From Novipirellula galeiformis (GTDB lineage: Bacteria; Planctomycetota; Planctomycetia; Pirellulales; Pirellulaceae), in NCBI RefSeq assembly GCF_007860095.1, contig NZ_SJPT01000007.1, forward strand, positions 310,001 through 374,000: a DNA stretch of 64,000 bases, in the 5' to 3' direction. Below are positions 1 through 64,000 of the stretch, one piece after another. Numbering within the stretch: the first letter of the stretch is position 1; every line of letters starts with the position of its first letter. The position numbers were made by a program, and so were the translations under genes. The notes beneath the pieces were generated by a model that did not search any database, had not been told where the DNA came from, and saw only the letters and a program-made list of their open reading frames with translations.

Positions 1-1794
1 CTTGCCGGAATCCTGTTGTTTGCACTGGTGCGAATCTTCGAACCACTTCTGAATGGGTCGACCGCCTCGAAATCCGATTCTCAAGTGACGTGGACGGACG
101 TCGAAGCGTCGGAACGATCCGTCCCCGGCGATCCAATCGCTGTCCCAGCGGAACCGCTTGAGCAGGCCACGGTCGAAACTCGCCAAAACGTTCCCAAGGA
201 CAAAACCACGGACGACGTTGTGGCCAACGCTCCCCCGAAACCCACTCCGAGTGACAACAAGGTGGTGACGGAGAATCCTGCCACCCCACCCGTACCGCCC
301 CTAGCCCCCTCAACCGAGATGACGACCGTCACGCCGGAGCAGCCATCCAAGAAGGAAACCCCCGATAGCAATGTCGCAGTGACGGGCCCCGATTTACCGC
401 CGCAGCAAGACAAGGTGATGGAACCGGCGCCAACCCCAGACGTAGCACCTAGTCCAGCTCCAGCCGCAACACCTGCCCCAGCGAAAACCGACGGCAGCGC
501 GGAGGTCGCCCCCCCGGCCAAAGAACCGATGACCGAGAAAGGGGACACCAACGCAGATACCGTTCCCACCTCGCCTCCGACCGAGACTGCCACGGAGCAA
601 CCGCCCACCAACGGGGCGATGGAGGATCCCAAATCGCTCGACGCCGCGCCGGCGAAGCAACCGCGCATGGACATCGCCAAGCTGACAAGCCAATCGGGAC
701 TCGTCTTCGCGATCAGTGACGACGCCGCCCCCGTCCAAATCCGCCAAAACGCAGTGGTCACTGCGGGCCAAACCGTCGTCTGTGCTCCCACGTATCGTGT
801 TCGCTTGGACACGGTCGATAACATGGCCGTGACCTTGGTTGGCCCCGCTAAGGTGCGTTGGACCGCCAACACCGACGAGAAACCTGTTCTACATGTTGAG
901 TTTGGTCGCATCTTGCTCGAGGCCATCAAACCCGGCGCGACCATCAACGTGGTCGTCGAGGACCACTCGCTCGAACTCGCTTTTGCTGACGTCGAGTCGC
1001 TAGTGGCATTGACGCTCGCCCACTTTCGGGCGCCCGGCTTTGATCCCTTGCAGAAAGAAAATCACATCACCACCCTCGGGCTCGTTGTTGCCCAAGGCAA
1101 GCTAGGACTCCGCGACGGCGAGAACGAGATCGAGCTGACAACGGGCCAGCAATGGGTGCGACGCGGAAGCGAAGCGGCCGTCGTTTCGGAATCCAACACC
1201 GCACTCGATTGGATTACCCCCCCAGACCCCAACGAACAATCGCTCGAGTCTTCGGCACGCGAAGCCTTGCTAGGGCTAATGGTAGCGGAACGCCCCGTCG
1301 AAATCTCACTTCGCGAAGCGACGATGTTTCGGCGTAGTGAAGTCGGCGCGTTGGCGGCACGCACCTTGTTGGCGCTCGGGCGTTCGGACGTCTTTTTCGG
1401 AGGCGATGGTATGCTCAGCAAAGCCGACCAGCGATCCTATTGGAGCGATCAATTTGCGGCGCTGCAAACCGAAATCGATCGCAATGCCGACGCGGCTGAA
1501 AAAGTGTTCGAAGCCATCCAACGGATGGACTCCGCAAACGCCAAAATCTTGTTCCAATTGCTCACCGGCTACTCCCAAAGACAGCTTGCCGAGGGAGGCG
1601 ATGAAGAACTCGTTCGCAACCTCGATTCACCGTCCATGTCGGTCCGAGCACTTGCACTCGAGAACCTACACAAGATCACTGGCGTGACACTCAGCTTCCG
1701 ACCGGAACAAGACAATGCCGCCCGGCGTGGTCAAGCAATCAAGAAATGGGAAGCACGTCAACGCAAGGGCGATATCCGCTGGGCACAGCCGTAA
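1..1794 (+). CDS. FecR-like membrane protein, 5' end cut by the window edge
   Basis: The frame is open from base 1, so the true start lies outside the window; the first visible residues (LAGILLFALVRIF) look like the end of a membrane helix. About 200 residues of Pro/Thr/Ala-rich linker follow. Roughly residues 220-390 (counted from the TTG at base 16) resemble the FecR-type beta-rich sensor domain found in planctomycete anti-sigma-like proteins, including a stretch around AKVRWTANT and the segment GQQWVRRG. The C-terminal 180 residues are helical, with a HEAT-like stretch (SVRALALENLHKITG) and the ending KKWEARQRKGDIRW. I infer a periplasmic sensor or scaffold domain tethered to the membrane, perhaps partnered with an ECF sigma factor upstream, outside the window. 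Its 216-bp 3' spacer converges on the pgs operon. Family call moderate; exact function unknown. Confidence 0.6.
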   Translation, partial: LAGILLFALVRIFEPLLNGSTASKSDSQVTWTDVEASERSVPGDPIAVPAEPLEQATVETRQNVPKDKTTDDVVANAPPKPTPSDNKVVTENPATPPVPPLAPSTEMTTVTPEQPSKKETPDSNVAVTGPDLPPQQDKVMEPAPTPDVAPSPAPAATPAPAKTDGSAEVAPPAKEPMTEKGDTNADTVPTSPPTETATEQPPTNGAMEDPKSLDAAPAKQPRMDIAKLTSQSGLVFAISDDAAPVQIRQNAVVTAGQTVVCAPTYRVRLDTVDNMAVTLVGPAKVRWTANTDEKPVLHVEFGRILLEAIKPGATINVVVEDHSLELAFADVESLVALTLAHFRAPGFDPLQKENHITTLGLVVAQGKLGLRDGENEIELTTGQQWVRRGSEAAVVSESNTALDWITPPDPNEQSLESSAREALLGLMVAERPVEISLREATMFRRSEVGALAARTLLALGRSDVFFGGDGMLSKADQRSYWSDQFAALQTEIDRNADAAEKVFEAIQRMDSANAKILFQLLTGYSQRQLAEGGDEELVRNLDSPSMSVRALALENLHKITGVTLSFRPEQDNAARRGQAIKKWEARQRKGDIRWAQP

Positions 1795-2010
1795 CCCGGA
1801 TGATTCATTGAAAGACCGATCTTATTGCAACGGATAACTCCATCCGTCATGGGGCTAAGTTTCAAAACAAGGCATCTTTCCTGATCGGACACGAAAGTTT
1901 TCCTGGGGCTTACGCAGCGCAGATTCCCAACCAATACGATCGGGTAATCACAGCGAGCTTACGCCCCAGAGCAACTGCTTCGGCCACTTGCGTGGCTGAA
2001 TAGCGTCCCC

Positions 2011-3231
2011 TTAAACCATCCGCTGAACATGCGTTGGCATCATCTCCGGCGCATCCTCCCCCTCGCAGCGGCATCGTCGTGATCGCCAAGATCCGAGCGG
2101 ACGCAGCACGGTCCCCGGCGCCACAATGATGGCCATCATCAACCAAGTTGCCCCCATGACCACCGCCGCTAACGAGCGGCGGTAGACGGTTTTGCCCAAC
2201 GCGTCACCTTGGCCAATCGGAGGTTGCACGACCGGAGCCACGCTCAACGCGTAGCGAGCTGCGATTGACTTGGCGTCCACCACGTTGATCACGGGTACCT
2301 GTTTGGCAAGCATGCGGACGGCAACACAATGGGGCAAGTCTTCGGCCGCAGGAGCCGTTAAGTGCACCCCCGTAGTGAAACAGGCGTTGCCAGCGGTGCC
2401 GCCGATCGATGCCGAACCGCCACCCACATTGATGTAGGCCGCATACGATTGCCCCTCGTTGGCATGCTCGTACAACTCGATCCGCTCTTGAATCAACGCC
2501 CGTAGCCCCGTCGCCTCGAGCATCGGGATTGCGTTTCGGCTCAGTGCAGCGGAGATCAGTTCGCGAGTCGGCTCGGGCATCCCCGATGCGCGATCGTACA
2601 GGCCCCCAAAGGTGCCCGCCACGCTACGGAACGAAATCACCCCAGCGTCATACAGCTCCCGTTCCATGTCAGCCCACATCATCTCGGGATCATTCGCACC
2701 ATATTGACTGGAAGCGGCCGACAGAATGATCGTCGGCTTCAGCTGTAACGTTTCGACAGCGGCGTAGACGGCGATATTCAATCCCGGCCACGACCCGCTG
2801 GCGCCGATCGCAACACGGTCGCCCGGTTTGACTCCCGCCTCTTCGAGCCACTGCACGACGATGGCCGCAAAATTTGGATTGATCGACGTTTGCTTGGACT
2901 CCAACGAGCCAAGCTTGCTGGTCACAAGCGACATCGACGGACCGATCAAATGCGACCCTTGTGGGTCTCGTTTTGGCACCACCCGATGCCCTTTCTGCTG
3001 CTGAACTTGCGCAATCACACGCATCGCGGTTGCCGCCTTTTCTGCGGCGGCCTTGCGAGGCACTTGAAGTTCGGGGGCCACCTTTGCTGGCCACCACTGC
3101 ACGAGCGTCATCCCCATCAACGAAACGATCATCCCGCTCCACAAGCAAGCTCGCGAGAGTCGCTTGGGCCGCCAATACATCACCTCAAAGGGCGTTTTTC
3201 CCACTGGAAACGTCTCTTCGGATGGCTTCAT
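2011..3231 (-). CDS. pgsW: Poly-gamma-glutamate system protein PgsW-like
   Basis: A 406-residue membrane protein, third gene of the pgs operon. It has an N-terminal membrane helix (about residues 28-46), a long extracytoplasmic central domain with Gly-rich stretches (VAIGASGSWPGLN, YINVGGGSASIGG) and a C-terminal helix (about 352-375). Its ATG overlaps the pgsC stop in an ATGA arrangement, so translation is coupled. The 'poly-gamma-glutamate system protein' family accompanies PgsB/PgsC in bacteria that often lack the Bacillus PgsA/PgsE arrangement. Position and topology support this call; its biochemical role is not established, with export or surface retention of the polymer being inference. 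The C-terminal tail after the last helix is rich in Arg and Cys. Confidence 0.75.
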   Translation of the reverse strand: MKPSEETFPVGKTPFEVMYWRPKRLSRACLWSGMIVSLMGMTLVQWWPAKVAPELQVPRKAAAEKAATAMRVIAQVQQQKGHRVVPKRDPQGSHLIGPSMSLVTSKLGSLESKQTSINPNFAAIVVQWLEEAGVKPGDRVAIGASGSWPGLNIAVYAAVETLQLKPTIILSAASSQYGANDPEMMWADMERELYDAGVISFRSVAGTFGGLYDRASGMPEPTRELISAALSRNAIPMLEATGLRALIQERIELYEHANEGQSYAAYINVGGGSASIGGTAGNACFTTGVHLTAPAAEDLPHCVAVRMLAKQVPVINVVDAKSIAARYALSVAPVVQPPIGQGDALGKTVYRRSLAAVVMGATWLMMAIIVAPGTVLRPLGSWRSRRCRCEGEDAPEMMPTHVQRMV

Positions 3232-3710
3232 GCGATCGTCTCCACTCCAACAAGAATCAAGGTCAAGCGAACCAGCACCGCCGAGGACAACATCGGCGAC
3301 AAGGTTTCGATAAAGCCTTGGCGTTCAAACCACAATGCAATCAATCCCGGCACGATGAAACCAATCATCACGCTGGGGTCGGCCGCGTCGGCCGAAACCA
3401 CCGCTGCTGATCCCACGTGGCCTGAAACCGCCTGGGCAACCAAGCGGATCGCCAAACCCACAGAAAACCCAAACATCACCGTCAACACGACGCGTCGACG
3501 GCCAAATAGAATCGCCCATCGCGACACCACACGGACCAATCCCCATGTGATCAACGCCGCAGCGATCGTCAGCATCACGGCGACCGGTTGGTGCAGCGAC
3601 AGTGCGAGGTAGCCTGGGACGATCATCCCGCCCACGCTGAGTCCGAGCAATTCCGTGACCCCCAAACTGATGACTAAGCCAATCGCGATGGCTAACAACG
3701 TGACATCCAT
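3228..3710 (-). CDS. pgsC: Poly-gamma-glutamate biosynthesis membrane protein PgsC/CapC
   Basis: 160 residues, close to the usual PgsC length of about 150, almost entirely hydrophobic with four to five membrane helices. The family-typical start MDVTLLAIAIGLVISLGVTE is followed by GGMIVPGYLAL, which matches the CapC family. PgsC works with PgsB as the membrane part of the poly-gamma-glutamate synthase. The open frame extends another 112 codons upstream, but the ATG at 3710 is preferred: it overlaps the pgsB stop by one base (TAATG), gives the normal length, and the upstream extension only shadows pgsB. The gene overlaps pgsW by 4 bp, so pgsB-C-W is one coupled unit. Confidence 0.88.
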   Translation of the reverse strand: MDVTLLAIAIGLVISLGVTELLGLSVGGMIVPGYLALSLHQPVAVMLTIAAALITWGLVRVVSRWAILFGRRRVVLTVMFGFSVGLAIRLVAQAVSGHVGSAAVVSADAADPSVMIGFIVPGLIALWFERQGFIETLSPMLSSAVLVRLTLILVGVETIA

Positions 3711-4942
3711 TAAGCGGCTCCGATTGATCGAGGGGCGTCTGTCGAACGGCGTTGTGTATGTTCCGCATTGCGAAAATAGTCCAACAAATCCATGCCCGGT
3801 CCAGCGATATTCCCCATTCCCATCACCATCGAGGAACGGCCCGATTGGCCACGCAGTAGATGGACCAATTGGGACGCGGGTTGAGATTCGGCGCAGGTCA
3901 AACGATCGCGTGAGAGTCCGTTTTGGATCACTCGACGGGCGAACACCTCCGTCCCCGTTCCCGATAACACATAGTGGTCCGCCGGATGCCATCGCAGACA
4001 AGCTTCGGCAAGTTGCAGCGATCGGTCCACCCGATCTTCGCGGCAATTGAACAGGGCGATTCGTCGCTCGACCGCTTCATAACGTTGCACTAACGTGTTC
4101 CAACTATGCCCGGTCGACTCCGGATCATTGGCGGCAAAGGCGTTGACGAAAACCATCTCTTGTTCCGGCTCGGCAACCCGGAACAATCGCATCACGCCGG
4201 GATCGGCATCGGCAGCCCACATGCCGGAGAGTGCGATTTGCCGGTCGACGCCAAGATCCGCACAGAGCCGTAGCGCCAAAGCGACATTGTCGGGATGCTC
4301 AATGTGCGAAAATCCGGCGAGTTCGTCCCAGCTCACTTCCGCGACATCGTCATCCAAAATCGAAACCAATTCGGAATCTCGATCGCGTGCCGCGTGGGCA
4401 ATCACCTGTAAAGGCTTTTTTCGCTGCTCCGCCGTGTAAATCGTTCCTGACACCGGCACGGTGCCACACAACGCCTTGGTGACGCCCACCACATCGGGGC
4501 CCATCACATCCAAATGATCGGCACGAGCGTTGGTGATGACGCCATGGGTGGATTGAACCAATTTCAGTTCGCAAAGGGATTGCAGTTGCGGTTGCAATGC
4601 CATGCACTCGATCACCAAGGCTTCCGTCCCCAATCGCGCCGCGGCGTGAACGACGCGGCGCTGCTCCATAATGTTCGCTCGCGACGGACGAAACACCGCC
4701 GCTTCACTGCCGTCGGGGAAAATCATGCGAGGCACGGTGCCGGTCGTCTTCGCACACGTGCGAATGCCTCCCGCACGCAACCCCGCCGCGATCAACCGAG
4801 TGACACTCGACTTCCCGCGAGTTCCGTTGACGTGAATTCGAATGGGAATCTTGGACAAATTGCGTTGGTGCCATCGCGATTCGACAATCCCGATCGCCGA
4901 CAGAGCAAGCGCACCGCCACTCACAAGCAGAGTTCCGTACAT
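3710..4942 (-). CDS. pgsB: Poly-gamma-glutamate synthase PgsB/CapB
   Basis: 410 residues; the Bacillus enzyme is about 393. An N-terminal membrane helix (residues 4-20) precedes a Mur-ligase-like ATPase with the P-loop NGTRGKS at residues 39-45, as in PgsB and related amide ligases. Further family segments are RPSRANIMEQRRVVHAAA, ALVIECMALQP and TNARADHLDVMG. The enzyme polymerises glutamate through gamma-amide bonds at the cytoplasmic membrane, using ATP. The ATG at 4942 follows a strong GGAGGG ribosome site with a short spacer. First gene of the operon with pgsC and pgsW. No pgsA/capA (export) or pgsS/capD (hydrolase/transpeptidase) gene is seen in this window. Confidence 0.9.
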   Translation of the reverse strand: MYGTLLVSGGALALSAIGIVESRWHQRNLSKIPIRIHVNGTRGKSSVTRLIAAGLRAGGIRTCAKTTGTVPRMIFPDGSEAAVFRPSRANIMEQRRVVHAAARLGTEALVIECMALQPQLQSLCELKLVQSTHGVITNARADHLDVMGPDVVGVTKALCGTVPVSGTIYTAEQRKKPLQVIAHAARDRDSELVSILDDDVAEVSWDELAGFSHIEHPDNVALALRLCADLGVDRQIALSGMWAADADPGVMRLFRVAEPEQEMVFVNAFAANDPESTGHSWNTLVQRYEAVERRIALFNCREDRVDRSLQLAEACLRWHPADHYVLSGTGTEVFARRVIQNGLSRDRLTCAESQPASQLVHLLRGQSGRSSMVMGMGNIAGPGMDLLDYFRNAEHTQRRSTDAPRSIGAA

Positions 4943-5472
4943 GAACCCTCCATTTTTAAACAGATTTAGGTTTCAGAAACGTTAGAAATCAGAAACAGAG
5001 CAGAGACAAGAAAAGGCTAAATCCAAAACGATTGACGAAACATATCCGTTGTGATCAAGAACGCGGGGACACCCCACATTTGCAAATGCGAAGCGAGTTG
5101 CGGACATCCCCTCGGGTCATTGATTGTCAAACCATTGATTGAGAAATCGTTCCAAACGATGTGGACTTAGATGTAAAGATTAGATGTAGACTTACGAAGA
5201 CAAGCGTCAACGGCGCGATCGGATTCGTGCTCCGAACAGCGGTCCGTCAGATGAGAATGTCACCATACACAACCGCCGCGTCGACGATCAAGGGCGTCCC
5301 CATTGGGGTCTCGGGGCTTACCCCTTTGTGATGAGACGCCGTGACGGAGCGTCAACGACGCAAAGAAGGGCGTGATGAGAGCCGCGCCGCGTGGCAGCAG
5401 CGGCGTAAAGATTACGGCCTTTTTAGCCGTATCGCCGAAGCATCGACGATGGAATCACGACGCATCGACAAC
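4943..5472. other. Intergenic region between oadA (3' end) and pgsB (5' end)
   Basis: 530 bp without a convincing gene. It must carry the minus-strand promoter of pgsB near its left end; I could not assign -35/-10 boxes. A 12-bp perfect palindrome (CATTTGCAAATG, 5077-5088) lies about 135 bp upstream of pgsB and could be a regulatory site. A short stem near the oadA stop is listed separately. Confidence 0.5.
5414..5430 (-). terminator. Possible oadA terminator hairpin
   Basis: Read on the minus strand, a 5-bp stem (ACGGC/GCCGT) encloses an A-rich loop about 45 bp beyond the oadA stop. The stem is short and there is no clean U-tract, so this is only a candidate. Confidence 0.3.
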
Positions 5473-7311
5473 TTAGCCGTGGATGGTCGCTAGCACTTGT
5501 CCGGTCGCCACTTTGTCGCCAACATCGAACAAAATTTCCTGAATCACGCCATCGATAGTAGAGGACACTTCGATCTCCATTTTCATCGCTTCGAGAATCA
5601 AGATCGCTTCTCCGGTGCGGACCTGATCCCCCGCTTTAGCGAGCACCTTGAAGACGGCCCCTGGCATTTGCGAAGTGACTTCGGTGACCGCTGCCGCACT
5701 CGGCTTCGCTGGGGGCTTGCCGTTAGCCTCGGTTTCCGCTTGAATCCCCACGCGATAGACCTTGCCATCGACCGTGACCATATTGCCTTCAAAGGCCATG
5801 AAGATGTCTTTGCCATTGACGGTAACGGTGTATTCAGCTGGCGATTTTCCGTTGCGGGTCGACGCGGTCGTCGGTGCCGCCGCGGTTGGCGATTCGGCTG
5901 CCGTTTTGTCGATCTTACGCACACCGACTTCGGCTTTGCCTTGCAGGAACGCGATTCCTTTTTCTTTGCAGGTCGCCGCGATGAAAATGTTTTCATCATT
6001 GATCGGCAACCCTTCGGATTCGAGTACGGCGGTGGCCGCCGGGATGCCTTTGCTTGGATCGGCATCATTCAACTCGAGCACGCCGGCGGTCGTCGGTTCG
6101 AGCTGGAGTTGCTCGGCGGCAAGTTTCACGACCTCGGGATCCGGCGACACTGGGGTTTTGCCAAAGTAGCCTAACACCATTTTGCCATAGGGTTCGGCGA
6201 TCTTTTTCCAAGGCCCGAACATGACGTTGTTGAAAGCTTGTTGAAAATAGAACTGCGAGACGGGCGTTACCGAGGTCCCGTAGCCCCCTTTTCGCACCAC
6301 ATCGCCCATCGCCATGATGATTTCGGGATACTTTTCCATGATCCCGTTGTCGCGAAGCATCTGAGTGTTTGCGGTCAAGGCACCACCCGGCATCGGGCTC
6401 CACGGGATCAACGGTTCGACCGCGGTCGCCTCGGGCGGCAAGAAGTAATCTCGCATGCAATCCTTGAAGACCTCTTCGGCCTGGCGAACCTTTTCGACAT
6501 CGATGTCCAATTCGTAATCGGTGCCACGCAGAGCGTGCCACATGACCAAGATATCGGGTTGACAGGTGCCACCGGAACAGGGAGCCATGGAGAGGTCGAT
6601 GGCATCGGCGCCGGCGTCGATGGCTGCCTTGTTCGCCAACACGCTGACTCCCGCCGTTTCATGCGTATGGAAGTGGATAAAGGTTCCTTCAGGCAACATT
6701 TTTCGCGCGCTGCGAATGGTCTCGTAAACCTTCGAGGGAACGGCCGTTCCAGAGGCGTCCTTGAAGCAAACGGCATCAAACGGAATCTCCGCGTCGAGGA
6801 TATCACGAAGGGTTTTCGCATAGAACTCGGCATCGTGAGCCCCAGAGCAACCTGGCGGCAACTCCATCAGCGTAACGCAAACTTGGTGCTGCAATCCGGC
6901 ATCGACGATACATTGGCCGCTATAGATCAGATTGTTGACATCGTTGAGCGCATCAAAGTTGCGAATCGTCGTCATCCCGTGTTTCTTAAACAAATCGGCA
7001 TGCAGTTTGACGATGTCACTCGGTTGCGAATCGAGTCCCACAACATTCACGCCGCGAGCGAGGGTTTGCAGATTGGCGTCGGGACCGGCCGTCTCACGAA
7101 ACGCATCCATCATGTCAAAGGCGTTTTCGTTGCAATAGAAATACAACGATTGAAATCGGGCGCCGCCCCCCGCTTCGAACCAGCGGATACCGGCATCCCG
7201 GGCCGCTTCGACCGCCGGCAGAAAGTCCTTCGTAAACACTCTCGCTCCGTAAACCGATTGGAATCCGTCGCGGAACGCAGTGCACATGAATTTGACTTTC
7301 TTCTTTGACAC
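5473..7311 (-). CDS. oadA: Oxaloacetate/pyruvate-type biotin carboxyltransferase alpha subunit (OadA-like)
   Basis: 612 residues from the GTG at 7311, chosen because AGGA lies about 9 bp upstream and the product begins MSKKKVKFMCTAFRDGFQ as in homologues; a further TTG at 7341 is less likely. The N-terminal two thirds is the carboxyltransferase TIM barrel (FRDGFQS near residue 13, CFKDASGTAVP, HFHTHETAGV, DLSMAPCSGGTCQP). The C-terminus is a biotinyl domain with the biotin-lysine motif EAMKME preceded by a Pro/Ala hinge. It transfers CO2 from a 2-oxoacid to biotin; with the beta and gamma subunits downhill decarboxylation drives Na+ export. Substrate (oxaloacetate, or a pyruvate carboxylase B-like role) cannot be fixed from sequence. 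Last gene of oadG-oadB-oadA. Confidence 0.88.
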   Translation of the reverse strand: MSKKKVKFMCTAFRDGFQSVYGARVFTKDFLPAVEAARDAGIRWFEAGGGARFQSLYFYCNENAFDMMDAFRETAGPDANLQTLARGVNVVGLDSQPSDIVKLHADLFKKHGMTTIRNFDALNDVNNLIYSGQCIVDAGLQHQVCVTLMELPPGCSGAHDAEFYAKTLRDILDAEIPFDAVCFKDASGTAVPSKVYETIRSARKMLPEGTFIHFHTHETAGVSVLANKAAIDAGADAIDLSMAPCSGGTCQPDILVMWHALRGTDYELDIDVEKVRQAEEVFKDCMRDYFLPPEATAVEPLIPWSPMPGGALTANTQMLRDNGIMEKYPEIIMAMGDVVRKGGYGTSVTPVSQFYFQQAFNNVMFGPWKKIAEPYGKMVLGYFGKTPVSPDPEVVKLAAEQLQLEPTTAGVLELNDADPSKGIPAATAVLESEGLPINDENIFIAATCKEKGIAFLQGKAEVGVRKIDKTAAESPTAAAPTTASTRNGKSPAEYTVTVNGKDIFMAFEGNMVTVDGKVYRVGIQAETEANGKPPAKPSAAAVTEVTSQMPGAVFKVLAKAGDQVRTGEAILILEAMKMEIEVSSTIDGVIQEILFDVGDKVATGQVLATIHG

Positions 7312-7415
7312 TTTTCTTTTCCTAACGCGAATTCGATACAAGACAGAGGGAGGAGTTGTGGACGCTTGGTTTAGCGTCCGCAGCCCGATGACAAACTAAA
7401 AACGGAGCGAGCCCA

Positions 7416-8594
7416 CTAAAACGATTCTTTGACCAACACGGCCCACAGCACTCCGGCGGCAATCGCAGACCCGATCACCCCCGCGACGTTGGGTGCCATC
7501 GCGTGCATCAATAGAAAATTGTGCGGGTCTTCTTGTTGACCCACCATCTGAACCACCCGAGCAGAATCGGGAACCGCCGAAACTCCCGCAGCTCCAACCA
7601 ACGGATTGATTTTGTCAGTCAAAAACAGGTTCATGAACTTGGCAAACAACACTCCGCCAGCGGTGGCGATGGCAAACGACAGCGCCCCGAGTCCAAAAAT
7701 CAACAACGATTCAGGCCTCAAAAACGTATCGGCTTGAGTGCTCGCCCCCACCGAAAAACCGAGCAGGATGGTGACGATGTCAATCATCGCGTTACGCGCG
7801 GTGTTGGCGAGTCGTTCGGTAACCAAGCTTTCTTTCAACAGGTTTCCAAAGAACAGCATCCCCAACAGCACCACGGCTCCGGGTGCGATCAACGTGGTGA
7901 TCAGAAACGCGGCGATTGGAAAGATCATCTTTTCACGCTTGGACACATTGCGCGGCGCCTTCATCCGAATCAAACGCTCCTCGCGCGTCGTCAACAAACG
8001 CATGATCGGCGGCTGAATCACGGGGACCAATGCCATGTAGGAATAGGCCGCGATCGCAATCGCCCCGAGCAGATGGGGAGCCAGTTTGGCCGACAAGAAG
8101 ATTGCCGTCGGACCATCGGCGCCGCCAATGATCCCAATCGCGCCCGCTTCCTGAAGATTGAATTCGAGAAACAAGGCCCCCAGGAACGTCAAGAACACAC
8201 CGATCTGGGCGGCCGCACCCAACAAAATCAACTTCGGGTTCGAGAGCATCGTCGAAAAGTCGGTCATCGCACCAATGCCGAGAAAAATCAGCGGTGGATA
8301 CAAACCCTGGTTGACCCCGAAATAGATATAGCTGAGCACGCTACCCGGTTGATAGATGATCTCGTCACCGATTTGTTGCCAGCTATGAACGTCGTAGACG
8401 CTCAACGACATGCCCGCGATGGTCGGGATATTGCCCACGACCGCGCCCATGCCGATCGGAACCAATAACAGCGGTTCATAGTCCTTGACGATCGCCAGCG
8501 TGATAAAAAAGATGCCGATGATGATCATGATGGCGTTGCCAAACGTCATCGACCAAAAGCCGGTCGTCTTCAAAAAATCAAAAATGATATCCAT
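7416..8594 (-). CDS. oadB: Na+-translocating decarboxylase beta subunit
   Basis: 392 residues, very hydrophobic, about nine to eleven membrane segments. Family hallmarks include GIGAMTDFSTMLSNPKLILLG, GAIGIIGGADGPTAIF (the conserved region carrying the Asp implicated in Na+ transport in this family) and GAAGVSAVPDSARVVQ near the C-terminus. This is the membrane-embedded decarboxylase that releases CO2 from carboxybiotin and pumps Na+ outward. The ATG at 8594 is the first in frame. It lies 104 bp upstream of oadA and 76 bp downstream of the oadG-like gene, consistent with one transcript. Confidence 0.92.
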   Translation of the reverse strand: MDIIFDFLKTTGFWSMTFGNAIMIIIGIFFITLAIVKDYEPLLLVPIGMGAVVGNIPTIAGMSLSVYDVHSWQQIGDEIIYQPGSVLSYIYFGVNQGLYPPLIFLGIGAMTDFSTMLSNPKLILLGAAAQIGVFLTFLGALFLEFNLQEAGAIGIIGGADGPTAIFLSAKLAPHLLGAIAIAAYSYMALVPVIQPPIMRLLTTREERLIRMKAPRNVSKREKMIFPIAAFLITTLIAPGAVVLLGMLFFGNLLKESLVTERLANTARNAMIDIVTILLGFSVGASTQADTFLRPESLLIFGLGALSFAIATAGGVLFAKFMNLFLTDKINPLVGAAGVSAVPDSARVVQMVGQQEDPHNFLLMHAMAPNVAGVIGSAIAAGVLWAVLVKESF

Positions 8595-8670
8595 GGGGCC
8601 CTTTCCAGCACCGCTGATGATGGCACAACGAAATTCCGTCGCTGTTTTGCGTTTGCGTTACGAATGGACG

Positions 8671-8967
8671 CTACGAATTCGATTCGCTTTGGAGTTGTTT
8701 CTGAAACTCAGTGTGCAACACGAATCCGATGGCCGCAAAAATGGCGTCATCTTCGGAGGCGAGGCTGTCCGAGGGCGAGCTGGCTTTGCCATGATGCGTA
8801 TCCACTTCGGGCCAAACCTTAGCCACGATCGCAAGCACGCGAGGCAAACCGGCAATGAACAAACTAATAAACAACAGCGCGAAAACAACAATCAACATGC
8901 CCGATATCGCGATCGAAATTCCGTGATCAAGATCCTGGGGGATGATCAACATGAAATGACTTGGCAT
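8671..8967 (-). CDS. oadG: OadG-like gamma subunit of the Na+ decarboxylase
   Basis: A 98-residue product from the ATG at 8967, or about 93 residues from the ATG at 8952; longer upstream starts add an unlikely hydrophilic extension. It has one membrane helix (ISIAISGMLIVVFALLFISLFIAGL) followed by a polar cytoplasmic tail ending FAAIGFVLHTEFQKQL. This matches the OadG/MmdD layout: a single N-terminal helix that assembles the beta and alpha subunits. The sequence alone would be weak, but position immediately upstream of oadB makes the call firm. No clear Shine-Dalgarno precedes either start. Confidence 0.75.
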   Translation of the reverse strand: MPSHFMLIIPQDLDHGISIAISGMLIVVFALLFISLFIAGLPRVLAIVAKVWPEVDTHHGKASSPSDSLASEDDAIFAAIGFVLHTEFQKQLQSESNS

Positions 8968-9112
8968 AAGTGAATTCAGCCGCTGAGCGTGGTGGATGAT
9001 GGAATCGGTGTCTGTATCGAAGGGGATAATCATAGCGGAAGTGGCGTATAAACGTGCTGGCCGAACGGGCAAAAAATCAAAGAAGTCGTCACTCGGTATC
9101 GGTCGTAACGGG

Positions 9113-9129
9113 CCGAGCCGACGGCTCGG
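9113..9129. promoter_or_regulatory. 17-bp palindrome in the oad/rbs divergent spacer
   Basis: CCGAGCCG-A-CGGCTCGG, perfect 8-bp arms around one base, about 145 bp upstream of the oadG start and 180 bp upstream of lacI. It could be an operator or a transcript-end hairpin; nothing in the sequence decides between them. Confidence 0.35.
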
Positions 9130-9175
9130 AACGCGACGTGATCCACCCTACCGCAGAGGACAACGGCGGGAATCA

Positions 9176-9204
9176 TTGACTTTGACTCGCCCCCCGGCTA
9201 ACTT
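9176..9204 (+). promoter_or_regulatory. Putative sigma70-type promoter of the rbs operon
   Basis: TTGACT (9176-9181), a 17-bp spacer and TAACTT (9199-9204) form a reasonable -35/-10 pair. Transcription would start near 9211, inside the operator-like palindrome at 9206-9221, a classic repression geometry. Confidence 0.45.
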
Positions 9205-9205
9205 G

Positions 9206-9221
9206 GCACAAACGATTGTGC
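9206..9221 (+). promoter_or_regulatory. Putative LacI-family operator of the rbs operon
   Basis: GCACAA-ACGA-TTGTGC is a perfect palindrome with 6-bp arms whose centre (CAAACGATTG) resembles PurR/RbsR/CcpA-type operators (AAACGNTT core). It lies directly behind the putative -10 box and 87 bp upstream of the lacI start, suggesting autoregulation of the whole operon. Confidence 0.5.
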
Positions 9222-9307
9222 TGACCGCGACTGCGACGCCGCAAACCACCTTCGCGAGACGCCGCAAACAACCCTGTGCCGCCCCGCCCCTCGATACGGA
9301 ATCGTGA

Positions 9308-10327
9308 ATGTCAGTGACGCTCAAACAAGTTGCCGATGCAGCGGGGGTGAGCGTCTCGGTGGCTTCCCGATCACTGAACGGCCGCGCCCGTGAATACCGA
9401 ATCAGCGAGACGACCGAGAAATCGGTCAAGACAACGGCCGCAAAACTCGGTTTCCAACCTAGCCAAGTCGCACGCTCGCTGCGTCTGAAACGCTCGGGCT
9501 TGGTGGGCGTCGTCGTCCCCGATCTGTCCAATCCCTTCTTTGCCTCGATCGCTCGCGAAGTCACCTTGGCAGCGGAACAGGACGGCTACTCGGTGATCGT
9601 CGTTGACACGCGCGAGACGACTGCCAACGAAGAAAAATTGGTGGGACAACTCCTCGCTCGACAAATCGAGGCCTTGGTCGTCTGTCCGGTCGGACAAACA
9701 CAGGATCACCTCTCGGCCATACATGACTCTGGTTTACCCGTGGTGCTTGTCGACCGTGGGTTCCCCGATAGCAAGTTGACCCAGGTCACGTCCAATCATC
9801 GTGCGGGAGCTCAACAGGCGACCGAGTTACTCTTGGACCACGGGCATCGTTTGATCGGTATCTTGCAAGGATTGCCTGGGACGTTGCCCAACGACGAGCG
9901 TCTCGCAGGCCTGCGTGCTGGCTTGGCACAACGCAACCTCGATTTCGACACGACCCTGCTCGCAGGCGATAATTTCAGCGAGCGTTCGGGTTACGAGTCG
10001 ACCCATGCGTTGCTCCGCCGCCACCGCGGCATCACCGCGTTGTTTGCCTTCAGCACGCCCAATGCACTGGGGGCGTTACGGGCCACCTTAGAATTGGGGC
10101 GACGGGTTCCCGAGGATCTGTCCTTGGTGACGTTTGACGACATTCCCTTTGCTGACTTTATGAGCGTGCCGCTCACCACGGTCGCTCAAGACGTTACAGC
10201 ATTGGGGCGGACGGCGGCGGATTTAATTACCCAGCAACTGAGTGGCAGTAAACCGCCACGATTAAAAAATCACTGCGTCCAGGTTCACCTCATCAACCGC
10301 AATTCGATTCGCGAGGTCAAGCGATGA
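9308..10327 (+). CDS. LacI-family transcriptional regulator, probably the ribose repressor
   Basis: 339 residues, the usual family length. The N-terminal helix-turn-helix and hinge begin MSVTLKQVADAAGVSVSVAS and continue to about residue 60; the rest is a periplasmic-binding-protein-like effector domain starting GLVGVVVPDLSNPFFASIA and including LLDHGHRLIGILQG and LVTFDDIPFADFM. Its stop overlaps the start of rbsK (ATGA), so it is the first gene of the operon it probably controls. The ligand is inferred to be ribose or a phosphorylated derivative, from context only. The likely binding site is the palindrome at 9206-9221. Confidence 0.88.
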   Translation: MSVTLKQVADAAGVSVSVASRSLNGRAREYRISETTEKSVKTTAAKLGFQPSQVARSLRLKRSGLVGVVVPDLSNPFFASIAREVTLAAEQDGYSVIVVDTRETTANEEKLVGQLLARQIEALVVCPVGQTQDHLSAIHDSGLPVVLVDRGFPDSKLTQVTSNHRAGAQQATELLLDHGHRLIGILQGLPGTLPNDERLAGLRAGLAQRNLDFDTTLLAGDNFSERSGYESTHALLRRHRGITALFAFSTPNALGALRATLELGRRVPEDLSLVTFDDIPFADFMSVPLTTVAQDVTALGRTAADLITQQLSGSKPPRLKNHCVQVHLINRNSIREVKR

Positions 10328-11250
10328 ATAGCAAAGGTCCCCGCATCACGGTGGTCGGTTCGATCAACATGGACCTCGTCATCCGCTGTGATACGTTTGC
10401 CCGTCCGGGCGAGACGATCATCGCAAATTCGGCGGCCGAGATCAGTGGCGGCAAAGGGGCGAATCAAGCGGTCGCGTCGGCACGGGCCGGCGGTGACGTG
10501 TCGATGATTGGCCGCGTCGGCGACGATGCGTTTGCCCACACACTGTTGCAAAACTTGCAACACAGCGAGATCGATTGCAGCGGCGTCCAAAACACCGCAG
10601 ACAGTCCCAGCGGATTGGCGATCGTGACCGTTGAATCCGCCGGACAAAACTCCATCATGCTGGTGCAAGGGGCAAACGGTCACGTCACCCCCGAGGATGT
10701 CGAGGCGAACCGTAGCGTGATCGAATCCGCCGACGTGTTGCTGTTACAGCTTGAGATTCCGATTGCTGCCGTGCTGGCGTCGATCGCGATCGCTCGGACC
10801 GCTGGCGTCCGTATTGTGCTGGATCCCGCTCCCGTTCCGAAGGTATGGAGCGACGCGTTGCTGGGCGTCGATTTAGTGTGTCCCAACGAAACCGAAGCGG
10901 CTGCGATCACGGGGCACCCGCTAGAGTCTTTTGACGATGCGGAATCCGCCGCCAAAGAACTTCATCGCCGGGGCGCGAAGCATGTCGCGATCACGCTTGG
11001 TGATCGCGGCTCGCTGCTGTACACCGAAAACACAATGCACCGAATTGCGGCGACTCCGATCACGGTGCTCGATACGACCGCGGCGGGCGACGCGTTTGCC
11101 GGCGCCTTGGCCGTGCGCTGGGCGGAAACCAACGACTTAATCGAAGCCATGCGTTTCGCCAGCATCGCTGGCGCGATCGCGGCCTCGCGACACGGGGCGC
11201 AACCCAGCATGGGGACACGCGAGATGATCGAACAATTTGCCACGACCTAA
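10324..11250 (+). CDS. rbsK: Ribokinase (PfkB family)
   Basis: 308 residues, typical length. Starts at the ATG inside the lacI stop. It carries both PfkB signatures: the N-terminal GGKGANQAVASARAGG with its GxGxxG-type loop, and the C-terminal DTTAAGDAFAGAL with the catalytic Asp of GAGD-type motifs (here AAGD). ITVVGSINMDLVIRC at the N-terminus and RAGGDVSMIGRVGDDAFA are ribokinase-like. It phosphorylates ribose to ribose-5-phosphate after import. Followed by rbsB, rbsA, rbsC. Confidence 0.9.
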   Translation: MNSKGPRITVVGSINMDLVIRCDTFARPGETIIANSAAEISGGKGANQAVASARAGGDVSMIGRVGDDAFAHTLLQNLQHSEIDCSGVQNTADSPSGLAIVTVESAGQNSIMLVQGANGHVTPEDVEANRSVIESADVLLLQLEIPIAAVLASIAIARTAGVRIVLDPAPVPKVWSDALLGVDLVCPNETEAAAITGHPLESFDDAESAAKELHRRGAKHVAITLGDRGSLLYTENTMHRIAATPITVLDTTAAGDAFAGALAVRWAETNDLIEAMRFASIAGAIAASRHGAQPSMGTREMIEQFATT

Positions 11251-11263
11251 GCTACCGGAAACC

Positions 11264-12235
11264 ATGATGAAAAAACAACGTATTGTTGCACTGCTCCTCT
11301 CGCTCGTCGCCATCACCGGCTGTAGTTCGTCCTCGACCACGACCGATCCGCATCGAACATCAGACACCGGCGCCGATAAGCCGCGAGTGGCGTTGATCAT
11401 GAAGTCGTTAGCAAACGAATTTTTTTCAACGATGGCGACCGGTGCCCAGGAGCATCAAGCGGCCCATGCCGACGACTATGACTTGATCGTCAATGGAATC
11501 AAAGACGAACGGGATTTGAGTCGCCAGGTTTCGTTGGTCGATGAGATGGTGGCCAACGGCGTGGACGCAATCGTGATCGCGCCGGCCGATTCGAAAGCCT
11601 TGGTCCCGGTGCTGCGGCGAGCGAAACAGTCGGGCGTGGTCGTGATCAACATCGACAACCGGCTCGATGCCGATGTGTTAACGCAGGAACAGGTCTCCAT
11701 TGCGTTTGTGGGGCCCGACAATCAAGCGGGCGCGAAAAAGGTGGGTGACTTTTTGTCCGCCAAGCTGCAAAAGGGAGACAAAGTTGCGATTCTCGAAGGC
11801 ATTCGCACCTCATTCAATGCGCAACAACGATTGAAAGGGTTTACCGCGGCGATGCAGGAAGCGGGAATGGAGATCGTGGCCAGCCAATCGGCCGAATGGG
11901 AGCTGAGCAAAGCCAATACAATCGCCTCGTCGATGTTAAGTGAACATCCCGAAATCAAGGCGATTTTGGCGGCCAATGATTCGATGGCCTTGGGGGCGAT
12001 CGCGGCGGTCAAAAGCGCCGGCCGCGAAGGCGAAGTGCAAATCGTAGGCTTCGATAACATCACCGCGATTCAAGAAGCAATCCAACAAGGCAAGGTGTTG
12101 GCCACGGCGGACCAGCATGGTGCGGATTTGGCAGTCTTTGGAATCGAGGCCGCGCTGCGTTTGATCAACGATGCGTCCGCGGCAAGCGACGATATCGAAA
12201 CGCCCGTCGATTTGATCACGAAGGAAAACCTGTGA
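11264..12235 (+). CDS. rbsB: Ribose-type ABC transporter substrate-binding lipoprotein
   Basis: 323 residues from ATG 11264 (a second ATG follows at 11267). The signal peptide ends in a lipobox (AITGC, Cys 20), so the mature protein is a lipid-anchored binding protein. The fold is the type I periplasmic sugar-binding family: KPRVALIMKSLANEFFSTMATGA, VANGVDAIVIAPADSKALVPVL, FVGPDNQAGAKKVGD, AILEGI and GFDNITAIQEAIQQGKVLATADQ. It delivers the sugar to RbsC/RbsA. The stop codon overlaps the rbsA GTG start (GTGA), so translation is coupled. Confidence 0.9.
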   Translation: MMKKQRIVALLLSLVAITGCSSSSTTTDPHRTSDTGADKPRVALIMKSLANEFFSTMATGAQEHQAAHADDYDLIVNGIKDERDLSRQVSLVDEMVANGVDAIVIAPADSKALVPVLRRAKQSGVVVINIDNRLDADVLTQEQVSIAFVGPDNQAGAKKVGDFLSAKLQKGDKVAILEGIRTSFNAQQRLKGFTAAMQEAGMEIVASQSAEWELSKANTIASSMLSEHPEIKAILAANDSMALGAIAAVKSAGREGEVQIVGFDNITAIQEAIQQGKVLATADQHGADLAVFGIEAALRLINDASAASDDIETPVDLITKENL

Positions 12236-13791
12236 GTCGACGTTTGAGTGTCCATGGTCTAAGCAAACGTTACGCCACGGTGACGGTATTGCGTGATGTC
12301 TCCCTCGCGGTCGCAGCGGGGGAAATCCATTCGCTATTGGGCGCCAACGGAGCGGGCAAGAGCACGTTGTGCAAGATCATCAGCGGGTTGATTCCCGCCT
12401 CGGCCGGTACCATGACACTCGATGATCAACCCTTTGCTCCGGAATGCAAACAAGATGCCGAGCGGGCCGGGGTTGAGATTGTGCAACAGGAATTGAACCT
12501 AATTCCGACATTGTCCGTCGCCGAAAATTTATTGTTGACCCGCTTGCCTCAGCGCTTGGGTGTGATCGACTCGCGGCGTCTTGAACGGGTCGCCCAATCC
12601 GTTTTGGATCGCTTTGGGTTGACCGACGTCGCCACAGACACCTTGGTGGGATCGTTGGGGGTCGGACGCCAACAAATGATTGAGATTGCGGCTGCCTTGG
12701 CTCGCGATTGCAAACTATTGATTTTGGATGAACCGACCGCCGCCCTCTCGGGCAGCGAAGCGGAGCAATTGTTCGAGCATCTCAAGCGATTGCGAAGCGA
12801 AGGCGTTGCGATCTTGTACATCAGTCACCGCTTGGATGAGGTCGCGCGACTGAGCGATCGTGTCAGCGTGCTTCGCGATGGCGCGTTTGTGGGAACCCAT
12901 GACACGCAATCGTTGACGACCGACGCAATGATCGGTTTGATGAGCGGCGAACCCACGACGTCGGCCAAACCGAATCACGTTTGTCATGCAACCGATGCGA
13001 TCGCGATGCGTGTCGATTCGATCAATGGCGGGCTTGTTCATGACGTCTCGTTCGCTGTCAAACGGGGCGAGCGATTGGGGATCACCGGATTGGTGGGATC
13101 GGGACGGACCGAGTTGTTGCGGGCGATTTTCGGTGCCGACGTGGCTTCCTCAGGCCATCTCACCCTGGGAAACGACCCCACACCTCGTCGGTTTCGGCGT
13201 CCCAGTGAAGCGGTCGCTGCGGGCTTGGCGATGGTCACCGAGGATCGCAAACAGGATGGATTGCTGCAGAGCCAATCGATTCGTAGCAACACGACGCTGA
13301 GCAGTTTGTGGCGGCGATTTTCTCGCGCCGGGCTGGTGCGCGGTGACGCTGAACGGCGCGTCGCCGAGCAGATGCGAGATGCAATGCAGACGCGCTGCGA
13401 GAGTGTCGAGCAGTGGGTTGGCACGTTGAGTGGCGGCAATCAACAAAAGGTCGCCGTGGCGAAGTGGTTGGTGCGAGATGCAGAGGTATTTTTGTTTGAC
13501 GAGCCGACGCGAGGCATCGACGTCGGAGCCCGTCGTCGGATCTACGAAGTGTTTGAATCGTTGGCCCGCGAGGGCAAAGCGTTGGTAATCGTCAGTAGCG
13601 ATTTAGACGAATTGTTTGAAACGTGTGACCGCATTGCCGTGATCTCGGCGGGGCGCCTCGTGGCAACCTTCGCTCGCGACGAGTGGAGTCAAGAAAAAAT
13701 CATGCAGGCATCGTTCTCGGGCTATCAAGACCGCTTGCTGGGCAATCCCTTGCCCCATGAATCGGTGATCGCAACCCCAAGTTCAATTTGA
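12232..13791 (+). CDS. rbsA: Ribose-type ABC transporter ATP-binding protein, two ABC domains
   Basis: 519 residues, starting with GTG. The first ABC domain has Walker A GANGAGKST (37-45), a degenerate signature SLGVGRQQM and Walker B LLILDEPTAAL; the second has a modified Walker A (GLVGSGRTELL) and a full signature LSGGNQQKV followed by FLFDEPTRGIDVGARR. This intact/degenerate pairing is characteristic of RbsA/MglA sugar importers. It energises import through RbsC. rbsC begins two bases after the stop. Confidence 0.93.
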   Translation: MSRRLSVHGLSKRYATVTVLRDVSLAVAAGEIHSLLGANGAGKSTLCKIISGLIPASAGTMTLDDQPFAPECKQDAERAGVEIVQQELNLIPTLSVAENLLLTRLPQRLGVIDSRRLERVAQSVLDRFGLTDVATDTLVGSLGVGRQQMIEIAAALARDCKLLILDEPTAALSGSEAEQLFEHLKRLRSEGVAILYISHRLDEVARLSDRVSVLRDGAFVGTHDTQSLTTDAMIGLMSGEPTTSAKPNHVCHATDAIAMRVDSINGGLVHDVSFAVKRGERLGITGLVGSGRTELLRAIFGADVASSGHLTLGNDPTPRRFRRPSEAVAAGLAMVTEDRKQDGLLQSQSIRSNTTLSSLWRRFSRAGLVRGDAERRVAEQMRDAMQTRCESVEQWVGTLSGGNQQKVAVAKWLVRDAEVFLFDEPTRGIDVGARRRIYEVFESLAREGKALVIVSSDLDELFETCDRIAVISAGRLVATFARDEWSQEKIMQASFSGYQDRLLGNPLPHESVIATPSSI

Positions 13792-13793
13792 TC

Positions 13794-14756
13794 ATGAAAC
13801 AAAGCAAACTGAAACAATCGATGGTTCAATACGCGGGGCTGCTCGCGGTGCTGATACTGATGGTCGCGACCTTTAGTTTGCTCAGTAAGAATTTCTTCCA
13901 ACCCACCACGTTGATTTCAATCGCAAACCAAGTCCCCGACCTGACCTTCTTGGCCGTCGGCATGACGTTGGTGTTGGTGGTGGGAGGAATCGATTTGTCG
14001 GTCGGTTCGCTGTTGGCGCTATCCTCGGCCGTGCTGGGGGTGTTGATGGTGAACATGGGGTGGCCGCTGATAGCTGCACTGCCGGTCGCCATGCTCGTTG
14101 CGGGAGCCTGTGGTTTGGCCAACGGGATGATCACCGTTGGCTTTAGGGTGCCGTCGTTTATCGTCACCTTGGGGATGCTTGAAATCGCTCGCGGTGCCAC
14201 CAAGGCGGTGACCGATTCCCAGTCGGTTTATATCGGCAGCAGCATTGAATGGTTCGGCCAACCGATCGGGGGCATTCGCTTGTCGCCTGCGTTTTTGATG
14301 GCGGTCATCGCCGTCGCAATCGGCCAGTTCGTGCTGACGCGAACGGTCTTCGGTCGCTACTGCGTCGCGATCGGCACCAACGCCGAAGCGGTGCGAATGT
14401 CGGGGATCCGTGCGGCCCCCTATTCGATCGCGGTGTTTGGCATCAGCGGTTTGATGTGTGGCTTAGCGGGATTGGCTCAATCGTCACGGTTGTCGACCGC
14501 GGACCCCAACGCCGCCATCGGAATCGAACTGGCCGCCATCGCTGCTTGCGTGATCGGCGGGACGAGTTTGATGGGGGGACGCGGCAGTGTGGTCAGCTCC
14601 TTTATCGGCGTGTTGATCATCCAAGTCTTACAAACCGGTTTGGCTCAAATCGGCGTCTCCGATGCCAATAAGCAAATCATCACCGGCGGTGTGATCGTCG
14701 CGGCGGTGTTGATGGACGCGTTGCGAACGCGTTGGAGAGGGGGAAGTGAAGAGTGA
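13794..14756 (+). CDS. rbsC: Ribose-type ABC transporter permease
   Basis: 320 residues from the ATG at 13794; a TTG two codons upstream is less likely. About eight to ten membrane helices. The family segments VGMTLVLVVGGIDLSVGSLLAL, VPSFIVTLGMLEIARG and GRYCVAIGTNAEAVRMSGI mark the RbsC/AraH/XylH permease group. It forms the sugar channel together with RbsA. Confidence 0.92.
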   Translation: MKQSKLKQSMVQYAGLLAVLILMVATFSLLSKNFFQPTTLISIANQVPDLTFLAVGMTLVLVVGGIDLSVGSLLALSSAVLGVLMVNMGWPLIAALPVAMLVAGACGLANGMITVGFRVPSFIVTLGMLEIARGATKAVTDSQSVYIGSSIEWFGQPIGGIRLSPAFLMAVIAVAIGQFVLTRTVFGRYCVAIGTNAEAVRMSGIRAAPYSIAVFGISGLMCGLAGLAQSSRLSTADPNAAIGIELAAIAACVIGGTSLMGGRGSVVSSFIGVLIIQVLQTGLAQIGVSDANKQIITGGVIVAAVLMDALRTRWRGGSEE

Positions 14757-14818
14757 AGGAAGTCATTGACGAACGACTCTTTAATAACGACGTCATTACT
14801 TAGCAAAGGCCAGATCGA

Positions 14819-15850
14819 ATGATGCGAATCTTGAATCCACTGCGGTTAGTAGGGACCGCCGCGTTGCTTGTTCTCGCTCCCGCAGTGGAGCTGCACGCCA
14901 AGGAATCGCACGCGCGACGCGGGGCGGATCCGGCGGCGGTGAAATTGATCCTCGACACCGACATGTCCGGCGACTGTGACGATGCCGGCACGCTAGCCCT
15001 GTTGCATGCGTTGGCCGACCGCGGTGAGTGTGAATTGTTGGCGACGATCGTCAATCGGGCCGATTTCACCAAAGCCTCCGCTGCGGCGGTGGACGCCATC
15101 AACACCTACTACGGGCGTCCCAATATTCCCATCGGCACGGACAAAGTCGGTCCCACGGCGCTACAACGCACCAGCCCGTACGCCGCTGCCCTCCGAGACG
15201 AATTCCCTCATGACATCGTGGCGGACGACCAAGCTCCCGACGCGTTAGCGATCTATCGCAAAATCTTAGCGGACCAGCCAGACGCGAGTGTCACCCTTTG
15301 TAGCGTTGGAGCGTTTTCGAACCTCGCCGAACTGTGCCGCCACGAACCTGAATTGGTGCGAGCGAAAGTGCAACGTTTGGTCGTGATGGGGGGCGAATTC
15401 CCGGACTCCGATCGACGCGAAACCAACGTGGCGACCCATCGCGATGCAGCCCACTTCGTAGCCGAACATTGGCCTGGCGAAATCATCTGGCACGGCTACG
15501 AGATCGGCGACGCCTTGATAACCGGCGCCAAGCTGAAACAGACTCCCCAAAAGAATCCTGTACGGCGTGCTTACGAACTGCGACGCTACCGAGGACGTCC
15601 CTCCATTAACGGCGGTCAGCCGAGTTATGACCAAGCCGCTGCGTTGTACGCGGTGCGAGGATCCGAGCCAGCGTTCTGGGAAACGAGTTCGGGTGGCCAC
15701 GTTCGTGTTGATGCCGAAGGTCGCACGCGTTGGTCAACCGACCCCGCCGGTCCACACCGCTACGTCAAAATCGTGGGGCCCCCGCAACGACTTGCCGCTG
15801 CGATCGAAGCACTGATGATCGAACCGCCGGCGCATTTAGCAAAAGAATAA
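14819..15850 (+). CDS. Exported nucleoside hydrolase (IUNH family)
   Basis: 343 residues. The N-terminus is a cleavable signal sequence (about 27 residues, ending near ELHAKES), so the enzyme is probably periplasmic. The hydrolase Ca2+/ribose site motif appears as DTDMSGDCDDAGTLALLHAL (DxDxxxDD). It splits nucleosides into base and ribose. It lies 62 bp after rbsC, so hydrolysis of external nucleosides would feed ribose to RbsBAC and RbsK. Export plus the ABC importer makes this a coherent nucleoside-scavenging unit. A role on NAD- or ADP-ribose-like substrates cannot be excluded. Confidence 0.85.
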   Translation: MMRILNPLRLVGTAALLVLAPAVELHAKESHARRGADPAAVKLILDTDMSGDCDDAGTLALLHALADRGECELLATIVNRADFTKASAAAVDAINTYYGRPNIPIGTDKVGPTALQRTSPYAAALRDEFPHDIVADDQAPDALAIYRKILADQPDASVTLCSVGAFSNLAELCRHEPELVRAKVQRLVVMGGEFPDSDRRETNVATHRDAAHFVAEHWPGEIIWHGYEIGDALITGAKLKQTPQKNPVRRAYELRRYRGRPSINGGQPSYDQAAALYAVRGSEPAFWETSSGGHVRVDAEGRTRWSTDPAGPHRYVKIVGPPQRLAAAIEALMIEPPAHLAKE

Positions 15851-15910
15851 GAGGTCCTCGGCAGTCCGAATCAATTCGGACTCCCGCCAGCATTTTCAAA
15901 TAGGACGTAA

Positions 15911-15991
15911 GGCCGGTTCCCACCGGCGCTGCTTGTGATTGGCCCTGCTTGTAATTGGCTCTGGTTGCGATTGGCCGGTGGGAAACCGGCC
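15911..15991. repeat. Imperfect inverted repeat GGCCGGTTCCCACCGG
   Basis: Arms at 15911-15926 and 15975-15991 match with a single-base indel and flank about 48 bp containing three near-repeats of GATTGGCC/TAATTGGC. A related fragment (GGCCGGTGGGAACCG) occurs after clpB near 42256. Looks like a dispersed REP-type element. Confidence 0.55.
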
Positions 15992-16012
15992 CTAAAATCC
16001 CTCCATTCATTT

Positions 16013-16036
16013 CCAATACGCTCTAGAGCGTATTGG
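16013..16036. terminator. 24-bp perfect palindrome between convergent genes
   Basis: CCAATACGCTCT followed directly by its reverse complement. It lies between the nucleoside hydrolase stop (15850, plus) and the RND exporter stop (16106, minus), so a bidirectional terminator is the simplest reading; no T-tract follows on either side, and a protein-binding site is possible. Confidence 0.4.
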
Positions 16037-16105
16037 ACCGGCGAGACGATTCGCTCCTTTTCCTTAGACTCAGCGGGGCTGCCGAGCAAACGCTTGCCCA
16101 ACGCG

Positions 16106-18439
16106 TCACTCGCCGCTGCGATACCGGAGTTCCGCTGGACTGCGGCCCGGAGAACCAAAGCGATCTAACAGTGCGGGCAACATCACCAAGTCGGCGAACA
16201 ACGCGCTGCCGATCGTCAAAATCCCCATCACGGCAAAGATCCGGTGGTCGCGTGCATCACTCAACAACGCGGTGCTGAACCCGATGATCAACACCACCGT
16301 CGTCATCACCAAGGCGGTGCCGACGCCAACAAACGCGCGGCGAATCGCTTCGCTGTGATTGTCGGATCGCTTCAATTCCTCTTGGTATCGCGTTAGGAAA
16401 TGGATCGTGTCATCGACCGCGATCCCTAAACAAACCGTGAACGCACAAACGCTGACGAGTTCTAAGTTGTGACCGCTGATCAAAAGCAGACATCCCGTCA
16501 TCGCCAACGGAAACAGATTCGGCACCAGCGAGATCAAACCAATCCGTAGCGAGCGATAAACGAAGGTCAAGACAGCAAAGATGATGACCGTCGCGGTACC
16601 GAGGCTGAACGCAAGATCGACAACGATACGATACAAATTTCTCCAACGTCCGAGCGCCCGGCCGGTCAATTGAAGTCGAAAATCAGGATGCGTCTGTTCG
16701 ATCGCTTCGAGCCCACTCTCGATGCGTTGAAAAACCGGACCATAGGTGGCAATGCCGAGGTCTTGAAGCCTTAAAATGACTTTCGTCGAACGCCGTTCCG
16801 GAACGATGTAGGCTCGCTTCAGTGGCGGTGGCAAAAGTTCTAGCAACGACATCCGGGTCGCCGGATCTCCCTCGCCCGGCAATGCGTCGATCAAACTGCG
16901 GATCGAAAGCGGATTTCCGATCAAAGGCTCCGAGCGTAGCAAGTCGTCGACTTGGGCCACCACGCTGGCGATTTCGCCGTCCGTCGCGGCGATGCCGCGC
17001 CGCCATTGAACCAACACCTCCGCAGTCTCCAACCCGCCAAATTCACGGTCGATGTGGGCCAACGCACTCGCGGCTTCGCTGCCCGCACTGAGGTTGCTGG
17101 TCAACCGCTCGTCGGGGCGCAATTGCAATGTCATCGCGGCAAGTCCGCACGTCGTGACAATCGACACCACGCTGACCGTCTTGGCATGCCGGACGACCCA
17201 ATCGATCAAGACCGAGATCTTGCTCAAGTTTTTATCGACCAAGTTGTGACCATACCCCGCATGAACATTGCGTCCCAACGGGCTAGCACATGCCAACGGA
17301 ATGATGGTGACGACGGAAATGAAGGTCATCAGTACCCCGATCACGCAACAGTAACCGAATTCGCGAACGATCTCGTGGTGGGCGAGCGCCAATGATCCGA
17401 ATCCGATCGCGGTGGTCAGCGAAGTTAACCAGCACGCCAATCCAACTTCGCGGATGGATCGTCGCGCCGCATCGGTCGCCGACACTCCCTCGGATCGATG
17501 TCGCCGGATTTGCACCATCATGTGGACTCCATCGGTGAACCCGACCATGCATAACAACACCGGGACGATCACCGAATTGAACGGATTGTCGTCAAAGCCG
17601 AGGTAATGGAGCATTCCGATGGTCCAGAACACACCAAACGCGGGAGCCATCGCGACAATGATCACCGACGACAATCCACGGAACAGGATATACGCGATCC
17701 CCAATGCGATCGAATAGCCGATCGCTTGATACTTGCGTTCGTTCTCTCGGGTGCTCGCCGCCCCGCTAACGCGAATCGGCACGTCACCGGTCACTTGAAA
17801 CGTGATCGCGGCGTCGGGATGGTTTGCGACTGCCGTCGCCGCGGTTTGTCGCAGCACGTCGGTACAATCGCGATCATCGGTGACGTACAACCAATCGATC
17901 TTGACCATCAACAACATCGTGTTGGCGTCCGGTGAAAGCAGTTGACCGCCGACCAATGGGTGGGTTAACGCCCGCTGTTTCGCCGCGGCAAAGCGTGCCG
18001 GCGAAGCATTTCGATTGGGCAGTATCGGTTCGGGCAACCCAAACAAGTTCATCATCGGGGCGCGATCCATCCACAGCACCCTCTCAACTTGATCGAGCGA
18101 CTCTAGCGCCGCAACCGCTTCGCGAATCGCGTCTGCGCCGGCGGGCGTAAAGAATGCTTCGCTATGGGCGACGACAATCACATCACTCGACGCCACTTGC
18201 ACTGCGGAAACCTGGGGCGCCGGTTCGCTCTCGGCGTCGTCAAAGCCGATGTCCGCCGCGCTGCCGGGTTCCAGCGACGACGACGCGGCCGTATCGGGCC
18301 ACAGGATCGTCGGGTCGTAATGCCCCATCCCCATCACAATCGTCCACAGGACCAACAACAGCAGTGTCGACCAACGATGCGTGACGATCCAATCGGCGAG
18401 CGTGGAGATGCGAAATCGCGAGAACAGAAGAGCAAACAC
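16106..18439 (-). CDS. RND/MMPL-type exporter
   Basis: 777 residues from a GTG start at 18439. The topology is two repeats, each one helix, a large periplasmic loop and a block of five helices, giving about 12 membrane segments. Typical segments are VIVPVLLCMVGFTDGVHMMVQI in the first half and FTVCLGIAVDDTIHFLTRYQEEL in the second (the VGxTDxxH and VDDTIH motifs of the MMPL/SSD group). Substrate unknown; relatives export lipids or hopanoids. It follows the redoxin/copper protein by only 22 bp on the same strand, so the two are probably cotranscribed. Confidence 0.85.
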   Translation of the reverse strand: MFALLFSRFRISTLADWIVTHRWSTLLLLVLWTIVMGMGHYDPTILWPDTAASSSLEPGSAADIGFDDAESEPAPQVSAVQVASSDVIVVAHSEAFFTPAGADAIREAVAALESLDQVERVLWMDRAPMMNLFGLPEPILPNRNASPARFAAAKQRALTHPLVGGQLLSPDANTMLLMVKIDWLYVTDDRDCTDVLRQTAATAVANHPDAAITFQVTGDVPIRVSGAASTRENERKYQAIGYSIALGIAYILFRGLSSVIIVAMAPAFGVFWTIGMLHYLGFDDNPFNSVIVPVLLCMVGFTDGVHMMVQIRRHRSEGVSATDAARRSIREVGLACWLTSLTTAIGFGSLALAHHEIVREFGYCCVIGVLMTFISVVTIIPLACASPLGRNVHAGYGHNLVDKNLSKISVLIDWVVRHAKTVSVVSIVTTCGLAAMTLQLRPDERLTSNLSAGSEAASALAHIDREFGGLETAEVLVQWRRGIAATDGEIASVVAQVDDLLRSEPLIGNPLSIRSLIDALPGEGDPATRMSLLELLPPPLKRAYIVPERRSTKVILRLQDLGIATYGPVFQRIESGLEAIEQTHPDFRLQLTGRALGRWRNLYRIVVDLAFSLGTATVIIFAVLTFVYRSLRIGLISLVPNLFPLAMTGCLLLISGHNLELVSVCAFTVCLGIAVDDTIHFLTRYQEELKRSDNHSEAIRRAFVGVGTALVMTTVVLIIGFSTALLSDARDHRIFAVMGILTIGSALFADLVMLPALLDRFGSPGRSPAELRYRSGE

Positions 18440-18461
18440 TGCGTGGGGGTTTCCTGAGAGG

Positions 18462-20570
18462 TTATCGCGATCGCTTCAGCCGCTGGAGCTTCTCGGCTCG
18501 AATCTCCTCGCGATCGATGCTACCGTCGCGGTCATGATCGAAGGAGCGAAAACCGAACATTCGAACCGAATCGGGAAGTTCGTGCTTGCTTAAAACCCCG
18601 TCACCATCGGAATCAAAACGCGTGATGTATTGGTCGGCGAACTGGGAAGCTTGCTCCTCCCACGCGTGTTGTCGATCGGCAAGCGGTTGCGGTTTGCCCG
18701 AAACCTGCTTTGACGTCGCGTGCTTTGACATCGTACCGTTTTCCGGAGGGTGTCGCGGTTTAGCCACCGCGACAAAGGTGACGGCCATCTCTTGCCACGT
18801 TTGATCGCCCCAAGTGACGTACTCCGATGGGTCGGGGTTGGTCGGATTGTCAGCGGAGTTATCAAAAACGGCGGTAAAGGAGAGTCGTTCGACGTCATCG
18901 AGTGGCAACGGTTGGCTGAGCGAATAGTTGTGCTGCCAATTGAAATCGTAGGCGGGAACATCAAGCAAGGTTTCGTTGCCGGACTTGGTTTGCGCCGAAA
19001 ACCGGAACGACTTGCCACGCAGATGCATATGCGGCGTGATCGACAACAGGCTGCCATTTTTAGGGAAACCAGCGATCTCGGCCTGAACGGCGTGGTCAGC
19101 CACCCCGGGCGGAATCTCGAATTCTTGCTCGACCCCGCCGAGCACAAACACCTCATGCGTCACCTCGCTGGGGTCCGCAAAAACCAACCCGATGCGAGTC
19201 AGATCCTCGCTCGGTTTTCCATTGGGCGTGTAATGCAATTGAAAAACAATTTTGGAACCCGCGCGAACGCGTTGGGCGTATCCCGGTGGCAAGGCGTTGG
19301 GGCGTTGGCCCGGCACATAAGCCGCCAGAAAACCGATGTCGCGAACGTCCGCACCATCGGGCGGCCGGGTGAAGGCGATCGAATGATGAACGACCGCCCG
19401 GTTGCCTGGGACCACTTCGGCAGCCCGAATCCATCGGTCCTCGCGAAAGCCAGGATCGACCACAAAGTACTGGTACTCGACCGTGCCATCGGCGGGGACC
19501 GCGAACGGGGTGTCGCTCATCGTCACGATTTGATCCGGCGATTGGGGCAATTGCCAACCCTCGACAAACGAAATCGGCGGCGGCAATTCGTTCGCATCGC
19601 CGTACGGCATCCCCGCATCGACCCAATCGACAAGCGTTTGTTTGTCCTCGTCGGACATGTGCCGCGAATTGGAAAACGAACCATGCTCGGGATTAGCGTG
19701 CCAGGGCGGCATCCGCTGCTGGTCGATCACTTCCAACGACATGTCCGCCCAACCTATCACGTCGTCATATTGCTCCAGCGAGAAGGGGCCGATTTGGCCC
19801 TCCCGGTGACACTCGATGCAGTGCCGTTGCAAGACCCGGCTCACTTGGTCGCAATAGGTGATTTTTGAGTGGGATTCGGGGTCGTCCGCAACAGTTCGTG
19901 GTAACGCGATCAAACACCCCATCGCCGTCGTTTGAGGAGTGGGCACCGGTTGGTCGCTTAACAACGCTTCGATCGCATCGCGAAGATCATGCTGAGTCGC
20001 GCTGGAACGCGCGATCCCGGGTTCGTATTGGTCATCGATCCGGCCGCAATAACGAACCAAGCCTGCTCGATCAATCACAAACACCTCAGGGGTGCGCGTC
20101 GCACCGGCCTGGACCGCGACGCGGCGATCGTAGTCCTTTGCGATCGGAAACGTGATCCCGTAGTCGTTCGCGTACGCCTGCAACTCTTGCATCGAATCTT
20201 GGATATTGCTGTTGATGCCGATGAATTGAACGCCACGTGGCGAGAATGCATCCGACATCGCCACCAATCGTGGACCATAGATCCGTGCCAGCGGACATTC
20301 GGTGCCCAGAAAACAAAGCACGTGAAATTTCACGCTCGGGTCGGTCGAAAACGCCACCGCGCTGCCATCGGATCCCGGTAACGAAAACGGAGCCACGCGG
20401 TTCTGCAATCGGGGAGACGTCGCGTGAGTGGGCGTTGGAAAACCAATCATCCATTGCGATATCATCACGGCGGCCGCCAACAACGCGAGGATCTTGTTCC
20501 CAGTCTGCCCGCGACCCGCATCGAGTTGCTTGGATGGGTCGAGTTGCTTGAGTTGATCGTTCCCAGTCAT
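18462..20570 (-). CDS. Redoxin - cytochrome c - copper monooxygenase-like - EF-hand fusion protein
   Basis: 702 residues from ATG 20570. Order: membrane/signal segment (about 26-45); thioredoxin-fold redoxin domain (about 55-210) with FLGTECPLARIYGPRL carrying only one active-site Cys (92); a heme-c motif CIECH (251-255) and RMPPWHA, whose Met could be the axial ligand; a region like the C-terminal domain of type II copper ascorbate-dependent monooxygenases (VVHHSIAF, FQLHYTPNG, TPHMHLRGK); and two C-terminal EF-hands (DSDGDGVLSKHE, DHDRDGSIDREE). The first three parts recur together in planctomycetes; the added EF-hand pair is less usual. Probably an extracytoplasmic, membrane-anchored redox protein of unknown substrate. 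Confidence 0.8.
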   Translation of the reverse strand: MTGNDQLKQLDPSKQLDAGRGQTGNKILALLAAAVMISQWMIGFPTPTHATSPRLQNRVAPFSLPGSDGSAVAFSTDPSVKFHVLCFLGTECPLARIYGPRLVAMSDAFSPRGVQFIGINSNIQDSMQELQAYANDYGITFPIAKDYDRRVAVQAGATRTPEVFVIDRAGLVRYCGRIDDQYEPGIARSSATQHDLRDAIEALLSDQPVPTPQTTAMGCLIALPRTVADDPESHSKITYCDQVSRVLQRHCIECHREGQIGPFSLEQYDDVIGWADMSLEVIDQQRMPPWHANPEHGSFSNSRHMSDEDKQTLVDWVDAGMPYGDANELPPPISFVEGWQLPQSPDQIVTMSDTPFAVPADGTVEYQYFVVDPGFREDRWIRAAEVVPGNRAVVHHSIAFTRPPDGADVRDIGFLAAYVPGQRPNALPPGYAQRVRAGSKIVFQLHYTPNGKPSEDLTRIGLVFADPSEVTHEVFVLGGVEQEFEIPPGVADHAVQAEIAGFPKNGSLLSITPHMHLRGKSFRFSAQTKSGNETLLDVPAYDFNWQHNYSLSQPLPLDDVERLSFTAVFDNSADNPTNPDPSEYVTWGDQTWQEMAVTFVAVAKPRHPPENGTMSKHATSKQVSGKPQPLADRQHAWEEQASQFADQYITRFDSDGDGVLSKHELPDSVRMFGFRSFDHDRDGSIDREEIRAEKLQRLKRSR

Positions 20571-20576
20571 CAGCAA

Positions 20577-21120
20577 AATGCCTCGCGGTATTACAGATTG
20601 GATCAGGGTCGATTGGAAAATCGATTGTTTGATTGGCCAAGCGACCTAACGTCAATTCAGAAGGGTCAAACCAGAGGGTGATCGTAACGTCGCGATGCAA
20701 ACGCGTGAATCACCCTCGATTGTAGCCCGAATCGGGCAACAGCCATTTGACAAATGACGCGGGATTCAAGCCGTAGCTGGATTCGCCAATACGGGGTCCC
20801 GCGTCTGGCGACAGAAAAAAGCTGAGAGGCTCTAGTCGCCCTTAGCTGGCCCCCGCCGTCAGCTGACCCCCGCCGTCAGCTGACCCGGCCTTTAACTACC
20901 CCAGGCCTTAGCTGGCACCCGGCCTTAGTTGGCCCAGCCCGTTAGCTAGCCCGCCGTCAGCGAAACGGAGTTTCCCCAAGCACGGATTGCGGCACTCGTT
21001 GACATTTCTCGGTCTTGGCAACACGCTAGAGACCATCGCAGACTCCGGCAATGTCTGGCTCCGACGCCCCGCCGATCGCTCGGGTCGCTTTCACCATGCC
21101 TTTTTCATTAGGACCGACCG
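20577..21120. other. Intergenic region with a degenerate AGCT tandem repeat
   Basis: 544 bp upstream of both the minus-strand redoxin operon and plus-strand msrA, so it should contain divergent promoters, which I could not assign. The middle (20841-20961) holds a degenerate tandem repeat, listed separately. Confidence 0.5.
20841..20961. repeat. Degenerate tandem repeat, units of 15-18 bp
   Basis: About eight units of the form (T)TAGCTGGCCC(CC)GCCG or TCAGCTGACCC(CC)GCCG follow one another, with the AGCT core drifting to AACT, AGTT and AGCG at the later units. No open frame of note. Confidence 0.65.
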
Positions 21121-21678
21121 ATGTCAAACACCCCAAACGAGACGCTTCAACTCGCGACCTTTGGCAATGGATGCTTCTGGTGCACCGAGGCGGTCTTTCA
21201 ACGACTCGCCGGTGTCCACCAGGTGATGCCGGGCTACTCCGGCGGTGATGTCGACCACCCAACCTACGCTCAAGTCTGTACCGGAACGACCGGACATGCC
21301 GAAGTGATCCAAATCACGTTCGACCCCAACGTGATCACGTTTGACGAGTTACTCGAGGTGTTTTGGCAGACGCATGACCCGACGACACTGAATCGGCAAG
21401 GAGCCGATGTGGGCAGCCAATATCGCTCGGTGGTCTTTTATCACGACGACGTGCAAAAAAGCCAGGCTGAACACTTCAAGCAAAAACTCGACGCCGCGGG
21501 CGTCTTCTCCTCCCCGATCGTGACCGAAATTACCGAGTTCACAAAATTCTATCCTGCCGAAGTGGACCACCATAACTATTACAACCTCAACGGCGGGCAA
21601 GGCTACTGTCGCGCCGTGATTCGTCCCAAAGTGGACAAGTTCACCCAGGCCTTCCATGGCAAACTGAAGCAAGCCTAA
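21121..21678 (+). CDS. msrA: Peptide methionine sulfoxide reductase MsrA
   Basis: 185 residues. The catalytic motif GNGCFWCTEAVF places the nucleophilic Cys at 18. Other conserved parts are GVHQVMPGYSGG, HPTYAQVCTGTTGHAEVIQI, FWQTHDPTTLNRQGADVGSQYRS and the C-terminal YHNYYNLNGGQGYC-type region. It reduces the S-epimer of methionine sulfoxide, repairing oxidised proteins. No signal peptide, so cytoplasmic. The next gene, selO, also belongs to the oxidative stress response and follows by 105 bp on the same strand. Confidence 0.95.
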   Translation: MSNTPNETLQLATFGNGCFWCTEAVFQRLAGVHQVMPGYSGGDVDHPTYAQVCTGTTGHAEVIQITFDPNVITFDELLEVFWQTHDPTTLNRQGADVGSQYRSVVFYHDDVQKSQAEHFKQKLDAAGVFSSPIVTEITEFTKFYPAEVDHHNYYNLNGGQGYCRAVIRPKVDKFTQAFHGKLKQA

Positions 21679-21783
21679 TTCACGCAGCGAGAGAGTCCTG
21701 ATTCGCTCGAGCGATGGGGAAGGCTCCGCCAACTCGCAGCGAAACCCTATCCCCGTTTTGTTCGTTTTCATAAGTACCGGCGA

Positions 21784-23382
21784 ATGCGTTTAAACATCCA
21801 CGATCGTTTCAATCAAGAACTTCCCGCGGATCCCGTGCTGACCCCATCACGCCGCCAAGTCACCGAGGCGGCGTTCTCCTTTGTAACCCCTCGCGTTCCC
21901 TCCGCCCCGCGTCTACGGCACGCGGTGACTGAGGTGGCCGAAATGCTCGGACTGGCCCCCACCGATTTAAACGGTGATACGTTTCGGCGTGTGTTCAGCG
22001 GCGGCGAAGTGATCGCCGGAACTCGCCCCTACGCGATGTGTTATGGTGGCCACCAATTTGGCAACTGGGCCGGGCAACTCGGCGACGGCCGGGCGATCAA
22101 CTTGGCCGAAGTCGAGCATCGCGGCCAACATTGGACGTTGCAACTAAAAGGGGCTGGCGAGACTCCGTACTCACGCACCGCCGATGGTTTGGCGGTGCTG
22201 CGTTCATCCGTGCGTGAACACCTCTGTAGCGAAGCGATGCATCACTTGGGCGTGCCGACCACACGCTCGTTATGCTTGCTGACCACCGGCGACCAAGTGC
22301 TGCGTGACGTGATGTACGACGGCAATCCCGAAATGGAAACCGGGGCAGTCGTCTGTCGCGTCGCGGCCAGTTTCATTCGTTTTGGCAGTTTTGAAATCTT
22401 GGCTGCGCGGAACGACCTGGCGACGCTACGCCAACTTGCTGATTACACGATCCGTCACCACTACCCTGAAATTCAAGCGGAGAATCAAGCGGACACTAAG
22501 GCCAGCTACGGCCATTTCTTTCACGCGGTATGCCAGCGGACGCTAACCATGATCGTGCATTGGCAACGAGTCGGATTCGTTCATGGAGTGATGAACACGG
22601 ACAACATGTCAATTCACGGCGACACGATCGACTACGGCCCGTACGGTTGGCTCGAAGGCTTCGATCCCGATTGGACTCCCAATACCACCGACCGTTCCCA
22701 TCGCCGTTACCAATTTGGCAATCAGCCGAAAATCGCACTTTGGAATTTGCTGCAACTGGCCAATGCGCTGTATCCACTGGTCGGCGATGCGGCCCCCTTT
22801 CAAGCGGCACTCCAGGAGTATCAAGATGACTTCTCACGTGAATACACGAACATGCAAGCGAGCAAGATTGGGTTGACCCACGCCAACCAAGCCGCCAACG
22901 AAGCCGACGAAGAACTGATTTCGCAACTCGACACCGTGTTGCAATTGACCGAAACCGACATGACGATTTTCTTTCGTTTGCTTGCCGACGTCCGCAAGTC
23001 GTCCAATGTCTCCGCCGGACGTGACTTCCTAGCGCCCGTGATCGATGCGTTTTATGACCCCGAGTCATTGACCGACGAAATGATTGAGCAATGGCGAGCC
23101 TGGTTCTCGCTGTACTTGCAGCGGTTGAACCAGAGCGAAGAATCGGACGCGATGCGGCGCGAGCGGATGAATCGTGTGAACCCAAAATATGTGCTCCGCA
23201 ACTACATCGCCCAGCTTGCGATTGACGCGGCTGACCAGGGGGACGACTCGTTGATCGCGGAATTGTATGAGCTGCTTCGCGATCCGTATGCCGAGCAACC
23301 CGAACGCCAGAAATGGTTTGCCAAACGTCCCGAATGGGCCCGGCACAAGGTCGGGTGCTCGATGCTTTCCTGCAGCTCCTAG
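21784..23382 (+). CDS. selO: SelO/YdiU-family protein adenylyltransferase
   Basis: 532 residues, slightly longer than E. coli YdiU (478). Family motifs: YAMCYGGHQFGNWAGQLGDGRA (22035-22100), LKGAGETPYSRTADGLAVLRSS, VREHLCSEAMHHLGVPTTRSL, HGVMNTDNMSIHGDTIDYGPYG. The C-terminus ends CSMLSCSS, keeping the Cys that corresponds to the selenocysteine of eukaryotic SelO. SelO is a pseudokinase-fold enzyme that transfers AMP to Ser/Thr/Tyr of target proteins and is tied to redox homeostasis. A 54-residue helical insertion around YQDDFSREYTNMQASKIGL is normal for the family. Confidence 0.95.
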   Translation: MRLNIHDRFNQELPADPVLTPSRRQVTEAAFSFVTPRVPSAPRLRHAVTEVAEMLGLAPTDLNGDTFRRVFSGGEVIAGTRPYAMCYGGHQFGNWAGQLGDGRAINLAEVEHRGQHWTLQLKGAGETPYSRTADGLAVLRSSVREHLCSEAMHHLGVPTTRSLCLLTTGDQVLRDVMYDGNPEMETGAVVCRVAASFIRFGSFEILAARNDLATLRQLADYTIRHHYPEIQAENQADTKASYGHFFHAVCQRTLTMIVHWQRVGFVHGVMNTDNMSIHGDTIDYGPYGWLEGFDPDWTPNTTDRSHRRYQFGNQPKIALWNLLQLANALYPLVGDAAPFQAALQEYQDDFSREYTNMQASKIGLTHANQAANEADEELISQLDTVLQLTETDMTIFFRLLADVRKSSNVSAGRDFLAPVIDAFYDPESLTDEMIEQWRAWFSLYLQRLNQSEESDAMRRERMNRVNPKYVLRNYIAQLAIDAADQGDDSLIAELYELLRDPYAEQPERQKWFAKRPEWARHKVGCSMLSCSS

Positions 23383-24110
23383 GGTTGCGCCGGGATCAAA
23401 AGAGACGGCTTGAACATCGTGGACGAGGCGACGAGCTCCATCGGATTGACCGCGTGTTCGGGACGGCTGCCCTCGCCCACCACCCCAAAGGTGCTATGGG
23501 ACAAAGCGGCTGTGATGGAACAAAGCGGCTGTGCCCATCATCAGCAGCGATGCCGTGTCATCCATGTAGCCGACCATCCATGTAGCCGACCAACCAAGTA
23601 TCCAGCCGGATTATCGGGGGCTGGCAAGTGACCAGGGTAGGGCATAACCGCGGTTTGCGCAGCATGGGTTTCCGACGCTGGCGGCGTAGGGAACCTTTCT
23701 CGTTTTGCAAAAAAGCTCCTGCCTAAGCACCTCCGCACAACTCTTTGGGCTGAGCGTAGCCTAGGCTACGTTTTGCAGCTTCGCCGCTGTGAAGAGTCAT
23801 GCCGAAAGACTTCTGCCGAGGTGCCTGGCTGCTTGAGGGAGCGGCGTGAGCGCCGGCCGATGCGAAGCCTCGCCCAAGCATCCTCGGCAGACTGATTTTT
23901 GTCCGACTTTCGCCGGAATCCGCCCCCCCACGACGCTTGCAACGCCGCTGAATTCGGGTAGGCTCTATAGACTTAGCCAGCTGTACTGTACCGACACGCG
24001 CGTCGTGAGATCGGGTATCTTGGCGCGTCGCCGCGCAGCATGGAGGGCGTGAGCATCGTTCGATGATTTCCATCGCTAAGCCCCAATTTGGAACTCTCAG
24101 GAATTCGCAG
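23383..24110. other. Intergenic region between selO and the lyase gene
   Basis: About 730 bp with no convincing gene. It contains a tandem direct repeat of ACAAAGCGGCTGTG (about 23501-23535), a doubled CATGTAGCCGACCA/CCATGTAGCCGACC and a 16-bp perfect palindrome CGTAGCCTAGGCTACG (23755-23770). A partial relative of the GTGGACGAGGC-type repeat starts near 23419. The right end must carry the promoter of the operon starting at 24111. Confidence 0.5.
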
Positions 24111-25034
24111 ATGTCGATCGCAACTTATCCACCCAAAATCTCTTTGCGAGGCATTGTGCCGCCGCTGGTCACGCCCCTGGCCGCCCGTGATGAACTCGAC
24201 CACGAGGGACTCGCTCGGCTATTGGAGCATGTAATCCAAGGAGGCGTTTCGGCCGTCTTTATCCTGGGGACCACCGGCGAGGCACCCAGTTTAAGCTACG
24301 AGCTTCGTCGCGAGATGATTCGCCAAACGACGCGGATCGTCGCCGGCCGCGTGCCGGTGCTGGTTGGCATCGCCGACACGGCGTTTATGGAGACGGTGCA
24401 CCTAGCCCAATACGCTGCGGAGTGTGGAGCCGACGCTGCGGTACTGACCACGCCCTATTATTTCCCCGCCGGTCAGACGGAATTGACCTCCTACGTGCAA
24501 AGCATTGTCCCGCTGATTCCGTTGCCGGTGATGCTTTACAACATGCCGGGATTGACGAAGGTGTGGTACGAGATCGAAACGCTTCGCACGCTTTCGAGCA
24601 TTGAATCGATCGTCGGCGTGAAGGACAGCAGCGGCGATTTAGAGTACTTTGGTCGGCTGTGCCAATTGAAACAAGAGCGACCGGATTGGTCGATTTTGTT
24701 AGGCCCCGAAGCATTGCTTCAAGAGGCTCATCAATTGGGTGGCGATGGCGGCGTCAATGGCGGCGCTAACGTGTTACCGAAGCTGTTCGTGGAGTGCTAC
24801 AACGCATTGCGCGATGGCGATGAAGCGACCGCCGCCGAGCGACGTGCAACGATTTTAGAATTCCAAAAGATCTACGATGTCGGCAAATATGCATCGCGTC
24901 ACATCAAGGCAACCAAATCCGCATTGTCGCTGATTGGCATTTGCAGCGATTTGCCTGCCGATCCGTTCCACCGTTTTCATGAACCGGCTCGAGCGCGGGT
25001 TGCCGAGATTTTGCGAGGCATTGGGGCCCTGTGA
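24111..25034 (+). CDS. DapA/NanA-family aldolase (dihydrodipicolinate synthase superfamily)
   Basis: 307 residues from ATG 24111, preferred because AGGA lies 9 bp upstream; an in-frame ATG at 24063 would add 16 residues. Class I aldolase barrel with GTTGE at 53-57, YNMPG with the catalytic Tyr at 143 and the Schiff-base Lys at 171 (VGVKDSSGD). This superfamily includes dihydrodipicolinate synthase, N-acetylneuraminate lyase and several keto-sugar-acid aldolases. The neighbours (a solute:Na+ symporter overlapping by 4 bp and a sialidase-domain protein) favour catabolism of sialate or a similar 2-keto sugar acid over lysine synthesis, but the substrate is inference. Confidence 0.85.
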
Positions 25035-26647
25035 TCGCAGCTGTTTTTTTTACCGGCGTCGACTGGTTGGTGTTGTTCGGCTATTTCGTCGGCATCATGG
25101 CGTTGGGGCTATTTTTCTGGCGACGTAACAACACGGCCGATCAATTTACGGCCGGGGGGCGTTCGTTGCCGGGATGGTTGTGCGGTTTGTCGATTTTTGC
25201 GACTTACCTTAGCAGCATCAGCTATCTCGCCTTGCCGGGCAAAGCGTTTGTAGACAACTGGAACGCGTTCGCCTTCTCGTTGGCACTTCCCATCGCCGCC
25301 GCGATCGCGGTCCGTTATTTCTTGCCGCTCTACCGCAGCTCGGGCGAAGTCTCCGCTTACTCGCTGTTAGAAAACCGCTTTGGTTTATGGGCGCGGATTT
25401 ACGCCAGCTGTTTTTACTTGCTGTTCCAAATTGCCCGCATCGGCGTGGTGATGTACTTGATGGCCTTGCCGATGGCGGTGTTGTTTGGTTGGGACATCCG
25501 CATCGTGATCGTGTTCACGGGAATCATCGTGACGATTTATTCGTTCATTGGCGGTATCGTGGCGGTGATTTGGGCCGATGCGATTCAGGCGATTGTCTTG
25601 TTGGCCGGCGCGTTATTGGCGTTGGGGATTCTGCTGATGGACATGCCGGGTGGCCCCAGTGAAGTCATCGAAGTCGCTAACCGCCATGACAAATTTTCAC
25701 TCGGCAGCACGTCGTTTTGGGAGGTCTCCCAGCCCACGCTGTGGGTCGTGATCGCGTACGGATTATTCGACAACTTGCGGAACTTCGGCGTCGATCAAAG
25801 CTATGTGCAACGGTATATCGCGGCCAGCACCGACCGCGAGGCGGCCAAGAGCGTCTGGTTTGGCGCGTTGCTGTACGTTCCGGTCAGCGCCCTGTTTTTG
25901 TTCATTGGATCGTCCCTGTATGCGTATTACGAAAGCCATCCGCAGGACACCCAAGAAGTCCGTGTGATCGTTGCCGAGCAGAAATTGATGCAGGCAGGCA
26001 TTGCTCCGGACGACGCCCAATACGCGAGTCGGCTAAGCGAGACGATCGAGGGGCTGACCGACAAGGATCTGGGCGACCGCGTGTTCCCTCATTTCATCGC
26101 AGCGAAGTTGCCTCAGGGAGCTCGCGGGTTATTGATTGCAGCCGTTTTTGCCGCCGCGATGAGCACCGTTTCGACCTCGTTGAACTCCTCGGCAACGTTG
26201 GTCATGAGCGATTTTTACAAACGTTTGTTCCGCCCCGATTCGACCGACATCGAACACGTCCGCGTGCTGCGTGGGTCGACCATCGCATGGGGTGCGATGG
26301 GAACCGTGATGGCGCTCGCCTTGGTGCGATTGACCGAGAGCGCATTGGATATTTGGTGGATTTTATCGGGTGTGCTCGGCGCCGCGATCATCGGCTTGTT
26401 CCTACTGGGCATCATTGTGCCCAAGATCCGTGGCCGCGCTGCCATTTCGGTACTGCTCGTCGGTTTGGGGTTAATCGCGTGGATGGCGGCATCGAAAACC
26501 GCCTACTGGCCCGAAACATTGAGTAAATTCGCCAGTCCTTTTCATCCTTTACTGGTGATTGTGCTCGGCCCCACGGCTATGATCCTACTGGGCTGGATTG
26601 TCTCTCAGGCACTTCCCGCGAAAGCGGCCCCGGAAACCAACCGCTAG
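25031..26647 (+). CDS. Sodium:solute symporter (SSS family)
   Basis: 538 residues from a GTG that overlaps the previous stop (GTGA). About 13 membrane helices with SSS segments: [57 protein letters not shown]-like [12 protein letters not shown] and [25 protein letters not shown], which contains the Na2-site serines typical of the family. It imports a solute with Na+; the adjoining aldolase and sialidase-like genes suggest a sugar acid such as sialate. A loop insertion around residues 305-360 carries charged residues. Confidence 0.9.
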
Positions 26648-26750
26648 AGCCGGCGCGGCCGACGGTCGCACGGATTGATTTGAAACTTGAAACGGATACT
26701 CATTCCTTAACCACGATCAACGCCCCACGGGCACTGCCGAAAGTGAAGAA

Positions 26751-29700
26751 ATGAAGAGAATGCAACAATCGAAATGGACGCTGTTTTGTTGGGCGTGCGT
26801 GGCAATCATCTGCACCCATGCGAACGCGGACGACGCGTCGTGGAAACTGAAACCGCTGCAATACAATCACCCCGGTTTGACCGTCGATCTCGGCGTGGGA
26901 TTGTGGGCGTTTCCGCTGCCGATGGATTATGACAACGATGGCGACCTCGATCTGCTTGTAGGATGTCCTGACAAGCCCTCCAACGGGGTTTACTTCTTTG
27001 AGAACACGTCGCAGGATCCAGCGGAGAAGATGCCAGTGTTCAAAGCCGGGGTTCACCTCGGAAAAGCAAACCACTTCATGCAAATGAGCATGGTCAATGG
27101 AGAGCCGGTCGTAATGTTACCGGCCAAGGAGTTCCGCCGAGACCCACAATCGGGCAAGTTCGACTTCAACAAACCGACCAAGATTGACGCGGCTGCGAAC
27201 CCCAACGCTCACACCAAAGGCAACACCCGCGCGAACATGTGGCGGTACGTCGACTACGACGGGGACGGCGATTACGACATCACCGTCGGTAGCGGCGATT
27301 GGACCGATTATTGTTGGGATCACGCCTACGACAATCACGGCCAATGGCGGAACGGCCCGCTGCACGGCTACGTCTACTTGATCGTGAACGAAGGCAGCGA
27401 CGACGCGCCCAAGTACTCCAAAAATCCAGAGCGTTTACAATCCGCCGGTGGCGACATCGATGTTTACGGTTGGCCGTCACCCAACTTCGCCGACTTCGAC
27501 AACGATGGCGACTTGGATTTGTTGTGTGGCGAGTTTCTTGACGGGTTCACCTATTTCCAAAACATCGGAACTCGTACGGAGCCCGTCTACGCAGCGGCAC
27601 AAAAACTTAAAAACGTTGCCGGTGATCCGTTGGTGATGCATCTGCAAATGATCACCCCCACGGCGATCGATTGGGATGCCGATGGCGACCTCGACTTGAT
27701 CGTCGGCGACGAGGATGGTCGCGTCGCCTTTATCGAAAACAATGGCGAACTGCGTGACAATCAGCCGGTCTTCAACGACCCCGTGTATTTCCAACAACAA
27801 GCCGACACGCTCAAGTTCGGTGCCTTGGCAACGCCGTTTGTCTACGATTGGGACAACGACGGTGACGAAGATATTCTCTGTGGCAACACCGCAGGCAACA
27901 TCGGCTTTTTCGAAAACCTGGGTAACCGCGAAAATGGATTGCCCCGCTGGGCGGCTCCGAAATTGTTGAACGTCCGCACTGGTGCCGACTCGCTGAAACC
28001 GTTTCGTGTGATGGCCGGCGAGAGCGGATCGACGCAAGGTCCCGCCGAAGCGAAGTGGGGTTACACCACGTTGTCGGTCGCAGATTGGGATGGCGATGGA
28101 GATGGCGACATCATCTACAACTCAATCCTTTCCAAGCTCGGGTTGCTGATCAACGAATCAGGCACTTTGGTGGAAAAGGACTTTGACAGCGGACAAAGCG
28201 AAGCGCCACCGAAATGGTATTGGTGGCAAACCAAGTCGAGTGCCGCGCTGACGCAGTGGCGTACGACGCCGATGGTCATTGACTTTGACGGCGACCGACA
28301 ACTCGATTTGGTCATGCTCGATCAAGAAGGCTACTTGACCCTCCGCTCCAATGGCGGCGAGGCTCAGCGGATCTTTGTCGACGAAGACCTCCAACCCATC
28401 CGATTGAACTCGGGAACGTGTGGTCGGTCCGGACGGATCAAGCTAGCGGTTGTCGATTGGGATGGCGATTCGCGTTTGGACGTATTGATCAACTCCGAGA
28501 ACGCAACGTGGTATCGCAATTGCAAAGAGGTCGATGGCAAAGTGATGCTAAAGAAAGTCGGCAACTTGGCAAAACGCAATGTCGCCGGACATACATCGAG
28601 CCCCGCGGTTTGTGATTTCAACCGCGATGGGAAACCTGACTTGTTGGTCGGCAGCGAGAACGGACGTATCTACTACATCGACCACGAAGATTGCATCCAA
28701 TACAGTTCCGAACAAACCGAACCACGCGAAGCCCGAGAGCCGCAACCGGCTCCGTTCCCAGGTTTCGTTTCGAAAGCATCCATTTTTGAAAACGCGCCAT
28801 TCAAAGAGTGCCACGCTTCGACGATTTGCCAAACCAGTCGCGGGTTGGTGGCATCGTGGTTCGGCGGGACCAGGGAAGGCAATACCGACGTGACGATCTG
28901 GACCAGCTTCCACGATGGCTTGAATTGGTCTCGACCGCAAAGTGTTGCCGATGGCGTTCAGCACGAAGGTTTGCAATATCCATGTTGGAATCCAGTGCTT
29001 TATCAACCACCCGGCGATGGCCCCTTGTTGTTGTTTTTCAAGGTCGGCCCCAAGCCACACTCATGGTGGGGCGAGATGATGGTCAGCTACGATCGCGGTC
29101 GCACCTTCACTCACCGCCAACGATTGCCTGAAAGCATCGATGGCCCAGTGCGTTGCAAACCAATCTTGTTAGAGGACGGCAAAACATTGCTGTGCGGTTC
29201 ATCGACCGAACACGATGGATGGCGCATTCACTTCGAATCGATTCAATTGGTCGATGGCGAATTGAGCGGTCCCTGGAAACGCGTTGGCCCGATCAATGAT
29301 GCCAGCGAATTTAATGCGATCCAACCGACGCTGTTGACGCATCCCGATGGTCGCTTGGAAGCGTTGTGCCGAACCAAGGAAGGAGTGATCGCATCGACCG
29401 AATCGACCGACGGTGGCGAGACCTGGTCGAAACTCAAAGCGACCGAAATGCCCAACCCCAACTCGGGAATCGACGCGGTCACCTTGACCGATGGTCGGCA
29501 CTTGATGATCTACAACCACCTCGGTTCGGGCAAGGATGGTTGGGGCAAACGCGGCGTCCTCAATCTGGCCATCTCCGACGATGGCGTGACCTGGAATGAA
29601 GTTGGATTGCTCGAGCAAGAGAAGGGTGCGGAATTTAGCTATCCCGCGATGATCCAAACCGACGATGGCATGGTGCATATCACCTACACCTCCAAACGGA

Positions 29701-29759
29701 AGCACATCACGCATGTCGTGATCGATCCGGCGGCGATCGTTCCAAGCTCGGCCAAGTAA
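26751..29759 (+). CDS. Secreted VCBS-repeat protein with C-terminal sialidase-like domain
   Basis: 1002 residues with a signal peptide (about 26 residues, ending HANADD). Residues about 45-650 contain multiple FG-GAP/VCBS-type repeats, seen as repeated DxDxDGDxD motifs (DYDNDGDLDLLVG, DYDGDGDYDITVG, DFDNDGDLDLLCG, DWDADGDLDLIVG, DWDNDGDEDILCG, DWDGDGDGDIIYN). These bind Ca2+ and form a beta-propeller. Residues about 680-1000 resemble the exo-sialidase/BNR propeller: WFGGTREGNTDVTIW, Asp-box-like stretches (SYDRGRTFTH, STDGGETWSK, SDDGVTWNE). Many planctomycete members are not proven sialidases. It follows the symporter by 103 bp, same strand. Confidence 0.82.
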   Translation: MKRMQQSKWTLFCWACVAIICTHANADDASWKLKPLQYNHPGLTVDLGVGLWAFPLPMDYDNDGDLDLLVGCPDKPSNGVYFFENTSQDPAEKMPVFKAGVHLGKANHFMQMSMVNGEPVVMLPAKEFRRDPQSGKFDFNKPTKIDAAANPNAHTKGNTRANMWRYVDYDGDGDYDITVGSGDWTDYCWDHAYDNHGQWRNGPLHGYVYLIVNEGSDDAPKYSKNPERLQSAGGDIDVYGWPSPNFADFDNDGDLDLLCGEFLDGFTYFQNIGTRTEPVYAAAQKLKNVAGDPLVMHLQMITPTAIDWDADGDLDLIVGDEDGRVAFIENNGELRDNQPVFNDPVYFQQQADTLKFGALATPFVYDWDNDGDEDILCGNTAGNIGFFENLGNRENGLPRWAAPKLLNVRTGADSLKPFRVMAGESGSTQGPAEAKWGYTTLSVADWDGDGDGDIIYNSILSKLGLLINESGTLVEKDFDSGQSEAPPKWYWWQTKSSAALTQWRTTPMVIDFDGDRQLDLVMLDQEGYLTLRSNGGEAQRIFVDEDLQPIRLNSGTCGRSGRIKLAVVDWDGDSRLDVLINSENATWYRNCKEVDGKVMLKKVGNLAKRNVAGHTSSPAVCDFNRDGKPDLLVGSENGRIYYIDHEDCIQYSSEQTEPREAREPQPAPFPGFVSKASIFENAPFKECHASTICQTSRGLVASWFGGTREGNTDVTIWTSFHDGLNWSRPQSVADGVQHEGLQYPCWNPVLYQPPGDGPLLLFFKVGPKPHSWWGEMMVSYDRGRTFTHRQRLPESIDGPVRCKPILLEDGKTLLCGSSTEHDGWRIHFESIQLVDGELSGPWKRVGPINDASEFNAIQPTLLTHPDGRLEALCRTKEGVIASTESTDGGETWSKLKATEMPNPNSGIDAVTLTDGRHLMIYNHLGSGKDGWGKRGVLNLAISDDGVTWNEVGLLEQEKGAEFSYPAMIQTDDGMVHITYTSKRKHITHVVIDPAAIVPSSAK

Positions 29760-30179
29760 CGGTCCTGTTGCCAATGCGTTATCTCGTTGCCAATGCGTTT
29801 CTGGGCCCCCCACCGGCGGTTCAGAAACGCTCGCTTTGGGATGATGCGTCTTTCGGATAAGATGCGTTTCGGATGACGTGCTTGGGGATCACATCGCGTG
29901 TCCAGCATTCGCGGTGCTGTCGGGGGAGGCGCACACCGCAGCCCAACGGCCCCGTAGCCCAACGGCCCAACAGCCCCGTAGCACAGTGACACTGCGGCAC
30001 AGCGAGCCTCGGTACAGCGGCACCTCCGCAATGCGCCGCGGCGTCCTTTCACAGGGTCGGCTGGCGATTGAAGCAGACTCGTCATTTTGACGCATTCTCC
30101 CCCCGACAAAATCGGGCGTGGGAACTAGAATAGCGGGTGCTGCCGCTGCGCGTTCCCGCCTCGAACCATCCCCAACGCC
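29760..30179. other. Intergenic region with short degenerate repeats
   Basis: 420 bp. Direct repeats CGTTGCCAATGCGTT (twice near 29767-29798), ATGATGCGTCTTTCGGAT/AAGATGCGTTTCGGAT (near 29850), and a degenerate GTAGCCCAACGGCCC array (about 29938-29985). No gene recognised; must contain the promoter of the following gene. Confidence 0.45.
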
Positions 30180-33100
30180 ATGATCTCATCGTTTCGTTTG
30201 TTAGCCGCTTGGCTTTTCGTGATGCTTTGGGTTTGCCCCTGCTCGCGGGTCGTCGCGGAGGAAGCCAAGGTTCCGGCTCCGCTGCGATACACGCGGTGGA
30301 GCGGCGAGATCAACGTTCCCGACCCCGTTGCGATCAGTTTCGACAACGACGGGACGGCTTACGTCACGCAGACCCAGCGGCGGAAGGCACAAGATCTCGA
30401 CATCCGCAACAACCGCGACTGGATCAGCAACGATGTCGGCTTCCAAACGGTCGAAGATCGCAAACACTTTTATCATCAACGTCTCGCTCCCAACGCCGAC
30501 CAAGAAAACAATCGCAAACGGGTCGACGACCTGAACCAAGATGGATCGCACGATTGGCGAGACCTCACGGTGATCAGCGAAAAAATCCATTGGCTACGCG
30601 ATACCGATGGCGATGGAACGGCCGACGCGATGGGCTTATTCGCCGAAGGTTTCCAGACCGAGGTCACGGGAATCGCCGCCGGGGTGATGTGGCACAACGG
30701 AGACGTTTACGCGACGATTGCCCCCGACCTGTGGCGTCTCCGTGACACTGACCACAACGGCGTCGCGGACCAGCGAGAAGCGATCGCATCGGGCTTCGCC
30801 ATTCACATTGCCTATGCCGGCCACGACATGCACGGTTTGACCGTCGGACCGGACGGAAAGATCTATTGGTCGATCGGTGACAAAGGCATCTCGGTCACGT
30901 CGCGCGAAGGCAAACGCTTTCACTATCCCAATCAAGGCGGTGTGATGCGGTGCAATCCCGACGGCAGCGATTTTGAAGTCTTCGCGCACGGTTTGCGCAA
31001 CGTTCAAGAAATCGCCTTCGACCAATATGGAAATATGTTTGGCGTCGACAACGATGCCGATCAAAGCGGTGAAAAAGAGCGTTTCGTCTACATCGTTCGT
31101 GACATGGATGCCGGTTGGCGATGCAATTACCAATATCGCGGCGACGGCTTCAATCCTTGGACCGACGAGCGTTTGTGGGAGACTCATTTTGAGGGACAAG
31201 CCTCCTACATTCTGCCGCCGCTGAGCCACTCGATCGATGGCCCCGCCGGGTTTGCCTTCAATCCCGGCACCGCGCTCTCCTCGGCGTATCGCAACTACTT
31301 TTTCTTGACCGGAGCGCCCGGCGGTTTTCAGTACGCGTTTAAAGTGAAACCCAACGGGGCCTCGTTCGCGATCCGCAACGAACACTCAATTGGGAAAGGC
31401 ATTCCCTTGGTCGGAATCAACTTTGCACCCGACGGGGCGCTCTATGGCGTCGATTGGGGTGGCGGCTATCCGTTGAACCAAAAGGGAGCGGTGTGGAAGA
31501 TCGACGTGCCCGAATCGGACCTCAGCGAAGTGCAATCCGAGGTCGCCGAGCGGCTGCGGACGGGGTTCTCTCCGCTTTCCAAAACGGAACTCTCCGAATT
31601 GCTTGCTCACGACGATCAACGCATCCGCTTGGGAGCCCAATTCGAACTCGTCAAACAAAATGACGTCGTCACGCTACAGCAATCCCTCGCGTCCGAATCG
31701 GAGATGCAGCGGGTCCATGCGATTTGGGGATTGGGCCAATTGGCTCGCGATGGCAATGCGTCCGCGCGTGAATCATTGATCCAAGCCTTGGGCTCCACCG
31801 ATACCGAAATCCGAGCTCAAGCGGCACACATGCTAACCGATGTAAACGAAATCGCAGGATCCGTGTTCACGCCGCTGTTAGACGACAAAAGCGACCGCGT
31901 TCGTTTCATGGCGTTGATCGCGCTCAGTAAACACGCCGATCCTTCGGCCACGAACCGCTTAATCGAATTGTCAAACACGCTCGCCGAATCGGATCGTTAC
32001 ATGCGATTCGCGGTCTCACGTGCGATCCGCTATTGTGCGACCCCCGCCCAGATCGTGGCGGCGCGCGAAGCGAGCAGTGTAGTGGGGCGATTGAATCTCG
32101 TCGTCGCGCTGCGAGGTAACAAGAACCCGAACTCGCTAGAATCGTTTCTGTCGGATGCGAATGAACAAGTGGCGACCGAAGCGGCTCGAGCGCTGCATGA
32201 CGACTTTTCCAACGATCAACAGCTCCGCGTCCTCGCCGACGTGCTGGGCACGACGAAGCATCGCAGCGAATCGTTTGTCCGCCGTGTGCTCAACGCCCAT
32301 TACCGGTTAGGCAGCCGTGAAAACTCCGATGCGGTGATCGACTTCGCAAGCGAAACCAAGCACAGCGTTGCCCTTCGCCGAGAAGCCCTCACGATGTTGG
32401 GCGGATGGAACTCGCCGGAGCCGTTGGACCGCGTCGATGGACGACGACGTGACTCGGCGCAACCGCGTGAGCTGGCCACGGAGCGATTGAGCGGCGTGCT
32501 TTCGCAAATCGCAGCCGAGAATCACCCCTCGTTGCAAACGGCCGCCATTCGCGCTGCCGCCGAGACCCAAACCAAGCTCTCCGCAACATCGCTGCGTGAG
32601 ATCGTTCGCACCGAAAAACTCGATGTCGATCTGCGTGTGCAGGCCCTCAAAACGCTGTATCAGCAAGACCTAACGGAGCTGAAATCCGTGCTCGACGAGG
32701 CGCTGGGCGACCGAGAAACCCGTTTACAAATGGCGGCCTTGGATCTCTATGTCCAGCTCCACGCGGAACAAGCCGACGCCTATCTTGCCGAGCTGGTCAA
32801 CGACACTCCGAAAATCGCGTTACAACAATACGCGATCGGCAAACTTGCCACGCAGCGAGGCGACGCGTCCGAGCGATTACTGGTGTCGCGGTTGGCAGCG
32901 GTCGTCAACGGCACGCACCCCGGCGAAACTCTCTTGGACGTTTTAGAAACGGCCGAGAAACGCGCGGTGGAAAGCGAAACGGTGCGTTCGGAATGGGACA
33001 AGGCACAGGCCGCCCTCGACAAACGATGGTCGGACACCCCCGCAAAAGCTCGCCCCTTTTTGGCTAGCCGTGATGGTGGAGACGCAACGCGTGGGAAAGC

Positions 33101-33500
33101 GATCTTCGACACGCACCTTGGTGCCCAATGCGTGCGTTGTCACAAGGTTGGCAAGAAGGGGAGCGATGTGGGCCCGAATTTGATGGGGATTGCCGCCCAG
33201 AAGGATCGCGACTATTTGCTGCACAGCGTGATCGCCCCGAGCCGGGACATCGACAAGAAGTACCAAACCCAGTCCTTTCTGATGGACTCGGGACAAATCG
33301 TGATGGGATTGGTCAAGTCCGAAACCAAAGAGCTGACCATCGTCTTGGACAGTCAGGGGAAAGAGATTCGGTTGAATAACGACGAGATCGAGGACGTTTC
33401 CAAGAATGAAGTCTCGATCATGCCCGACATGACCGAAGTCTTAACCCGCACCGAGGTGCGTGATTTGGTCGCCTATTTGTCGACGTTGAAATCGAAATAG
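30180..33500 (+). CDS. PVC-type sugar dehydrogenase-like / HEAT / cytochrome c protein
   Basis: 1106 residues with a signal peptide ending near RVVAEE. The N-terminal third (about 40-430) is a beta-propeller of the 'membrane-bound dehydrogenase' type (DPVAISFDNDGTAYVTQTQ, DMHGLTVGPDGKIYWSIGDKG, VGINFAPDGALYGVDWGGGYP). Residues about 450-900 are helical HEAT-like repeats (LIQALGSTDTEIRAQAAHML). The C-terminal ~140 residues are a heme-binding domain with CVRCH followed by DVGPNLMGIA, whose Met may be the axial ligand. This architecture is expanded in Planctomycetes and Verrucomicrobia and probably oxidises sugars or sulfated glycans in the periplasm; the substrate is unknown. It has its own spacer, so operon membership with the sialidase-like gene is uncertain. 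Confidence 0.85.
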   Translation: MISSFRLLAAWLFVMLWVCPCSRVVAEEAKVPAPLRYTRWSGEINVPDPVAISFDNDGTAYVTQTQRRKAQDLDIRNNRDWISNDVGFQTVEDRKHFYHQRLAPNADQENNRKRVDDLNQDGSHDWRDLTVISEKIHWLRDTDGDGTADAMGLFAEGFQTEVTGIAAGVMWHNGDVYATIAPDLWRLRDTDHNGVADQREAIASGFAIHIAYAGHDMHGLTVGPDGKIYWSIGDKGISVTSREGKRFHYPNQGGVMRCNPDGSDFEVFAHGLRNVQEIAFDQYGNMFGVDNDADQSGEKERFVYIVRDMDAGWRCNYQYRGDGFNPWTDERLWETHFEGQASYILPPLSHSIDGPAGFAFNPGTALSSAYRNYFFLTGAPGGFQYAFKVKPNGASFAIRNEHSIGKGIPLVGINFAPDGALYGVDWGGGYPLNQKGAVWKIDVPESDLSEVQSEVAERLRTGFSPLSKTELSELLAHDDQRIRLGAQFELVKQNDVVTLQQSLASESEMQRVHAIWGLGQLARDGNASARESLIQALGSTDTEIRAQAAHMLTDVNEIAGSVFTPLLDDKSDRVRFMALIALSKHADPSATNRLIELSNTLAESDRYMRFAVSRAIRYCATPAQIVAAREASSVVGRLNLVVALRGNKNPNSLESFLSDANEQVATEAARALHDDFSNDQQLRVLADVLGTTKHRSESFVRRVLNAHYRLGSRENSDAVIDFASETKHSVALRREALTMLGGWNSPEPLDRVDGRRRDSAQPRELATERLSGVLSQIAAENHPSLQTAAIRAAAETQTKLSATSLREIVRTEKLDVDLRVQALKTLYQQDLTELKSVLDEALGDRETRLQMAALDLYVQLHAEQADAYLAELVNDTPKIALQQYAIGKLATQRGDASERLLVSRLAAVVNGTHPGETLLDVLETAEKRAVESETVRSEWDKAQAALDKRWSDTPAKARPFLASRDGGDATRGKAIFDTHLGAQCVRCHKVGKKGSDVGPNLMGIAAQKDRDYLLHSVIAPSRDIDKKYQTQSFLMDSGQIVMGLVKSETKELTIVLDSQGKEIRLNNDEIEDVSKNEVSIMPDMTEVLTRTEVRDLVAYLSTLKSK

Positions 33501-33596
33501 AATCCGATGCCGCGTGTTTCCACGCGACTCGGCGCACACCGCTTCGAGTGCATTTGCATTGGGACGCACTCGTGTGGGCGGTCGTCGCTGCGTGAT

Positions 33597-34409
33597 TTAC
33601 TTCCTGGGATTGGCTAATTCGTGCATCAGGATCGCGGTCGCAACGGCAACATTCAAACTGTCCGTCCCCAGTTGCATCGGGATCGTGACTCGGTCGGATG
33701 CGAATTGTTGAATTTGCAAATCAACACCGTTGGCTTCGTTGCCGACAATCAGCAAGGCTGGCTGGTCGCCTCCACGGAACTCTCGCAACTCCGTCGCGGG
33801 CGGTTGCAATGTCGATGCAATCGTGCGAATCGAGGTGGCAGCGGTCAGATGTTTCAGTTCCGTTAACGGGTCTTCCAACTGGTACAGATGGTGTTTGAAG
33901 ACGGCTGCCATACTGACTCGGATCACACGTCGATGGAACGGTGAGATCGTTTTGCGATCGACAAAAATGTGGTGGATGCCCAATGCGGCGGCGCTACGAA
34001 AAATGCTACCTAAGTTTTCGGGTTCCGAAACACCAAGCAGCGCGACGCTGAGTTTGGGAACCTCCGTTAGGCCGATGAAGTCGTCGATCGAGTGCAGCGC
34101 CGGCCGAATGCCACAAGCCAAAACGCCGCGATGAAATTCAAACCCGATCAATTCCGAAAGCTCAGCGTCAGTGAGCGTGTAGATGGGCACGTCATCGGGA
34201 ACGATCCCAGCGTACTCTGCGCTGCGGTGTGGTTGCACCAAGATCGACTCGATCTTGAAATCGCTCTCGATCAAACGGCGGACGACCCAATTGCCTTCGA
34301 CGACAAAGCGGTGTCCGTTCTTCGAGAGATCGCGATGACGTAGATCACGGTAAATGGCAATCCGAGGATCGTCGATTCCTGTGGCCTGGATCACTCGAGC
34401 TTGGTTCAT
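33597..34409 (-). CDS. TrmH/SpoU-family RNA 2'-O-methyltransferase
   Basis: 270 residues from ATG 34409; the open frame extends 28 codons further but those lack family character. SPOUT features: N-terminal substrate-binding part (HRFVVEGNWVVRRLIES), VALLGVSEPENLGSIFRSAAALGIHHIFVD (the NxGxxxR-type motif), LLIVGNEANGVD and VTIPMQLGTDSLNVAVATAILMHEL (the trefoil-knot AdoMet site). It methylates a ribose in rRNA or tRNA; the target cannot be assigned. Separated from the previous gene by 96 bp on the opposite strand. Confidence 0.88.
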   Translation of the reverse strand: MNQARVIQATGIDDPRIAIYRDLRHRDLSKNGHRFVVEGNWVVRRLIESDFKIESILVQPHRSAEYAGIVPDDVPIYTLTDAELSELIGFEFHRGVLACGIRPALHSIDDFIGLTEVPKLSVALLGVSEPENLGSIFRSAAALGIHHIFVDRKTISPFHRRVIRVSMAAVFKHHLYQLEDPLTELKHLTAATSIRTIASTLQPPATELREFRGGDQPALLIVGNEANGVDLQIQQFASDRVTIPMQLGTDSLNVAVATAILMHELANPRK

Positions 34410-34529
34410 GGATGCCGCTGCGTTCGCGAGGAGTGGGGGGTGGCTGATGTGGAAAGATCGTTGGCCCTTCTTTGCCCTGATCACACGCAGCAAATCATAA
34501 CCTTAATCCCGCCTCACGCGATGGTGCGT

Positions 34530-35815
34530 TGGACTGGAGCCAAGCCGTAGAAGATTAGGATTATGAATCAAAAGTCCTGCAGCAGTTTCGATCAACAGAA
34601 ACTGGATTTTGAAACTCAGCTGGAACCGGACGTTGCAGCGAGTTGCGTCCGAACTCGTGGGTGTTAAGAAGACTTGGCTGCGTGAACACTGATTTTCCCT
34701 AATCGAACACTAATCGGAAAGCTTGTAGCGGCTGACTCGACCGTCGAAGGGTGACGTGGGCCTTCAACCGTAGCTACGTTCGCCAGAACGTGGTGCACCC
34801 CGTCGTCAACTCCTAATCTTAATCGTACTCCTAATCTTAATCTCGTCCGCGCAAGCCACACCGGACCGGAGCCAAGTCGTGAAGATTAGGATTAAGAGTA
34901 AGATTATGATTAAGAAATAAAAGCAGGAAAAGTCCTGCGACAGTTTCGATCAAGAGAAACTGGATTTTGGAACTCACCTGGAACCGGACGTTGCAGCGAG
35001 TTACGGCTGACCTCGTGGGTGTTAAGAAGACTTGGCTGCGTGAACCACTTATCTTCGCTAACCGAACACTAATCGGAAAGCATGTAGCGGATGACTCGGC
35101 CGTCGAAGGGTGACGTGGGCCTTCAACCGTAGCTACGTTCGCCAGAACGTGGCCCACTCAGCTGGGACCGGACGTTGCAGCGAGTTACGGCTGAACTCGT
35201 GGATGTTAATAAGACTTGGCTGCGCGAACACTGATTTTCCCTAATCGAACACTAATCGAAAAGCATGTAGCAGCGGACTCGGCCGTCGAAGATTGACGAG
35301 AGCCTTCAACCGTAACTACGTTCGCCAGAACGTGGTGCACCCCGTCGTCAACTCCTAATCTTAATCGTACTCCTAATCTTAATCCCGTCCGCGCAAGCCA
35401 CACCAGACCGGAGCCAAGTTGTGAAGATTAGGATTAAGAGTAAGATTATGATTAAGAAATAAAAGCAGGAAAAGTCCTGCAGCAGTTTCGATCAAGAGAA
35501 ACTGGATTTTGAAACTCACCTGGGACCGGACGTTGCAGCGAGTTACGGCTGAACTCGTGGGTGTCAAGAAGACTTGGCTGCGCGAACACTGATCTTCGCT
35601 AATCGAACACTAATCGAAAAGCATGTAGCAGCGGACTCGGCCGTCGAAGATTGACGAGGGCCTTCAACCGTAGCTACGTTCGCCAGAACGTGGTCCACCC
35701 CGTCGTCAACTCCTAATCATAATCTTACTCCTAATCTTAATCCCGTCCGCGCAAGCCACGCCGGACTGGAGCCAAGTCGTGAAGACTAGGATTAAGAGTA
35801 AGATTAAGAATCAAA
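34530..35815 (-). repeat. Array of a ~330-bp repeat family (four copies plus a fragment)
   Basis: Between pheA and the methyltransferase. Units run from about 34530, 34861, 35161 (5'-truncated) and 35401, with a fragment from 35761. Each full unit contains, in plus orientation, GGAGCCAAG..GAAGATTAGGATTAAG, CTGGATTTTG, CCGGACGTTGCAGCGAGTT, GAAGACTTGGCTGCG, CTAATCGAACACTAATCG, CCTTCAACCGTAGCTACG, the hairpin ACGTTC-GCCA-GAACGT, and CTCCTAATCTTAATC. Copies are highly similar. The same family appears in opposite orientation at 58.8-59.57 kb. Frames of 60-100 codons are open in several copies, but they share no recognisable domain and no ribosome sites. Confidence 0.85.
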
Positions 35816-35877
35816 AAAGGAAGCTGAACAAAGACCTTCGCTGATTGATGCTCTTATTCTGAATCCTGACGCGAGCG

Positions 35878-36993
35878 CTAAGGAGCTGCCTTGGGGTAAG
35901 ACCCCAAAATGTCTAACCGTTTCGCTTGCCGAGACAGCATCTCAATGGCATCGGCGACGGTGGGGTCGTCTCGATGGCCTGACAATTCGACAAAGAACAG
36001 ATACTCATTGCGGGTGTCGGGGCATGGGAACGATTCGATCCATGTCATGTTCAACTGGTTGTTTTTGAAGATCATCATCACATCGGCAAGCGTACCGGGT
36101 TGATGATTGATTTTGAACAACAGCGAGGTTTTGTCGTCACCGCTGGACTCGGGGCGATCTTTGCCAAGCACGGCGAAGCGAGTCACGTTGTGCGGGTTGT
36201 CTTCGATGTTGGCGGCCAACACATCCAAGTCGTATTGCCGGCCCGCTTCGAGACTGGCGACCGCTGCGACCCCCGATTTCTCAGCGGCCAATTGAGCCGC
36301 CGCCGTCGTGCTGGTCGTCTCCACCAATCGAGCGCCCGGAAAATGAGTCGCCAAGTAGCCGCGGCATTGCGATAACGCTTGCGGTTTGCTGTGAATCTCG
36401 GTGATCGATTCACGCGGCGAGGATGACAATAAATTGTGATGGATCGGCAGCACCACCTCGCCACAAATTTGCATTTGGCAGCGGACGAACATGCCGAGCG
36501 TGTCAACGACCCCGCCATCGGTGCTGTTTTCAATCGGGACGAGTCCCGTCGCCACGTCACCTCGCGCGACCGCTTCGAACACCGCCGGGATCGAGCCCAC
36601 AGGCGTAAACTCCGCCCCCAGTCCGAAATACTTCAGCGACGCCAAATGACTGTAGCTGTATTCAGGGCCAAGAAAGGCGACGCGAATCGGGTCGACCGCG
36701 GCAAGGCAAACGCTGGCGATATGACGCAGAATCTGGCGTTGAGTTTCGGCGGCGGTCGCCGACGCGTCCTCGGCAATCTCGGTCCGCTCGGCAATCGCCG
36801 CGACCACTTCGTCAATATGGTGACTCGACGAGGCCACGCGACCGGTGATCGGCTGCGTCGGGGAGGGCTGGGACGATCCAGCGGACTGCTTCACCGACCG
36901 GGCCTCCTGCTTGACCAAAGCGATGCGCTGATCGACCAACGCCAGGATCTCGCGGTCGATCGTATCGATTTTTTCTTGATTCGCGTTTGACAT
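35878..36993 (-). CDS. pheA: Bifunctional chorismate mutase/prephenate dehydratase (P-protein)
   Basis: 371 residues from ATG 36993, near the normal P-protein length (E. coli 386); a 17-codon upstream extension is unlikely. The N-terminal chorismate mutase part begins NQEKIDTIDREILALVDQRI but is followed by an unusual Ser/Gln/Pro-rich stretch (KQSAGSSQPSPTQPITGRV) before more helix. Prephenate dehydratase motifs: VAFLGPEYSYSHLA, GLVPIENSTDGGVVDTL and TTSTTAAAQLA. The C-terminal ACT domain has KTSLLFKINHQPGTLADVM and the ESFP segment (WIESFPCP) that binds Phe. It makes phenylpyruvate for phenylalanine synthesis, feedback-controlled by Phe. Confidence 0.93.
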   Translation of the reverse strand: MSNANQEKIDTIDREILALVDQRIALVKQEARSVKQSAGSSQPSPTQPITGRVASSSHHIDEVVAAIAERTEIAEDASATAAETQRQILRHIASVCLAAVDPIRVAFLGPEYSYSHLASLKYFGLGAEFTPVGSIPAVFEAVARGDVATGLVPIENSTDGGVVDTLGMFVRCQMQICGEVVLPIHHNLLSSSPRESITEIHSKPQALSQCRGYLATHFPGARLVETTSTTAAAQLAAEKSGVAAVASLEAGRQYDLDVLAANIEDNPHNVTRFAVLGKDRPESSGDDKTSLLFKINHQPGTLADVMMIFKNNQLNMTWIESFPCPDTRNEYLFFVELSGHRDDPTVADAIEMLSRQAKRLDILGSYPKAAP

Positions 36994-37365
36994 GGGTTCC
37001 AATGAGGTGGAGCTCAGAAGATTTGGAGGGAAGGCTACTGTCATTTTGACACGGCCCCGAAAACGAAGCGGAGTCCGTTTGGGCGTGTCTGCCAGAAATT
37101 ACTCGCCGGCCGTCGATGTCGTCGACCGGAAAAAGCAGTTTAGCGGGAAAAACGGGGGTTTTATCGGCTGCTAATGAAAAAACTGCGGAGTTCCGAAGTC
37201 GTTCGGCACAGGCTTTGCCAATCTACCCTTCGTCTCGCCTGAAGCTGACGAATCGACAACCAGCCGAGTGGGGCATCGACCCAGCATACCCAATTGAAAT
37301 TTGTCAGCTAAACCTCAATGTTTAACGCGACAACCGAAAGAATCGAGAGATAGGAGAAATTAGAG
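36994..37365. other. Divergent spacer upstream of pheA and dnaK
   Basis: 372 bp holding the promoters of both genes. I searched by eye for a CIRCE element (TTAGCACTC-N9-GAGTGCTAA) and saw none. A good ribosome site (AGGAG, 37352-37356) precedes the dnaK ATG. A sigma32-like promoter could not be assigned. Confidence 0.5.
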
Positions 37366-39300
37366 ATGGCACAAGGTGAAAAGATTATCGGTATCGACCT
37401 CGGCACCACCAACAGTGTGGTTGCAGTGATGGAAGGCAGCGAGCCGAAGGTGATTCCGAACCCCGAGGGCAATCGATTGACCCCTAGCGTGGTCGCGTTC
37501 ACCGACAAGGAAGACACGATTGTGGGCGAACCCGCACGCCGTCAAGCGGTCACCAACCCCAAACGCACCGTTTACTCGGCCAAGCGTTTTATGGGACGCC
37601 GCCACAGCGAAGTGGAATCCGAAGAAAAAATGGTTCCCTACGGCGTGACCGGTGCGGCGAACGATTACGTCAAAATCAAAGTGGGCGACAAGGAATACAC
37701 GCCTCAAGAAATCTCGGCCAAGGTCCTCCGCAAGCTGAAGGAATCGGCCGAGTCGTACCTTGGCCACAAGGTCAACAAGGCGGTGATCACCGTCCCGGCT
37801 TACTTTAACGATGCTCAGCGTCAAGCCACCAAGGATGCTGGCCAGATCGCGGGCTTGGAAGTCGCTCGGATCATCAACGAGCCCACCGCGGCCGCGTTGG
37901 CCTACGGCTTGGACAAGAAGAAGGACGAGAAAATCATCGTCTTCGACCTCGGGGGAGGTACGTTCGACGTTTCCGTTTTGGAAGTGGCCGACAGCGGTGA
38001 CGAAGAGCAAGAGAGCCGCGTCTTCCAAGTGATCAGCACCTCGGGTAACACGCACCTCGGTGGGGATGACTTCGATGAAACGTTGATCAACCACGTCGCC
38101 GACCAGTTCAAGAAAGATAACGCCATCGATCTACGCAACGATCCGATGGCACTGCAACGGTTGCAAGAAGCATGCGAAAAGGCCAAGAAGGAGCTCAGCA
38201 CGCTGCCCGAAACCGACATCAACTTGCCATTTATCACGATGGACCAGTCGGGGCCGAAGCACTTGACGATGAAGATCACTCGTAGCAAGTTTGAAGAGTT
38301 GATCGACCCCTTGGTCGAGCAATGTAAGAAACCGGTGCTGCAAGCACTCGAAGACGCGGGCATGAAGCCAGGCGATATCGACGAAATTGTTTTGGTCGGC
38401 GGTAGCACCCGTGTGCCCAAGGTTCGTCAAATCGTCAAAGAGATCTTTGGCAAAGAGCCTCACCAAGGGGTGAACCCAGACGAAGTGGTTGCGGTGGGAG
38501 CCGCGGTGCAAGGCAGTGTTCTTGCCGGCGAGCGAACCGACGTGTTGTTGTTGGACGTCAACCCATTGACGCTCGGTATTGAAACCGAGGGCGGGGTGAT
38601 GACCGCGCTTGTCGAACGCAACACCACGATCCCTGTGGAAAAGAAAAACGTGTTCAGCACCGCTGCGGATAATCAAACCGCAGTCACCGTTCGCGTTTTC
38701 CAAGGGGAACGAAAAATGGCCACGAGCAACCGTTTGCTCGGCGAGTTCAATCTCGAAGGCATTCCGCCACAACCCCGTGGTGTGCCTCAGATCGAAGTCA
38801 AGTTTGACATTGACCAGAACGGGATCCTGGCGGTATCGGCCAAGGAACTCAAGACCGGCAAAGAGGCTTCGGTCCAGATCAAAGAAGCCGGTGCACTCGG
38901 CGAAGACGAGATCGAGCAAATGCGCAAGGACGCCGAATCGAATGCCGAAGAGGATAAGCGTCAATTCGAATTGGTCGAGGCCAAGAACAAGGCGAACCAG
39001 CAGGTTTATCAGCTTGAAAAACTGATGAACGAAAACAAGGACAAGTTGAGCGATGCCGACACCGAGCCGATGAACAAGGCGATCGAAAAGGTGAAGACGG
39101 CTGCCGAAGGTTCCGATACCGCTGCGATCAAGCAGGCGACCGAAGAACTCGACGCAGCTTCGCAAGCGTTCAGCAAGGTGCTGTATGAGAAAACCGAGGC
39201 GGCAGGTCCTGCCGCTGAGGGCGCCGAGGCCGCTTCGGGCGCCGCCGCGTCGAACGACGACGACGACGCAATCGATGCGGATTTCGAAGTCAAAAACTAA
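37366..39300 (+). CDS. dnaK: Chaperone DnaK (Hsp70)
   Basis: 644 residues, standard length. N-terminal ATPase: [55 protein letters not shown]. The substrate-binding domain includes [30 protein letters not shown]. The C-terminal lid ends in an acidic tail [14 protein letters not shown], typical of bacterial DnaK. It folds and protects proteins with DnaJ and GrpE, which are not encoded next to it here. The neighbour is clpB, giving a disaggregation pair, though hairpins between them suggest separate transcripts. Confidence 0.98.
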
Positions 39301-39316
39301 GCGTTTGACGCTTAGT
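39298..39316 (+). terminator. Hairpin at the dnaK stop
   Basis: CTAAGCGT-TTG-ACGCTTAG: a perfect 8-bp stem with a 3-nt loop overlapping the dnaK stop codon. No U-tract follows, so it may be an mRNA-stabilising hairpin instead of a terminator. Confidence 0.45.
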
Positions 39317-39340
39317 TAATCGTGAGACGGTCAAATACAT

Positions 39341-39377
39341 CAGCGGGTGGCGGAGCACAGTGCGTCGCCACCCGCTG
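39341..39377 (+). terminator. Strong GC-rich hairpin downstream of dnaK
   Basis: A perfect 12-bp stem (CAGCGGGTGGCG / CGCCACCCGCTG) with a 13-nt loop, 41 bp after the dnaK stop. A weaker third hairpin (GCTCCT-GAGTG-AGGAGC, about 39401-39417) follows. Together they probably end dnaK transcription before clpB. Confidence 0.6.
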
Positions 39378-39547
39378 CGTTTACCGTCATGATTTCTCCC
39401 GCTCCTGAGTGAGGAGCACGGGTGTTCGGCGCAAGCACGCTTCGATTCCGGGAATAGCGTGCATCGCAATCTTTCCCGGAAACGCGCCGTGATCTTTTGA
39501 CCGGATCAAGGGCGCGGCTCTTCTCTTCTGCAAAGGAGTTTCGTGTT

Positions 39548-42193
39548 ATGGCGTTTCGGTTCGATAAACTCACCACCAAAGCTCAATCACTCGTGTCCCA
39601 GGCCCAGGGGTTGGCGACATCGGCTGGCAATCCCGAGATTCTGCCGCTGCACTTGCTCGCAGCGATGCTCGAGGAAAGCGATGGGATCACCCGTCCGATG
39701 CTGAAGAAGATGAACGCCGACGCGGACAAGTTAAAAGAGCTTGTGCAGAGTGAAATCCAGAAATCGCCCTCCGTTTCCGGAGGCCGCCAGCCGGGGATCG
39801 CGCCAGCGCTGCAGCGGACGTTTGACGCGGCCGCCGAAGTCGCGGCAAAATTGAAAGACGAATACGTCAGCACCGAACACTTGCTGCTCGGAATTGCCAA
39901 GGTCGAAAGCAAAGCACGCAACCTACTCAAGTTGATGGGAATCAGCGAAGCCGACGTGCTCAAAGCCATGAGTGAGGTTCGTGGTTCGGCGCGGGTGACC
40001 GACCCCAACGCGGAAGATACCTACCAGGCGCTGGAGAAGTATGGCGTCGATTTGACGCAATTGGCCGCCAAGGGGACGCTTGATCCGGTGATTGGGCGCG
40101 ACAATGAAATCCGCCGCGTGATCCAAGTCCTCTCGCGTCGCACCAAAAACAATCCCGTGCTGATCGGCCAACCTGGCGTCGGGAAAACCGCGATCGCCGA
40201 AGGCTTGGCGCTGCGGATCTTCGAGGGCGATGTCCCGCAAAGCTTGAAAGACAAACGTGTCATTTCGCTTGACATGGGAGCGCTCGTCGCCGGAGCGAAG
40301 TTCCGTGGCGATTTTGAAGAGCGACTCAAAGCGGTGCTGCGCGAGGTCAAAGATGCCAATGGTCAAGTGATCTTGTTTATCGACGAATTGCATCTTGTCG
40401 TCGGAGCGGGCAAAGCTGAAGGGTCCCCCGATGCCGCCAACTTGCTCAAACCTGAACTTGCCCGTGGCATGCTCCGTTGTATCGGAGCGACGACGTTGGA
40501 TGAGTATCGGCAAAACATCGAGAAGGACGCCGCACTCGAGCGGCGTTTCCAACCCGTTTACGTGGGCGAACCGACGGTCGAGGACACGATCGCGATTTTG
40601 CGAGGGCTGAAATCACGCTACGAATCGCATCACGGGGTTCGGATCACCGACAGCGCCCTGGTGGCCGCCGCGAATCTTTCCCACCGTTATATCGCCGATC
40701 GATTTCTGCCGGACAAAGCGATTGACTTGGTCGATGAAGCGGCCAGCCGTTTGGCGATGGAAAAGGAAAGTGTGCCGGAGCCGATCGATCGAATCCAACG
40801 CCGACTGCGGCAACTCGAACTCGCACATCGACAACTCGTCGACGAAACCGAAGCCTCCGCGATGGAAAAACGCGAAGAGGTGGAGGGCGAAATGGCCACG
40901 CTCAATCACGAACTCGCCAGTCTCCGCGAGCAGTGGGATGCGGAGAAGATGGGTCTCGATGACGTTCAATCGGTTCGCCAGGAAGTCGAGCGACTTGAGC
41001 ATCGATTCACCACGCTCGATTCGGACGCCAAGCAAAAACAATTGCGTGGCGAAAGCCCCGAAGAGGTTTATCGTGAGATGCTCGAGGTGCGGGCGCGTTT
41101 GAGCGAGTTGCAAGACAAACTTGACGATGCCGAACAACGAGACGCGACGGCCAAAGACGAGAGCGATACCCATGCGGAAAAACGCCGTTTACTCCGTCAC
41201 GATGTAACCGAGGAAGAGATCGCCGAAGTCGTCAGCGCATGGACCGGGGTACCTCTGAACCGCATGCTCGAGACCGAGCGAGCCAAGTTGTTGGTGATGG
41301 AAGAACGACTGCATCAGCGTGTGATCGGTCAAGACGAGGCGGTCCAGGCCGTCTCGGATGCGGTGCGCCGTAGCCGTAGTGGATTGCAAGACCCGGAACG
41401 TCCGATCGGATCGTTTTTGTTTCTCGGCCCCACCGGCGTCGGCAAAACGGAATTGTGCAAGGCGCTTGCCGAAGTGATGTTCGATGACGAGCAAGCGATG
41501 GTGCGGATCGACATGAGCGAGTTCATGGAACGACACAGCGTGTCACGCTTGATCGGTGCCCCTCCTGGATACGTGGGCTACGAAGAAGGGGGCAAGTTGA
41601 CCGAGGCGGTTCGCCGCCGCCCTTACGCCGTCGTGTTGCTCGACGAAATGGAAAAAGCACATCCCGATGTCTTCAACATCTTGTTGCAAGTCCTTGACGA
41701 TGGCCGCTTGACCGATGGACACGGAAGAACGGTCAATTTCACGAATACCGTCATCGTGATGACCAGCAACGCGGGCAGCCAAGTGATTCGCAAGTTGACC
41801 GAAGAGGGAGGCAGTGAGCAAGCGATGTACGAAGCGGTTCAAGAATCGCTACGCGCACGCTTCCTGCCCGAATTCTTGAATCGGATCGACGATGTCGTGA
41901 TCTTTAAACCGCTCGATCGACCACAGATTCGCCAGATCGTCAAACTGCAACTGCTCTCGCTCGGACACCGGTTACAAGAAAACGGATTGCTGTTGAAGGT
42001 GACCGAGGCTGCGGTTGATGAAATTGCATCGGCCGGATACGACCCGACCTACGGCGCCCGCCCCCTCAAACGGGTGATTCAAAACGAGGTCCAAAATCGT
42101 TTGGCGACGGCGTTGTTGAAGAGTTCCTATCCCGAAGGCAGCACCGTGCAGGTCGATTTCCAAGACGGCCAATACGTGTTCACGCAGCACTAG
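39548..42193 (+). CDS. clpB: ATP-dependent disaggregase ClpB
   Basis: 881 residues from ATG 39548, with AAGGAG at 39533-39538; a further upstream start is not needed. Clp N-domain ([16 protein letters not shown]...), first AAA+ module with Walker [14 protein letters not shown] and Walker [14 protein letters not shown], the coiled-coil middle domain (about residues 400-540), and second AAA+ module with [29 protein letters not shown] and the C-terminal small domain. The middle domain identifies ClpB as opposed to ClpA/ClpC. It extracts proteins from aggregates with DnaK. Confidence 0.97.
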
Positions 42194-42574
42194 TGGATAT
42201 TAAAAATTGAGTCGAGATGTTGGGCCGCTTCCCAGCGGCCTCACTGAAGCGAAGGCCGGTGGGAACCGACCCTGCGGCCAATTTAAAATCGCCCAAGTGG
42301 ATCTCGCAAAAAAAACGTAGCCGGAGCGTCTCGTTTGCCGATAACAAGGATCGCAAGAGGGACGCTTCCAGCCTCGACCTAGGCTAGGATCTCATTCCCC
42401 TTTTCATGTTCGGCTCATTCCGAACAACGCGTTTAATCGGATTGATTCCTCCAATCCACCTCGACTATCGGGATCGAGTTGGCGAGTTTGACGATTCAGT
42501 CATTTGACGCCAACGCTGCGATCCGATTCGAGCTATTCCTTCATAAGCGTCTCTTACTTTGCTGATGTGGATTG
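42194..42574. other. Intergenic region downstream of clpB
   Basis: 381 bp. A hairpin GGCCGCT-TCCC-AGCGGCC (42223-42240) lies 30 bp after the clpB stop and may terminate it. It is followed by a GGCCGGTGGGAACCG fragment (near 42256) of the repeat seen at 15911-15991. No gene seen in the rest; the right end should contain the promoter of the prepilin-like gene. Confidence 0.5.
42223..42240 (+). terminator. Candidate clpB terminator hairpin
   Basis: Perfect 7-bp GC-rich stem with a TCCC tetraloop, no clear U-tract. Confidence 0.4.
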
Positions 42575-43069
42575 ATGAAATTGCGTTTGAATCAAACAGG
42601 TGCTTGCCGAACACGACCTCGCCGAGGTTTAGCGATGTTCCAGGTCGTGCTGTTGCTAGGTTGCCTCAGCGTTGCCGGAGCGGCGATGATGGCGCTCCGT
42701 TCGTGGGTCACCGAGCGGTCACGCGTGACGACGGCGTTTGAATACCTGTACGAGGTCCAACATTCACAACAGCGTTATTTCGCTCAAACGGGGACCTATG
42801 CCGAGCGACTAGCCGATTTGGATCTGTCGATCCCCTCGCCAGCCTATTTTGCGGTGGGAGAGCTCGAAATTCGACAGCGTGATACAACAGGGCCGGCATG
42901 GCGAATGCAGCTCAATCGAGTGGGCGTTGCCCCCTTGTTTGGTGCTTACGAAATCACCTTTGATGGCTCAGGATTTGTCGCCAGTGCGTCGTCGGTCCAG
43001 CCGTGGATCGTGCCAGCAAACATCGGTGCATGGCAGGCGAGTGATCCTCGAGCGTTGGCAAAACTCTAG
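42575..43069 (+). CDS. Prepilin/pseudopilin-like small protein
   Basis: 164 residues from ATG 42575. A basic leader (about 20 residues) precedes one hydrophobic helix (MFQVVLLLGCLSVAGAAMMAL) that runs into an amphipathic helix and the stretch EYLYEVQHSQQRYFAQTGTYAERLADLDL, which closely mimics type IV pilins and pseudopilins after their N-terminal helix. The cleavage-region equivalent would be RRG-LAMFQ, so the usual Glu at +5 is Gln and the FTLIE consensus is absent. It may therefore be an atypical prepilin or simply a pilin-like membrane protein. It stands alone, with no pilus genes nearby. Confidence in the pilin relation is moderate. Confidence 0.5.
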   Translation: MKLRLNQTGACRTRPRRGLAMFQVVLLLGCLSVAGAAMMALRSWVTERSRVTTAFEYLYEVQHSQQRYFAQTGTYAERLADLDLSIPSPAYFAVGELEIRQRDTTGPAWRMQLNRVGVAPLFGAYEITFDGSGFVASASSVQPWIVPANIGAWQASDPRALAKL

Positions 43070-43454
43070 CGAGCAAGTTAACCCAGGGCGGCGCTGCGCT
43101 GTGCCCTGGGCGGACATAACGCCGCCCCGCCCGCGGCTGTGGTTAACAGATCGCATTGCCCGATAGCCCCAAAGAGGCGGCCCTATGTCAGCCCAGGGTG
43201 AAACCCTGGGATTTCGTTGCCCAATGGAATCTGTTAGCCCCAAAGGGGAGGCCCTAATCCCGTGATTCACATAGCGCCGCCCCGTTGGGGCTGAACTTCG
43301 GATGCGGTCCCTCGCTCACGCGTCGGGTTATGATTTGCCTGGTAAAACTGCGATAGCGCAACTTCAAAACTAACGCATTTTGCCGTCGCTTATAGCTAAT
43401 ACCCACAATCACTGCGGGATACGATTGGCTGATCCGCAGACGAATGAGGAGAGC
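43070..43454. repeat. Intergenic REP-like hairpins with CCCAGGG arms
   Basis: Two stems share the same arm type: CCCAGGGC/GCCCTGGG (43082-43110, 13-nt loop) and CCCAGGGT-GAA-ACCCTGGG (43192-43210). Around them, AGCCCCAAAGAGGCGGCCCTA and AGCCCCAAAGGGGAGGCCCTA (near 43166 and 43232) form a direct repeat, and GCGCCGCCCC recurs. The region lies between convergent genes. Confidence 0.65.
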
Positions 43455-44345
43455 TTAAAAACGCTTGATCATCACGATTTCATTTCCCGCTTCATTGAAA
43501 CGGACTTCGTCCATAAAGGATCGGATCAGCACGAGGCCGCGGCCCCGCTCGATCTCGAGAACCTGAGATGCGTCCGCGGACATCAACGCTTGGGCATCGA
43601 AGCCGGGGCCTTCATCCGTGATGATAAAGACGAGTTCGGTGTGACCGAGATGGGCGCGAAACAGGACCCGACGATCACCGTAGGGCGATTCGCTGCGCCG
43701 CCGCTGGACAAGCGTCATCTCTGCGGAAACCTGTAGCTCTTCGTCTTCAAGTTGCGCTTCGCGGCTGATCTCTAAATTGCCACGGAACATCGCGTTGAGC
43801 AAGGCTTGCTCGATCGCCATACCAATGCGAGCTCGAGTGACATCGTCACTGAAATGCATTCCCGAGGCGACTTGCTGCATCAAATGCACCAAAGGCGAGA
43901 TCAAACTCGGGTCATTTTCTAACGTGAATTGAAATTGGTTGTAGTCCAGTCGCTTGATCAGATCCCGGTAACTCACTTGAGTCGCCATCAGCGCGAGGAC
44001 GTGCTCGATCGAGCCAAGCAATTCTTCATCGACAACCGATTTTGGCAAGTACGCCGCAGCACCTTCTTGCAGCGCTTGGGCGGAGAGCTCCTCGCTGCCC
44101 TGGGCGGTGATCAAGATCACTGGGATTGCGGGGTGTTGCTTCCGCAGGGCTCGCACGAGTTCGAGACCGTTCATGTTTGGCATTTGCATGTCGGTCACCA
44201 CGATCTCGGGCATCGTCTCGAAGATCAGCTCAAGTGCCTCGACCCCGTCGCCGGCAACATGCACGTCGTGCGAATCCTCTTCGAGCATCGCGCGTAACAA
44301 GATCGCTTGGGTCCGGCTGTCTTCTACCAATAGAACTCGCGCCAT
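43455..44345 (-). CDS. Response regulator with C-terminal RsbW-like ATPase domain
   Basis: 296 residues. Residues 1-120 are a receiver domain (VLLVEDSRTQ; phospho-acceptor Asp 52 in VVTDMQMPNMNG; the conserved Lys in LPKSVVD). Residues about 150-296 are a HATPase_c_2 (RsbW/SpoIIAB-like) domain with AIEQALLNAMFRGN (N-box), ITDEGPGFDAQAL (G1 box) and GRGLVLIRSFMDEV (G2 box). Such proteins usually act in partner-switching control of a sigma factor or phosphatase. The large hybrid kinase lies 262 bp upstream on the same strand, making it a plausible phosphodonor. Targets are unknown. Confidence 0.85.
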   Translation of the reverse strand: MARVLLVEDSRTQAILLRAMLEEDSHDVHVAGDGVEALELIFETMPEIVVTDMQMPNMNGLELVRALRKQHPAIPVILITAQGSEELSAQALQEGAAAYLPKSVVDEELLGSIEHVLALMATQVSYRDLIKRLDYNQFQFTLENDPSLISPLVHLMQQVASGMHFSDDVTRARIGMAIEQALLNAMFRGNLEISREAQLEDEELQVSAEMTLVQRRRSESPYGDRRVLFRAHLGHTELVFIITDEGPGFDAQALMSADASQVLEIERGRGLVLIRSFMDEVRFNEAGNEIVMIKRF

Positions 44346-44607
44346 GATGCTTCCTCTTCAGAGTCGTAACCGGTGCAGCGGGGTCGCCACGAGCAAATGT
44401 AAAAATCGGACGGGGACGCAGACGAACTCTCTAAAACAGGGGTTCGGAATCGGTTGTCTTCCATCATCATTGCCAACGGCGAGCGAAGTTGCCTGCCTCC
44501 TTCGTTCGCTGCCCCCGCTTCTCTGCCCCTCTTCTCAACACCCCCGTTTTCTGCCCCCCTCTTCTCAACACCCCCAGTTTTCTGCCCCTCGTTTTCTGCC
44601 TCTCCGT
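44346..44607. other. Pyrimidine-rich spacer between the two signalling genes
   Basis: About 44515-44610 is a C/T-rich imperfect tandem repeat: TCTGCCCC(CC)TCTTCTCAACACCCCC occurs twice and TTTTCTGCCCC recurs. No gene recognised. Confidence 0.45.
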
Positions 44608-47600
44608 TTATCGATTGACGGTATCGAGATACTCGTTCGTTTCCGCCAGTGTCGAGTCAAGTTGGTGGTGCAAATGCTTGAGTAACTCCGCCACGTTTTC
44701 GAACTGATTCGTTTTGCCGACCTTCTCCACCTCGATCGTGCAATCCGCCAGCGCCGTGGCTCCGATCGCCATCGCCGCCCCCTTCAAGGTGTGAGTCGAA
44801 GTCTTCAGCAACGTCGCATCCCGCGCCTCCGCAGCGTTGTCGATCAACTGGATCAACGTGGTACTCTCTTCGTCAAACGCTTTGAATAGCTCAACGACCA
44901 ACGACGGATTATCACCAATGGTGTTGTGCAACTTCGTCCATTCGATCGCTGGCGAAACCGAATTGGCGGACTGCGTTGTGCCGTCATGCTGCGGCGACGC
45001 TGAGATACGTTGCTGGGCCGACGCAGGATCAGCATCCGGCAGGGCATCAGCAGGTGAGGCATGCGGCGACGATTCATCAGGCCGTGCGGCATCTGGCGGC
45101 GAGTCATCTGGCGGCGAGTCATCTGGCGGCGAGTCATCCGGCGGCGAGTCATCCGGCGGCGAGTCATCCGGCGGTGGGGAGCCAGCGTCCTGGCCGGTTG
45201 TGGACGCAGCTGCGGAGGACACCCCTTCAGCGGACTGCGTTTTAGCGGACTGCGTTTTAGCGGGCTGGGCTTTAGCGGGCTGGGCTTTAGCGGGCTGGGC
45301 TTTAGCGGGCTGGGCTTTAGCGGGCTGGGCTTTAGCGGGCTGGGCTTCGGAGGGATGCGTTTCGGAGGACGGTGCTTCTCCGGACTGGGCTTCTGCGGAC
45401 TCGGCTTCTGCGAATGAGGCTTTACCGCACTTCGCTTCCGGCAGCACTTTGGCTAATTTCTCAAACAGGTTTGCGATGCGGATCGGTTTCGGGACATACT
45501 CGTCCATGCCCGCCTCGAGACACCCTTCACGATCCCCTTTCATCGCATGAGCGGTCATCGCAATGATCGGCAACCGAACTCCGGTCCCTTGTTCGGCTTC
45601 ACGAATTTTACGAGCAGCGGTCAATCCATCCATTTCCGGCATTTGAATGTCCATCAAAACCAGATCAAAGGATTCCCGCTGGACCGCGTCAACGGCTTGT
45701 TGACCATCGCAGACGACGGTGACTTGGTGCCCATGCTTGCTGAGCACTCCGACTGCAAGCTTTTGATTCACCAAATTGTCTTCGGCAAGCAAAATGTGCA
45801 ACGGCCCGATCGCATGCTGCGGCACCGGATGGGACTCGTGATGATCTTCGGTAACATTGACTCCTAGGGCGCGGACGACGGAATCGAACAACTCGGACTG
45901 TTTGACCGGTTTCATCAAGCGATCGGTGACACGAAATTCATCGCGTCGTTGCTTATCGCCTAGACGTCCGCCAGAGGTCAGCATGATGATCGGCATGTCG
46001 TTGATGCATTGTTCATGACGCACCCGTTTCGCGAACTCAAAACCATCTTGGTCGGGCATATTGACATCGGCGATCGTCAATCCAAACGGCGACTTGGCTC
46101 GGATCGCCGCTCGGATCTCCTTGATCGCTTCTTCGGTGCCACACGCCAGCGTCGGTTGCATGCCCCAATTGCTCAACATTTCGTGCAGAATCAAACGATT
46201 CGTTTCGTTATCATCGACGACTAACACGCGCGTGCCGCCCACCACCACCATGCCTCGTTGGTTCGTCGCGGACACCCCTTCGTCGGCAATCCCCAACTGG
46301 ACAGTAAAATAAAATCGGCTTCCCACCCCAACACTACTTTCGACCCAAATGGTTCCGCCCATCATGCTGACCAACCGGGATGAAATCGCCAGCCCCAAAC
46401 CGGTGCCACCGTAGCGACGGGTCGTGGACGAATCGGCTTGCTCAAACTCATTGAACACCGTCCTACATTTGCTGGTAGCAATCCCAATGCCCGTATCGCG
46501 AACACACACGCTCAATTCGGTTTGCGAGCGTGATTGTGATTTCAATTCCACGTCCACCACCACCTCTCCCTGTTCGGTAAACTTGATCGCATTGCCGACC
46601 AAATTGATCAACACCTGGCGAATTCGCCCTGCATCACCGACGACATAGGGAGGGATATCCGGGGCGACACGGAAGGCCAATTCGAGCCCCTTGGCATGGG
46701 CGCGAACGGCCAACGTTTTCATCGTATCGCCGAGCGTTTCTCGTAGATCGAAAGGAATGCTGTCGATTTCGAGCATGCCAGCTTCGATTTTGGAAAAGTC
46801 CAACACGTCGTTGATAATCGACAACAGCGCATCGCCGGACTCACCCACCATCCTTAAATATCCACGCTGATTCGCATCGAGCTTGGTGTCCAATAGCAAC
46901 TCGGTCATCCCGATGATGGCGTTCATCGGGGTGCGAATCTCGTGGCTCATGTTGGCCAGGAAATCGCTCTTCGCTCGATTCGCAGCGTCGGCCGCCTCCA
47001 TCGCCCGGAGCAACTCTTCGGACGCAAGTTTGCGAGCGGTGATGTCGCGTCCAATTCCCACAATTCCGATCACCGATCCGTCGCTGCCTCGCAACGGAAC
47101 CTTGGTCGTCAATAGCCAACGTTCCTGACCGTTGACATCTTGAGCCGACTCTTCTTGATCGATCAACGGGGTCCCCGAACGGATCACATTCTGGTCATCG
47201 GTGACGTAGTTACAAGCCAATTCGGCGGGCAGAAAATCGTAATCCGTTTTACCGACGATCTGCTCGACCGTTTCCAAGTTAAATAACCCGAGCAAGGCGG
47301 TATTGCCAGTCACGAATCGTCCGTAACGATCTTTGACATAGATCAAATCGGGAATGTTGTTGGTGATCGTTTTCAACAAATCTCGTTCGCGAGCCAGCTC
47401 CTGTTCGGCGCGAATTTGCTGAGTCACATCGCGTGAAATCCCAAACGTTCCGATGATTTTCCCGTGAGGATCACGCAGCGGCAATTTGGTCGACGAGCAC
47501 CATGTATCCTCGCGGTCCGGCCACGTCTCGCGTTCCACTTGGGCAATGATCGCTTCTCCGGTCTTCATGATCCGTCGCTCGTCGGCCAAGGCGGATCGGG

Positions 47601-48570
47601 CATGATCGATGCCAAAGAAATCCGCATCCGATTTGCCCACCGCATCGGCCGGATCGGTCAAGCGAAATAACTTGGCATGCGCACGACTAATGCGGATAAA
47701 GCGGCTCTCGCTGTCCTTGAAATAGATTGCATCAGGAACGTTCTCGAGCAACGTGTCCATTAAAAACCGAGCTTGCTGTAATTCAACCTCGGTCGCTTTT
47801 TGGCTGCTGACATCCCAAAAAATCACCTGGATCCCAACCACCTTTCCTTTGGTATTGAAGCTCGGCAGCTTTAAGACTTCGACGTAAACGACCGACCCAT
47901 CCGCGGCAATGTTCTCTTCGACCACATGCTCCGGCAAACCGCTGGACATGACCGCTTGATCATTCTCAACATAAAATTTTGCCAACTCGGCTGGGTAGAT
48001 GTCGAAATCGGTTTTCCCGATCAACTCTTCCACAGGCTTCCCCACTGCGTTACAAAAGTTGTCGTTGGCGTATTGAATACGCCCCTGTTTGTCCTTGCGT
48101 GTGACATTCAATTGCACATGTTCGCGAAGCGTTTGACGCTTGCTGAAGAACTCCAGTGGCGTGGGCAGCGAAAAATCTTTAGGCGAAATCGCGTGCGCCA
48201 CCGCATCAATCCGAATCGGGTCGCCGTTTGCATCCTTCACGACCGACAAACGCTCATCCAACCAAGTCACTTTGCCCGCAGGATCGACGACACGGTACTT
48301 GTGCCGCAGCGCCCCCTCGTCGCACACGTTGCGGATGTTGCGGCTGACCTCGATACGATCTTCGCTATGGATCAAGCGCTGACGCACTTCGACGGTGCCC
48401 AACGGCTGCGCCGAAACACCGAAAATCGATTCCGCGGCGCGATTCATATACAACAGCATTTTGCCGTCGATCGTCGATGACCAAATCACGTCCGAAACGT
48501 GATCCATAATCGCTCGCGTGGAATCGAACGGCACCGACGTTGTCGCAGACGCAGAGACAGGGTCATTCAT
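44608..48570 (-). CDS. Hybrid sensor histidine kinase (4 PAS, HisKA, HATPase, 2 REC, Hpt)
   Basis: 1320 residues, no membrane segment evident, so a cytoplasmic sensor. Four PAS domains (about 20-130, 150-260, 270-385, 400-515), the last three with [27 protein letters not shown] motifs. Histidine kinase with phospho-acceptor His 543 ([11 protein letters not shown]), N-box and G-boxes at about 660-770. Two receiver domains ([28 protein letters not shown] with [12 protein letters not shown]). A low-complexity linker of about 110 residues, rich in QPAKA and PPDDS repeats, then an Hpt domain ([13 protein letters not shown], the phosphorelay His). It likely feeds the receiver-HATPase protein downstream. 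The stimulus is unknown; PAS type may imply redox or ligand sensing. Confidence 0.93.
45095..45345 (-). repeat. Two coding minisatellites in the hybrid kinase linker
   Basis: Five 15-bp units GGCGGCGAGTCATC(T/C) (45095-45169; encode PPDDS) and six units TTTAGCGGGCTGGGC (45256-45345; encode QPAKA). Copies are near-identical at DNA level, so unit number can change by slippage without breaking the frame, lengthening the linker between the second receiver and Hpt domain. Confidence 0.9.
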
Positions 48571-48698
48571 AATCCAGCCTTCAGGGGAGAGAGAAGCTCC
48601 CTTATTTTAGCTGCTTGTCTCGGCACTCGCACTGGTTGGGACAAGAATTGCCATCAAGAACCGCATCGCAGGCCGCGTAACACGATCTCAACGGGAAC

Positions 48699-49673
48699 TC
48701 AGCGGCAGCGAATCAGATGGGAGGGGTCAATCCCGAGTCGCTCGATCATCTCGGCGGTCTCCAACAAGAAGCGATCGGCGTCGACCGGATAACCGGCCGT
48801 CGGACGGATCGTTTGCCCAGCGGCAGCGTGTTTTGCGAAGAAGGCGTTGAGGGCATTCATCATCAATTCACGCAGATACTTGGCGTGAATCGACGACATC
48901 GCAACGGGCGGAAACGAGTCCCCCTTGACCGTGAACCGGATCTGCATCGTCCGCTCGCCCGAGCCAAGTTCGTAACGGCTTTCCCGTTTGCTCTCCGAAA
49001 CGACGCGAAGCCGCCAATCAGGCCAAATTTGCTGAAGCACCGCGCCGTAGAATTGCCGACCGCCGTGACGGTCACAATAGACATGGACATTCGTCTCGGT
49101 CGGATCGCGATCGAGAACATCGCATACTAACCGCAACGCCGTGTCGGATAACAAATCGGACTTGTTCATTCCGCGTGCAATCACTTGATTGAATTGCCGA
49201 GCGGTGAGGATGCGGAGGGCGACGTGTTGTAACACGGCCCCGGCTTGCCCCCAGTGCTGGATCACCCCTTGAGCGTCCGCGGCGGCAACAGACCGATTGC
49301 CGCGCAGATCGCGAAGCCATTCCGCTTGCCTCAGCGAGGGCCCGTCGCCTCTAGCGATTTTTTTCAGCCACGGTTTGAAGTCCAGCTCGCCGTCACCGCA
49401 CCAATGTTTACAGCAACTGACCACGGCATGCAGAACCGCCAACGGATCGTGAGCACGCGACTTGAACAGCTTTTTGGAATCATCGACGACGACCTTCAAG
49501 TCGCCACAGCGCAGGGGCGTGCGCAACGGAGCAAAGCAATTTGAAATCGCGTCGTCGGTGTTCGCCGCCTCGTGATCCAGCGTCGCATCGGGTACCTGCC
49601 ACGCGGTAGCCGCAACGACCAAGGGGCCTAGCTTGGGACCATATCCAGCTTCGTCGACAGCGATCAACAACAT
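48699..49673 (-). CDS. RNase HII-like protein
   Basis: 324 residues from ATG 49673, where the product begins MLLIAVDEAGYGPKLGPLVV; the frame is open for 100 codons upstream but that part is repeat-derived. DEAGYGP.LGPL matches the RNase HII signature (DEAGRGPLAGP), DDSKKL matches the second motif, and VYCDRHGG supplies a third acidic residue. The rest is longer and more divergent than canonical RNase HII (about 200 residues), with a domain containing MNKSDLLSDTALRLVCDVL inserted before the third motif. A ribonuclease H-like role on RNA/DNA hybrids is likely; the precise substrate is open. Its upstream region runs into the repeat array at 49.84 kb. Confidence 0.7.
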   Translation of the reverse strand: MLLIAVDEAGYGPKLGPLVVAATAWQVPDATLDHEAANTDDAISNCFAPLRTPLRCGDLKVVVDDSKKLFKSRAHDPLAVLHAVVSCCKHWCGDGELDFKPWLKKIARGDGPSLRQAEWLRDLRGNRSVAAADAQGVIQHWGQAGAVLQHVALRILTARQFNQVIARGMNKSDLLSDTALRLVCDVLDRDPTETNVHVYCDRHGGRQFYGAVLQQIWPDWRLRVVSESKRESRYELGSGERTMQIRFTVKGDSFPPVAMSSIHAKYLRELMMNALNAFFAKHAAAGQTIRPTAGYPVDADRFLLETAEMIERLGIDPSHLIRCR

Positions 49674-49839
49674 CCAAGAACTACGCAGGCAGGAGAGAAA
49701 TTGAAATGAACGACCGATCCCCGCAAAAGCGCGAGCGATCACCACGTGAAGAGTGTGCCCGCTGGAACGCCGCAGCTCAAGGGCGGCGCACGGTAGGCCG
49801 CCAGCGGCTGCCCTGTTGGTGACAAGCAGATCAAGAGAG

Positions 49840-50665
49840 ATCAGATGACGGTTTTCCCATTTTCCTGTCCCCCATTTTCCTGTTCTCATTTCCGGCAGGG
49901 GCTCGCGAGACTCTGCCGACGCGCGAAAGGTTTTAACAGAAAGATGGGGGACAGGAAAATGAAAGCGGATCACGTGCTTGGGGGTTTTCCAATTTTTCTG
50001 TCCCCCATTTTCCTGTTCTCATTTCCGGCATGGGCTTCGGGAACGGCCGGGCGAGTTTGCCGAGGCAGCGGGCTCGCGAGACTCCGCCGACGCGCGAAAG
50101 GTTTTAACAGAAAGATGGGGGACAGGAAAATGAAAGCGGATCGCGTGCTTGGGGGTTTTCTCATTTTTCTGTCCCCCATTTTCCTGTTCTCATTTCCGGC
50201 AGGGGCTTCGGGAACGGCCGGGTGAGTATGCCGAGGCAGCGGGCTCGCGAGACTCTGCCGACGCGTGAAAGGTTTTAACAGGAAGATGAAGGGACAGGAA
50301 AGTAAAAGCGGATCACGTGCTTGGGGGTTTTCCAATTTTTCTGTCCCCCATTTTCCTGTTCTCATTTCCGGCAGGGGCTTCGGGAACGGCCGGGCGAGTT
50401 TGCCGAGGCAGCGGGCTCGCGAGACTCTGCCGACGCGTGAAAGGTTTTAACAGAAAGATGGAGGGACAGGAAAATGAAAGCGGATCACGTGCTTGGGGGT
50501 TATCCAATTTTTCTGTAGGTCGTGTCGCTCGACGGTGGTCCGCGTTCTGGCGAACGCAGCTACGGGAACGGCAGCAGCTCGCGGTTCCTAATAGCCGCTG
50601 ATTCGACAGGAAGGTTAAAGCGAATCAGGTGCTTGGGTATTCCCATTTTCCTGTTCCCCATTTTC
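49840..50665. repeat. Tandem array of ~172-bp repeats
   Basis: Four main copies, with the shared segment CCCATTTTCCTGTTCTCATT starting at 49871, 50004, 50175 and 50347 (spacing 133, 171, 172), and a diverged fifth from about 50505. Each has GGTTTT(A)ACAGAAAGATGGGGGACAGG-like and its inverse CCTGTCCCCCATTTTC, so each unit can fold on itself. The last copy merges with a CGTTCTGGCGAACG fragment (near 50543) from the ~330-bp family. Related segments with ATGGGGGACAGAAAAATGGG occur at 54.06, 54.44 and 58.13 kb. Confidence 0.85.
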
Positions 50666-50781
50666 CTATTCACCCTCGTGCATGGGGATTAATCAGCGGA
50701 GTACGAACCAGAGAAGGCCGCTTGGGCTTAAAACCTACGCCGAATTTCAAATTGCGTTCGCGTCTCGTGCACTGCTTCGGC

Positions 50782-52029
50782 TCACGCCAGTGAGCGGTAG
50801 ATCTCGGCCATTTTTTCCATCCGCTTTTGAAAACAGAATTTGTCCACCACCGTCTCCCTGCCTCCTTGCCCCAGCCGACCTGCCAGTGCGGCATCCTCGA
50901 GCACGCGTTTGATCTCCGCTGCCAACCCCTCGGGATCGCTCGGCGACACCAGCAACCCGTTGCGGTGGCCATCGATCAACCGCGGCACGCCTGCGATCCG
51001 CGTGGCCACGATCGGCACTTCGAACGCCATCGCTTCCAACAACACGTTCGGTAACCCTTCCCGCAAACTGCTCAGCGCATACACGTCAAACGCTTGGTAA
51101 TAGGTTTCCGGGTTCGCCACAAAGCCGGCCATCCGAATCCGCTCGCTCAATCCTTGCTGTTCGATCTGAGTCTTCAGCGTCTCAGCGAGCGGCCCATCGC
51201 CGACGATCACCAGCCCGACATCGTGTCCTTGTTGGACCAGTTGTCCCACGGCATCGATCAGAAACGCGAACCCTTTTTCCTCCGACAAGCGTCCCACGGC
51301 GCCAATCAATTTACGCGATTCCGGCCAATCGATCGCGGCCTTGGCCTGGGCAATCGTTTGTCGCCGGCGATATTGCTCGGTATCGATCGCATTGTCGATC
51401 ATCGACAAACGGTCCGCGGGGACACGTCCCCGACGGCACGCATCAAACAAATCGGTCGAGACACAGACGACCGCCTCGTAGCGCCGCAAGCACCAACGGT
51501 CGATGGCGTAATAGAGGGGCGTTTTCCAGGTATTGAGCACCCAGCCGTGCACCGTGGAAACGAGCTGCATCGGGTAGCGACGCCGCAACCACAAGCCCGC
51601 CAGATTGCTTTTGTAATCGTGGCCATGCCAGATCAAGGGACGATTCCCGAGCCGTTTGAGCAGCTCGTCCAGCCGAGCGTAGATGCGGTAGTCGGTCGCC
51701 CCGGCATCGTCCACCGCGACCAACGGCGCATCGGCCGTTTCGGCGCGGCGTTGGATCGCAGCAAACCCTTCATCGGCTGGGTCACGCAGATAAACACAAA
51801 CGCAGTCGTAGCCCAGAGGGTGCAAGAAACGAGGCGAATGGAGGATCGTTTTTTCCGGTCCTCCCCCAGTACCACTGACGATCCGCACGTGCAGCACCAG
51901 CGGATGCGAGCTCGGCTCGGACAACAGAGAGCGTGCCCGCGCATTGGCCGTGACACCGCTTGCGATCGTTTCATTACCGACAGATTCATCAACTGTCGGG
52001 GCGTCATTCATCAATGAATTCAAACTCAT
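50782..52029 (-). CDS. Glycosyltransferase family 4
   Basis: 415 residues from ATG 52029; a TTG at 52038 is the alternative. GT-B fold: an N-terminal acceptor part beginning HVRIVSGTGGGPEKTILHSP, and a C-terminal Glycos_transf_1 domain with IGAVGRLSEEKGFAFLIDAV, VIVGDGPL, GFVANPETYYQAFDVYALSSLREGLPNVLLEAMA (the EX7E-like motif) and VSPSDPEGLAAEI. It transfers a sugar from a nucleotide donor in exopolysaccharide or glycolipid synthesis. A 19-bp palindrome lies about 90 bp upstream. Confidence 0.9.
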   Translation of the reverse strand: MSLNSLMNDAPTVDESVGNETIASGVTANARARSLLSEPSSHPLVLHVRIVSGTGGGPEKTILHSPRFLHPLGYDCVCVYLRDPADEGFAAIQRRAETADAPLVAVDDAGATDYRIYARLDELLKRLGNRPLIWHGHDYKSNLAGLWLRRRYPMQLVSTVHGWVLNTWKTPLYYAIDRWCLRRYEAVVCVSTDLFDACRRGRVPADRLSMIDNAIDTEQYRRRQTIAQAKAAIDWPESRKLIGAVGRLSEEKGFAFLIDAVGQLVQQGHDVGLVIVGDGPLAETLKTQIEQQGLSERIRMAGFVANPETYYQAFDVYALSSLREGLPNVLLEAMAFEVPIVATRIAGVPRLIDGHRNGLLVSPSDPEGLAAEIKRVLEDAALAGRLGQGGRETVVDKFCFQKRMEKMAEIYRSLA

Positions 52030-52120
52030 GCGTCTCAATACGAATCCGAAAAGGGCAGCTCAGCCACCGAGGAAGCTAGGTTTTACGCCAACAGCGTTCG
52101 GTCCCCAAGGCCCAAAGTCG

Positions 52121-52139
52121 TTGTTTGCTCCGCAAACAA
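52121..52139. repeat. 19-bp palindrome, copy 1
   Basis: TTGTTTGC-TCC-GCAAACAA, perfect 8-bp arms with a 3-nt loop; identical copies at 53835, 53930 and 57934. Preceded by AGTCG and followed by AACGC in all four. Confidence 0.9.
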
Positions 52140-52143
52140 AACG

Positions 52144-52430
52144 CACCGTCCCACCGTCCCACCGTCCCACCGTCCCACCGTCCCTTCTTCCTCCGTCCCT
52201 CCCACCACCATCCCTTCTTCTTCCCCACTCCCCACTCCCCACTCCCCACTCCCCACTCCCCACTCCCCACTCCTCACTCCCTCTCCTTGTCTCCTTGTCT
52301 CCTTGTCTCCTTGTCTCCTTGTCTCCTTGTCTCCTTGTCTCCTTGTCTCCCTGTCTCCTTGTCTCCTTCACTCCTTCACTCCTTCACTCCTTCACTCCTT
52401 CACTCCTTCACTCCTTCACTCCTTCACTCC
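52144..52430. repeat. Four adjacent polypyrimidine microsatellites
   Basis: About 290 bp of almost pure C/T on the plus strand (A/G on minus). In order: five copies of CACCGTCC (52144-52183); about six of CCCCACT (from 52223); about ten of CTCCTTGT (from 52284); and about nine of CTCCTTCA (to 52430). The arrays touch the 3' end of the VanZ-like gene at 52424. Strand asymmetry and mirror symmetry make triplex-type structure possible. Confidence 0.9.
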
Positions 52431-53803
52431 CCTCCAGCCCACGTCACGACGACGCGGTAGCTGAGCCAGCCGCCGAGCGCACCGGCGGCATAGATCAACA
52501 CGTCCGAAGCATCAGCGTAAAAGGGGACCAGGTAGACCTGGGCCACTTCGATCGTCAAACCGGTGCCCAGCACCACCAGGATCGAGGTCAGCGAGGCGAC
52601 GACGCCAGGAGTTTGCTGGCGTGAACCAGGGCGTGAAAAAACGTGGGCCAGCGCGACTCCCAAAGCGGCAAACAGGATCATCTTGCCGACCAGATTCGAA
52701 CCGGCCAGGAATTCGGAGGTGTAGTAATACTTCACAAACGGAGGCGACCAGAAGTCGATCCAGCCCGCATCGATTTCAGCCCGGTTTGCGACCCGTTCAT
52801 ACCTGGCCAAAAACGCGACAAAGATGCCCAGCACTACCAACAACAGCGACGCACAGCGAACGCTGACTCGGTCCGTGATTCGCTGAATCGCAGTCCAATG
52901 AGTCGCCAGCACCACGCCGATCGCGGCCCCGGCCCAGCCACAGACGACATCGGCTAGCGTGGTGTAGCGAGTGAAGATGGGCGCTTGCAGCAATTCAATC
53001 AAGATTGGAAAGCCCAACATGATCGCCAGCCCGCGGTGCTGCATGCGGGCCAAGACGATCAAAATTCCCAAGGGCACCATCCGCAAGCTTGAAACGGCCA
53101 GCGCGATCGCCAGTTCCAGCAGCCCTCGTTGCGGATCAAGCGCCACGACGTGCAAGCCAGGCACCCAAGCGAATCTCCCCGCATTCGCTTTCGCAGCCCA
53201 CTCCGCTTGGCTGAACATGACGTCCAGCGGCAGCACGGAGTAGACGAGCAACAGCGAGCAAAACGACCACAGCAGCACGGTGGCGATCCGAGACGACGAA
53301 GACGCATCCCAGCTCAACGTACGGACGCGTCGCCAAACCGCCAGCGCCGGTCGACCGACGGCGATCCATAGCAGTGGCGAGATCGTGGCTGCGACACAAC
53401 CTGCGGCGATATCGTTGCCCGAGACGGTTCGCCGTGGGTACCACAATTGCAGAAATTCGATCCCCACGATCAACGTGTTGCCAAACAGGATGATGGCGAA
53501 CAGCGAGGCTAGGTAGCGGAGGGTCAGACGTCCGTCGCGGTCGGCTGCCCCGGCCAACAGAAATCCGAAGGGCAGCGCGACCAATCCGTTGGCGACCCAG
53601 TCGGCGCGGCGATCGACGTTCAAATTTAGCCAGCGGAGCGAGCGGAATCGCTCGATCGCCTCGTCGAGTGCCAGCGGACGGTACTCCAGCGGCACGATCG
53701 ACGCGTAGACCAATGCCACCGCAGCGAGCGAGCCCAGGACGGCCAGCCAAACACGGGGCGAGCCATCGTCCAGCGGTCGGGGAAAACGATCCAGCTCGTT
53801 CAT
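52424..53803 (-). CDS. Membrane protein with three VanZ-like units
   Basis: 459 residues from ATG 53803 (MNELDRFPRP); upstream codons are repeat-derived. About 12 membrane helices. Three successive segments share the VanZ pattern P-G.. helix, E..Q, polar loop, (A/D)..D, Gly-rich helix: LPFGFLLAG...VGIEFLQLWYPRRTVSGNDIAAG; VPLGILIVL...LIELLQAPIFTRYTTLADVVCG; FAALGVALA...LTIEVAQVYLVPFYADASDVLIYAAG. The VanZ family is linked to teicoplanin resistance and to exosortase/exopolysaccharide clusters, but its biochemistry is unsettled. The 3' end meets the microsatellites at 52430. Confidence 0.75.
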   Translation of the reverse strand: MNELDRFPRPLDDGSPRVWLAVLGSLAAVALVYASIVPLEYRPLALDEAIERFRSLRWLNLNVDRRADWVANGLVALPFGFLLAGAADRDGRLTLRYLASLFAIILFGNTLIVGIEFLQLWYPRRTVSGNDIAAGCVAATISPLLWIAVGRPALAVWRRVRTLSWDASSSSRIATVLLWSFCSLLLVYSVLPLDVMFSQAEWAAKANAGRFAWVPGLHVVALDPQRGLLELAIALAVSSLRMVPLGILIVLARMQHRGLAIMLGFPILIELLQAPIFTRYTTLADVVCGWAGAAIGVVLATHWTAIQRITDRVSVRCASLLLVVLGIFVAFLARYERVANRAEIDAGWIDFWSPPFVKYYYTSEFLAGSNLVGKMILFAALGVALAHVFSRPGSRQQTPGVVASLTSILVVLGTGLTIEVAQVYLVPFYADASDVLIYAAGALGGWLSYRVVVTWAGGE

Positions 53804-53834
53804 CAAAACGTTACCGCGGTGAGGGAGAAAGTCG

Positions 53835-53853
53835 TTGTTTGCTCCGCAAACAA
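53835..53853. repeat. 19-bp palindrome, copy 2
   Basis: Identical to the copy at 52121; 32 bp upstream of the VanZ-like start codon. Confidence 0.9.
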
Positions 53854-53929
53854 AACGCGGCGGCAAGCAACCCAACGTCGTACAGCATAACGGCAAGCCG
53901 CGGCAGCGTCAGAGCCAACCAGATAGTCG

Positions 53930-53948
53930 TTGTTTGCTCCGCAAACAA
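53930..53948. repeat. 19-bp palindrome, copy 3
   Basis: Identical to the copy at 52121; followed by AACGC and CAACGCGTCAACGAGT, also seen after copy 4. Confidence 0.9.
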
Positions 53949-54215
53949 AACGCAGCAGCAAGCCCCCCCAACGCGTCAACGAGTGCCCGCGCAACATAGG
54001 CGACAATAAGAATCCCGAGTCGCAGCCAAACAATCCCCCCGGCCCAAAGATGAACAGGAAAATGGGGGACAGAAAAATGGGAATACCGAGCACCTGATCT
54101 GGCTCTATCTTCCTGGCTCCATTTTTCTGTCAAAACAGGGCATCCCTAGAAGATCAATCGTTGTCCGAACAAACAAGCTCAGGTGCAAGCTTGCCGTTTC
54201 ATCACGTTTTCCGTA

Positions 54216-54277
54216 GTGGACGAGGCAACGAGTCCCTGTTTTTTTTTTTTTTGCCATGGACTCGTTGCCTCGTCCAC
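54216..54277. repeat. 20-bp-arm inverted repeat with T-rich loop, copy 1
   Basis: Arms 54216-54235 and 54258-54277 are perfect reverse complements (GTGGACGAGGCAACGAGTCC), enclosing a 22-nt loop with a run of 14 T. Copy 2, with identical arms, is at 58405-58466. Confidence 0.92.
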
Positions 54278-54651
54278 GACGCTCGACCCTAATTCCTAGC
54301 TGTTACGCAACATTCGCGTTCATCCGCGCCATTCGCGGGCAAAACCCGTCCAAAATGCGCCCGCGAATGACGCGAATGAGCGCCAATAGGAATCCCGAAC
54401 CGCAGCTAGACAATCCCCCCTACCCGAAGATGAACAGGAAAATGGGGGACAGAAAAATGGGAATACCGAGCACCTGATCTGGCTTTATTTTCTGTCTCCA
54501 TTTTTCTGTCAAAACAGGGCATCCCTAAAAGCTCATGCCCGACGAGCGACAAAAAGATGGGGGGCAAAAAGAGGAGGAAACCGTCATCCGATCACTCTCA
54601 ATTTCCCTGTCAAAACTGGGCATCCCTCGGCGCAGTGCAGCGGGCTACCGC

Positions 54652-56847
54652 TCAATCGTCTTTGGTAAACGCGATCCGTTTGGTCCACGTCAACGGGTCC
54701 AACCAGGTACGCATCTTCGGCAGCGGATAATGCTCAAGCGACCACAACGCGAAACAACGTTTTCGTGAGCGAAAATCGGGACCCGCAGGGATCGCGGCGA
54801 CTCGCATCGTGCGGTAGATCCATTGGCGTCGCAAACGCTGTACGCTTCCTCCACTCATCTGCTCGATTACCTCCGCCGGACAATCCAATTGCAACAGCTC
54901 CATCGCCAAGCTTAACATACAAGCGACTGGCATTCCGAGCTGCAATTCGCACGTCCGCCGGATCAATTCCTGCCAATCGAACGGAGCCGTGTCGGATCTC
55001 TCACCGGATTGCGCCCCGGCCAAATCGCACGGCTGCTCGATCATACAGCTGATGTCCCAAAGATCGCGAAACGCGCGCTGAAACTCACCGGTTCGGGCCA
55101 GATTCAATGCCGAATGAAGCACGCGATCGACTCGGTCGAGAATCGAAAAGGGGCTGTCCGGTAGGCGTATCGAACGGGCAATCAATTCATCGGCCACAAA
55201 GCTGCGTGGGTCCGAAATGGGTAACAGTCGAAAATGGACATCCACTTCAATCCGCCGATAAGCATGTTTCAACGGAGCCAACTCGTGCAGCCAACGACGA
55301 TAGTAACGGCAATCGGCCTCGGATAAATCGTCATCCACCGCGTAACCCACCCGACGCAGCGCCGCTTCCACCCGCGGCAAGGCCGCTTCGCTCACTAAGA
55401 GATCGACGTCATTGGTTCGTCGGCCGCCCGCCCAGGGCATCGCTGCGGCGAGATAGGCCACTCCTTTCAATAACACCACTGGATCGTCCACCGCCGCCAA
55501 CGCCGTTTTCAGTTGGCGCAGCTCGAATCCAAACGTGATGTCGTTGAATCGGGTGGACTGAATTTCGTGTTCCAATCGTGAGCGAGCCGGCGCAGGGATC
55601 CATTCCCAGGCGGCACTTTCGCGCGCACGCCAAGCGACCCGGGAAAGCAGCCCGGTGTGCGAGGCGACGAGTGTCAGCGCATCCCACTGGGGCAATGACA
55701 CGCTTTCCAGTGGCACACGCCCACGCAGCAGGTCAATCATCTGGGTCAGATCCTCGTTCCAAATGTCTGCGTTTGCCGCGACTCCACGCGGTGGCGCTGC
55801 GGACACCTTCGTGCAAACCGACACAGGATCCGCCGCGCTGAGCGCTGCGGTTGAAGCGCAGGGCCGGTTCCTACCGGGCGACTCGTGCACGCTACGCTTT
55901 GGATCCGAACGCTCCGTGGCGGCGATCGCAACCTCGTTCCAATCATGATCTCGCAAAAATCGCTCGGCATCGGCCGCCTCGTCGTAAAACAGTTCAAAAG
56001 CAGGCACGTGTTTGGCTAAACGCACCGTCGCCTGAAATCCCGACTCACCGAGTTGACGATAATTAATCCCGAACTGGTTCAAGCGGGTGAACAACCCACC
56101 CGGGGTGACTGGTTTTAGTTCCAAACGTTGGCCCGGACCGCGGCGAGGGAACACGATTGCGGCGGGGGAAAAGGATTTACCTCTTAGCGCATGCGACTTC
56201 GCCGTGGAACGAAGATGAGCGATTTGTACTGGAGGATCGACGATTCTGCCGTACGGGCCGAACACCGCATCGCTGCCATAACGCTCGGAGATCAGTTCCA
56301 ACGAATGGCCCTTCAAGATGGTCGGACGGCCGAGCGCCGTCAGGGTCAAGTCATCGAGATCAAACATCGAGATTTCATCACTCAGCAATCCCCATCCGCA
56401 CATCATCAAGGTTGACGCGAGGGTGCTTTTCCCTGCTCCCGAGTTACCGGGAAAGACGAGCGTTTGATTCTCCGAACCGGGGATTAGCGCCGAGGCGCCG
56501 TGGATGGCAAGATGTCGGTGCGAGGCACGAAAAAAACACCAACTGCAAACCCATTCCATCCCCGCCACCGTCAAGCGGCGCGGCCACGCTTGCCAAATAT
56601 GTCCATTGACCGTGGCGACTACCATCCTTCTGCCACGTTCAAACCTAGGATCCAACCGCATCCGAAAATCTGAAAACTCGTACGGCGGCACCAGCGGATG
56701 ATCCCCATGTAAAACGTGGACCGCTTGAGCAATCAAAGGAAGCTCCGACTGGATCCGAAACGTGTAAGGACCAAACCGAAGTCCGATCCCCTCGTTTCGT
56801 AGTCGCGTCGCGAGTTCGTCAAGAGTGACGTCGGCGATCTTCAGCAC
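54652..56847 (-). CDS. HPr-kinase-like domain fused to a nucleotidyltransferase
   Basis: 731 residues from GTG 56847, which overlaps the end of the PqqD-like gene by 7 bp. Residues 1-320 resemble HprK-related kinase A ('HPr-rel-A') proteins: His 116 in IHGASAL, a P-loop GNSGAGKST (134-142) and SDE at 156-158. Residues about 365-731 resemble the NTP_transf_5 family of nucleotidyltransferases: LLKGVAYLAAAMPW, R476/R477 and TNDVDLLV (D480, D482), then EVDVHFR (D536, H538). A variable linker (about 310-360) joins them. In other clusters these are separate proteins beside a PqqD-like partner; fusion means one substrate is probably handled by both. The chemistry here (phosphorylation, nucleotidylation, or both) is inference. 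Confidence 0.8.
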   Translation of the reverse strand: MLKIADVTLDELATRLRNEGIGLRFGPYTFRIQSELPLIAQAVHVLHGDHPLVPPYEFSDFRMRLDPRFERGRRMVVATVNGHIWQAWPRRLTVAGMEWVCSWCFFRASHRHLAIHGASALIPGSENQTLVFPGNSGAGKSTLASTLMMCGWGLLSDEISMFDLDDLTLTALGRPTILKGHSLELISERYGSDAVFGPYGRIVDPPVQIAHLRSTAKSHALRGKSFSPAAIVFPRRGPGQRLELKPVTPGGLFTRLNQFGINYRQLGESGFQATVRLAKHVPAFELFYDEAADAERFLRDHDWNEVAIAATERSDPKRSVHESPGRNRPCASTAALSAADPVSVCTKVSAAPPRGVAANADIWNEDLTQMIDLLRGRVPLESVSLPQWDALTLVASHTGLLSRVAWRARESAAWEWIPAPARSRLEHEIQSTRFNDITFGFELRQLKTALAAVDDPVVLLKGVAYLAAAMPWAGGRRTNDVDLLVSEAALPRVEAALRRVGYAVDDDLSEADCRYYRRWLHELAPLKHAYRRIEVDVHFRLLPISDPRSFVADELIARSIRLPDSPFSILDRVDRVLHSALNLARTGEFQRAFRDLWDISCMIEQPCDLAGAQSGERSDTAPFDWQELIRRTCELQLGMPVACMLSLAMELLQLDCPAEVIEQMSGGSVQRLRRQWIYRTMRVAAIPAGPDFRSRKRCFALWSLEHYPLPKMRTWLDPLTWTKRIAFTKDD

Positions 56848-57188
56848 GGAGACTCCTGGTCAATCAAGCCAACCAACGCCATTTGCGACAATGCCTCGGC
56901 AATGTAGTTCTGAAACGTGGCGTCATAAGCCAGCTCGACCTCCGCGGCCACCATTTTCCCCAGCTCGCCTTCCCCACTCGCCTGCCCAGCACGTTGCATC
57001 AAGAAACGCAAAACAGCGACATCGATCGCGTTCATCAGGTAGGAATCCCAATAGGAAGCACTGAAGACGGCAAACTCGTTCTCGGCCAACCGCTCGATCA
57101 AAATCTCGTTCTGTGAGCAACGCCAACGACGCTCCAGCGGCGTAGCGGCGGTCACAGCGATCTCCGTTTGGCTCGTTTCGGTAGTCAT
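56841..57188 (-). CDS. PqqD-like peptide chaperone of the HPr-rel-A system
   Basis: 115 residues. The size, charged winged-helix-like segments (RWRCSQNEILIERLAENEFAV, LMNAIDVAVLRFLMQRAG) and the C-terminal pattern YIAEALSQMALVGLIDQ match the PqqD/RRE fold, which binds the leader of a precursor peptide and presents it to a modifying enzyme. It overlaps the kinase-nucleotidyltransferase by 7 bp, so the two are coupled. This gives the strongest hint that the target of the fused enzyme is a peptide. No Cys-based motif or other catalytic residue is seen. Confidence 0.7.
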   Translation of the reverse strand: MTTETSQTEIAVTAATPLERRWRCSQNEILIERLAENEFAVFSASYWDSYLMNAIDVAVLRFLMQRAGQASGEGELGKMVAAEVELAYDATFQNYIAEALSQMALVGLIDQESPC

Positions 57189-57490
57189 GGTTTAAGCTGG
57201 GGCGAACGGTCGGCGCGTGAGAAACCAGTTACCACCGAATCTTGAACATCGCGGGAGACGACGGTGAGACCGCCGCAGGGAAGAAACAGGAGAAAATCGG
57301 TTGCCACCCGATAATTAGACATCACGAAGTGTAGAAGAGAATTCGCCGCGCCATCGATCTGGCGTCAAGCAGGAAGCACAATACACAATCGTCGCTTTCT
57401 TTTTCATTCCACGGCCGCGAAGTCAATCAGCGCCAACCCGCGATACACGGAGCGCGAATCAGCGAGTGTGATATGGCGATCGGCGTGTCA
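57189..57490. other. Spacer between the PqqD-like gene and the small peptide gene
   Basis: 302 bp without a recognisable gene on either strand. It must contain either the promoter of the PqqD/kinase pair or a leader connecting it to the peptide gene upstream; no repeat module seen elsewhere in the window occurs in it. Confidence 0.45.
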
Positions 57491-57700
57491 CTATGGGGTC
57501 GTCGGAGGCACACTTGGTCCGGAAACCTTCGACGTAGGGCCTTGAGCGTGGGCGGTTTGCGCCGAGCCGGCGACGATCATCGGGCCGCCGACCACCGCCG
57601 CCATCATCAGCATGCGACGTCGTTGCGGATTGACTTGCGTCGCTGTGGTGTGATCCACGGCATCGTCATTCAACTCAGGATTCTCGTTCTCTAGATGCAT
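57491..57700 (-). CDS. Small exported peptide, candidate substrate of the kinase/PqqD pair
   Basis: 69 residues from ATG 57700, with AGGA about 10 bp upstream; a TTG at 57721 is less likely. The N-terminal 26 residues are acidic (MHLENENPELNDDAVDHTTA), then comes an Arg cluster (QRRRMLMM, twin-arginine-like), a hydrophobic stretch and an AHA-Q cleavage site. The 17-residue remainder is QGPTSKVSGPSVPPTTP, rich in Ser, Thr and Pro. It lies 302 bp upstream of the PqqD-like gene on the same strand. A leader followed by a short Ser/Thr-rich core is what a phosphorylated RiPP-like precursor might look like, but no homologue is recognised and it could be an unrelated small secreted protein. Confidence 0.6.
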   Translation of the reverse strand: MHLENENPELNDDAVDHTTATQVNPQRRRMLMMAAVVGGPMIVAGSAQTAHAQGPTSKVSGPSVPPTTP

Positions 57701-57933
57701 ATCAATTTTTTTCCTGTGCAATCAGCGCGGTCACTCGCAGGCGAGACCAGCGATGGGTCCCAATACTATAGTTACCAAACGAGCCCGCAACACGGTTTAG
57801 GTCACGGAAAAGCCAATCAGGCCTCAAAAAGTGTACAGAAGCATCGCGGGGTCAGGCAAGCGGGCAGCAAAAAACGAAAGCAAACCAGTCAAAACAGGGG
57901 GCTACGGCTCACGGCAGGCTGCTCAGATAGTCG

Positions 57934-57952
57934 TTGTTTGCTCCGCAAACAA
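57934..57952. repeat. 19-bp palindrome, copy 4
   Basis: Identical to the copy at 52121; starts the right-hand mosaic repeat block. Confidence 0.9.
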
Positions 57953-58404
57953 AACGCACCAGCAAACTTCCCAACGCGTCAACGAGTAACCGCCCAACAT
58001 TTGCGTCGATTGGCGTGATTCGCGGGCAGAACAAAAAAGCAAAGGGGGCCCGCCAATAACGCGAATAGGCGCCATTAAGAATCTCGAGCCGCAACCAGAC
58101 AATCCCCCATGCCCGAAGATGAACAGAAAAATGGGGGACAGAAAGATGGAAATACCGAGCACCTGATCTGGCTTTATTTTCCTGTCTCCATTTTTCTGTA
58201 AAAACAGGGCATCCCCAAAAGCTCATGCCCGATGAGCGACAAAAAAATGGAGGGCAAAAAGATGAGAAAACCGTCATCCGATCACTCTCAATCTTCCTGT
58301 CCCTTCAATACTCTCTGTCAAAACGGGGCACGCATCGGAAGATCAATCGTTGTCCGAACAACCAAGCTCAGCTGCAAGCTCGCAGTTTCTTCACGTTTTC
58401 CGTA

Positions 58405-58466
58405 GTGGACGAGGCAACGAGTCCCTGTTTTTTTGTTTTTTGCCATGGACTCGTTGCCTCGTCCAC
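58405..58466. repeat. 20-bp-arm inverted repeat with T-rich loop, copy 2
   Basis: Arms 58405-58424 and 58447-58466 are identical to copy 1 (54216-54277); the loop differs only in that a G interrupts the T run. Confidence 0.92.
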
Positions 58467-58789
58467 GACGCTCGACCCTAACTCCTAGCTGTGACACAAC
58501 ATTCGCGTTCATTCGCGGGCAAAACCCCCGGCCGAAGTGGGCCCGCGAATGACGCGAATGAGCGCCAATAGGAATCCCGAGCCGCAGCCAGACAATCCCC
58601 CGGGCCCGAAGATGAACAGAAAAATGGGAATACCGAGCACCTGATTGGGCTTTATCTTCCTGTCAAAACAGGGCATCGGTCGCGTCCCCCCACACCACGA
58701 GCGCTAACCTTTTAAAAAGCGAGGTGTTTGGAGAAAAAGAACGTTCAGCCTGTAATTCACGCCGCTGTGCCACTGATGAATTGTGGGTA

Positions 58790-59570
58790 AACAGTGTCCT
58801 CTTAATCGAAACGGTCTCGTCGCTTTTCATCCTTAATCTTAATCTTCACGACTTGGCTCCAGTCCAGGTGTGGCTTGCGCGGACGGGAGTAAGATTAGGA
58901 GTTGACGACGGGGTGGACCACGTTCTGGCGAACGTAGCTACGGTTGAAGGCCCTCGTCAATCTTCGACGGCCGAGTCATCCGCTACATGCCTTCCGATTA
59001 GTGTTCAATTAGCGAAGATCAGTGTTCGCGAAGCCAAGTCTTCTTAACCACCCAACACATCAGTGTGCAACCGCACGAAACTGCCGCATCCCTTTTGTTT
59101 CTTAATCTTAATCCTACTCTTAATCCTAATCTTCACGACTTGGCTCCGGGTCCAGGTGTGGCTTGCGCGGACGGGAGTAAGATTAGGAGCTGACGACCGG
59201 GGCGACCACGTTCTGGCGAACGTAGCTACGGTTGAAGGCCCACGTCAATCTTCGACGGCCGAGTCATCCGCTACAAGCATTCCGATTAGTGTTCGATTAG
59301 CGAAGATCAGTGTTCGCGCAGCCAAGTCTTCTTGACCACTCAACACATCAGCGTGCAACCGCACGAAACCGTCGCATCCCTTTGGTTTCTTAATCTTAAT
59401 CTTAATCTTAATCTTAATCTTAATCTTAATCTTAATCTTAATCTTAATCCTAATCTTCACGACTTGGCTCCGGGTCCAGGTGTGGCATGCGCGGACGGGA
59501 TTAAGATTAGGAGCTGACGACGGGGTGGACCACGTTCTGGCGAACGTAGCTACGGTTGAAGGCCAACGAG
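58790..59570 (+). repeat. Three-unit array of the ~330-bp repeat family
   Basis: Same family as 34530-35815, opposite orientation. The marker CACGACTTGGCTCC occurs at 58847, 59134 and 59458 (spacing 287 and 324; the larger second spacing is due to an expanded hexanucleotide). Each unit carries ACGTTCTGGCGAACGT, GTAGCTACGGTTGAAGGCC and GAAGCCAAGTCTTCTT-like segments. The last unit stops abruptly two bases from the glycosyltransferase stop codon at 59572. Confidence 0.85.
59389..59448. repeat. (CTTAAT)10 microsatellite
   Basis: Ten perfect copies of the hexamer CTTAAT, followed by one CCTAAT, inside the ~330-bp repeat array. Other copies of the family hold only one to three units here, so this is a recent expansion. 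Confidence 0.95.
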
Positions 59571-59571
59571 C

Positions 59572-60744
59572 TTATGCGGATGCGAAAACGTATTCGCCGA
59601 ACCGCTCCGCCTTGGATTGCCAATCTTCACTAGCCAACCGCTGCCGCCGGCGATCCAGTTGCGTGAGTGGGTCGGAATCGCGACTCGCATCACCGGTCTG
59701 CTCATTACCCATCATCCAGTCCAACGTGGCGGCGACAAATGAGGCTTCGTCGTCAACCATCTTCAGACAATCTTGCCAAGGCACGACGGCGGGCAAATCC
59801 GCTGCGACGACCGGCAGCATCGTCGCCAAGTATTCTTTTAGCTTCAGCGGCTGCATCGCCCGCGTGACGGGCAAATCGGCGTACGGCATGATCAACACCC
59901 GTGCCGCCTGGGCCAGCGCCGGCAATTGCTCAAACGCCAATGGTCCGATCGCGGCAATCCGCGGGTGCGTGAGCAAGCGAGGATCCGGATCTTGCTGCGG
60001 CCCGGCCAGTACGATCGTCCCGGCCGCGCCCCGATCCCGCAGCGCATCGGCCAAGCCGAGCACCCAATCGGCATTCATCCGCCGATCGACCACGCCCCAA
60101 AACACGGCCAAAGGAGTGGGCAAGTGCTCGATTGCCGCAGGAGGAGCACAGGTCGGATGGGCCCAGAATGACGAGTCGACGCCATGCGTCAACACGCTGA
60201 CGTGGGCATGCCGCGGCCGGATCGCCGCCGCCAATGGATCGCTGACCGCCACCACCCGGTCGACGCCCGCGATCAACGTTTGTTCCATCTCGCGCATCGC
60301 CGCGGCTGAGAGGCCCGGCCAGACCGAGAAGTCATCGACGCAGTAGTAGACCCAGCGGCGGACCGGTAAGCGGCCGATCAAGTCGGCCGTGATTGGGATC
60401 GTCGTGATCGCGATCGCATCCTGAGCATCGTCGTGCAATTGCCGCGAGAGCAATCGCGCGTTCAGGGCCCGATCCCAGCGGTGGGACATCCAAGGCCACA
60501 TCCGCGGACTGCGGAGCGTCAAGTTCGTAGGGAGTTCGGCGGCAGTGTCTTCGCGATGCATGGCCGCCCACTCGCGCAGTTTGCCGGCGCCGCGGCTCAG
60601 CGTGAGCCGGTCCAGTCGTGGCGGACGCATGCCGATCGTATTGACCCAGGTCACCTCGATCGTGGGCAAGAGCTGCGAGATCAGGTGCTGGCAACTACTC
60701 GGATGCCGCCCCCAATCATCCGAAAAGACAAGCAGTCGGTTCAC
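59572..60744 (-). CDS. Glycosyltransferase (GT-B, group 1 type)
   Basis: 390 residues from GTG 60744, overlapping the previous gene's stop by 4 bp. Relatives include TuaH-type teichuronic-acid transferases: LLVFSDDWGRHPSSCQHL near the N-terminus, YYCVDDFSVWPGLS, VDRVVAVSDPLAAAIRPRH, and a C-terminal donor domain with AVFWGVVDRRMNADWVLGLADAL, VLAGPQQDPDPRL and ARVLIMPYADLPVTRAMQPLKLKEYLATMLPVVAA (containing the E-type donor motif). Probably part of exopolysaccharide synthesis. Its 3' end directly abuts the repeat array. Confidence 0.88.
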   Translation of the reverse strand: MNRLLVFSDDWGRHPSSCQHLISQLLPTIEVTWVNTIGMRPPRLDRLTLSRGAGKLREWAAMHREDTAAELPTNLTLRSPRMWPWMSHRWDRALNARLLSRQLHDDAQDAIAITTIPITADLIGRLPVRRWVYYCVDDFSVWPGLSAAAMREMEQTLIAGVDRVVAVSDPLAAAIRPRHAHVSVLTHGVDSSFWAHPTCAPPAAIEHLPTPLAVFWGVVDRRMNADWVLGLADALRDRGAAGTIVLAGPQQDPDPRLLTHPRIAAIGPLAFEQLPALAQAARVLIMPYADLPVTRAMQPLKLKEYLATMLPVVAADLPAVVPWQDCLKMVDDEASFVAATLDWMMGNEQTGDASRDSDPLTQLDRRRQRLASEDWQSKAERFGEYVFASA

Positions 60745-63362
60745 GATACAAGCAGAACCACGGCGACGATCACGATCAGCGAAAATACGGCGACACCGGC
60801 AACGACCAACTTTTTGAAACGCCCGATCGCAATCTGTCGCTGCGGAACAAACATTTGCGGTTCGCCAAAGTCCTTACTTAGAGGCGAATCAAGACGTGTG
60901 TGATCCGAGTGCCTCCGAAACCAGTCGCGTTGCCAACCAAAGTTCAACATCAGCACCACAGGCCGGCACAGAGAACGCGTCTTGAATGTGGATAGCGAAT
61001 CACAAACGTCGTCGTAGAAAAAACCTGCCTTCGCTTGGATCCGCTCGCGTTTTTTTGCTTCCCCTTCGTACTGCGCCGCATGCTGCAGCACATGCCACTT
61101 ACGCATATCCTGTGCGGCCCATGTTTCATTCGGGTATTGCAATTCGTCCGGTCGCGATAGGGTTGGACGCTCATGCTCGGACATCCAATTTGCGTAATGC
61201 AAAAGGGTGGCAACGCCATATTGGAAATCATCGTCGCGTTGACCGAGGGAATCCTTGTAATCAACAAACCGCCCCAAGGCTTGCAAGTACATCGTGTAGA
61301 ACCAACGCAACTCGGCATTCAACAAGTCAAGCTTTTCTAAATTTTGATTTGGATGCACGGTGCGTCGCATCAGCAACGCCGCACGATCGAGATACTTTGT
61401 TTCCCCGGTCAACTCGTGACCGGTCAGCAACGCGTGGGTCGAGTTCGCCGCGGCGCGTCCAGGGCCGTAATAACCATCCGCGCTGCACGTGGAATAGCCT
61501 GTGTCGCCGCGTGAGAGCCATTTGAAGGGCGTCTTGCGGCCATCGTCGATTCGCATCACATAGTCGGCCGCATTGATCGCGGCGGTGCGATAGCGCTGCG
61601 TGCCAGTCAGATAGTAGGCGACCATCCAACCGGTGCTGTAGTTATGCGACGCCGCGGGTCCGCCCCCGATCGCATAGTTCTTCGCCAGCTTTTCGCCTGT
61701 TTCGCCGAGCTCTTCGAGATCTTGCCCGCCGTCGAATGATTGCGAAATGCGAAGCCGTTTCGGATAGCTGCGATGAGTCGCCGTATGCGCATCGGCGTAA
61801 TGGTAAGTGTGCCAAAACAGTCCGCCGTTATAGAGCAGCTTGTCATCTTCGGTGTGATAGGTATCGATGTCCCAAGCATGGTCGGCCATTTGAGTCATCA
61901 GTTCAAACCAACGTTCATCTCCACTGCGCAGGAACTGGATCGCGAAGCCAAGCGTGCAATCGTATTGATTGTTGTAGTGCGAGATCATCGGTGACTCGCC
62001 ACGGTGGTCGACCGCTTCATGATCGCCGTACAGATCCCCAAAGTGGCGCCAGCCGAACTGGTCGATTTTCTCATTTTTGATGGCAAACGTATCCTCGCCC
62101 TCAATGGCAAGATCGACCAGAGATTCGTAACGCGGGTCACTCCGGTCGGAGCGCGGCATCAAGTAGGGCAGCGCACCGGCGCGAGCGTAATCCTCAGGCG
62201 ATAGCCGGATCAACGGTGGATTCAAAACCGCAACAATAGTCGACGGTGCGTCAACTGATTTCATTTCAAAGGCGAACTGAAACGTTTTCTGCTCGCCTCC
62301 TTGCAACTCGTGCCCTCCCTTGGCCTCGGCGGGAAACAGACCCACACGCAGGCGATTGCCATCGCTTGAAAGCGCCGAGGGAAAATTTTGCCAAAAGTCG
62401 CGATAGGCGACCGAGTACTGGACCGCTGCATTGTGGCATCGCAACACCGGCTCGGCGCGCAGTCCGCTGTGGAGCTCGTCATCGGCGACCACCTTGTAGC
62501 CACGAAACTCCAGCGGCACCGAGCCGTTTCGGTCGACGTGGTTGCTGCTGTTCCAGTTTTCACCGCCGCTAGAGGCTTGAAAGATCGAGAGCTGTTTTTG
62601 CGCCGTGATCGTGGTATCGACATCGCCAAGTTCCAGCGACAAATCAGTGCCCCGTTCACCCTCGGGAAATGAGAAATGGACCGACAGATCATCGATGACG
62701 ATCGAGCCCTCGGAGCCAAGATCCCAATTGCCGCCGGGATGATCCATCGCTTGCGGATTTTGGACCACCAATTCAAAGGTCACCACGGAATCGTGGGCGT
62801 AGGAGTTCGCGATCAAATTGGCAAGTAAAGGTGACCTGTGCTCGCCCGATTCAAAGCTTAGTTCCCACTGTTGTGCCCAGCGAACGGGTCCGGAATCGAT
62901 TGTTTTCGCCGAGGGTACAACCGCGCGGAATTCGCGATTTTCGTGCGTCATCTTTATTTCGAGCGACGCATGTGTCCCGAGATCGCGGTGGGCAAGCCGA
63001 ATGCTCGTTCCGTCATCCATCGAATCACCGGCAACCGGCAACGAAATCACCGGTTCGCATGAGGGACTCGGTACGTCATCGAGGATCGTAGGATCCGTGA
63101 CCACGCTGAGTGACGTTAGTGAATCACTGGCGAATTCCAGCAAGCACCAGCGGACCGATCCATCTGGCCAGAACGCCAGTGGGCTTCGCTGGACCGTTGG
63201 TCGCGACCCATCGGCATCCACGACATGAATGGATGCTAACGACTCGCCTTGTCCCTGAGCAAACGGTACCCCCACTCGAACCGGAACGGTGCCGGTTTGG
63301 AAGGCGGAGTGGACTGGACCATGATCGATCGCGTGAAGGCGCACGGGAGAATTCTTAATCAC
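60741..63362 (-). CDS. PcRGLX/YetA-like protein with a C-terminal membrane helix
   Basis: 873 residues from GTG 63362. The N-terminal part (VPVRVGVPFAQGQGESLASI, SPLAFWPDGSVRWCLLEF) matches the PcRGLX/YetA-like RIFT-barrel domain of exo-rhamnogalacturonan lyase-type proteins; the middle, about residues 410-770, is a helical (alpha/alpha)6-type catalytic barrel (NNQYDCTLGFAIQFLRSGDERWFELMTQMADHAWDIDTYH). The final ~25 residues form a membrane helix (LVVAGVAVFSLIVIVAVVLLV), unlike secreted lyases. No N-terminal signal peptide is obvious, which is odd for a periplasmic enzyme. Coupled to a glycosyltransferase, it may trim a polysaccharide during or after synthesis; the substrate is unknown. Confidence 0.8.
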   Translation of the reverse strand: MIKNSPVRLHAIDHGPVHSAFQTGTVPVRVGVPFAQGQGESLASIHVVDADGSRPTVQRSPLAFWPDGSVRWCLLEFASDSLTSLSVVTDPTILDDVPSPSCEPVISLPVAGDSMDDGTSIRLAHRDLGTHASLEIKMTHENREFRAVVPSAKTIDSGPVRWAQQWELSFESGEHRSPLLANLIANSYAHDSVVTFELVVQNPQAMDHPGGNWDLGSEGSIVIDDLSVHFSFPEGERGTDLSLELGDVDTTITAQKQLSIFQASSGGENWNSSNHVDRNGSVPLEFRGYKVVADDELHSGLRAEPVLRCHNAAVQYSVAYRDFWQNFPSALSSDGNRLRVGLFPAEAKGGHELQGGEQKTFQFAFEMKSVDAPSTIVAVLNPPLIRLSPEDYARAGALPYLMPRSDRSDPRYESLVDLAIEGEDTFAIKNEKIDQFGWRHFGDLYGDHEAVDHRGESPMISHYNNQYDCTLGFAIQFLRSGDERWFELMTQMADHAWDIDTYHTEDDKLLYNGGLFWHTYHYADAHTATHRSYPKRLRISQSFDGGQDLEELGETGEKLAKNYAIGGGPAASHNYSTGWMVAYYLTGTQRYRTAAINAADYVMRIDDGRKTPFKWLSRGDTGYSTCSADGYYGPGRAAANSTHALLTGHELTGETKYLDRAALLMRRTVHPNQNLEKLDLLNAELRWFYTMYLQALGRFVDYKDSLGQRDDDFQYGVATLLHYANWMSEHERPTLSRPDELQYPNETWAAQDMRKWHVLQHAAQYEGEAKKRERIQAKAGFFYDDVCDSLSTFKTRSLCRPVVLMLNFGWQRDWFRRHSDHTRLDSPLSKDFGEPQMFVPQRQIAIGRFKKLVVAGVAVFSLIVIVAVVLLVS

Positions 63363-63473
63363 TCAGGTGAAACAATAAGTAAGAAATGTCGGGAAAACAA
63401 ACTCTTGTGAGTGTCGAGCTCGCAGCGTGTACGAAGTCGCATTCTGTTTTGAAGATCACGGATTTGGCAGACA

Positions 63474-64000
63474 CTAAGTTGTCGAAGCATCCGTTTCGAG
63501 CGGTCCCAGTTCAGTCGTGGCCGGCGTAGCGAGCTTCATCGCGGCCGCTGTCTCTGCCGTTTTAGATCGCAAGGAAGGTATTTGCTCACGCAGCGTCATT
63601 CCCGGCAGCTCAACCAAGCGGTAGAGCAACTCTGCCAACAGCAGAGAGAGAACCCAAATCGCGAAAGTAAACATCAGCTTAGATTCAAATCCTAAGCGAT
63701 TCGCGATCGCAATCGCTTCGATATGAACCAGGTAGACCGCATAGGAACGGGTTGCCAAATAACCAATCAGCGGCTGCGAGCGGCCGAACCGACGCCAAAA
63801 ATCGCTGTGATCCGACAGACTGACCCACGAGGCAAAAATGAGCGTGTAGGCGATCAAGGGAAACTCAATGCCGCTGTCCGTTCCACGGGCGATCATGGCG
63901 CCCAGAAAAGCCGCTAGCCCGACGGCCGCGGCCAGAGGCACAAACCGCTGTAGCCGATGCCAAACCAGCGTGGCGTGGGTGCTTAGCAAGGCGAGCCCTA
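63474..64000 (-). CDS. Acyltransferase 3 family protein, 5' end cut by the window edge
   Basis: At least 174 residues of a C-terminal part; the frame is open to the edge. Several membrane helices and the family segment SYAVYLVHIEAIAIANRLG, followed by FTFAIWVLSLLLAELLYRLVELPGM, are typical of membrane O-acyltransferases that acetylate or succinylate polysaccharides. The active-site His near the N-terminus is outside the window. It precedes the PcRGLX-like gene with a 111-bp gap, same strand, consistent with the exopolysaccharide cluster extending beyond the window. Confidence 0.8.
   Translation of the reverse strand, partial: GLALLSTHATLVWHRLQRFVPLAAAVGLAAFLGAMIARGTDSGIEFPLIAYTLIFASWVSLSDHSDFWRRFGRSQPLIGYLATRSYAVYLVHIEAIAIANRLGFESKLMFTFAIWVLSLLLAELLYRLVELPGMTLREQIPSLRSKTAETAAAMKLATPATTELGPLETDASTT

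Follow-up and report, generated by a model that had tools for sequence, protein, structure and literature searches.

A candidate peptide-modification gene set with a fused HprK-like kinase/NTP_transf_5 protein in Novipirellula galeiformis

Results

The window, the whole stretch of 64,000 nucleotides from Novipirellula galeiformis analysed here (contig NZ_SJPT01000007.1, positions 310,001 to 374,000), was examined regarding the following features, with positions counted from its first letter:

50782..52038, minus strand: family 4 glycosyltransferase, context (profile matches)
52424..53896, minus strand: VanZ-like membrane protein, context (profile match)
54652..56847, minus strand: HprK-like kinase/NTP_transf_5 fusion, 731 aa, GTG start (ORF listing, profile matches)
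54892..55689, minus strand: nucleotidyltransferase-type domain, fusion residues 387-652, with D480xD482 and D536 (profile, residues)
55951..56784, minus strand: kinase domain, fusion residues 22-299, with H116, P-loop K140 and S156-D157-E158 (profile, residues)
56841..57188, minus strand: PqqD-like protein, putative discrete RRE, 115 aa (TIGR04353 below cut-off, AF2, Foldseek)
57491..57700, minus strand: putative precursor peptide gene, 69 aa (ORF; counterparts in six other fused loci)
57494..57544, minus strand: predicted mature tail QGPTSKVSGPSVPPTTP, precursor residues 53-69, proposed modification target (from the AxA site)
59572..60744, minus strand: glycosyltransferase upstream of the peptide, context (profile matches)

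A preliminary description had placed a kinase domain (GNSGAGKST, residues 134-142) and an NTP_transf_5 domain (TNDVDLLV, 478-485) in one ORF of 731 aa, which was confirmed. The overlap of 7 bp between the fusion and the PqqD-like gene (56841-56847) could be verified, as could the gap of 302 bp (57189-57490) between the start of the PqqD-like gene and the peptide ORF, located upstream on the same strand.

Residues 22-299 of the fusion match TIGR04352 (HprK_rel_A) over positions 2-278 of 280 with 163.4 bits (E=5.8e-48), below the curated cut-off of 200 bits. For residues 387-652 a match to PF14907 (NTP_transf_5) was obtained with 129.8 bits (cut-off 31.2). The fusion is conserved over its entire length, with 50% identity, in two other genomes. 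Judged from the alignments, the catalytic-type residues of both domains are intact; they were kept in 22 kinase rows, with GDE for SDE in L110, and in 24 transferase rows. The AF2 model has a pLDDT of 88.7, with values below 50 for the inter-domain residues 319-356. A profile of ten kinases matched HprK structures (E=0.0022, profile positions 117-176). With the whole fusion in Foldseek, the 50 matches listed were PEP carboxykinases throughout and gave no information on the nucleotidyltransferase domain. PEP carboxykinases share their fold with HprK. For PF07475 (Hpr_kinase_C) no match at E<=0.01 was obtained in the whole genome, the fusion included.

For the PqqD-like protein a winged-helix fold was predicted, as in peptide-binding RREs (RiPP recognition elements). 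It reached 21.4 bits (E=3.6e-4) with TIGR04353, below the cut-off of 35 bits, and no Pfam match was obtained. Its AF2 model (pLDDT 91.4) had as best Foldseek match TbiB1 with leader (5v1u; probability 1.00, E=2.2e-3, TMt 0.73), and PqqD (5sxy) and TfuB1 with leader (6jx3) were also among the best matches; none was found at E<=0.001. In a profile search of the PDB with the PqqD alignment, the designed protein 5h7c came first (E=1.3e-4), TbiB1 second (2.4e-4) and TfuB1 seventh (0.013). Besides TbiB1 and TfuB1, the other nine of the 12 matches inspected were designed or unrelated proteins; such hits were taken as chance matches.

The 69-aa precursor consists of a polar N-terminus, the motif QRRRMLMM, a hydrophobic segment with P-M-I-V, a SAQTAHA site and a tail of 17 residues. 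A twin-arginine motif with a hydrophobic segment and an AxA site make up the Tat consensus. TatC is encoded in the same genome, and RR is present in 70 of 72 proteobacterial leaders (RRRML in the window peptide). Besides RR and AxA, a P-x-hydrophobic position and TL or AGSAQ recur in many leaders; the Pro of the former is not constant in Proteobacteria. No Tyr or Trp occurs in the 69-aa precursor, hence no Y/WxxP. NCBIfam gave no match for the peptide and Pfam only DUF3040 (E=0.022), below its cut-off. Across loci the precursors have the leader in common, whereas their mature parts range in length from 9 to over 200 residues. In the seven fused loci the tails following the signal-like leader comprise 9-17 aa, and 61 of their 93 residues (66%) are G, S or T, versus 22% in background ends; in the window peptide it is 8 of 17, Ser among them. 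Relatives of the peptide are, by dN/dS of 0.13/0.84 (G164/G204) and 0.19/0.68 (G375/G381), under purifying selection. The window peptide is too distant from these pairs for a reliable dS.

For the spread of the peptide gene a leader model was built from nine planctomycete peptides and used in profile scans, which replaced a regular-expression scan that produced many false ORFs. Within its own genome the peptide, itself part of the model, scored 73.4 bits versus 20.1 bits for the next match. In 20 planctomycete loci outside the model (2,387 ORFs), nine matches at E<0.1 were detected (E 2.1e-13 to 2.7e-4; 17-47 bits for these blind loci). They lie in exactly the nine loci with a PqqD-like gene and in none of the 11 loci without it. 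Among 80 proteobacterial kinase loci (10,484 ORFs) there were 16 matches at E<=1e-3; each falls in the slot located upstream of the kinase, which holds 352 of the 10,484 ORFs. Ten small ORFs from this proteobacterial slot matched no Pfam or NCBIfam family. A model retrained on the same proteobacterial ORFs placed a leader in 71 of the 80 loci and none at E<1e-3 in the remaining nine. L179 was missed by the retrained model, and L140 reached only E=0.01. The nucleotidyltransferase gene starts at most 3 kb downstream in 71 of these 80 loci, and a PqqD-like gene is directly upstream in 62.

Seven fused loci in five genera were found. Counting seeds, the leader ORF was present in all seven and in 8/8 split cassettes with PqqD, kinase and nucleotidyltransferase, six of the eight being seeds chosen by eye; it was also present in 3/3 cassettes from other families. 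The order peptide, PqqD, kinase, nucleotidyltransferase was the same in fused and split forms, which was one of the checks proposed in the preliminary description. The absence of a recurring small ORF near homologues had been named in advance as a ground for rejection; such an ORF was found, with RR and a hydrophobic stretch after a polar start and with an AxA-like site. Open-frame length suggested a fusion in G758 and G458 too, but the frame listing gave separate frames split by a stop, and both were rejected as fusions; in G089 kinase and nucleotidyltransferase are likewise separate ORFs.

In the order sample the fusion was matched in 16 of 246 genomes, and seven of the 16 had no leader ORF in the sequence read. 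Of these, G110 and G229 have a kinase adjoining the nucleotidyltransferase, with neither PqqD-like gene nor leader ORF; in G165, G177, G217 and G241 kinase and nucleotidyltransferase are apart, and both PqqD-like gene and leader ORF are lacking; the contig of G028 comprises only 3 kb. Thus, kinase and nucleotidyltransferase can occur without the peptide. The search of the phylum also gave four kinase-only matches (G396, G415, G659 and G699).

The surface-polysaccharide context proposed in the preliminary description was borne out; the locus is part of an exopolysaccharide/exosortase island. An exosortase is encoded on the same contig, where matches above cut-off were also obtained for XrtA polysaccharide deacetylase and stp1. 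In L003 and L004 the fusion is followed by an ORF visibly similar to the VanZ-like one, a VanZ protein is encoded near the fusion in L139, and glycosyltransferases occupy the place corresponding to the upstream one in L031, L139 and L140. The ORFs scanned around the cassette included no gene for a dedicated peptidase or exporter. An ABC ATPase at 12232-13791 belongs to a sugar-uptake set. Pfam searches with 91 neighbours from nine proteobacterial loci identified polysaccharide, regulatory and other genes; NTP_transf_5 had six members and no other family more than four.

Discussion

Judging from sequences and models, the gene set is more than a chance association, because the fusion is conserved at full length, relatives of the peptide are under purifying selection and the PqqD-like protein has a predicted RRE fold. 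The module is probably a linear RiPP-type pathway, in which an RRE-guided peptide would be phosphorylated, receive a sugar or nucleotidyl group and be exported as a short tail with a role in exopolysaccharide formation. The conserved gene set, the precursor family tied to the PqqD-like gene, the intact catalytic-type residues and the polysaccharide context support this reading at the level of sequence.

For binding, phosphorylation, second transfer, export route and final role we infer the following steps. The PqqD-like RRE would bind the 69-aa precursor by its leader and present it to the HprK-like domain, which may phosphorylate a Ser/Thr of the short tail. Onto this phosphate, a sugar or nucleotidyl group could then be transferred by the NTP_transf_5 domain. 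This sequence of phosphate followed by sugar or nucleotide is presumed, as is its occurrence on the 69-aa peptide. The modified tail would be exported, with ordinary signal peptidase I releasing it, as suggested by the Tat-like signal of RR plus hydrophobic segment and by the AxA site. Finally, it may take part in the assembly or decoration of the exopolysaccharide from the surrounding exosortase-type island.

The leader could instead be an ordinary Sec/Tat signal, conserved only for export, with the PqqD-like protein recognising a different region of the peptide or another target altogether. Weak matches of the leader model in the order sample (up to 32 bits) fit this explanation, 15 of 25 being located in ORFs of 395-557 aa that resemble ordinary Tat-type proteins. 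However, the cassette peptides of the same sample scored 61-74 bits, although eight of the nine were seeds of the model and G089, the remaining one, is congeneric with a seed, and the blind loci still scored 17-47 bits. The recurring P-x-hydrophobic, TL or AGSAQ positions go beyond RR and AxA as well, even if the Pro varies in Proteobacteria. We consider this explanation unlikely.

It is a little less probable still that the substrate of the enzymes is a carrier, either polysaccharide or lipid, and that the small protein is exported unmodified as an accessory of the exopolysaccharide system. The location within the exopolysaccharide/exosortase island, the export-type signal of the precursor itself and the genomes with kinase and nucleotidyltransferase but without PqqD and peptide would agree with a carrier. 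Against it, the set includes a protein of predicted RRE fold, whose solved relatives bind leader peptides, and in planctomycete loci the peptide is found exactly where the PqqD-like protein is. The precursors also share the leader, with mature parts of 9 to more than 200 residues, and the same enzyme pair is described for linear polyphosphorylated peptide (LPP) and lasso peptide clusters in the accessible parts of two studies (PMC13381572, PMC9266682).

A function of the fusion as HPr(Ser) kinase or metabolic regulator, with the peptide gene as chance neighbour, is very unlikely in view of the synteny, since in two phyla the kinase is found together with the same partner genes and the precursor. 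HprK is the best sequence match of the kinase among solved structures, and HPr is encoded in this genome (G000:C8:190289), where no classical HprK with PF07475 was found. The HPr gene is, however, on another contig than the fusion, only 16 of 246 order-sample genomes match the fusion, and PF07475 gave no match to it. HPr was thus rejected as substrate on synteny, its presence in the genome notwithstanding.

A degenerate or incomplete lasso-peptide cluster is most improbable: lasso B1 proteins rank high among the matches of the RRE and paeninodin-type clusters have the same tailoring enzymes (PMC9266682, accessible part), but no B2 or cyclase was detected among the scanned ORFs around the cassette, PF13471 matched only ORFs of 895 and 623 aa on other contigs, and the precursor lacks Y/WxxP, with tails as short as 9 residues.

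Catalogues of HPr-rel-A-type cassettes sort them by gene type; no named target was found for them. With the linear RiPP-type reading, the precursor family tied to such cassettes in two phyla provides a candidate target, with one 69-aa peptide to assay. The fused enzyme and the 17-residue tail offer a compact model for NTP_transf_5 function. If the reading is true, phosphorylated linear RiPPs extend beyond Bacillota, the leader doubles as export signal, and peptide modification is linked to exosortase-type exopolysaccharides. A wider proposal, to which we give a low probability, is a distinct and widespread class of RRE-guided peptide pathways of Planctomycetes and Proteobacteria with a Tat-like export signal as leader. 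The RRE would keep hold of this signal, as a proofreading chaperone, until the fused kinase-transferase has added a phospho-sugar or a nucleotide to the Ser/Thr/Gly tail, and the exported peptide would serve as protein primer or anchor of the surface polysaccharide encoded nearby.

The usual make-up of HPr-rel-A cassettes is a PqqD-like protein, a kinase and NTP_transf_5 in that order, in agreement with the planctomycete and proteobacterial loci found here. The window has the same order of PqqD-like protein, HprK-related kinase A and NTP_transf_5 (TIGR04353, TIGR04352, PF14907). It differs in scores below the curated cut-offs of TIGR04352 and TIGR04353 and in the fusion of kinase and nucleotidyltransferase. 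In our reading of their one-line descriptions, these two models name no substrate. With XrtA exosortase/PEP-CTERM loci the set shares an exosortase on the same contig; the cassette forms a module of its own on one flank of the island.

The published systems below are compared on the accessible parts of the cited papers. DUF2063-associated RREs with DUF2282 precursors likewise combine an RRE with a precursor whose signal peptide takes the place of a specific recognition motif; their enzymes are others, and a variable leader comes after the Sec-type signal (PMC12710340). In the formation of the lasso peptides paeninodin and pseudomycoidin, a precursor Ser is phosphorylated by an HprK-like kinase. 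In pseudomycoidin PsmK phosphorylates, and hexoses on the phospho-Ser require PsmN, annotated as a nucleotidyltransferase. These systems differ in B2 peptidase, cyclase, threaded product and C-terminal position of the phosphorylated Ser (PMC9266682).

LPPs, which bear multiple phosphates on a core Ser and are described as restricted to Bacillota (PMC13381572, Nat Commun 2026), have leaders with the motif YxxPxVL, whereas the planctomycete precursor has an RR-hydrophobic-AxA leader without Tyr or Trp. Their clusters own genes for a SipW-like SpI peptidase and an MsbA-like exporter, in contrast to the ORFs scanned around the planctomycete cassette, in which kinase and transferase are fused and a tail of 17 aa is predicted. 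LppK phosphorylates Ser3 of the RRE-presented linear core, and LppN had no effect in its test host; the precedent for the transferase step is therefore mixed. Common to both systems are a discrete RRE, an HprK-like kinase and an NTP transferase, a short precursor with conserved leader, variable core and Ser near the core start, and a polysaccharide locus without cyclase (PMC13381572). By analogy, the proposed pathway is best read as a parallel to the LPP family of 2026, but with a Tat-like leader and a fused kinase-transferase.

Results

The cassette comprises three open reading frames (ORFs) of the window:

57491-57700, minus strand: 69-residue candidate precursor peptide
56841-57188, minus strand: 115-residue PqqD-like protein
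54652-56847, minus strand: 731-residue fusion of an HprK-like kinase and an NTP_transf_5-type nucleotidyltransferase (NTase)

The two larger ORFs overlap by 7 bp, and the residue numbers of the 731-residue protein in the preliminary description were confirmed. This protein reached 129.8 bits against NTP_transf_5 (cut-off 31.2) and covered positions 2-278 of 280 of HprK-related kinase A with 163.4 bits (cut-off 200). Its predicted structure (pLDDT 88.7) shows two folded parts with a low-confidence joint at 319-356. H116, K140 and S156-D157-E158 of the kinase are kept in the 22 rows compared, with the sole exception of locus L110 (GDE for SDE), and D480, D482 and D536 of the transferase in 24 rows. 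The kinase profile matched HprK structures at E=0.0022. For the PqqD-like protein the match to the HPr-rel-A PqqD family was weak (21.4 bits, cut-off 35). The nearest solved folds of its model (pLDDT 91.4) were TbiB1 with lasso leader, PqqD and TfuB1 with leader, with E from 2.2e-3 and none below 1e-3; searched with a sequence profile of PqqD-like proteins, TbiB1 ranked second (E=2.4e-4) after a designed protein.

Three overlapping genome samples were searched with the fusion as query: the order sample gave matches in 16 of 246 genomes, the family sample in 9 of 199 and the phylum sample in 8 of 392. True fusions were found in seven genomes from five genera (the window's own, G164, G204, G329, G377, G375 and G381), all belonging to the window's family; two more genomes of this family (G270, G305) carry split kinase and NTase genes. 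The seven fused kinase domains form one clade with support of 100/100 in a tree of 36 rows, whose bootstrap had not settled and which leaves 13 of its 33 inner branches open. The spread of the fusion is patchy, since two members of the window's genus in the family sample were without match.

A comparable peptide occupies the equivalent place in all seven fused loci; when read at its longest, the PqqD ORF of L139 and of L140 runs into the peptide's end. In G164 and G204 it lies upstream of the PqqD-like gene and shares its middle part, RRRML - hydrophobic - P-[ML]-IV-AGSAQ-x-A-x-A, with the window's peptide, followed by a short tail. Codon comparison of G164/G204 (dN 0.13, dS 0.84) and G375/G381 (dN 0.19, dS 0.68) shows that the peptide is under constraint; pairs involving the window's own peptide are saturated. 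Cleavage at the AxA site is our prediction. The tails past this site are QGPTSKVSGPSVPPTTP, DGTGSKASGPSTA, DGGGSGVSGGTITDTDD, SGTGGSGTN, NNGGTNTSAGTGT, GGTTQSCTSAAS and TNGSASATSTGS. Gly, Ser and Thr account for 61 of their 93 residues (8 of 17 in the window's own tail). The background share is 22%, taken from the C-terminal 13 residues of 56 mechanical ORFs (each at least 250 residues long) in five loci.

The order peptide - PqqD - kinase - NTase was also observed in six split loci of the order sample (L033, L034, L035, L036, L038, L041). Their peptides, chosen by eye, and the three fused-locus peptides then known were the nine seeds of a leader model. On 20 planctomycete loci outside the seeds (2,387 ORFs) this model gave nine matches at E<0.1, ranging from 2.1e-13 to 2.7e-4: the fused same-family loci L131, L138, L139 and L140, the split same-family loci L141 and L142, and the split loci L178, L179 and L180 of other families in the phylum. 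Exactly these nine were matched by the PqqD model. Neither model matched L009, L037, L039, L040 and L042-L048, where kinase, NTase or both are present. Thus, the leader peptide tracks the PqqD-like gene and not kinase or NTase alone, as both models match the same nine of 20 loci. In L039 and L044 the kinase adjoins NTP_transf_5, and both the PqqD-like gene and the leader peptide are missing; this pair is possibly another system with another substrate.

The complete set was present in nine of the 16 fusion-matching genomes of the order sample. Kinase and NTase adjoin each other, with nothing else of the set, in G110 and G229, and lie apart in G165, G177, G217 and G241; the contig of G028 has just 3 kb. 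Run on the genome that contains the window, a leader model of eight rows (A3) scored the window's peptide at 73 bits and the next ORF at 20. At E<=0.01, matches came from 32 of the 246 order-sample genomes. The top scores (61-74 bits) went to the nine genomes with full cassette; eight of these contributed to the model, and the remaining one, G089, is congeneric with a model member. The other 25 places reached at most 32 bits, 15 of them within ORFs of 395-557 residues.

For Proteobacteria, the best 80 of at least 123 confirmed relatives from a single scan of named genomes were examined, and every ORF in these loci (10,484 in total) was scored with the nine-seed profile irrespective of position. 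All 16 matches at E<=1e-3 lay on the same strand, in the slot between -1500 and -150 relative to the kinase match; this slot holds 352 ORFs (3.4%), and at E<=10 it took 45 of 89 matches. After three rounds of retraining, 72 ORFs passed 1e-3 in 71 of the 80 loci, a partly circular count as the model was retrained, with 63 loci having the leader in the slot and eight elsewhere; none was found in the remaining 9 of 80. RR occurs in 70 of the 72 leaders. In 71 of these 80 loci an NTase begins no more than 3 kb downstream, and in 62 a PqqD-like gene is directly upstream. On the planctomycete non-seed loci the retrained model was weaker (L179 missed, L140 at E=0.01).

Proteobacterial mature parts are longer (median 143 residues) and vary from group to group. 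Of the 78 rows with a settable site, 71 have Ser among the ten residues that open the mature part; nine of 87 rows were excluded as no site was found, and a few sites are plainly misplaced. Ser makes up 15.6% of the first 15 mature residues and 7.7% beyond. Ten leader ORFs from both phyla gave no Pfam or NCBIfam match better than E=0.013. The motif PSGxxSGNxSxHG, followed by SPGYWK-like residues, is common to L056, L060, L063, L071, L074 and similar proteobacterial loci; for the precursors of L056 and L063 no Pfam or NCBIfam family was found. L102, L115, L117, L124 and similar sphingomonad loci have a distinct precursor type, whose mature part runs to about 95 residues and contains ASVxxCxIPVPD.

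Polysaccharide-type genes are found between 50.8 kb and the window's end and on the next 39 kb of the contig. They include glycosyltransferases (also near the fused loci L031, L139 and L140), a VanZ-like protein, a Wzy-type ligase, acyl- and sulfotransferases and a sugar-phosphate transferase. Further neighbours, all above their own cut-offs, are a tyrosine autokinase (TIGR01007), an XrtA-type polysaccharide deacetylase, stp1 and an exosortase (TIGR02602), the latter at 409620-410372 of the same contig (G000:C7), about 43 kb from the cassette with polysaccharide genes in between.

Repeat-rich intergenic blocks (53826-54611 and 57925-58628) flank the cassette and match partially, with repeat pairs of 73-94% identity; GTCGTTGTTTGCTCCGCAAACAAAACG occurs in four exact copies at 52117, 53831, 53926 and 57930 (expected 0). 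The cassette may have moved or been duplicated as a module. Elsewhere in the window, a 174-nt unit forms three intergenic head-to-tail copies at 49948-50464 (spacing 171-172 nt), and a TCTTAA-type 6-mer array at 59388-59469 is close to repeated 145- and 272-nt blocks. The ORF at 44608-48570 (1320 residues) looks like a hybrid sensor kinase, with low-complexity AKAQP and DDSPP repeats in the C-terminal portion.

Discussion

Each enzyme type of the cassette is already known. No earlier description of the precursor family, or of its link to these cassettes, seems to exist in the openly licensed literature searched, since among titles and abstracts on planctomycete, RiPP, PqqD, HPr-kinase, exosortase and Tat topics the paper on linear polyphosphorylated peptides (LPPs) and lasso-peptide papers alone were relevant. 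No paper on TIGR04352, TIGR04353, NTP_transf_5, HprK_rel_A, HPr-rel-A or HprK-related kinase was found in this literature.

In the proposed pathway, the PqqD-like protein would bind the peptide leader as RiPP recognition element (RRE), the kinase domain would phosphorylate the tail and the fused transferase domain would act on the tail phosphate. Export of the product and cleavage at AxA would follow. The peptide's RR-x-hydrophobic pattern resembles the Tat consensus, and TatC is encoded in the window's genome; Sec may be an alternative route. Among the scanned part of the neighbouring ORFs, no gene for a dedicated signal peptidase or exporter was seen.

In LPPs the linear precursor is presented by an RRE, core Ser3 receives several phosphates from LppK, and the leader is cut by a signal-peptidase-like enzyme (PMC13381572). 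When lppN was deleted, no change was detected in its host (PMC13381572), which is a caution for the transferase step. For pseudomycoidin, a review describes phosphorylation by PsmK and a need for PsmN to place hexoses on the phosphate (PMC9266682). LPPs and pseudomycoidin were both studied experimentally; the pathway is proposed because these two precedents fit it.
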